IMG/VR virus record: IMGVR_UViG_3300039106_000697
Span: 2,403 to 28,779 of that record
Origin: a virus
Length of the DNA stretch: 26,377 nucleotides
Reading direction: 5' to 3' (one strand)
The translations under genes were made by a program, and so were the position numbers. Positions 1 through 26,377 of the stretch are shown here, in pieces. Below the pieces are notes generated by a model. That model was given only the letters and a program-made list of their open reading frames with translations. It did not search any database and was not told the DNA's origin. Each line of letters begins with the position of its first letter. The first letter of the stretch is position 1.

Positions 1-1
1 A

Positions 2-3000
2 GAGGATAAAGGTGCTAATTGGATCAGTAATACCGAAGAAATTATAAATCCAAATCAAGATGCTTCTTTACTAGATCCAGCGTTGGGTTCATATAACTAT
101 TCAGCTCCTGGTGCCGATCGTTTAAAAGTTTCAGCAACTCTTACACTCTTAGGTATTGACGACGATACTACAGTACCAGAATTTACAACATTATTCTTGA
201 TCAGAGATGGTCAAATGATTGAAAAATATCAAAGATCACAATATGCTCAAATATATGAAGAATTTGCAAAACGAACTTATGATGAGTCCGGTGATTATGT
301 TGTTCAGGGATTAGGAGTTCGTGTTCGTGAACATTTAGATACTGGCGCTAATGATGGATACCTAAAGATCGCAGACGGTGGTGATGTCAATAAATTAGCA
401 CTAGGCATTGCTCCTGGTTTGGCATATGTTAAGGGATATGAAGTTAATAACTTAGTTACAAAATATTTGCCTATAGATAAGAGTATAACAACAAAAAGTG
501 TTCAAGATGAATCTCTTACAGCAAGAAATGGTAATTATATTGAAGTTACTCAAATAGTTGGTGCACCACTCACAGATATTGCACAAACAGTTAATTTATA
601 TGATAAAGCTGAAACAAGAAGATCAAACACACAATTAACAAGTCAATCAACACCTTCTGGCAATACAATAGGTACTGCCAAAGTAAAAGCGTTTGAATAT
701 AATTCAGAAGATAATTATAACGTTTATCTTTTTGACATTCAAATGACAGGTTCTAATACTTTTTCAAATGTTCTTGCTGTTGGTAATACAACAGCTCCAG
801 GTTTCTTTGCTGATCTTGTTAGTTCAACAATACAGGATCCAACTCAAGCGTTAATGCTCTATGGTCTTGGATCAAATTATGTAAAAAATGTTCGCTCTGA
901 TGGTGCTGGAACCACAGATTTGAATTTTACATTTACAGATAGACAAAACATAGTTATTGATACTACTGGAATTTTTCAGGTTACGACAAATGAAACTCAT
1001 GCTTATTCACCTGGTTTATTAAGTGATACCGAAAAACACTCATTAGTTTTATATGTTACAGAATTAAGTAATACACAACTTACAGGTACTGTAAATGTTT
1101 CAACATCTTCAAATGTTGTGACTGGTCTTGGTACTACATTTACCAATCTTAATGTTAATGACACAATTAGTGTTAATGGAACAACCGGCTCGCACGTTAT
1201 CAAATCCATCACAAACAACGTAAGCTTAATTGTGAGAACAAATGGTGGATTTTCTTCAACTGTTAACGGTGCTAATTTTAATAAAATTTATAATATTGGC
1301 GACATAATTTATCTTACACAGAAAGGTTCTACGGGCGTTGAAAGAGATGTAACAGCAAGCACAGGAGTATTAGATTTTGATTTAAAAGAAACTTTCACAA
1401 ATGAAATAGATGCAGTTCTTTTTTATAACGCATCAAAAACTGATGTTAATCAAATCGATAAACGTTTAAGATCAGGACGATACGTTCAAATTAACGTCAA
1501 TGCTTTGTCTTCTAATACAAATCCTGTGAATTTAGGTTTTTCTGACTTATATCAAATTCGACAAATTAGACAAAAAACAAATTCAACTTTCTCGTCAAAC
1601 ACAGAAGGCACTTTAGTAACAGATAATTTTATAATAGATAACGGCCAAAGAGATGACTTCTACGATCATGCTAGAATAATTCCAAAAGCGGAATTACAAG
1701 CAAACACATGGTTACTTGTAGAATTGGATTATTTCGAACCAGTTACAACTGGCAGTCCAGGATCTGGATATTTCTCTGTTGAATCATATCCAATTGATGA
1801 TACAGTAGAAAGAGCCAACAATATTTTTACATATGAAATACCAATATACAAATCAACTTATAATGGACAAAGTTATAATTTAAGAAATTACTTAGATTTT
1901 AGACCGGTCAAAACTAACAGCGCCACCGATACCGGTGATTGGGGTAGTGTAGGTGCAGCAACTGTTAATCCTGGTACATCAAGTAGCTTTAACAATAACT
2001 TCATTATACCAATACCCGCAAGTCAGATTTTATGTGATTATTTCTATTATTTGGCACGAAGAGATATGGTAGTATCAGATATTAATGGTACTTTCTCTGT
2101 CATATCTGGTGTTCCAGATATCGCTCCAGTTTCACCCTCGGTTCCAGATATTTACATGGGTATTGCAAATCTTTATATACCTCCATATCCATCATTAGCA
2201 ACAACCTACGCAAGAATTTTAAATAAGCCAAGAGAAGGTGTTGCTGTCAAGAAAATCACAAACACAAGATACACGATGAGGGATATTGGAACATTAAAAC
2301 AAAGAATCGAAAATCTTGAGTATTATAACGCATTAACTCTTCTTGAAAAGAACACGACCGATTTATTAATACCAGATGAAAACGGTAATGACAGATTTAA
2401 AAATGGATTCTTTGTTGACGGATTTATAGATCACTCATTAGGTGCAACATACAATAAAGATTATAATATTGCTGTTGATAAAGCAGAAAATTTGATTCGT
2501 CCAGTATACGAAATGGAATCTCTTACATTTGATTATGATCAGATTTCAAGTACAAATATTACTAAAACAGGTAATCTGTTCTCGTTACCATATACAGAAA
2601 CCGTGTTATTAGAACAGGCAAGAGTTACTACAACTAGAAATATTGAACAAAGCGTTTATAGATTTATTGGTAGAATTGAACTTCTCCCAGACTCCGATGT
2701 TTGGATGGATGAAACTACAGTTGACACTACGGTTGATACAGGTAGTGAATTGCCAGCAAACAACCTAATAACATCGACATATGGTGCTTGGGCTGATGTA
2801 CACACAGGATCTACAATTTATAATGTATACTCACGAAGAGCCGGCGATCACACTCTTGATTCAGATAATCGCCTTATCGGAACATTCTCAACATATGAGC
2901 AAGCTTTAGCAGCACTTGGTGGTCTTAGTAGTAATTTTGCCGGCAAAACTATCACAAATCAAAGAGGTTTTATCGAAACTGTAACTGGTTCGACAGAACA

Positions 3001-5209
3001 AACAAGATTGGTGCTTTCAAGTGGTATGACAACTGATAGTCAGTTACAACAAGCTGGATCTTTTGTTACTAACACATCAATAATTCCATATATCAGACCT
3101 CAAACTATTGACGTTGTTGTTCGTGGACTAAAAGCGAATACAACATATTATACATGGTTTGATGGCGAAAATATGACGAATTTTGTCACACCAAGAATAC
3201 TACAGGAAACGGATGATGCAAATCCTCTTCCAGAACTTTATGGTGCTGAAGGTTCTACTTGGAAAACCAATTCATATGGTCTTTTGGTTGGTAAATTAAG
3301 ACTACCCGATACCAAGAGATTTCAGGTTGGTTCAAAAGAAGTTATCGTTACTGATAATCCAACAAATTCTGTTGATGCAACTTCATTTGCGAAAAGTTAT
3401 TTCTTTGCAAGTGGTATTCATGTTGAGAGAACGAATGCGACATTCTCGACAAGAACTATTCAAGAAATTAATGAAACTAATTATGAAACAAGAATTGTAC
3501 CTGGTGTAAGAACAGTAGAAGAAACTGGTTGGTCTTGTATGGCATATTCATTCAAAGTTGAAGTGCCAAAAGAAGAGCCTGGTGTGTTCTTGACCTCAGT
3601 TGATGTTTTCGTTAAACAAGTTCACCCAACATTAGGTGTTTGGTTTGAAATTCGTGAAATGAGTACCGATGGTGGTGTTTCACGAACTCAAGTACCTTAT
3701 AGTGAAGTTTGGTACAAATCAAGCGAAATAACAACAACAGCAGATGGAACAACACCACATAACGTTCAATTCCCATCACCTGTATTCTTGAAAAATAACA
3801 CACAATACGCTTTTGTGATACACACAGAAGGTGTAAATCCAGATACATATTTCTGGATATCAAGACTTGGTGAGACAGACATTATAACAAATACTCCAGT
3901 TACTGGTCGTAAATTAACTGGAACTTTATATACAACAAACAATAATCTAAATTGGGATATTGTACCTGATGTTGATTTGAAAGTAAAATTCTATCGTGCA
4001 GCATTTAATACTGCTGTTACAGGTAGCGCAATATTTGGTAACAAGCCGTATGAGTTTTTAACTCTTGCGAATACTTCTGCCAACTTTAATGTTGCTGGTG
4101 AAACTATTCAGTCAAGTCAAATATTAACTTTGGCTGATGTTTCCAATACAATTTATGTCGGAAACACCATCACGCAAGGAAGTAATACTGCAAACGTTAT
4201 AGCGATTGATGGGTCGACATACTATACAAATGGTTTCTTATTTGTTACAGGTTCATTTACAGCTAATGCGGGTGCAACTACTGGAAATATTACAGCAATA
4301 TCAGTTGGTACTGGAAAGGTAGTTAAATATGATTCTAATAAACAAAGAATGATACTTGACACATCTAACGGTAAATTCTTTGAAAATTCTGAAATTCGTG
4401 GGTCTATATCAAATAAATCTGGCAAAATTAACTCAATAAATGAATTTGTATTTTCTACAGTAAATTTCAAACCAAGAAAATTGGATTTTGAAAAAACAAA
4501 TACAACTCTTGAAATGAGAGGAAGATTACTATCGACAAATACATATGCTCAGTATTCAACATTTACACCAGACACAACTTATGAGTTCCCAGAACAATAT
4601 ACAATTAAGTCCAGAACTACAGAAGTTGAAGATTATTCGTCTGCAAATTCAATTCTAATAAGAGCTACATTTAGTTCGTTGAGTGGTTTCGTTTCGCCAA
4701 TTCTTGATTTGTCCACAACTCATAATGTTTTCATCAAAAATATTGTGAATAATGATTCAACAAACGAAGATTCTGCGTCAGGTGGTAATTTGACCAATAA
4801 GTATATTTCGAAAATAGTAACTCTTGCTGATGGACAAGATGCAGAAGATTTGATCGTAAAAATTAAAGCATATCGTCCACCAACAACTGATGTTAAAGTT
4901 TGGATGAAAATACGAAACGCAGAAGATGGTCAAGAATTTAATTTGCGTCCATGGATAGAAATGACAAAAGAAGGTAATGAAGCTTTTTCATCTCTTATAA
5001 GTAAAAATGATTTTATTGACTATACTTTTGTTGTTCCAACTTCCATGCTCGGCGATCCAAATAATACGGGACCTATTCAGTATACTGCTTCAAATGGATC
5101 TTTACTTGTTACATTTAAACAGTTCTCAATAAAAATTGGACTATTGGCAACAAACAGTTCTGTTGTTCCTAGAGTCGGTGAATTGAGAGCAATTGCTTTA
5201 CAGAAATAA
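2..5209 (+). CDS. Giant virion structural protein, DUF4815-like (5' end missing)
   Basis: The frame is open from base 2 with no stop, so the gene begins before the window. The TTG at 83 is only an internal codon, and 27 sense codons precede it. About 1735 residues are visible. Near the left edge is the motif APGADRLK, typical of the DUF4815 family of phage tail/virion proteins. Around base 2270 the protein reads RYTMRDIG, followed by RIENLEYY and later DRFKNGFFVDGF, a set I associate with the large structural proteins of T4-like cyanophages. Near the C terminus are a DAEDLIVKIKAYRPP segment and the ending PRVGELRAIAL, also typical of that group. The middle is Thr/Asn/Ser-rich and predicted mainly beta. 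The role is probably a tail or baseplate-associated structural protein. The family assignment is from memory of motifs, and the exact position in the virion is unknown. Confidence 0.85.
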   Translation, partial: EDKGANWISNTEEIINPNQDASLLDPALGSYNYSAPGADRLKVSATLTLLGIDDDTTVPEFTTLFLIRDGQMIEKYQRSQYAQIYEEFAKRTYDESGDYVVQGLGVRVREHLDTGANDGYLKIADGGDVNKLALGIAPGLAYVKGYEVNNLVTKYLPIDKSITTKSVQDESLTARNGNYIEVTQIVGAPLTDIAQTVNLYDKAETRRSNTQLTSQSTPSGNTIGTAKVKAFEYNSEDNYNVYLFDIQMTGSNTFSNVLAVGNTTAPGFFADLVSSTIQDPTQALMLYGLGSNYVKNVRSDGAGTTDLNFTFTDRQNIVIDTTGIFQVTTNETHAYSPGLLSDTEKHSLVLYVTELSNTQLTGTVNVSTSSNVVTGLGTTFTNLNVNDTISVNGTTGSHVIKSITNNVSLIVRTNGGFSSTVNGANFNKIYNIGDIIYLTQKGSTGVERDVTASTGVLDFDLKETFTNEIDAVLFYNASKTDVNQIDKRLRSGRYVQINVNALSSNTNPVNLGFSDLYQIRQIRQKTNSTFSSNTEGTLVTDNFIIDNGQRDDFYDHARIIPKAELQANTWLLVELDYFEPVTTGSPGSGYFSVESYPIDDTVERANNIFTYEIPIYKSTYNGQSYNLRNYLDFRPVKTNSATDTGDWGSVGAATVNPGTSSSFNNNFIIPIPASQILCDYFYYLARRDMVVSDINGTFSVISGVPDIAPVSPSVPDIYMGIANLYIPPYPSLATTYARILNKPREGVAVKKITNTRYTMRDIGTLKQRIENLEYYNALTLLEKNTTDLLIPDENGNDRFKNGFFVDGFIDHSLGATYNKDYNIAVDKAENLIRPVYEMESLTFDYDQISSTNITKTGNLFSLPYTETVLLEQARVTTTRNIEQSVYRFIGRIELLPDSDVWMDETTVDTTVDTGSELPANNLITSTYGAWADVHTGSTIYNVYSRRAGDHTLDSDNRLIGTFSTYEQALAALGGLSSNFAGKTITNQRGFIETVTGSTEQTRLVLSSGMTTDSQLQQAGSFVTNTSIIPYIRPQTIDVVVRGLKANTTYYTWFDGENMTNFVTPRILQETDDANPLPELYGAEGSTWKTNSYGLLVGKLRLPDTKRFQVGSKEVIVTDNPTNSVDATSFAKSYFFASGIHVERTNATFSTRTIQEINETNYETRIVPGVRTVEETGWSCMAYSFKVEVPKEEPGVFLTSVDVFVKQVHPTLGVWFEIREMSTDGGVSRTQVPYSEVWYKSSEITTTADGTTPHNVQFPSPVFLKNNTQYAFVIHTEGVNPDTYFWISRLGETDIITNTPVTGRKLTGTLYTTNNNLNWDIVPDVDLKVKFYRAAFNTAVTGSAIFGNKPYEFLTLANTSANFNVAGETIQSSQILTLADVSNTIYVGNTITQGSNTANVIAIDGSTYYTNGFLFVTGSFTANAGATTGNITAISVGTGKVVKYDSNKQRMILDTSNGKFFENSEIRGSISNKSGKINSINEFVFSTVNFKPRKLDFEKTNTTLEMRGRLLSTNTYAQYSTFTPDTTYEFPEQYTIKSRTTEVEDYSSANSILIRATFSSLSGFVSPILDLSTTHNVFIKNIVNNDSTNEDSASGGNLTNKYISKIVTLADGQDAEDLIVKIKAYRPPTTDVKVWMKIRNAEDGQEFNLRPWIEMTKEGNEAFSSLISKNDFIDYTFVVPTSMLGDPNNTGPIQYTASNGSLLVTFKQFSIKIGLLATNSSVVPRVGELRAIALQK

Positions 5210-5212
5210 AAA

Positions 5213-5422
5213 ATGGATAAAGAAACTACAGTTCAAGGATTGTTCAGAACAGATACGGGTGCTTTGATAAATAAAAATAACGAAGCACTTGTATCTTACA
5301 AAAGAAAAAAAGAACAATCGAAAAAGATGCAAGAGTTGGAAAAAAAAGTTGATACGATCAATGACGATATTAACGATATCAAAAAAATGATTTTTCAATT
5401 ATTAGAAAAAAATAAGGCGTAA
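5213..5422 (+). CDS. Small coiled-coil phage protein, function unknown
   Basis: This 69-residue, highly charged protein starts three bases after the upstream stop. The N-terminal third (TTVQGLFRTDTGALINKNNEAL) is followed from about residue 30 by a Lys/Glu-rich helix with heptad-like spacing (MQELEKKVDTINDDINDIKK), so it is probably a parallel coiled coil. A gene of this size at this place, between the giant structural protein and the fibres, fits a connector, trimerisation aid or assembly factor, but no named family is recognised. An overlapping minus-strand ORF of similar length is discarded, because every well-supported gene here is on the + strand and spacing on both sides is tight. Function is inferred from context only. 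Confidence 0.75.
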   Translation: MDKETTVQGLFRTDTGALINKNNEALVSYKRKKEQSKKMQELEKKVDTINDDINDIKKMIFQLLEKNKA

Positions 5423-5425
5423 TTA

Positions 5426-6901
5426 ATGGCGATTCAACAAATTTCAACCAGTAATACTTTTCAACAATGGTTAACTTCGACACAATTGTTGATTGAACAC
5501 GCTAATTACTTTCAAAATACATCAAATTTAGTATTTGAAACTGCGAATAATGTTTCAAATACTTATACTGATATTTTAAATTTCGTTAGCACAGCGTCAA
5601 ATACAGCGAATGATGCAAATATAACTGCAACTAATGCAAATAATATTGCGACTGTAGCAAACGCAACTGCTTATAATGCAAATAGTATTGCTAATATAGC
5701 GAATGCAACTGCTTACGCAGCAAATACACTTGCAACTCAAATAATTGGTGAATTGACAAGTGGTAATGTTACTATTGAGATTATCAATAACACCACAGTA
5801 GATTCAAATCACTTTATTGGATTTTTTGAAGTTTCCTCTGGATTGACTTCTAACATTTATGCATCTTCATCAAAACTAAGTTTTAATCCAAATTCTGGCG
5901 CTCTTAATACCATAGAATATAAAGTTAATGGTGTTACCGTTATTGATAGTGCGAGAACGATAACGAATCTTGGTTCACCACTTGCAATTTCACAGGGTGG
6001 TACTGGACAGTCAACTGCTGCAAACGCAAGAGCAAATCTTGGTTTAGCGATTGGTACTGATGTTCAAGCATATAATGCAACACTAGCAACAGTTGCAGGT
6101 GGAACATACATAGGTGCAACTTCAATAACCACATTAGGTACTATTGCAACTGGAACTTGGAGTGCAACAGCGATTGCAGCAAATAGAGGTGGTACTGGAC
6201 AAACATCGTATGCTATTGGTGATATATTATATGCAAGTTCATCATCAGCTTTAACAAAACTTGCTGGCGTTGCAACTGGTAATACTTTAATTTCTGGTGG
6301 CGTTGCAACTGCACCATCTTGGGGTAAAGTTGGTCTGACGACACATATTACTGGTACTTTAGCAATAGCAAATGGTGGAACTGGAGCAACTGATGCTGCA
6401 ACTGCAAGAAGTAACCTTGGTCTAGCAATCGGAACAAATGTTCAAGCATATAACGCAAATCTTGCTACATGGGCAACAAAAACTGCTCCTTCTGGTGTTA
6501 TTGTAGGTACAACAGATACTCAAACATTAACCAACAAAACACTCAATTCTGCAAATCTTGCTTCAGCGAATATTAGTGGTGGATTATTAAATGATGGTTA
6601 TACGGAAGAAGTATATGCGATCAGTGGTACTACGCCAGCATTATCACCAAACAACGGTTCGATTCAAACTTGGACTCTTTCTGGCACTTCAACACCTACT
6701 GCTGGTACTTGGGCATCTGGACAATCAATAACTTTAATGGTTGACGATGGAAGTGCTCGTACTATAGTTTGGACAAGTGTCCCCGTGACTTGGAAAACAA
6801 ATGGTGGATCAGCGCCGGCTCTTAATACAACTGGTAACACAGCAATAGTATTATGGAAAGTTGGTACCACAATTTATGGAGCCCGTGTCGGAGATTATTA
6901 A
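5426..6901 (+). CDS. Tail fibre protein with coiled-coil N terminus and GGTGQ repeats (cassette A)
   Basis: A 491-residue fibre with three parts. Residues 1-107 begin with an attachment-like segment (MAIQQISTSNTFQQWL) and continue as Ala/Asn-rich repeats such as NATAYNANSIANIANATAY, expected to form a trimeric coiled coil. The middle carries repeats typical of phage fibres: QGGTGQSTAANARANLGL near residue 190, RGGTGQTSYAIGDILYASSS, and a second NGGTGATDAATARSNLGL near 315. Residues from about 355 start with VGTTDTQTLTNKTL and end in a domain with TLMVDDG, LNTTG, LWKVGT and YGARVG. That domain recurs at the end of the 1916-residue fibre at 12527-18277. A weak AAGG lies eight bases before the ATG. 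The stop overlaps the next start (TAATG). The likely role is a distal fibre carrying the glycine-rich product of the next gene. Confidence 0.85.
   Translation: MAIQQISTSNTFQQWLTSTQLLIEHANYFQNTSNLVFETANNVSNTYTDILNFVSTASNTANDANITATNANNIATVANATAYNANSIANIANATAYAANTLATQIIGELTSGNVTIEIINNTTVDSNHFIGFFEVSSGLTSNIYASSSKLSFNPNSGALNTIEYKVNGVTVIDSARTITNLGSPLAISQGGTGQSTAANARANLGLAIGTDVQAYNATLATVAGGTYIGATSITTLGTIATGTWSATAIAANRGGTGQTSYAIGDILYASSSSALTKLAGVATGNTLISGGVATAPSWGKVGLTTHITGTLAIANGGTGATDAATARSNLGLAIGTNVQAYNANLATWATKTAPSGVIVGTTDTQTLTNKTLNSANLASANISGGLLNDGYTEEVYAISGTTPALSPNNGSIQTWTLSGTSTPTAGTWASGQSITLMVDDGSARTIVWTSVPVTWKTNGGSAPALNTTGNTAIVLWKVGTTIYGARVGDY
6890..6893 (+). promoter_or_regulatory. Ribosome binding site for the glycine-rich tip gene
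   Basis: GGAG lies seven bases before the ATG at 6901. It supports that ATG, which overlaps the fibre stop as TAATG, over the in-frame ATG at 6853. The earlier ATG is inside the fibre's conserved LWKVGT coding region and has no such site. Confidence 0.6.
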
Positions 6902-7770
6902 TGTTAGCAACTAAAGCATTGAGTGCAACTGCCGCAATACCACCTGGGCAAGCTGAATACACAAGTGGTGGAACATACACTTGGGTTTGCCCAAATGGTG
7001 TTTCAACAGTATGTGTAGTTTGTGTTGGTGCCGGTGGGCCGGGAACTAACATTTTAGATGTTGCATATACCGCCGCAGGCGGCGGAGCTTTAGCTTATAA
7101 AAATAATATCCCAGTCGTACCTGGGGAGTCTTATACTGTAGTGGTTGCACCACTAGGTTCATCACCAACAATAGATGGTCAATCTTCTTCTTTTTCTTAT
7201 GGTGCAACAACTTATGTAAGCGCAGCTGGCGGAAATAGAGGTAATAGAGCAAGTTTACCTGGTCGAGGTGGGCAAGCTTCATCCTGTATAGGTGATGTTG
7301 CATATAGTGGTGGAAATGGAGGCGCACATACAGGTAATGGTTCTCCTGGTGGTGGCGGCGCCGCAGGTTATTCAGGTAACGGTGGTAATGGTGGTTCTGA
7401 TGCGGTAGCAGGAAATAGTGGATCTGCTGGAAATGGTGGTGGCGGTGGTGGTGGATCTGCATCGTACGGTGCATACTCTACAGAAGCTGGTAGTGGCGGC
7501 GGCGGTGTCGGAATTTATGGTGAAGGAAGTTCTGGATTGGGAGGGACTATTTCTCCTTCAACATTAGATGGTGGTGGCAAAGGTGGATCTGGTGGTGAAG
7601 ATGGTAATTATGCAATATCGAATCGATATGGTGTTGGTGGATCTTATGGTGGTGGAGGTGGTGCTGGTGACATAAATGGTCAGTACATTGGTATTGGCGG
7701 TGGTGGTGCTGTAAGAATTATATGGGGTGCTAACAGAGCATTTCCATCAACAAATACAGGAGACGTTTAA
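6901..7770 (+). CDS. Glycine-rich tail-tip/adhesin protein (cassette A)
   Basis: From the ATG at 6901 the product is 289 residues. The 48 bases of open frame before it belong to the fibre gene. The N-terminal part (YTSGGTYTWVCPNGVSTVCV) is a beta strand pattern common at the start of phage glycine-rich domains, followed by GGGALAYKNNIPVVPGESYTVVV. From about residue 100 the chain is dominated by Gly runs with Asn, Ser and Ala (GGNGGNGGS, GNGGGGGGGS, GGGGVGIYGEG), and it ends GGGAVRIIWG...FPSTNTGDV. Gly-rich tips of this sort resemble the polyglycine-sandwich adhesins (gp38-type) of T2- and S16-like phages, which bind the host receptor. That parallel is inference from composition and gene order, not from homology I can test. 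Its position directly after a fibre and before an assembly-type gene mirrors cassette B. Confidence 0.8.
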   Translation: MLATKALSATAAIPPGQAEYTSGGTYTWVCPNGVSTVCVVCVGAGGPGTNILDVAYTAAGGGALAYKNNIPVVPGESYTVVVAPLGSSPTIDGQSSSFSYGATTYVSAAGGNRGNRASLPGRGGQASSCIGDVAYSGGNGGAHTGNGSPGGGGAAGYSGNGGNGGSDAVAGNSGSAGNGGGGGGGSASYGAYSTEAGSGGGGVGIYGEGSSGLGGTISPSTLDGGGKGGSGGEDGNYAISNRYGVGGSYGGGGGAGDINGQYIGIGGGGAVRIIWGANRAFPSTNTGDV

Positions 7771-8306
7771 TGTGGATTTATGAAGCAGATTTAAAAGTTT
7801 TTAAAACTCATTCTGATATCAGATCGTATTTTAAAGACGTATCAATGCCAACTACAATATCGGAAAGTAATATTTCTTCACTCGGAGTAAAACCTGTTAC
7901 GAAAGTTAGCCCACCAAGTTATGACTATGTTACTCAAATTCTTGAAGAAGATTTACCAGTTCAAATAAATGGTATTTGGACTCAAAGTTGGAAAATTCGT
8001 TCAGCAACACAAGAAGAATCAAATCAACGAAAGATAGAAGTTAAAGAAAAAATTATTAAATCTGTTCAAAATAGATTAGATGTATTTGCACAGAGCAAAG
8101 GATATGACAGCATTCTTGCTGCAACTACATATGCCACATCAATTGTTGCAGAATTCAAAGCAGAAGGTCAGTATGCTGTAGAAGCAAGAGATATAACTTG
8201 GAAAAAACTTTTTGAAATATTTGCAGATGTAGATTCGGGAAAAAGAGCAATGCCAAATAATTACTCAGAGATAGAATCAGAATTACCAGTATTAAATTGG
8301 AAATAA
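7770..8306 (+). CDS. Putative tail-fibre assembly protein (cassette A copy)
   Basis: This 178-residue protein is clearly paralogous to the 185-residue product at 19543-20100. Both share, in order, an aromatic N-terminal segment, SPxYD, VQINGIWTQ/TQINGIWTQ, a central charged helix, RLDVFAQS, GYD, YATS, EGQY/EGRY, VEAR, TW and an ESELPVL/ETELPIL ending followed by W. This is a widespread phage family with no firm function that I know. Its place after fibre and tip genes suggests a fibre assembly chaperone. AGGAG at 7758-7762, seven bases upstream, supports the ATG at 7770, and the start overlaps the previous stop (TAATG), so translation is probably coupled. The stop is followed by a 27-base gap holding a possible late promoter. 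Confidence 0.75.
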   Translation: MWIYEADLKVFKTHSDIRSYFKDVSMPTTISESNISSLGVKPVTKVSPPSYDYVTQILEEDLPVQINGIWTQSWKIRSATQEESNQRKIEVKEKIIKSVQNRLDVFAQSKGYDSILAATTYATSIVAEFKAEGQYAVEARDITWKKLFEIFADVDSGKRAMPNNYSEIESELPVLNWK

Positions 8307-8309
8307 ATA
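8302..8309 (+). promoter_or_regulatory. Possible T4-type late promoter
   Basis: AATAAATA matches the T4 late motif TATAAATA at 7 of 8 bases and is followed by C. It overlaps the stop of the 178-residue gene. A transcript starting a few bases downstream would include the strong AGGAG before 8334. In AT-rich DNA a 7/8 match is weak evidence alone; position in one of the few intergenic gaps raises it. Confidence 0.3.
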
Positions 8310-8322
8310 CTAAAATTAAAAC

Positions 8323-8327
8323 AGGAG
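8323..8327 (+). promoter_or_regulatory. Ribosome binding site deciding a GTG start
   Basis: AGGAG followed by a run of six T and then GTG at 8334. This spacing of six bases is what supports the non-ATG start of the next gene. Confidence 0.65.
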
Positions 8328-8333
8328 TTTTTT

Positions 8334-8666
8334 GTGGCAGCATATTCAGAAATCGTCATCGAACAGTATGCAGATTTTTCCACTACGGTTACAATCAATG
8401 ATCTTCAAGGTGATTATTTAAATTTAGCAACATATTCAGCATCATCTCAAATTAGAAAGTCATACTATTCTACTACAGCAACCAGTCTTACTGTTCAAGT
8501 TACTGATTCTGCTAATGGTTTATTGACAGTTTCTTTAGATGCGGCAAATACATCAAACTTATCTGCGGGAAGATATGTATACGATTTAGTTATACAATCT
8601 AACGACAATAAAAAAACAAGAGTTGTTGAGGGTATAGCAACAGTCATTCCAGGCGTAACTCGATAA
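8334..8666 (+). CDS. Small Ig-like virion/tail protein
   Basis: The 110-residue product starts at a GTG behind a strong AGGAG. It reads as a single beta-sandwich domain: EIVIEQYADFSTTVTI, SSQIRKSYYSTTATSLTVQV, then LTVSLDAANTSNL, AGRYVYDLVIQS and VVEGIATVIPGVT. The pattern of a short beta protein with QIRKSYYS and GRYVYD...RVVEGI...PGVT is one I recognise from structural gene clusters of T4-like aquatic phages, where it is annotated only as a virion or hypothetical protein. The stop overlaps the ATG of the collagen-like fibre (TAATG), which suggests a fixed stoichiometric or assembly link between the two. The Ig-like fold is inferred from strand pattern. Confidence 0.75.
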   Translation: MAAYSEIVIEQYADFSTTVTINDLQGDYLNLATYSASSQIRKSYYSTTATSLTVQVTDSANGLLTVSLDAANTSNLSAGRYVYDLVIQSNDNKKTRVVEGIATVIPGVTR

Positions 8667-10828
8667 TGTCAAATATCGGTAAAGTAACAGTTGGTGCGAC
8701 TGGTGCACAAACAACTGTTAAAGTAGGTCACTCATCACAAACAACAATCGCAAGCCCCTTATACCAGCAACAAGAAATAATTAGTATTTCTGGTTATTCT
8801 GGTGTTTCTGGCTATTCAGGTTCTGGTATATCTGGTTATTCTGGAACTTCTGGTTATTCTGGTATCTCAGGTTACTCAGGAATTTCTGGCTATAGCGGAA
8901 GAAGTGGTTATTCAGGCATTTCTGGATATTCCGGATATTCAGGACATACTGGTTTGTCTGGTTATTCAGGACAAGATGGTACTTCTGGATTTTCTGGACA
9001 AAATGGTTTATCTGGTTATTCTGGACAAATTGGAACTTCTGGCTATAGCGGTATCTCGGGTTATTCTGGCATCTCTGGTTATTCAGGATATTCTGGAGAG
9101 TCTGGATATTCTGGATCTGGTGTAAGTGGTTATTCAGGATATTCTGGAGAGTCTGGATATTCTGGTATATCAGGTTACTCAGGCATAAGTGGTTATTCTG
9201 GTACATCAGGTTACTCAGGAATATCGGGATATAGTGGTTATTCAGGTATCTCAGGTTACAGCGGTTATTCTGGTGAATCAGGTTATTCTGGATATTCAGG
9301 AATCTCTGGTTATTCAGGTATCTCAGGTTACAGCGGTTATTCTGGTATAAGCGGATACTCAGGTTATTCAGGCATTTCTGGTTATTCGGGTATCTCGGGT
9401 TATTCGGGTTCAGGTATATCTGGTTATAGCGGCTATTCTGGTTATTCTGGAAAAGATGGTCAATTTGGTGGCGCATCTTTCTACTACATTTTCGACACTA
9501 AAACAGATACACTTGATCCAGGTCAAGGCAAATTAAATGTTAATACTGGATCATTCTCAACAGCAACGACATTAACAATACATGATAGCGATAGGTTCTC
9601 TTCTAATATATCATCATTTCTACAAACAATAGACGATTCTACAAGTGATATTAAAGGTTATGCTAAGATCACAGAAGAAGCTAATTTATCGAATTTCGTA
9701 ATATTTGCGATTACTGGTATTCATACAGAAGCAAGTCAACATTTTGATGTTCCAATTTCTTACATTTCCGGTGGTACTACAGTATTCAATAATGACGCAA
9801 ACGTCATCATTTCATTTACAGTAACTGGTGATAGAGGCGATTCTGGTATATCAGGTTATTCAGGTATCTCAGGATATAGTGGCTACTCTGGTATATCAGG
9901 ATATTCTGGTATCTCGGGTTACAGCGGTTATTCTGGCGAATCAGGATATAGTGGCTACTCTGGAATTTCAGGATATTCAGGTATCTCAGGATATAGTGGC
10001 TACTCTGGTATATCAGGATATTCAGGTATCTCAGGATATAGTGGCTACTCTGGTATATCAGGATATTCTGGTTACTCTGGTGAATCAGGTTATTCAGGTA
10101 TCTCAGGTTATAGTGGTTACTCTGGTATCTCAGGTTACAGCGGCTATTCTGGCGAATCAGGCTATTCTGGTTACTCTGGAATCTCTGGTTATTCAGGTAT
10201 ATCAGGATATTCAGGAATCTCTGGTTATAGTGGTATCTCAGGTTATAGCGGCTACTCTGGCGAATCAGGCTATTCTGGTTACTCTGGAATCTCAGGTTAT
10301 AGTGGTGAATCAGGAACATCTGGATATAGCGGACAAGATGGAACTTCTGGTTTCTCTGGGCAAAACGGACTATCAGGATATTCTGGTGATTCAGGCATTT
10401 CAGGTCACTCTGGTATCTCTGGTTACAGCGGTGATTCTGGAATTTCAGGATATTCAGGATATTCGGGTTATTCAGGATCTGGTGTAAGTGGTTATTCTGG
10501 ATATTCGGGTTACTCAGGATTAACTGGCGATCCTGGCATATACATAGGGTCATCACCACCTGTAGATACTTCGATATTGTGGTTAGATGAGAGTGATCCT
10601 AACGGTGCTGGTGTTATAGGAATTCCACCTAGTGGTAATACATCACAAGTTCTAACGAAAACGTCGAATACTAGTTATGACGTACAGTGGTCAACACCAT
10701 CGATAGTATCAAATCCAACTGGAATTACTGGTGCAACAGCAATAACAAATATAGTACAATTAAGTCAGGCGTCATACGATGCTATCGGTTCACCTGATGC
10801 AAATACTCTTTATATAATTGTAGGTTAA
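8666..10828 (+). CDS. Collagen-like Gly-X-Ser tail fibre with inserted globular domain
   Basis: A 720-residue protein. After a 42-residue head it has a first stalk (residues 43-265) of strict Gly-X-Ser triplets, X being mostly Tyr or Ile with Glu, Asp, Gln, Thr, Phe. A non-repetitive domain (about 266-387) begins GQFGGASFYYIFD and contains SSFLQTIDDSTSDIKG. A second stalk (388-623) follows. The C-terminal part (about 624-720) has IYIGSSPP, a SGNTSQVLTKTSNT motif and NIVQLSQASYDAIGSPDANTLYIIVG-like residues typical of phage fibre ends. Canonical collagen-like triplets (GKD, GDR, GDP) appear at stalk borders. Expected to be a trimeric side or tail fibre. The inserted domain has a clear paralogue in the 1916-residue fibre. 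The many ORFs in other frames across the stalks are shadows of the repeats. Confidence 0.88.
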   Translation: MSNIGKVTVGATGAQTTVKVGHSSQTTIASPLYQQQEIISISGYSGVSGYSGSGISGYSGTSGYSGISGYSGISGYSGRSGYSGISGYSGYSGHTGLSGYSGQDGTSGFSGQNGLSGYSGQIGTSGYSGISGYSGISGYSGYSGESGYSGSGVSGYSGYSGESGYSGISGYSGISGYSGTSGYSGISGYSGYSGISGYSGYSGESGYSGYSGISGYSGISGYSGYSGISGYSGYSGISGYSGISGYSGSGISGYSGYSGYSGKDGQFGGASFYYIFDTKTDTLDPGQGKLNVNTGSFSTATTLTIHDSDRFSSNISSFLQTIDDSTSDIKGYAKITEEANLSNFVIFAITGIHTEASQHFDVPISYISGGTTVFNNDANVIISFTVTGDRGDSGISGYSGISGYSGYSGISGYSGISGYSGYSGESGYSGYSGISGYSGISGYSGYSGISGYSGISGYSGYSGISGYSGYSGESGYSGISGYSGYSGISGYSGYSGESGYSGYSGISGYSGISGYSGISGYSGISGYSGYSGESGYSGYSGISGYSGESGTSGYSGQDGTSGFSGQNGLSGYSGDSGISGHSGISGYSGDSGISGYSGYSGYSGSGVSGYSGYSGYSGLTGDPGIYIGSSPPVDTSILWLDESDPNGAGVIGIPPSGNTSQVLTKTSNTSYDVQWSTPSIVSNPTGITGATAITNIVQLSQASYDAIGSPDANTLYIIVG
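8792..9460 (+). repeat. Collagen-like stalk 1 of the 720-residue fibre
   Basis: About 220 residues of Gly-X-Ser triplets with X mainly Tyr and Ile. Single-residue-gap interruptions of the form Gly-Ser-Gly occur three times (in GYSGSGIS or GYSGSGVS). The codons vary synonymously from unit to unit. The stalk ends in GKDG before the globular domain. Confidence 0.85.
9827..10534 (+). repeat. Collagen-like stalk 2 of the 720-residue fibre
   Basis: Starts with GDRGDS and continues as Gly-X-Ser triplets rich in Tyr, Ile and Glu at X, ending GLTGDPG. It contains a perfect 45-base tandem duplication at 9978-10067. Confidence 0.85.
9978..10067 (+). repeat. Perfect 45-bp tandem duplication inside stalk 2
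   Basis: Two adjacent identical 45-base units, 9978-10022 and 10023-10067, each coding five Gly-X-Ser triplets' worth of sequence. Identity at every synonymous site, unlike the surrounding scrambled codons, points to a recent duplication. Confidence 0.8.
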
Positions 10829-10830
10829 CG

Positions 10831-12321
10831 ATGCCAACAAGTACAGGTAAAATATACTTAGGTTCAACACTCTTGACTGGCGGTGAAAGTGCAGTATCAT
10901 GGAAGCGAAATCCTGCATGGTTGACTATACCAACTGTTGGAAACACAGAACAAAAATTTGTTGGTCTTATTGCTGTATCACCAAATGGTACATTTACGGC
11001 ATTAAGGGCACAGGGAAATTATACTGTTGATTGGGGTGATGGAACAACTGAAAATATTTCCAGTGGAGTTCAAGCAAATCATTTTTTTGATTATACAGAT
11101 TCTGATCTTAACAACACAAATGCTCCAGTCACTTTAACAGGTAGTACCGATCTAGTTACAAGAAATAATCATGGTTATAGCAATGGTGATGTAATCACTC
11201 TTTGGAATATTAGCGGTACAACAGGTATATCGAATGGTCAACAATATTATGTAATCAATTCTACAACAAACACATTTCAAATATCAGAAACGTCTGGTGG
11301 TTCAGCGGTAGCATTAACAGGTGATGGAACTGCAACTCTTCTTAATTACAAACAAGCAATAGTTGTAGTAACTCCACAAGCAGGGCAAAATTTAACTCTT
11401 CTGAATATTAACTTAAGAAACTCTACTAGCGGTTTAAATCAATATGAAGCTAACTGGTTAGATATTGAACTTGGAAGTCCTAATCTTACTTCTTTACAAA
11501 TATCCAACAGTAGCACTATGAATATCTATATGAAAATGTTAGAGAGAGTGGATATTAAAAGCCTTGGCTTAATTACAGATTTATCATCTATGTTTTATAG
11601 TTGCACTTCTCTGCGATCAGTATCTTTACTTGATACCTCTGCTATAACGAATATGTATGGTTTGTTTATTGGTTGCTATTCATTAGAAAGTGTCCCTCTA
11701 TTTGATACATCTTCTGTTACAGCCATGTATAATATGTTCTCCGATTGTTATTCATTAAAATCTGTACCTCTATTTAATACATCTTCTGTTACAGATATGA
11801 ATAATATGTTTGCTTATTGTTATACGTTACGAGAAGTGCCATTGTTTGATACATCTTCTGTTACAGATATGAGCAGTATGTTTAATAATTGTTATACCTT
11901 AAAATCTGTACCATTGTTTGATACATCTTCTGTTACAAATATGGATTATATGTTTAGTCAATGTTCTTCTCTTCATTCCATACCCACATTTAATACATCT
12001 TCGGTGACAACTATGGTGGGTATGTTTCAGTATAGTCAAGCATTAAATGCAATTCCAGCACTTAATGTATCGTCAGTAAATTCGTCTGATTATTTTTCGG
12101 GCATATTTGATGGTTGTAAGTCTATTTCAAGAATAGAAGCGCAAGATTTTAATTACTCCTTTAGTGTTGAAAATTGCAGATTATCAGCGACTGCTCTTAA
12201 TGAAATCTATACGAATCTACCTACCGTATCGGGTCAGTCTATCACAGTAACTGGAAATTATGGAACATCATCAGACACACCATCCATTGCTACAGGTAAA
12301 GGTTGGACAGTTGTAGGATAA
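10831..12321 (+). CDS. BspA-like (DUF285) leucine-rich-repeat adhesin with PKD-like N terminus
   Basis: A 496-residue protein. The N-terminal part (WLTIPTV, EQKFVGLIAV, then YTVDWGDG at about 64-71) is a PKD-like domain, with its later strand (YKQAIVVVTPQAGQNLTLLNI, about 173-193) separated by a roughly 75-residue insert holding NHGYSNGDVITLWN and YYVINSTTNTFQIS, itself a common small phage beta domain. Residues about 248-430 are tandem 23-residue repeats of the BspA/DUF285 type: a SMF or NMF segment, a Cys-x-SL step, then PLFDTSSVTDM. The ending SITVTGNYG...IATGKGWTVVG is a usual cap of such proteins. Repeats of this kind mediate binding to proteins or surfaces in bacteria and occur in phage fibres, so a host-contact role is likely. 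The ATG follows the previous stop by two bases; a weak TAGG lies six bases upstream. Confidence 0.85.
   Translation: MPTSTGKIYLGSTLLTGGESAVSWKRNPAWLTIPTVGNTEQKFVGLIAVSPNGTFTALRAQGNYTVDWGDGTTENISSGVQANHFFDYTDSDLNNTNAPVTLTGSTDLVTRNNHGYSNGDVITLWNISGTTGISNGQQYYVINSTTNTFQISETSGGSAVALTGDGTATLLNYKQAIVVVTPQAGQNLTLLNINLRNSTSGLNQYEANWLDIELGSPNLTSLQISNSSTMNIYMKMLERVDIKSLGLITDLSSMFYSCTSLRSVSLLDTSAITNMYGLFIGCYSLESVPLFDTSSVTAMYNMFSDCYSLKSVPLFNTSSVTDMNNMFAYCYTLREVPLFDTSSVTDMSSMFNNCYTLKSVPLFDTSSVTNMDYMFSQCSSLHSIPTFNTSSVTTMVGMFQYSQALNAIPALNVSSVNSSDYFSGIFDGCKSISRIEAQDFNYSFSVENCRLSATALNEIYTNLPTVSGQSITVTGNYGTSSDTPSIATGKGWTVVG
11571..12130 (+). repeat. DUF285 leucine-rich-repeat array
   Basis: Seven to eight repeats of about 69 bases (23 residues) with a core close to SVPLFDTSSVTDMxxMFxxC. 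The middle copies are near identical in protein and in DNA (repeated tttgatacatcttctgttaca); the outer ones are diverged. Confidence 0.8.
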
Positions 12322-12324
12322 ATA
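12317..12324 (+). promoter_or_regulatory. Weak late-promoter-like motif
   Basis: GATAAATA, 7 of 8 bases of TATAAATA, overlapping the LRR gene's stop. It sits only seven bases before the ATG at 12332, so it would leave almost no leader for that gene and could serve mainly the fibre at 12527. Weak. Confidence 0.18.
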
Positions 12325-12331
12325 AAACATT

Positions 12332-12523
12332 ATGAATAATAAACCAGGTTTTTATAAATTAGAAAATGATCAATTATTATATGGTCCAAATTTTGTTCTC
12401 AATTCAAATTACGAACTGAGAAAAGAAACATATCAAGATCATGATTATCCAATAGATGGTTGGTATTGGTTTAATAGTGAGCAAGATGCCAGAACTTTTT
12501 TTAACTTACCAGAAGCAAAATAA
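12332..12523 (+). CDS. Small phage protein of unknown function
   Basis: A 63-residue acidic, aromatic-rich protein between two adhesin genes. Visible features are PGFYKLE, LLYGPNFVLNSNYEL and a C-terminal YPIDGWYWFNSEQDARTFF, a pattern I have seen in small proteins beside tail fibres of T4-like aquatic phages, without a known role. No signal peptide or membrane segment is seen. No convincing ribosome binding site precedes the ATG, but the protein fills the gap between genes exactly, ending three bases before the next start. Possible roles are a small fibre partner or chaperone; this is only context. Confidence 0.65.
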   Translation: MNNKPGFYKLENDQLLYGPNFVLNSNYELRKETYQDHDYPIDGWYWFNSEQDARTFFNLPEAK

Positions 12524-12526
12524 TAG

Positions 12527-15500
12527 ATGACTATTCAAAACACTATACTAAAACAATATATTGGGGGCCAATGGGTTCCTGTTGTCGTTGGAGCTTCAGG
12601 CGTATCTGGTTATAGTGGAATAGGAACTTCCGGTTATAGTGGTATCTCAGGTTACTCAGGTATTTCTGGATATAGTGGATATTCGGGTATATCAGGCTAT
12701 AGTGGCTATTCAGGTGAATCGGGTTACTCAGGTATAAGCGGATACTCGGGAGATTCTGGTATCTCAGGATACAGCGGATATTCTGGTATCTCAGGATATT
12801 CTGGTTATTCTGGTCAGTCTGGATTTAGTGGTGAATTTGGTATCTCTGGTTATTCAGGTCAGTCTGGTTTTAGCGGATGGTCTGGAATATCTGGATATTC
12901 AGGAATTTCAGGTTACTCTGGTGCTAGTGGTTTATCAGGTTATTCTGGCGATTCAGGATTAAGTGGATATTCAGGTGAAGTTGGAACTTCAGGATATTCC
13001 GGACAATCTGGATATTCAGGATATAGTGGATTTTCTGGATATTCAGGTGAATCAGGCATTTCGGGTTATTCGGGCGATTCTGGTATATCAGGATATAGTG
13101 GTATTTCTGGTTACTCAGGAATCTCAGGTTATTCAGGTATAAGTGGATATTCTGGTTATTCAGGCGAATCAGGTTATTCAGGTGAATCAGGACAGTCTGG
13201 CTATTCGGGAATAAGTGGCTATAGCGGTATATCAGGATATAGTGGATTTTCGGGTTATTCTGGATATTCAGGTGAATCAGGTTATTCTGGTTATTCAGGT
13301 GAATCAGGTTATTCTGGTTATTCAGGTGAATCAGGTTACTCAGGCGATTCAGGCATTTCGGGTTATTCTGGTTATTCTGGTGAATCAGGCATTTCAGGTT
13401 ATAGTGGTTATTCAGGCGAATCAGGTTATAGTGGTTATTCTGGCGATTCAGGAATTTCAGGATACTCCGGTTATAGTGGTGAATCAGGTTACTCAGGCAT
13501 AAGTGGTTATTCTGGTTATTCAGGCATCTCTGGATATTCAGGTTATTCAGGTATCTCCGGTTATAGCGGTTATTCAGGCGAATCAGGATACTCAGGAGTT
13601 TCTGGTTACTCCGGTTATTCTGGCGAATCAGGATACTCAGGCATATCAGGATACAGCGGTTATTCTGGTGAATCAGGTTATTCTGGATATTCAGGAATTT
13701 CAGGGTACTCCGGTTATTCAGGCGAATCAGGATACTCGGGTATTAGTGGATATTCAGGATATAGTGGATTATCAGGCTACTCAGGCTACTCAGGCTACTC
13801 AGGTTATTCTGGTGAATCAGGATATTCAGGTTATTCTGGCGAATCAGGTTATAGTGGTTATTCTGGTTATTCTGGCGAATCAGGTTATAGTGGTTATTCT
13901 GGTGAGTCAGGATATTCAGGCTATTCTGGAATATCAGGCTATAGTGGTATATCTGGATACAGTGGTTATTCTGGTTATTCTGGCGAATCAGGTTATAGTG
14001 GTTATTCTGGATATTCTGGATCTGGAATATCTGGTTATTCTGGCTACTCTGGAAATTCTGGCTACAGTGGTGTAGCACCAGAATCTGTTTACTACTCAGC
14101 GAATTCAATTATATTAAACGCTGGAACATACGTTTCAGGTAATGTAGCAAGCATTCAAACATATGGCGATGGTAACTATTATGTTTATAATGAAGTTAAT
14201 GGATCACCAGGTTGGGATGTTGAAATTGATTATATTAATGTTGTTAACTTCAATCGTGTTGAAGTCGCATTAAAATATGAGCATACTACTCATGTTATTC
14301 AATATCAAATTTATAATAATAATACATCTTCTTGGGATATAATAGGTACTTTTAATGGTACATCATTAGTTTTTGCATCACATATATTTGATGTTATTGA
14401 TGATGCTGCATATATTTCTAGTGGACTAGTAAAAACAAAACTATATCATGTAACAGCAGGTGTTGCAAACATTGCAGCATATATCGATTATGCGACAATC
14501 GTATTAACAACTCAAGGTCCTGCGGGCACTTCTGGTTATTCCGGAATATCTGGTTATTCTGGCGATTCAACTTCTGGATATTCTGGTTACTCAGGTATTA
14601 GTGGCTATTCTGGTTACAGCGGCATAAGTGGTTATAGTGGGATCTCTGGTTATAGTGGTATATCAGGATATTCAGGTTACAGTGGAATATCAGGTTATAG
14701 TGGATACTCTGGAATATCAGGTTATAGTGGTATATCAGGATATTCAGGTTATAGTGGTATAAGTGGCTATAGCGGGATATCAGGTTATAGTGGATACTCT
14801 GGAATATCAGGTTATAGTGGATACTCTGGAATATCAGGTTATAGTGGATATTCTGGAAGATCAGGATATTCTGGAATATCAGGATATTCTGGTTATAGTG
14901 GAATCTCAGGTTATTCTGGAATTTCTGGTTATTCAGGAATTTCTGGTTATTCAGGATACTCTGGTATATCAGGTTATTCTGGAATTTCTGGTTATTCAGG
15001 AATTTCTGGTTATTCAGGATATTCTGGAATCTCAGGTTATTCTGGATATTCTGGCGTATCGGGTTATAGCGGTTATTCAGGATACTCTGGTATATCAGGT
15101 TACTCAGGAATTTCTGGATATAGCGGAATAAGCGGATATTCTGGAAGATCAGGATACTCAGGTATCTCCGGTTATAGCGGGTATTCAGGTATTTCAGGTT
15201 ACTCTGGTATCTCTGGCTATTCAGGCATATCAGGATACTCTGGGCAAGACGGTGGTATGCTTACACCAGGAAATTATGTTGTAAGAGCCACTAAACAAGG
15301 TGGTACTCAAACAATAGCAAATAATTCAGATACTATTGTCACATTCGGAGATGACTTTGATCCACAAGGTTGGTTTGCGTCCAATAAGTTTCAACCAACT
15401 ATTGCGGGATACTATGCAATTAGTGTTGCAGTTTGGTGGAATGCCGCTGCTGTCTCAAATAATCAAACTAACATTCAGCTTAGAAAAAACGGAACGACGC

Positions 15501-18277
15501 AACTCGCAATCGATCAGACTCAAACTCTAACTGGTTCTGGTTACGGTCAAAACATATCTACATTAGTTTATTTTAATGGTACAACAGATTATGTAGAAGT
15601 TACAGCGTATACTGGTAATACAACATCTCAAGATATCAATAGTTCAGGTAGTGGAACTTATTTTAATGCTTCATTGTATGCGTATGGTCAATCTGGAACT
15701 TCTGGATATTCTGGTATAAGTGGTTATTCAGGTATTTCTGGTTATAGTGGTAGATCAGGTTATTCAGGCATTTCTGGATATTCAGGTTATAGCGGTATAT
15801 CTGGTTATTCAGGTATAAGCGGTTACAGCGGATCTGGAGTTTCTGGTTACAGCGGATCTGGTATTAGTGGTTATTCTGGTTATTCTGGAACTTCAGGTTA
15901 CTCAGGCTTATCGGGTTACAGCGGATCTGGTGTCAGCGGATATTCTGGTTACAGCGGACAATCAGGATATTCAGGTCATTCAGGTATCAGTGGTTATTCG
16001 GGACAATCTGGATATTCTGGTTTCTCAGGCATATCAGGATATAGTGGAATAAGTGGATATTCAGGTGCTTCTGGTATATCAGGTTATTCTGGATATAGTG
16101 GCACAAGCGGATATTCTGGATATTCGGGCATCTCAGGTTATTCAGGTATATCTGGATATTCTGGAATCTCTGGTTATTCAGGTATATCTGGATATTCTGG
16201 AATCTCTGGTTATTCTGGTAGATCAGGCTATAGTGGTATAAGTGGTTATTCTGGCATTTCCGGTTACTCAGGATATTCTGGAATTTCTGGTTATAGTGGT
16301 TATTCTGGAATAAGTGGCTATTCTGGACAATCTGGTTTTAGCGGATGGTCAGGAATATCAGGCTACTCGGGCATAAGTGGATACTCGGGCTTCTCCGGAA
16401 TTTCTGGTTACTCTGGATCTTCTGGTTATTCTGGGATCTCTGGATATTCTGGCATCTCAGGTTACTCGGGTTACTCAGGTCAAAGTGGATATAGTGGTAA
16501 AGATGGTAATTTTGGCGGTGCTTCTTTTGACTATACGTTTGACACTACAACCACAGCATCAGATCCGGGAACTGGTAAGTTAAGATTTAATAATACAGAT
16601 TTGTCTTTAGCGACTTCGTTGTATATTGATGATGTTGATGATGCTTCTAAAGATATTTCGAGTTTTCTTGCTACAATTGATGATAGTGCAAGTAGCATCA
16701 AAGGACACATTAAAATATCGCTAAAAACCGATAATAATGTGTTCACATTCTTTGCGATAACAAATGCCAGCACCGACAACGGAACATGGTATACAGTACC
16801 CGTTTCATATCTCTCTGGAAATACATCGTTCACGAATTCTAGTGACATTTTAATAACTTTCGCCAGAACTGGTGATAAGGGAGACCAAGGTCTGTCTGGT
16901 TATAGTGGCTATTCTGGTTATAGTGGATTCTCAGGTCAATCTGGTTATAGTGGTTTCTCAGGTAATTCTGGTTATAGTGGTTTCTCAGGTCAATCTGGTT
17001 ATAGTGGATTCTCAGGCATTTCAGGTTATTCTGGAATTTCGGGTTATAGTGGTATCTCTGGATATTCTGGAATTTCAGGTTATTCTGGTAGATCAGGATA
17101 CAGCGGTTATTCTGGTATTTCGGGTTATAGTGGTTACTCGGGCATCTCAGGATATTCTGGAATTTCAGGCTATAGTGGTATCTCTGGCTACTCAGGCATC
17201 TCAGGTTACTCTGGTATTTCTGGCTATAGTGGAATAAGTGGTTATTCTGGTAGATCAGGATATTCTGGTTACTCAGGTATTTCTGGATATTCTGGTTATT
17301 CTGGATTCTCAGGATATTCTGGTATTTCTGGTTATTCTGGACAATCCGGTTTCTCAGGAGCTTCGGGTATCTCAGGATATTCTGGTATTTCGGGTTATTC
17401 GGGTGCTTCTGGTATCTCAGGATACTCAGGTTACTCAGGCATTTCAGGTTACTCTGGCATTTCTGGATATTCTGGAAGATCGGGTTACTCGGGTTATGGT
17501 TTGGTATTTACAAGAAAAACCACAACATATACTGCTGTTAGTGGCGACAATATTATCGCAGACACATCTGGTGGCGCATTCACAATAAACTTACCAGCAA
17601 CACCGTCTATTGGCGATAGAGTTTCGTTCTACGATGGTGCGCTCTGGTCTACTAATAATTTAACAGTTGGTCGTAATGGAAGCACGATTGAAGGTCTTTC
17701 TGAAGATTTACTTCTAGACATACCACAAGTAACAGTAACATTTGTATATGATGGCACTACTTGGGAAGTGTTTGCTTCAGTTGGTACTTCTGGTTATTCT
17801 GGTGTATCTGTTCCTTATCCTGGTGCAGGTATACCAGTATCTACAGGTAGTGCATGGACAACATCAAAAACATCACCCACAGGTGATATTGTAGGAACTA
17901 CTGATTCACAAGTATTAACAAATAAAACTTTGACGGATCCAGCAATTGTTGGCGCAATTCTTGAAGATGTTTACACAATTACAGATGGTGCTGCGTTTGA
18001 AATTGATCCAGGAAATGGATCAATTCAATTAATTACACTAGGAGCAAGTAGAACACCAAAAGGTACAAATTTTGCAGCAGGAGAGTCTGTAACATTAATG
18101 GTAGACGATGGTACTGCATATACATTAACTTGGACTGACGCCACTTGGGGAGGTTCTGGTGTTGTTTGGAAATCTGATTCTGGCAATGCTCCGACACTTA
18201 ACACAACAGGATATACTGCAATTATTTTATGGAAAGTGGGTACTCAAGTTTATGGTGCCCGAGTGGGAAATGCCTGA
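12527..18277 (+). CDS. Giant collagen-like tail fibre with four stalks and C1q-like domain (cassette B)
   Basis: A 1916-residue fibre. Domain order by residue: short head (1-23); Gly-X-Ser stalk 1 (24-516); beta domain 1 (about 517-664, with NYYVYNEVNGSPGWDVEIDY); stalk 2 (665-909); a C1q/TNF-like domain (910-1052, with GYYAISVAVWW, LRKNGTT, YFNGTTDYVEV, YFNASLYAYG); stalk 3 (1053-1327); a GGASFDYTFD domain (1328-1447) paralogous to the one in the 720-residue fibre; stalk 4 (1449-1657); then a domain with DTSGGAFTINLPATP and FVYDGTTWEVF common in T4-like phage structural proteins; and finally VGTTDSQVLTNKTL plus the same C-terminal domain as the fibre at 5426-6901 (TLMVDDG, LNTTG, LWKVGT, YGARVG). 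Probably a trimer. The stop overlaps the start of the propeller gene (TGATG). No clear ribosome binding site before the ATG. Confidence 0.88.
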   Translation: MTIQNTILKQYIGGQWVPVVVGASGVSGYSGIGTSGYSGISGYSGISGYSGYSGISGYSGYSGESGYSGISGYSGDSGISGYSGYSGISGYSGYSGQSGFSGEFGISGYSGQSGFSGWSGISGYSGISGYSGASGLSGYSGDSGLSGYSGEVGTSGYSGQSGYSGYSGFSGYSGESGISGYSGDSGISGYSGISGYSGISGYSGISGYSGYSGESGYSGESGQSGYSGISGYSGISGYSGFSGYSGYSGESGYSGYSGESGYSGYSGESGYSGDSGISGYSGYSGESGISGYSGYSGESGYSGYSGDSGISGYSGYSGESGYSGISGYSGYSGISGYSGYSGISGYSGYSGESGYSGVSGYSGYSGESGYSGISGYSGYSGESGYSGYSGISGYSGYSGESGYSGISGYSGYSGLSGYSGYSGYSGYSGESGYSGYSGESGYSGYSGYSGESGYSGYSGESGYSGYSGISGYSGISGYSGYSGYSGESGYSGYSGYSGSGISGYSGYSGNSGYSGVAPESVYYSANSIILNAGTYVSGNVASIQTYGDGNYYVYNEVNGSPGWDVEIDYINVVNFNRVEVALKYEHTTHVIQYQIYNNNTSSWDIIGTFNGTSLVFASHIFDVIDDAAYISSGLVKTKLYHVTAGVANIAAYIDYATIVLTTQGPAGTSGYSGISGYSGDSTSGYSGYSGISGYSGYSGISGYSGISGYSGISGYSGYSGISGYSGYSGISGYSGISGYSGYSGISGYSGISGYSGYSGISGYSGYSGISGYSGYSGRSGYSGISGYSGYSGISGYSGISGYSGISGYSGYSGISGYSGISGYSGISGYSGYSGISGYSGYSGVSGYSGYSGYSGISGYSGISGYSGISGYSGRSGYSGISGYSGYSGISGYSGISGYSGISGYSGQDGGMLTPGNYVVRATKQGGTQTIANNSDTIVTFGDDFDPQGWFASNKFQPTIAGYYAISVAVWWNAAAVSNNQTNIQLRKNGTTQLAIDQTQTLTGSGYGQNISTLVYFNGTTDYVEVTAYTGNTTSQDINSSGSGTYFNASLYAYGQSGTSGYSGISGYSGISGYSGRSGYSGISGYSGYSGISGYSGISGYSGSGVSGYSGSGISGYSGYSGTSGYSGLSGYSGSGVSGYSGYSGQSGYSGHSGISGYSGQSGYSGFSGISGYSGISGYSGASGISGYSGYSGTSGYSGYSGISGYSGISGYSGISGYSGISGYSGISGYSGRSGYSGISGYSGISGYSGYSGISGYSGYSGISGYSGQSGFSGWSGISGYSGISGYSGFSGISGYSGSSGYSGISGYSGISGYSGYSGQSGYSGKDGNFGGASFDYTFDTTTTASDPGTGKLRFNNTDLSLATSLYIDDVDDASKDISSFLATIDDSASSIKGHIKISLKTDNNVFTFFAITNASTDNGTWYTVPVSYLSGNTSFTNSSDILITFARTGDKGDQGLSGYSGYSGYSGFSGQSGYSGFSGNSGYSGFSGQSGYSGFSGISGYSGISGYSGISGYSGISGYSGRSGYSGYSGISGYSGYSGISGYSGISGYSGISGYSGISGYSGISGYSGISGYSGRSGYSGYSGISGYSGYSGFSGYSGISGYSGQSGFSGASGISGYSGISGYSGASGISGYSGYSGISGYSGISGYSGRSGYSGYGLVFTRKTTTYTAVSGDNIIADTSGGAFTINLPATPSIGDRVSFYDGALWSTNNLTVGRNGSTIEGLSEDLLLDIPQVTVTFVYDGTTWEVFASVGTSGYSGVSVPYPGAGIPVSTGSAWTTSKTSPTGDIVGTTDSQVLTNKTLTDPAIVGAILEDVYTITDGAAFEIDPGNGSIQLITLGASRTPKGTNFAAGESVTLMVDDGTAYTLTWTDATWGGSGVVWKSDSGNAPTLNTTGYTAIILWKVGTQVYGARVGNA
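12596..14073 (+). repeat. Stalk 1 of the giant fibre, acidic Gly-X-Ser array
   Basis: About 490 residues of Gly-X-Ser triplets. Glu and Asp are common at X (many GES and GDS) and no Arg is seen. It includes a 27-base tandem repeat at 13266-13338 and one Gly-Ser-Gly interruption near the end. Confidence 0.85.
13266..13338 (+). repeat. 27-bp tandem repeat, 2.7 copies
   Basis: Two perfect copies (13266-13292, 13293-13319) and the first 19 bases of a third (13320-13338). The unit length is a multiple of nine, so the triplet register is kept. Confidence 0.75.
14519..15253 (+). repeat. Stalk 2 of the giant fibre
   Basis: Begins with the collagen-like GPAGTS, runs about 245 residues as Gly-X-Ser with X mostly Tyr or Ile, and ends GQDGG. 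Arg occurs at X (GRS) and Glu does not. Contains a 27-base near-perfect triple repeat at 14774-14854. Confidence 0.85.
14774..14854 (+). repeat. 27-bp tandem repeat, three copies
   Basis: Units 14774-14800, 14801-14827 and 14828-14854; the outer copies each differ from the middle one by a single base. A further copy lies at 14684-14710. Consistent with recent slippage or unequal exchange. Confidence 0.7.
15685..16507 (+). repeat. Stalk 3 of the giant fibre
   Basis: About 275 residues of Gly-X-Ser triplets with the most varied X residues (Tyr, Ile, Gln, Phe, Trp, His, Ala, Arg) and three Gly-Ser-Gly interruptions; ends GKDG before the GGASFDY domain. Confidence 0.85.
16145..16216 (+). repeat. 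36-bp tandem duplication
   Basis: Units 16145-16180 and 16181-16216 are identical except for the last base. Four Gly-X-Ser triplets per unit, so register is kept. Confidence 0.75.
16870..17496 (+). repeat. Stalk 4 of the giant fibre
   Basis: Begins GDKGDQG, then Gly-X-Ser triplets with Phe, Gln and Asn near the start and Arg (GRS) later; no Glu. Ends at GYGLVFTRK, where the C-terminal domains begin. Confidence 0.85.
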
Positions 18278-19305
18278 TGTTGACGCGAATGTTGTCTGGT
18301 ACTTCTTCAAAGCAACTTGATATCGCTGTTGCACATGACGTTTCTCCTTACATTTCGGTATATCCATGGTTAGGCGGATTTGGACCAAAATATTCAGATC
18401 CATCTACATTGCCGACAGGGGTTGGTAGATCCGTCGATTTTTCATCAGACGGTGCTTATATCGCTATAGCACATGATGCATCGCCTTACGTTTCCGTATA
18501 TCCATGGAATAGAGGCTTTGGAACTAAATTTAGTGATCCTGGAACAGTACCAGCGGGATTTGGTCGAGGTGCTAAGTTTTCACCAAGCGGTGATGCAATC
18601 GCAGTTGTACATGACAATACTCCTTTTGTTGCGGCATACGCATGGAGTAGCAGCGGTTTTGGAACTAAATTTTCAAATCCTGGAACTATTCCAACATCTA
18701 GTGGTACCGGAAAACGAGAAGTTAGTTTTTCACCATCAGGTAATGATATTGCCTTAACCGGCGGTACACAAACCCCGAGAATTTACGCATACCCGTGGAG
18801 TAGTAGTGGATTTGGAACAAAGTACGCTAACCCAGGATCTGTTCCACCAACGAATGCACGAGGTACTGAGTTTTCTCCAGATGGTAGTTATTTGGCTGTC
18901 TCGCATAGCGATCAAGGATATATTCGTGTGTATCCTTGGTCTAGTGGTTTTGGTACTGCGATTGTTTCACCAATTACAGGTATTGCTCAAGGACTTGGTT
19001 GCACGTTTTCACCTAACAGCGATGTTGTAGTGTGGACTACAAATGATACTCCATTCGTTTATGCATATTCATGGACTGGTGCTTTCGGTACCGCATACTC
19101 CAATCCTTCTTCGGCGCCGATTGACACCGTAAGTAATGCTAGATTTTCTTCAGATGGTAAATTGATAGCTTTATCATATTCTTCAAGTCCATATGTTTTA
19201 GTGTATGATTGGACCAATGCATCAGGTTTTGGATCTAAATATGCAGACCCTGCAACTTTACCAACTGGTATCGGTCGATTTGTAACTTTTTCTCCTGAGT
19301 ATTGA
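18277..19305 (+). CDS. Seven-repeat beta-propeller protein, putative tail-tip adhesin (cassette B)
   Basis: From the ATG at 18277 the product is 342 residues; 48 bases of open frame before it lie in the conserved end of the fibre gene. After a 14-residue leader there are exactly seven repeats of 45-50 residues. Each has IAVAHD-like, PYVSVYPW, GFGTKYSDP, LPTG and VxFSPDG steps, the layout of WD40-like propellers in which SPDG closes one blade and the next IA strand starts another. The last repeat ends at VTFSPEY, so the ring could close with the first. Seven blades is the most usual propeller size. No signal peptide is seen. It takes the same place (first gene after a fibre with the shared C-terminal domain, one-base stop/start overlap) as the glycine-rich protein of cassette A, so a receptor-binding tip is inferred. 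GGGA eight bases upstream supports the start. Confidence 0.82.
   Translation: MLTRMLSGTSSKQLDIAVAHDVSPYISVYPWLGGFGPKYSDPSTLPTGVGRSVDFSSDGAYIAIAHDASPYVSVYPWNRGFGTKFSDPGTVPAGFGRGAKFSPSGDAIAVVHDNTPFVAAYAWSSSGFGTKFSNPGTIPTSSGTGKREVSFSPSGNDIALTGGTQTPRIYAYPWSSSGFGTKYANPGSVPPTNARGTEFSPDGSYLAVSHSDQGYIRVYPWSSGFGTAIVSPITGIAQGLGCTFSPNSDVVVWTTNDTPFVYAYSWTGAFGTAYSNPSSAPIDTVSNARFSSDGKLIALSYSSSPYVLVYDWTNASGFGSKYADPATLPTGIGRFVTFSPEY
18319..19302 (+). repeat. Seven propeller-type repeats
   Basis: Seven units averaging about 47 residues, recognised by repeated VYPW (or AYAW, AYPW, AYSW, VYDW), GFGTK and FSPDG-type motifs. Units 1 to 3 and 7 are most alike; unit 5 lacks the KYSDP step. Confidence 0.8.
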
Positions 19306-19309
19306 AAAT

Positions 19310-19546
19310 ATGAAAAAACAAATTCTTCTTTCCGCACTTGAACAACGTAAACATGAAGTTCTTGGTTATCAGATCAACATTGATAACTATCATCGAGCGA
19401 TTGAATATATGAGAATAAACTATGATCCGGATCTTGAATCTTTTGCAGATCAGCTAAATCAATTGTTGAAGACTGAGATTCTTGAGCAGAAAAAAGCAAA
19501 AGTTATCATGACTGTAATCGAACAACAATTAGCGGAGTTGTCATGA
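19310..19546 (+). CDS. Small helical protein in fibre cassette B
   Basis: A 78-residue, almost wholly helical, charged protein (starts MKKQILLSALEQRKHEVLGYQINIDNY-like, ends IEQQLAELS). It begins four bases after the propeller gene and overlaps the next gene by four bases (ATGA), so it is translated with the 185-residue assembly-type protein. Similar short helical proteins occur beside tail-fibre genes in phages and prophages, without a defined role. A fibre chaperone or a coiled-coil partner is possible. Cassette A has no counterpart. An overlapping minus-strand ORF is rejected because the + strand genes interlock here. Confidence 0.7.
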   Translation: MKKQILLSALEQRKHEVLGYQINIDNYHRAIEYMRINYDPDLESFADQLNQLLKTEILEQKKAKVIMTVIEQQLAELS

Positions 19547-20100
19547 GTCTATACATTCTAGCGCACGATGGGGTTGTGCAAAAATACCCATATAACGCAA
19601 TCGATTTGCGGCGAGATAATCCAAAAGTTTCTTTTCCGGCTTCTCCTACTGTGTCGCTGCTGGCAGAATGGAATGTTTTTCCAGTTACCACAACACCATC
19701 TCCAAATTATGATGTAATGACTCAAAAAATAATTGAAAGTGTACCAACTCAAATAAATGGAATTTGGACACAAGTTTGGTCTATAGTTGAGTTGACCGTA
19801 AATGAGATTGAAGATAAAAGACAACAGGTTACAAATGAGATAGTTATACAAGTTAAAGAACGTCTTGATGTGTTTGCACAATCTCGTGGATATGATAACA
19901 TAGTTAGTGCTTGTTCTTATGCGACAAGTCAACACCAAAAATATGGTCCGGAAGGTCGTTATTGTGTTGAAGCAAGAGAACAAACTTGGGATAAATTATT
20001 TCAAATACTAGATGAAGTTTTAGCAGGAACAAGATCAATGCCAACCTCATATGATGAAATCGAAACAGAATTACCAATACTACAATGGCCTGTGGGCTGA
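19543..20100 (+). CDS. Putative tail-fibre assembly protein (cassette B copy)
   Basis: A 185-residue paralogue of the protein at 7770-8306. It shares PxYD, QINGIWTQxW, ERLDVFAQSRGYD, YATS, GPEGRYCVEARE, TWDKLFQI, GTRSMP and a terminal ETELPILQW. The conserved C-terminal half is the family signature; the N-terminal half, with an initial YILAHDGVVQKYPY, is more variable, as expected if it contacts different clients. GGAG lies five bases before the ATG. It ends cassette B, as its paralogue ends cassette A, and a perfect late-promoter motif follows its stop. Fibre-assembly function is inferred from position in both cassettes, not shown by a motif. Confidence 0.75.
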   Translation: MSLYILAHDGVVQKYPYNAIDLRRDNPKVSFPASPTVSLLAEWNVFPVTTTPSPNYDVMTQKIIESVPTQINGIWTQVWSIVELTVNEIEDKRQQVTNEIVIQVKERLDVFAQSRGYDNIVSACSYATSQHQKYGPEGRYCVEAREQTWDKLFQILDEVLAGTRSMPTSYDEIETELPILQWPVG

Positions 20101-20102
20101 AG

Positions 20103-20110
20103 TATAAATA
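20103..20110 (+). promoter_or_regulatory. T4-type late promoter
   Basis: A perfect TATAAATA, the T4 late-gene motif recognised by the phage sigma factor gp55 in T4. It lies in the 41-base gap after the assembly protein gene and 31 bases before the ATG at 20142. It is the only perfect match I noticed in an intergenic position. Structural genes downstream fit late expression. Confidence 0.55.
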
Positions 20111-20141
20111 TAACAAACTAACAAAATAATTATTAAAATAA

Positions 20142-21146
20142 ATGGCCACATTAAGTAGTTTATTAGGTTCGAATTTCGAAGGACAATCTGGATATTCTGG
20201 TTATTCTGGATATTCTGGTTTAGGTCTTTCTGGTTACTCTGGAGTTTCTGGTTATTCAGGTACATCAGGATATTCAGGAATCTCAGGTTATTCAGGAACT
20301 TCAGGTTATTCGGGCATTTCTGGATATTCTGGCACACCTTCAGCATTAAATTATTGGGAAATGCCCGTTGGACAAGACGGCGGTGTTAATAATGCCATAA
20401 TGTCAAATTCTCAATATTTTTCGCCGGCACAATTCGTTGCGCCTTTGAATGCGGATCAGGCAAGACAATTTGTTACTTTGTCTGTATCAACATCCAGAAT
20501 GGATGCAACTCATACAGCATCTACAAGAACAGCAAGATGGGATTTTAGTATAGGAGTATATGGTGCAATTTATACTCAAGGTACAGGCACACAAAATCAA
20601 AGTTTGTATTCACACAGAACATATTCTAATTTTTTTGCTTTACAATCTTCTGTTTCTGGAAATGCTGGTGTTAACTCTCTTTCAATCACGGCAAGAGTAA
20701 CGTATCCAGTTGCTTCTGGAACAGAATCATTTTCGTGGTCATATACCACAAGTGCAACAAGATTTACTTTGCAGACGAGTGGAGTTAGTGCTTATTTTGG
20801 TAATTTAATTGTTCCACATGAGATAAGTTCGACATTTACGGCTGGAGAATACTTTGTTAATATGTGGGGGACTTCTGCATCTTCATTTACAGCAGATACA
20901 ACAAGTAGATGGGTAGGTAGTAGTGCTCAGGCTTTAAATATGTCATTTGTTCTAGGGCAAAATGTGACTGTTAACTTTGAACGACCCGGTAATACATTAC
21001 CAAATTCTTTTGTTCCAGGTTTAGGTTCTTTCACAACTAATGCAACTGGATTCAACAGTCCAGTTGCATTTACAAATATAAGTGCTTCTGCAAGTAATCC
21101 AAGACCCTTTTATCAACTACTAAATACTAATTATACATTCATATAA
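20142..21146 (+). CDS. Short collagen-stalked fibre with unknown C-terminal domain
   Basis: A 334-residue protein. A 13-residue head (MATLSSLLGSNFE) is followed by a 53-residue Gly-X-Ser stalk (residues 14-66) and a beta-rich domain of about 265 residues that I do not recognise. That domain begins WEMPVGQDGGVNN, is rich in Ser, Thr and aromatic residues, and holds TARWDFSIGVYGAIYTQGTGTQ, an alternating strand segment SFSWSYTTSATRFTLQTS, and the ending FYQLLNTNYTFI. No Cys is seen in the domain, and no signal peptide. A short stalk with one large head suggests a trimeric spike or whisker. The gene stands alone behind a perfect late-promoter motif but lacks a clear ribosome binding site before its ATG. 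Confidence 0.8.
   Translation: MATLSSLLGSNFEGQSGYSGYSGYSGLGLSGYSGVSGYSGTSGYSGISGYSGTSGYSGISGYSGTPSALNYWEMPVGQDGGVNNAIMSNSQYFSPAQFVAPLNADQARQFVTLSVSTSRMDATHTASTRTARWDFSIGVYGAIYTQGTGTQNQSLYSHRTYSNFFALQSSVSGNAGVNSLSITARVTYPVASGTESFSWSYTTSATRFTLQTSGVSAYFGNLIVPHEISSTFTAGEYFVNMWGTSASSFTADTTSRWVGSSAQALNMSFVLGQNVTVNFERPGNTLPNSFVPGLGSFTTNATGFNSPVAFTNISASASNPRPFYQLLNTNYTFI
20181..20339 (+). repeat. Short collagen-like stalk
   Basis: Gly-X-Ser triplets with X Tyr, Ile, Thr, Val and Gln, one GLGLS interruption, ending GTP. About 53 residues, far shorter than in the other two fibres. Confidence 0.8.
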
Positions 21147-21174
21147 AATTAGATTTTGAATTGGAGAAATTATT

Positions 21175-21894
21175 ATGGATCCACAAATTATCAGCAGTTA
21201 TGCTGGTGGTAAACATTCTTTTGATTTAACAACAACAATCGAAAGACTTGAAAAAGATAAAGCGTATAAAGATTTATCTTCTATTATCATAATTCCCGCA
21301 CTCGGTACAGTTCCAACTAAAGCAGTTGCAAGTTGGTGGAATATTATTTTTCCACCAAATCAAAAAGTTGCAAAAATGTTTGCAATGGGTATGGAAGTTG
21401 GTAATGCATATACAGATACCATTCAGGCAATATTAAATCATTCCGATCTTTCCAAGTGGAAGTACATTATTACAATAGAACATGATAATGTGATACCACC
21501 AGACGGTGTGTTAAAATTGTTGCAGAAAATGGAAGATCACCCCGAATATGCAGCAATTAGTGGTTTGTATTTTACAAAAGGCGAAAATGGTCAGCCACAA
21601 ATCTGGGGTAATCCAAAAGAATTTCCAATGAATTTCAAACCTCAACCACCCGTGCCCGGTGAACTGGTGGAGTGTAATGGGATCGGTATGGGTTTTAGTG
21701 CATGGCGACTTGATATATTCAAAGATCCAAAATTAGAAAAACCTTGGTTTAAAACAACAGCAAGTCAGCAAGAGGGTGTTGCTACTCAAGATTTATATTT
21801 TTGGACTCATGCTAGAAAACGTGGATATAGATGTGCGGTTGATTGTTCAGTATTAGTTGGTCATTATTCGATTGAGGAGGATATAGTATGGTAA
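21175..21894 (+). CDS. GT-A type glycosyltransferase
   Basis: A 239-residue protein that opens the sugar-modification cluster. Residues 36-105 have a Rossmann-like start (SSIIIIPALGTVP) and the strand KYIITIEHDN, where EHDN (102-105) is at the place of the metal-binding DxD motif of GT-A enzymes. Then come SGLYFTK, GMGFSAWRLDIF, and TQDLYFWTHARKRGY (204-218), the last like the acceptor/catalytic ED-containing segment of GT2 enzymes with Gln-Asp instead of Glu-Asp. It ends VGHYS. GGAG at 21163-21166, eight bases before the ATG, supports the start. The gene overlaps the next by seven bases. The sugar donor and acceptor cannot be told. Cytoplasmic: no membrane segment is seen. Confidence 0.75.
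   Translation: MDPQIISSYAGGKHSFDLTTTIERLEKDKAYKDLSSIIIIPALGTVPTKAVASWWNIIFPPNQKVAKMFAMGMEVGNAYTDTIQAILNHSDLSKWKYIITIEHDNVIPPDGVLKLLQKMEDHPEYAAISGLYFTKGENGQPQIWGNPKEFPMNFKPQPPVPGELVECNGIGMGFSAWRLDIFKDPKLEKPWFKTTASQQEGVATQDLYFWTHARKRGYRCAVDCSVLVGHYSIEEDIVW
21874..21880 (+). promoter_or_regulatory. Strong ribosome binding site inside the upstream gene
   Basis: GAGGAGG, seven bases before the ATG at 21888, is the strongest Shine-Dalgarno match noticed in the window. It lies within the end of the glycosyltransferase gene and fixes the start of the methyltransferase. Confidence 0.65.
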
Positions 21895-22433
21895 GCAAAA
21901 TTCAAGTTCCAGAAAACGTTCCATTTAAACTGGATTTGGGATGCGGTGATAGAAAAGAAGAAGGCTTCTTTGGTATCGATATTGTAAAAACAGATGTAAC
22001 AGATTTTGTATTTGATTTAACACAATTTCCATGGCCAATCGATAATGAAATTGTTGATGAAATTGTTTGTAATCATTTTTTTGAACATCTTAATGGTCCT
22101 CAAAGAATTAAATTTATGGAAGAATGTTATCGCATTCTGAAAAAGTCATCAAAATTAATTATTGTAGTTCCATATTGGTCGAGTATGAGAGCGATTCAAG
22201 ATCCCACTCATCAATGGCCACCAGTTTGTGAAGCATCATTCTTATACTTCAACAAGAAATGGATGGAAGACAACAAACTAAAGCATTACAATATCAACTG
22301 TGATTTTGATTATAGTTATGGATATGCTTTAGATAGCGATTTAACAGTACGCAACATTGAATGGCAACAATTTGCTGTTAAACATTATCTTCAATCTATT
22401 AATGATTTACAAGTGACTTTGACAAAAAGATGA
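21888..22433 (+). CDS. Class I SAM-dependent methyltransferase
   Basis: A 181-residue methyltransferase of the Methyltransf_11 type. Motif I is LDLGCGD (15-21), the acidic residue after the second strand is in FGIDIV (Asp31), and HFFEHL (63-68) and RILKKSSKLIIVVP (82-95) are the later motifs; DPTHQWPP (105-112) is common in sugar- or lipid-methylating members of this group. The start at 21888 is behind GAGGAGG. It overlaps both neighbours (7 and 4 bases; ATGA with the next), so it is co-translated with the glycosyltransferases and probably methylates a sugar or sugar precursor. The methyltransferase domain of the next gene is a more distant relative. Substrate is unknown. Confidence 0.8.
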   Translation: MVSKIQVPENVPFKLDLGCGDRKEEGFFGIDIVKTDVTDFVFDLTQFPWPIDNEIVDEIVCNHFFEHLNGPQRIKFMEECYRILKKSSKLIIVVPYWSSMRAIQDPTHQWPPVCEASFLYFNKKWMEDNKLKHYNINCDFDYSYGYALDSDLTVRNIEWQQFAVKHYLQSINDLQVTLTKR

Positions 22434-24346
22434 AATACAGCATTGTAATTCCAACATATAATCATTGCGACGACTTTCTCAAACCCTGCGTAGAATCAAT
22501 TCTTCAACATTCTTCTTTGGAAGATATTGAAATAATTATATCCGCAAACGGTTGCACAGACAATACTAGAAGTTACGTCAATGAACTAAAATACACATAT
22601 GGCAGTAAAATAAAACTTGTTTGGTCTGATGATCCTTTGGGTTATCCGAAAGCAACGAATGCTGGAATCAAAGAAGCAGTTTATGATAAAATTATTTTGT
22701 TGAATAATGATACTAAGCTATTGAATCAGTTTAAGAATCAATGGCTTCAAATGCTTGAATCATCATTTGAAAATCCCTCTTGTGGAATATCAGGTGTTGT
22801 AAAAGAATTTTCTATGGTAGTTCATCAACAGTTCGCTGTATTTTTCTGTGTTATGATTGATAGAAAAGTATTTGATAAAATTGGTCTATTGAATGAAGAT
22901 TTTGGAACTGGTTCAGGTGAAGACATAGAGTTCTGTGTAAGAGCAATGAAAAATGGATTCACTATACATCAAGTTTCTGAAAATCAAAAGTTAAATCAAA
23001 AATATTATGGTGGCAATTTTCCAATCTATCATTTTGGGGAAGGTACTGTTCACGATAAAGACCTTGTAAAAGATTGGGACTACATATTTGTATCTAACAA
23101 GTTTAAACTCGCTAAACTATTGAATGAGAATTGGAAAATAATGAAATTACAAAATGATAAAAAAATAGGAGTGATCACTCCTATCCACAATGATATCAAT
23201 CACATTTTCAATGCTGTAAATTGTGTAAAGATTCAGTCTGTTAATAATGTTACTCATTACATATATGATGATGCTAGTGATGATGGATTTGAAAAAATCA
23301 CAGAAATTTCTGATGTAGATAACTTGATTATTTTTCGCGGTGAAGCCAAAAAAGGTCAAAGTTATGGCAGAAACTTTTTGATCGAAAAGGCAATCGCAGA
23401 TGGTTGTGATCTGATTGCATTCTTAGATTCAGATGATATTTGGGCGCCGGATCATCTGAAACAGAGTCTAGACGCAAAACAGAATAGCAATATTATCTAT
23501 TCTAAGCCAGCGTTTATCAATAATGCTGGAAACGTTGTTCTTCCAGTCAATATACCTATTCCAGATATTTTCGTTGGTAAACAATTATTACATAACAATT
23601 TCATATGGATATCTTCTGTTCTTGCTGACAAAGAATGTTTTATTGATAATAAATTCGATGATAATCTGAATAGTGTAGAAGATTGGGATATGTGGATTCG
23701 TTTACATGAAAAACAATTTACGTTTATCAATAAAGAATCAACCAGCGTTCAATATCTTGTGCGAAATGATAGTCAAGCCAGTTTAGGTAATTCTAAGTTG
23801 CCTTTACTGAAACAAAAACACAAAATGTTAGATAAGTTGAAACTACATTTAGCGTGTGGGCATGATTATGGTGATGATTATATCAACGTTGATTTATATG
23901 CACCAGATACCGCAAAATGTGATGTGCGATTTGACGTTCAAAAACTACCTTATCCAGACAATTCAGTTGATGAGATAAAAGCATTTCATATCATAGAACA
24001 TTTTAATTTCTTTGAGATTAAAGATGTGCTTGAGGAATGGTATCGAGTTCTAAAACCAGGCGGCAGACTATATCTTGAAACTCCAGATTTTCTTGAAACT
24101 TGTCGGTCATTCGTAGAAGGAACACCAGTAATGCCGATTGAAGATTGGCGAGTAACGTTATATGGACATTTTTTTGCACATCCATGGGTTCCAGGTCAGA
24201 CACATAAATTTTTATTCACCGAAAATCAATTAAGAGTTAATCTAAGTTGGGCTGGTTTTAAACACGTTAATCGTCTACCACCAGCTTCTAAATATGTTAT
24301 GGATTATACCGTTCATTTATTTTTGACTGTTGAGGCGTTTAAGTGA
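22430..24346 (+). CDS. GT2-GT2-methyltransferase fusion protein
   Basis: A 638-residue protein with three catalytic domains. GT2 domain 1 (about 1-240): SIVIPTYN (4-11), NNDT (92-95) as DxD-type motif, GSGEDIEFCVR (161-171), HFGEGT (201-206). GT2 domain 2 (about 245-460): IGVITPIHN, YIYDDASDDG, LDSDDIW (332-338) with DSD as metal site, and SVEDWDMWIRL (415-425). Methyltransferase domain (about 468-638): LHLACG (472-477), INVDLY (485-490), HIIEHF (520-525) and LKPGGRLYLETP (541-552). All three appear intact. It begins by ATGA overlap with the upstream methyltransferase gene and ends in GTGA overlap with the next. Likely builds and caps a short glycan, two sugars then a methyl group; the order is inference. 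GT2 domain 1 closely resembles the stand-alone GT2 at 25313-25999. Confidence 0.85.
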   Translation: MKYSIVIPTYNHCDDFLKPCVESILQHSSLEDIEIIISANGCTDNTRSYVNELKYTYGSKIKLVWSDDPLGYPKATNAGIKEAVYDKIILLNNDTKLLNQFKNQWLQMLESSFENPSCGISGVVKEFSMVVHQQFAVFFCVMIDRKVFDKIGLLNEDFGTGSGEDIEFCVRAMKNGFTIHQVSENQKLNQKYYGGNFPIYHFGEGTVHDKDLVKDWDYIFVSNKFKLAKLLNENWKIMKLQNDKKIGVITPIHNDINHIFNAVNCVKIQSVNNVTHYIYDDASDDGFEKITEISDVDNLIIFRGEAKKGQSYGRNFLIEKAIADGCDLIAFLDSDDIWAPDHLKQSLDAKQNSNIIYSKPAFINNAGNVVLPVNIPIPDIFVGKQLLHNNFIWISSVLADKECFIDNKFDDNLNSVEDWDMWIRLHEKQFTFINKESTSVQYLVRNDSQASLGNSKLPLLKQKHKMLDKLKLHLACGHDYGDDYINVDLYAPDTAKCDVRFDVQKLPYPDNSVDEIKAFHIIEHFNFFEIKDVLEEWYRVLKPGGRLYLETPDFLETCRSFVEGTPVMPIEDWRVTLYGHFFAHPWVPGQTHKFLFTENQLRVNLSWAGFKHVNRLPPASKYVMDYTVHLFLTVEAFK

Positions 24347-25344
24347 GAATATTATGTTCAATATCAACTAAAGGAAGATACGAAACAACGTTACCTTTAG
24401 CAATTTTATCAGTTATTCAGCAAACGAAAAAAGTTGATAAACTAGTAATTTTTGATGACAATGATGACCCAAAAGATTTAAGAAACAATCATGTATATCA
24501 AAATTTATTTTCTCTGTTAGAAAGTAAACAGATATCATGGGAAGTTATTTTTGGACAAAAGAAAGGTCAGCATTTCAATCATCAAACAGCAAATAAGTTT
24601 GACTATGATTGGGTTTGGAGAATCGATGATGATAATTTTCCAGAAGCAAACGTTCTTGAAAATTTATGCAAGTATATTGACGATGACGTAGGAGCAATCG
24701 CAGGTTCTGTTATAATACCTGGACACTTCTTTAATACACAAGCATCAACAGGAAAAATTGAAGACATAGATCATGAGAGTAACATTCAATGGAACTATGT
24801 TTCAGAAGTAAAAGAAGTAGAGCATTTACATTGTTCTTTTCTATATAGAGCAGGTATAGTAGACTATAATTTAGCACTAACTAAAGTTGCTCATCGTGAA
24901 GAGACTCTGTTTTCATATGAACTAAAGAAGAAGGGATATAAGTTATTAGTTGTACCAGATGCTGTTACTTGGCATACAAAAAATCCATCAGGTGGTATTA
25001 GAAGTCAAAATGATGTAAACTTCTATGATCATGACGAAAAGATTTTTAGAAACATAATTGGTCTTTCGGAGAGCACGGTTGTTGTATTAAATGGTGGTAT
25101 GGGTGATCACATAGTTTTTAAACGTGTATTAAAAGACATTAAAAACCCAGTAGTATTCAGTTGTTATCCTCAAATTATACCAGGGAGAAGCATAGGCGAA
25201 GCCATGGCTTTGTTTGGTGATATAGAAAAATATAATGTCTATGCGAAAATGGATCAATGGAATTGGAAAGACTCTTTAGAAAACGCATATAGAAAGTTAT
25301 ATAATGTACAAAATGAAAGCATCAATAATAATACCAGCATATAA
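24343..25344 (+). CDS. GT2 glycosyltransferase fused to the N-terminal half of a GT9-like fold
   Basis: A 333-residue protein with a GTG start behind GAGG (seven bases upstream) and a GTGA overlap. Residues 1-225 are a GT2 domain: ILCSISTKGRYETTLPLAI, VWRIDDDNFP with DDD at 95-97, HREETLFSYELKKKGY (184-199) and VTWHTKNPSGG. From about 243 the fold changes: STVVVLNGGMGDHIVFKRVL (244-263) is the glycine-rich first strand/loop of GT9 (ADP-heptose-type) GT-B enzymes, followed by NPVVFSCYPQIIPG and ALFGDIEKYNVY. The ORF ends 70 residues later, after KLYNVQNES, without the C-terminal Rossmann half. That half appears in the partial ORF at 25981. The gene overlaps the next GT2 by 32 bases. Confidence 0.75.
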   Translation: MRILCSISTKGRYETTLPLAILSVIQQTKKVDKLVIFDDNDDPKDLRNNHVYQNLFSLLESKQISWEVIFGQKKGQHFNHQTANKFDYDWVWRIDDDNFPEANVLENLCKYIDDDVGAIAGSVIIPGHFFNTQASTGKIEDIDHESNIQWNYVSEVKEVEHLHCSFLYRAGIVDYNLALTKVAHREETLFSYELKKKGYKLLVVPDAVTWHTKNPSGGIRSQNDVNFYDHDEKIFRNIIGLSESTVVVLNGGMGDHIVFKRVLKDIKNPVVFSCYPQIIPGRSIGEAMALFGDIEKYNVYAKMDQWNWKDSLENAYRKLYNVQNESINNNTSI

Positions 25345-25999
25345 ACCTTACACTTTACTGAAATCTTGTATTGATAGTATTATCAAAAATACAGATTTGG
25401 ATGATATCGAAGTCATTGTAATTTGTAACGGTAGTGACAGAGAAAGTGCCGATTTAGTATTAAATTATGGAAGTAACTTTAGACTGGTCTGGTTTAATGA
25501 GCCTCTTGGTTTCGTAAAGGCTGTAAATAAAGGGATTAAACTGTCTTCTGGTGAAAACATTATTCTAATTAATACAGATTGTGTAATTTTAGATTATAAA
25601 GAAAAAAACTATTGGATTAATGAATTATTAGAGCCTCTAAAAGATCCTCATGTTGGTATCACAGGAATGGATTTTATGACTGTATTCAATACCATTTCGT
25701 TCCTACCATTCTATTTTGTTGCTTTTAGGCGAAGCTTAGTTGATGAAATTGGCTTATTGGATGAAAAGTATAGTCCAGGATATTTCGAAGACGTTGACTA
25801 TTGCATTCGTATAAGAAATAATAATTACAAATTAGTCAACATAGCCAAGGGAATCGAAGATCATGCTAATCAACGTTTTCTATCAGACTATCCGTTATGG
25901 CATACTGGTGAAGGATCGTTTAAAAATACAGAAGAGAGACGGAAAATATTGGAAAAAAACTTAAATTATTTGAAAGAAAAATGGAAAATTTTATTTTAA
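25313..25999 (+). CDS. GT2 family glycosyltransferase
   Basis: A 228-residue GT2 enzyme. I chose the ATG at 25313 because the product then begins MKASIIIPAY, aligning with MKYSIVIPTY of the fusion protein; an in-frame ATG at 25304 would add three residues. Motifs are ICNGSD, PLGFVKAVNKGI, INTDC (the DxD-type site), GYFEDVDYCIRIR and LWHTGEGSF. It resembles GT2 domain 1 of the 638-residue fusion through its length, including the IGLLDE and HTGEG steps, so one arose from the other or both from a common parent. It lies between the two halves of a GT9-like fold and overlaps both neighbours (32 and 19 bases). No ribosome binding site is evident, so it may rely on coupled translation. Confidence 0.8.
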   Translation: MKASIIIPAYKPYTLLKSCIDSIIKNTDLDDIEVIVICNGSDRESADLVLNYGSNFRLVWFNEPLGFVKAVNKGIKLSSGENIILINTDCVILDYKEKNYWINELLEPLKDPHVGITGMDFMTVFNTISFLPFYFVAFRRSLVDEIGLLDEKYSPGYFEDVDYCIRIRNNNYKLVNIAKGIEDHANQRFLSDYPLWHTGEGSFKNTEERRKILEKNLNYLKEKWKILF

Positions 26000-26377
26000 T
26001 TGCACCTTATGCACAAAAATTAAGAAATGGTAAAAACAATCCAAAGAATTATCCCTATTGGAATGAACTAATACAACTTATAAAAGATCCAATAATCCAA
26101 GTCGGCGTTGAAGGTGAACAACAGCTAGTAGCAGATTTTCGTAAAAATCTATCTCTTGATGAGTTGAGAGAACTTGTTTTACAATGTAAAACTTGGATTA
26201 CCGTGGATAGTTTCTTTCAGCATTTTTGTTGGGATATAGAAAAGTATGGATATGTCATTTGGGGTCAGTCCGATCCTAACATTTTTGGTCATCCAGAAAA
26301 CACTAATATTCTAAAAGATAGAAAATATCTCAGAGAAAAACAGTTTTGGCTATGGGAACAAGCAGATTATATAGAAG
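25981..26377 (+). CDS. C-terminal half of a GT9-like (heptosyltransferase-type) glycosyltransferase, 3' end outside window
   Basis: Translated by eye from the ATG at 25981: 132 codons with no stop up to the window edge. It begins MENFILIAPYAQKLRNG, then NPKNYPYWNELIQLI, IIQVGVEGEQQL, LVLQCKTWITVDSFFQHF, VIWGQSDPNIFGHPEN and YLREKQFWLWEQA. These match the order in the nucleotide-sugar-binding half of GT9 enzymes: a strand plus basic loop, the VGVEGE strand, the CxTWIxVDSF segment, and a GxSDP-type loop. The N-terminal acceptor half is absent and appears instead at the end of the gene at 24343-25344. It could act as a stand-alone protein that pairs with that half, or be a remnant of a split gene. 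It overlaps the upstream GT2 by 19 bases. Confidence 0.7.
   Translation, partial: MENFILIAPYAQKLRNGKNNPKNYPYWNELIQLIKDPIIQVGVEGEQQLVADFRKNLSLDELRELVLQCKTWITVDSFFQHFCWDIEKYGYVIWGQSDPNIFGHPENTNILKDRKYLREKQFWLWEQADYIE

Follow-up and report, generated by a model that had tools for sequence, protein, structure and literature searches.

The question raised by this locus is whether two receptor-binding cassettes, built on one plan in the same virus fragment but ending in unlike tip proteins, reflect a system in which tips are exchanged behind a conserved fibre end. The window, meaning the whole stretch of DNA analysed (26,377 nt; positions 2,403 to 28,779 of the IMG/VR record IMGVR_UViG_3300039106_000697), covers most of a 28.8-kb virus fragment. 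Pfam and PHROG scans showed that its first protein (1700 residues) carries a DUF4815 domain and matches phrog_358; downstream lie several fibre genes whose products have collagen-like SGYSG repeats, and glycosyltransferases and methyltransferases close the series. In the portions of the sources available, similar regions are reported from the host recognition cluster of pelagimyophages and cyanomyophages (PMC7029224) and from metaviromic islands (PMC3909814), which share with the window the large DUF4815 protein, collagen-like fibres, carbohydrate-binding domains and glycosyltransferases. As far as those portions go, both papers deal with hypervariability and domain lists, and a socket, an anchor peptide or exchange breakpoints are not described. 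The reading preferred here, held at a probability of about 0.78, is that the window contains two three-part receptor-binding cassettes in which a keyed plug and socket lets tips be swapped behind the fibre, with a chaperone downstream.

The features of cassette A are as follows.

5426-6901, + strand: fibre A, 491 aa, shaft repeats followed by a C-terminal socket domain; matches tail fibre PHROGs
6601-6901, + strand: socket domain A, the fibre C-terminus, ending in YGARVGDY before the stop; HMM score 152, homologous to B
6901-6945, + strand: anchor peptide A, MLATKALSATAAIPP; its start overlaps the fibre stop, and it is conserved in the family
6901-7770, + strand: tip A, glycine-rich, 289 aa; Pfam Gly_rich_2, phrog_4474
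7770-8306, + strand: chaperone-like gene A, 178 aa; phrog_4998, 47% identical to copy B

Tip A matched Gly_rich_2 above the Pfam cut-off and phrog_4474 with an E value of 7e-59, and a search of PDB sequences returned nothing at E 0.1. The ATG of the chaperone-like gene shares one base with the stop of tip A. Cassette B comprises the following features.

12527-18277, + strand: fibre B, 1916 aa, collagen-like SGYSG shaft and C-terminal socket domain
17962-18277, + strand: socket domain B, ending in YGARVGNA before the stop; HMM score 132, AlphaFold2 pLDDT 84
18277-18321, + strand: anchor peptide B, MLTRMLSGTSSKQLD; its start overlaps the fibre stop
18277-19305, + strand: tip B, predicted seven-bladed beta-propeller, 342 aa; AlphaFold2 and PDB match
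19310-19546, + strand: propeller-specific partner gene, 78 aa, containing YQINIDNY; family alignment, found only with propeller tips
19543-20100, + strand: chaperone-like gene B, 185 aa, with the motif PYNAIDLRRDNPKVSFP; 47% identical to copy A

The first-pass annotation had proposed that the two cassettes share a fibre end, an overlapping junction and a closing gene family around different tips, and on these points the comparison bore it out. The last ~140 residues of the fibres are 50% identical (E 3e-42), and the last 116 nt align without gaps at 71% identity (6790-6905 versus 18166-18281). In both, fibre stop and next ATG share one base, as TAATG in A (6899-6903) and TGATG in B (18275-18279), and the same protein family closes both cassettes (47% identity over 162 aa, E 1e-52). 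The tips are indeed unlike, glycine-rich in A (Gly_rich_2) and a seven-bladed propeller in the AlphaFold2 model of B (pTM 0.88). The common plan of fibre, tip and chaperone therefore stands, but B is not a plain succession of these three, as the 78-aa gene lies between tip and chaperone, whose ATG overlaps the stop of that small gene. The shafts of fibres A and B are unlike, and their ends are homologous. A recent tandem duplication of the cassettes was considered and ruled out, because each fibre end is closer to those of other phages than to the other (A, 83% to L012; B, 89% to L044).

Relatives were collected by fibre-end-led scans, supplemented with chaperone-led loci, giving 217 non-redundant fibre ends; the scan of a genome collection contributed only seven loci. 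Since most loci are metagenomic (IMG/VR) fragments picked through the fibre end, conservation of the fibre end is by construction, and this does not hold for the anchor, the chaperone or the breakpoints. The next ATG overlapped the fibre stop in 184 of 217 loci (by one base in 173 and by four in 11), and a chaperone-family gene was found within 1200 nt downstream in 154 of 175. Neither of the conditions that the first-pass annotation had named as refuting its reading was fulfilled: the fibre end, although itself a common domain, is linked to gene order, and the gene that follows varies in kind, the 211 next genes falling into 51 sequence clusters. These include HNH endonucleases and a few clear non-tips, so about 45 are tip clusters. 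The clustering was by single linkage; it overstates the number of independent folds, as several beta-sandwich clusters may be distant kin, and it merges different propellers. Pfam domains among the next genes included propellers (WD40, lactonase, LVIVD), Laminin_G/ConA, Gly_rich_2, DUF285, F5/8C and galactose-binding domains, Lcl_C, DUF7483 and sialidase-N; the tips thus cover distinct folds that bind sugars or surfaces. The 78-aa family accompanied 37 of 59 propeller-cluster loci and none of 116 others (Fisher p 8e-23).

The same gene order came out of a search led only by the chaperone, which also returned a diverged variant of the fibre end (GSVAGQNYL) that is paired with a separate anchor (MFSANTTQV). 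It was recovered in part by a tip-led search, where the socket was present in only 18 of 33 propellers having an overlapping upstream ORF; tips therefore use other attachments too. The plan was also found in named genomes (S-CREM2 gp115-117, CRP-1 gp42-40, MW202701 and MW202710) and in a bacterial genome (Ottowia, L328), together with tail genes.

The N-terminus of the tips carries an anchor of ~12-15 residues with the pattern ML-x-x-K-L-x-x-A/G-G, followed by a Gly/Ala-rich stretch. With one representative per tip cluster, M1 was conserved in 48/48, L2 in 37/48, K/R5 in 30/48 and A9 in 31/48. Among pairs with unlike tips, anchor identity climbed from 0.11 to 0.67 as fibre-end identity rose, i.e., anchor and fibre-end subtypes co-vary at the level of sequence. 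Besides the diverged pair above, fibre ends with GARVG go with anchors of the form ML..KL..A, and those with GALVGDGS with MLWHKV.GAGG. The view of the anchor as a plug docking in the fibre end is an inference for which there are no structural or binding data. The fibre end is predicted by AlphaFold2 to be a compact beta-rich domain (pLDDT 84). Its profile found no credible match among PDB sequences, and its model no confident match in the PDB (best E 9e-3); the closest candidates, a phage KP1 baseplate chain (E 9e-3) and the N-terminal region of CBA120 TSP4 (0.05), were rejected as too weak. The fold has hundreds of matches among predicted phage fibre and collagen-like proteins. The domain being so common, the specific feature here is its link to junction, anchor and chaperone. 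The AlphaFold2 model of tip B shows seven blades, with a designed 7-blade propeller as top PDB match (E 3.7e-17); it falls below pLDDT 50 only at residues 1-10 (predicted helix 2-6), and the propeller closes without them.

The wide spread of the socket fold in phage fibres leaves room for another account, in which the fibre merely carries a common domain and the next gene, an ordinary operon neighbour, encodes a separate virion protein located elsewhere than on this fibre. Physical evidence for a tip on the fibre is absent, and some related tip domains match PHROGs named as baseplate or virion structural proteins. Plain neighbourhood, however, does not explain why anchor and fibre end co-vary independently of the tip; among the hits analysed, all but two have the domain at the C-terminus, and the gene order is kept across very different phages. 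This account is consequently regarded as unlikely, but it cannot be dismissed.

Exchange was assessed on 248 locus pairs whose fibre genes share at least 80% DNA identity in their final 300 nt. The next genes belonged to different clusters in 103 of them, and these mosaics are direct evidence, at the level of DNA comparison, for the suggestion of the first-pass annotation that tips are swapped behind a conserved junction. Upstream identity reached 95% between loci with two different tips, and pairs of up to 98% differed by an HNH gene. In 86 unlike-tip pairs without HNH genes, identity was 0.81-0.91 in the fibre end and, in 15-nt steps into the tip gene, 0.88, 0.74 and 0.59; beyond nt 45 it was 0.31 and then about 0.26, reaching background at tip codons 10-15. 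The same curve was given by 17 disjoint pairs, and same-tip pairs held 0.5-0.6. At the 3' side, identity was 0.29 before the chaperone, 0.60 at -15 and 0.88 from the chaperone ATG. Both flanks were conserved with different genes between them in 38 pairs, 33 of them without HNH genes; the other five involve an HNH gene, and in one of these (L033/L060) related tips lie behind it. As the 5' breakpoint is reached only 10-15 codons into the tip gene, the conserved junction includes the short anchor peptide, and the profile on both sides indicates that tips move as cassettes while a short N-terminal anchor stays with the fibre.

Receptor-binding parts are known to evolve fast and several tip clusters look like beta-sandwiches, so a single ancestral tip gene diverging very rapidly behind a conserved start, without any exchange, might also be imagined. 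Different folds (propeller, Laminin_G, DUF285, F5/8C, glycine-rich) are nevertheless found at 80-95% upstream DNA identity, the breakpoints are sharp on both sides, and extra genes travel with the tip, the 78-aa partner occurring only with propellers. Moreover, members of one tip class occur in fibre-end clades that lie apart: three tip classes require 16 changes, against a minimum of 2, on the fibre-end tree, whose columns are few and whose resolution is poor. Divergence without exchange is thereby largely refuted and is held to be very unlikely.

Fusion of fibre and tip into one protein, by frameshifting or readthrough at the overlap with the conserved start as linker, was suggested by the tip frame, which in both cassettes stays open for some distance upstream into the fibre. 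The 48-base extension that the first-pass annotation had described as common to both was not upheld, as the open frames extend back by 63 and 75 nt and the extension is not conserved across 171 relatives, where it runs from 3 nt upward (median 72), is at most 6 nt in at least 34, and contains an ATG in only 33. In the window this ATG stems from the conserved LWKV codons (ttATGGaaa). With such variation in length and ATG, a second start or frameshift signal was ruled out, and since junction spacing among the loci also varies (0, -3, +2, +10, +61), a fused product is considered highly improbable. Chimeric metagenome assemblies, conceivable because most loci are IMG/VR fragments, can practically be disregarded as the source of the mosaics, given that the breakpoints fall at the same two places with the chaperone resuming downstream, that complete annotated phages share the plan with different tips, and that a copy lies in the Ottowia genome with tail genes.

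On the plug-and-socket reading, the fibre, taken to be trimeric by analogy, would end in the conserved beta-rich socket domain, and the ~12-15-residue N-terminal peptide of the tip would act as a plug matching the socket subtype. A host-binding domain of any fold could then stand free behind the flexible Gly/Ala-rich stretch, and whole adhesin domains are proposed to be replaced with the fibre untouched because only the plug must match the socket. Translational coupling through the stop/start overlap would ensure joint production of fibre and tip, and the chaperone encoded downstream would aid the folding and joining of the tip or the fibre end; both roles are inferred, as is that of the tip as an adhesin. 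Recombination would take place upstream in the conserved region of fibre end and plug, and downstream at the chaperone start.

The chaperone role is an inference. The N-terminal halves of the two window copies match phrog_4998. PF16778 (Phage_tail_APC) was matched by 12 of 19 family members and by neither window copy, the C-terminal domain of the latter being different. The family profile gave one real match in the PDB, the uncharacterised protein 2kz6 (E 1.5e-11).

An HNH endonuclease gene was located exactly between fibre stop and tip ATG in four loci (L033, L063, L072 and L128). Its ATG overlapped the fibre stop in three of the four and its end overlapped the tip start in all four; the three tested matched phrog_374 (E 8e-68 to 8e-72), and no Pfam match was obtained at 1e-3. 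A bolder proposal is that the keyed interface is general in diverse phages, that unrelated folds are exchanged through it, and that cutting by the junction HNH enzyme drives the exchange. If so, the HNH enzyme lodged between socket and plug would cut tip-bearing junctions. This is rather doubtful at present, any driving role of HNH being conjectural.

The closest known parallel is the T-even gp37-gp38 tip (Salmonella phage S16, PDB 6F45; T2/T6-like), in which an adhesin, likewise encoded by a separate gene after the distal fibre gene, caps the fibre, one monomer on the fibre trimer; such a stoichiometry can only be inferred here. The specificity of gp38 is exchanged via recombination between conserved motifs, according to the parts of the sources consulted (PMC6851490, PMC12529663). 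It keeps one fold, made up of an attachment domain of three helices with conserved Trp, a beta-helix and a polyglycine sandwich, in which loops vary (PMC6851490). In the present cassettes, in contrast, conservation is limited to ~12-15 residues, with folds differing as a whole, and a chaperone gene is present besides the adhesin. No sequence relation to gp38 was established, tip A having no PDB match at E 0.1 and tip B being a propeller, although a distant likeness of tip A is not excluded. The three-helix Trp domain was not met either (16 of 48 representatives have Trp at position 3, and a Trp triad is lacking), nor was loop-limited variability within one fold, whole folds being different. 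With three defining features failed (adhesin sequence, Trp domain and one fold), the arrangement was not filed as a member of that system; by analogy, it would work like the gp37-gp38 tip of S16-like phages but without its defining features.

Host-recognition modules with a downstream fibre chaperone have also been reported for Alteromonas phages A5 and V22, and are transferred among phage families, as stated in the available parts of PMC10579305 and PMC7289586. There, fibre and cognate chaperone move jointly and the fibre bears its own tip; an intervening swappable tip gene is not described in those parts. No description of the present arrangement of fibre end, anchor and tip was found in the open-licence literature searched. 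Should the preferred reading hold, many environmental phages would owe their host range to a small exchangeable gene that bears a legible address tag; tip proteins now called 'hypothetical' could be identified from their position and anchor, and metagenomes could be followed for combinations of fibre and tip. To an old problem, the change of receptor specificity in phages through exchange of whole domains, the reading would also bring a concrete and testable molecular joint, the short peptide and the fibre end, as well as precisely placed limits of recombination.

Other means of varying tips were sought in the window. A reverse transcriptase (diversity-generating retroelement, Mtd type) was not found among the window ORFs scanned, only the 28.8-kb record having been seen, and no invertase of a Mu/P1-type invertible fibre segment was found in the window. 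Cassettes A and B have the same orientation, and the longest inverted pair in the window (34 nt at 76%) does not flank the tips. Between the two cassettes lies a possible third with another socket type, regarded as a lead only.

8666-12321, + strand: possible third cassette
8666-10828, + strand: candidate collagen-like fibre ending in DANTLYIIVG
10831-12321, + strand: candidate DUF285 tip with anchor KIYLGSTLL

Two tandem cassettes, each a conserved fibre end (the socket) followed by a tip gene, as in the window, were also found in other phages (loci L189, L190, L202, L213, L281, L294, L018 and L183). Three of these loci carry 'socket-only' genes, in which an MTNARDLANFGR-type N-terminus is joined to the fibre-end domain without a shaft, and an overlapping tip gene follows directly:

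L189:4453-4812, 119-aa socket-only gene
L202:3180-3539, 119-aa socket-only gene
L213:4453-4812, 119-aa socket-only gene

Elsewhere, HNH endonuclease genes lie exactly between the fibre stop and the tip ATG, with their starts and ends coupled to the flanking genes, and possibly represent homing at the exchange joint:

L033:5369-5989, HNH endonuclease gene
L063:5417-6040, HNH endonuclease gene
L072:830-1462, HNH endonuclease gene
L128:1145-1774, HNH endonuclease gene

The socket type of the window cassettes was also found with a DUF285-repeat tip (L293, L048 and L014). Window 8666-12321 presents a DUF285 tip with an anchor (the N-terminal start of the tip protein) containing ..KIYLGS.., behind the fibre end ...DANTLYIIVG; this region may be a third cassette, one that uses another type of socket. 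Fibre ends of the same type were also detected in relatives among L333-L363, followed by varied proteins with YLG-type motifs at their start.

A family of about 80 aa (YQINIDNY; window 19310-19546 and relatives) was linked to one propeller type; it had no PHROG match and is perhaps a propeller-specific chaperone.

In the bacterial genome of Ottowia sp. GY511 (contig L328), the socket and a tip adjoin a tape-measure gene and, therefore, this region is probably a prophage; it is a possible laboratory model. A cultured phage presents a collagen-like fibre with a diverged end (..GAFAGTYAS*) and an ATGA overlap with a propeller gene:

L364:2284-4508, Pseudomonas phage POR1 orf75-orf76, collagen-like fibre and propeller gene

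The window also encodes the following, the first immediately upstream of a collagen-like fibre:

8334-8666, 110-aa product with matches to phrog_1084 and phrog_3304 (L-shaped tail fibre assembly)
21175-26377, glycosyltransferase and methyltransferase gene cluster
22430-24346, glycosyltransferase-methyltransferase fusion, a member of that cluster
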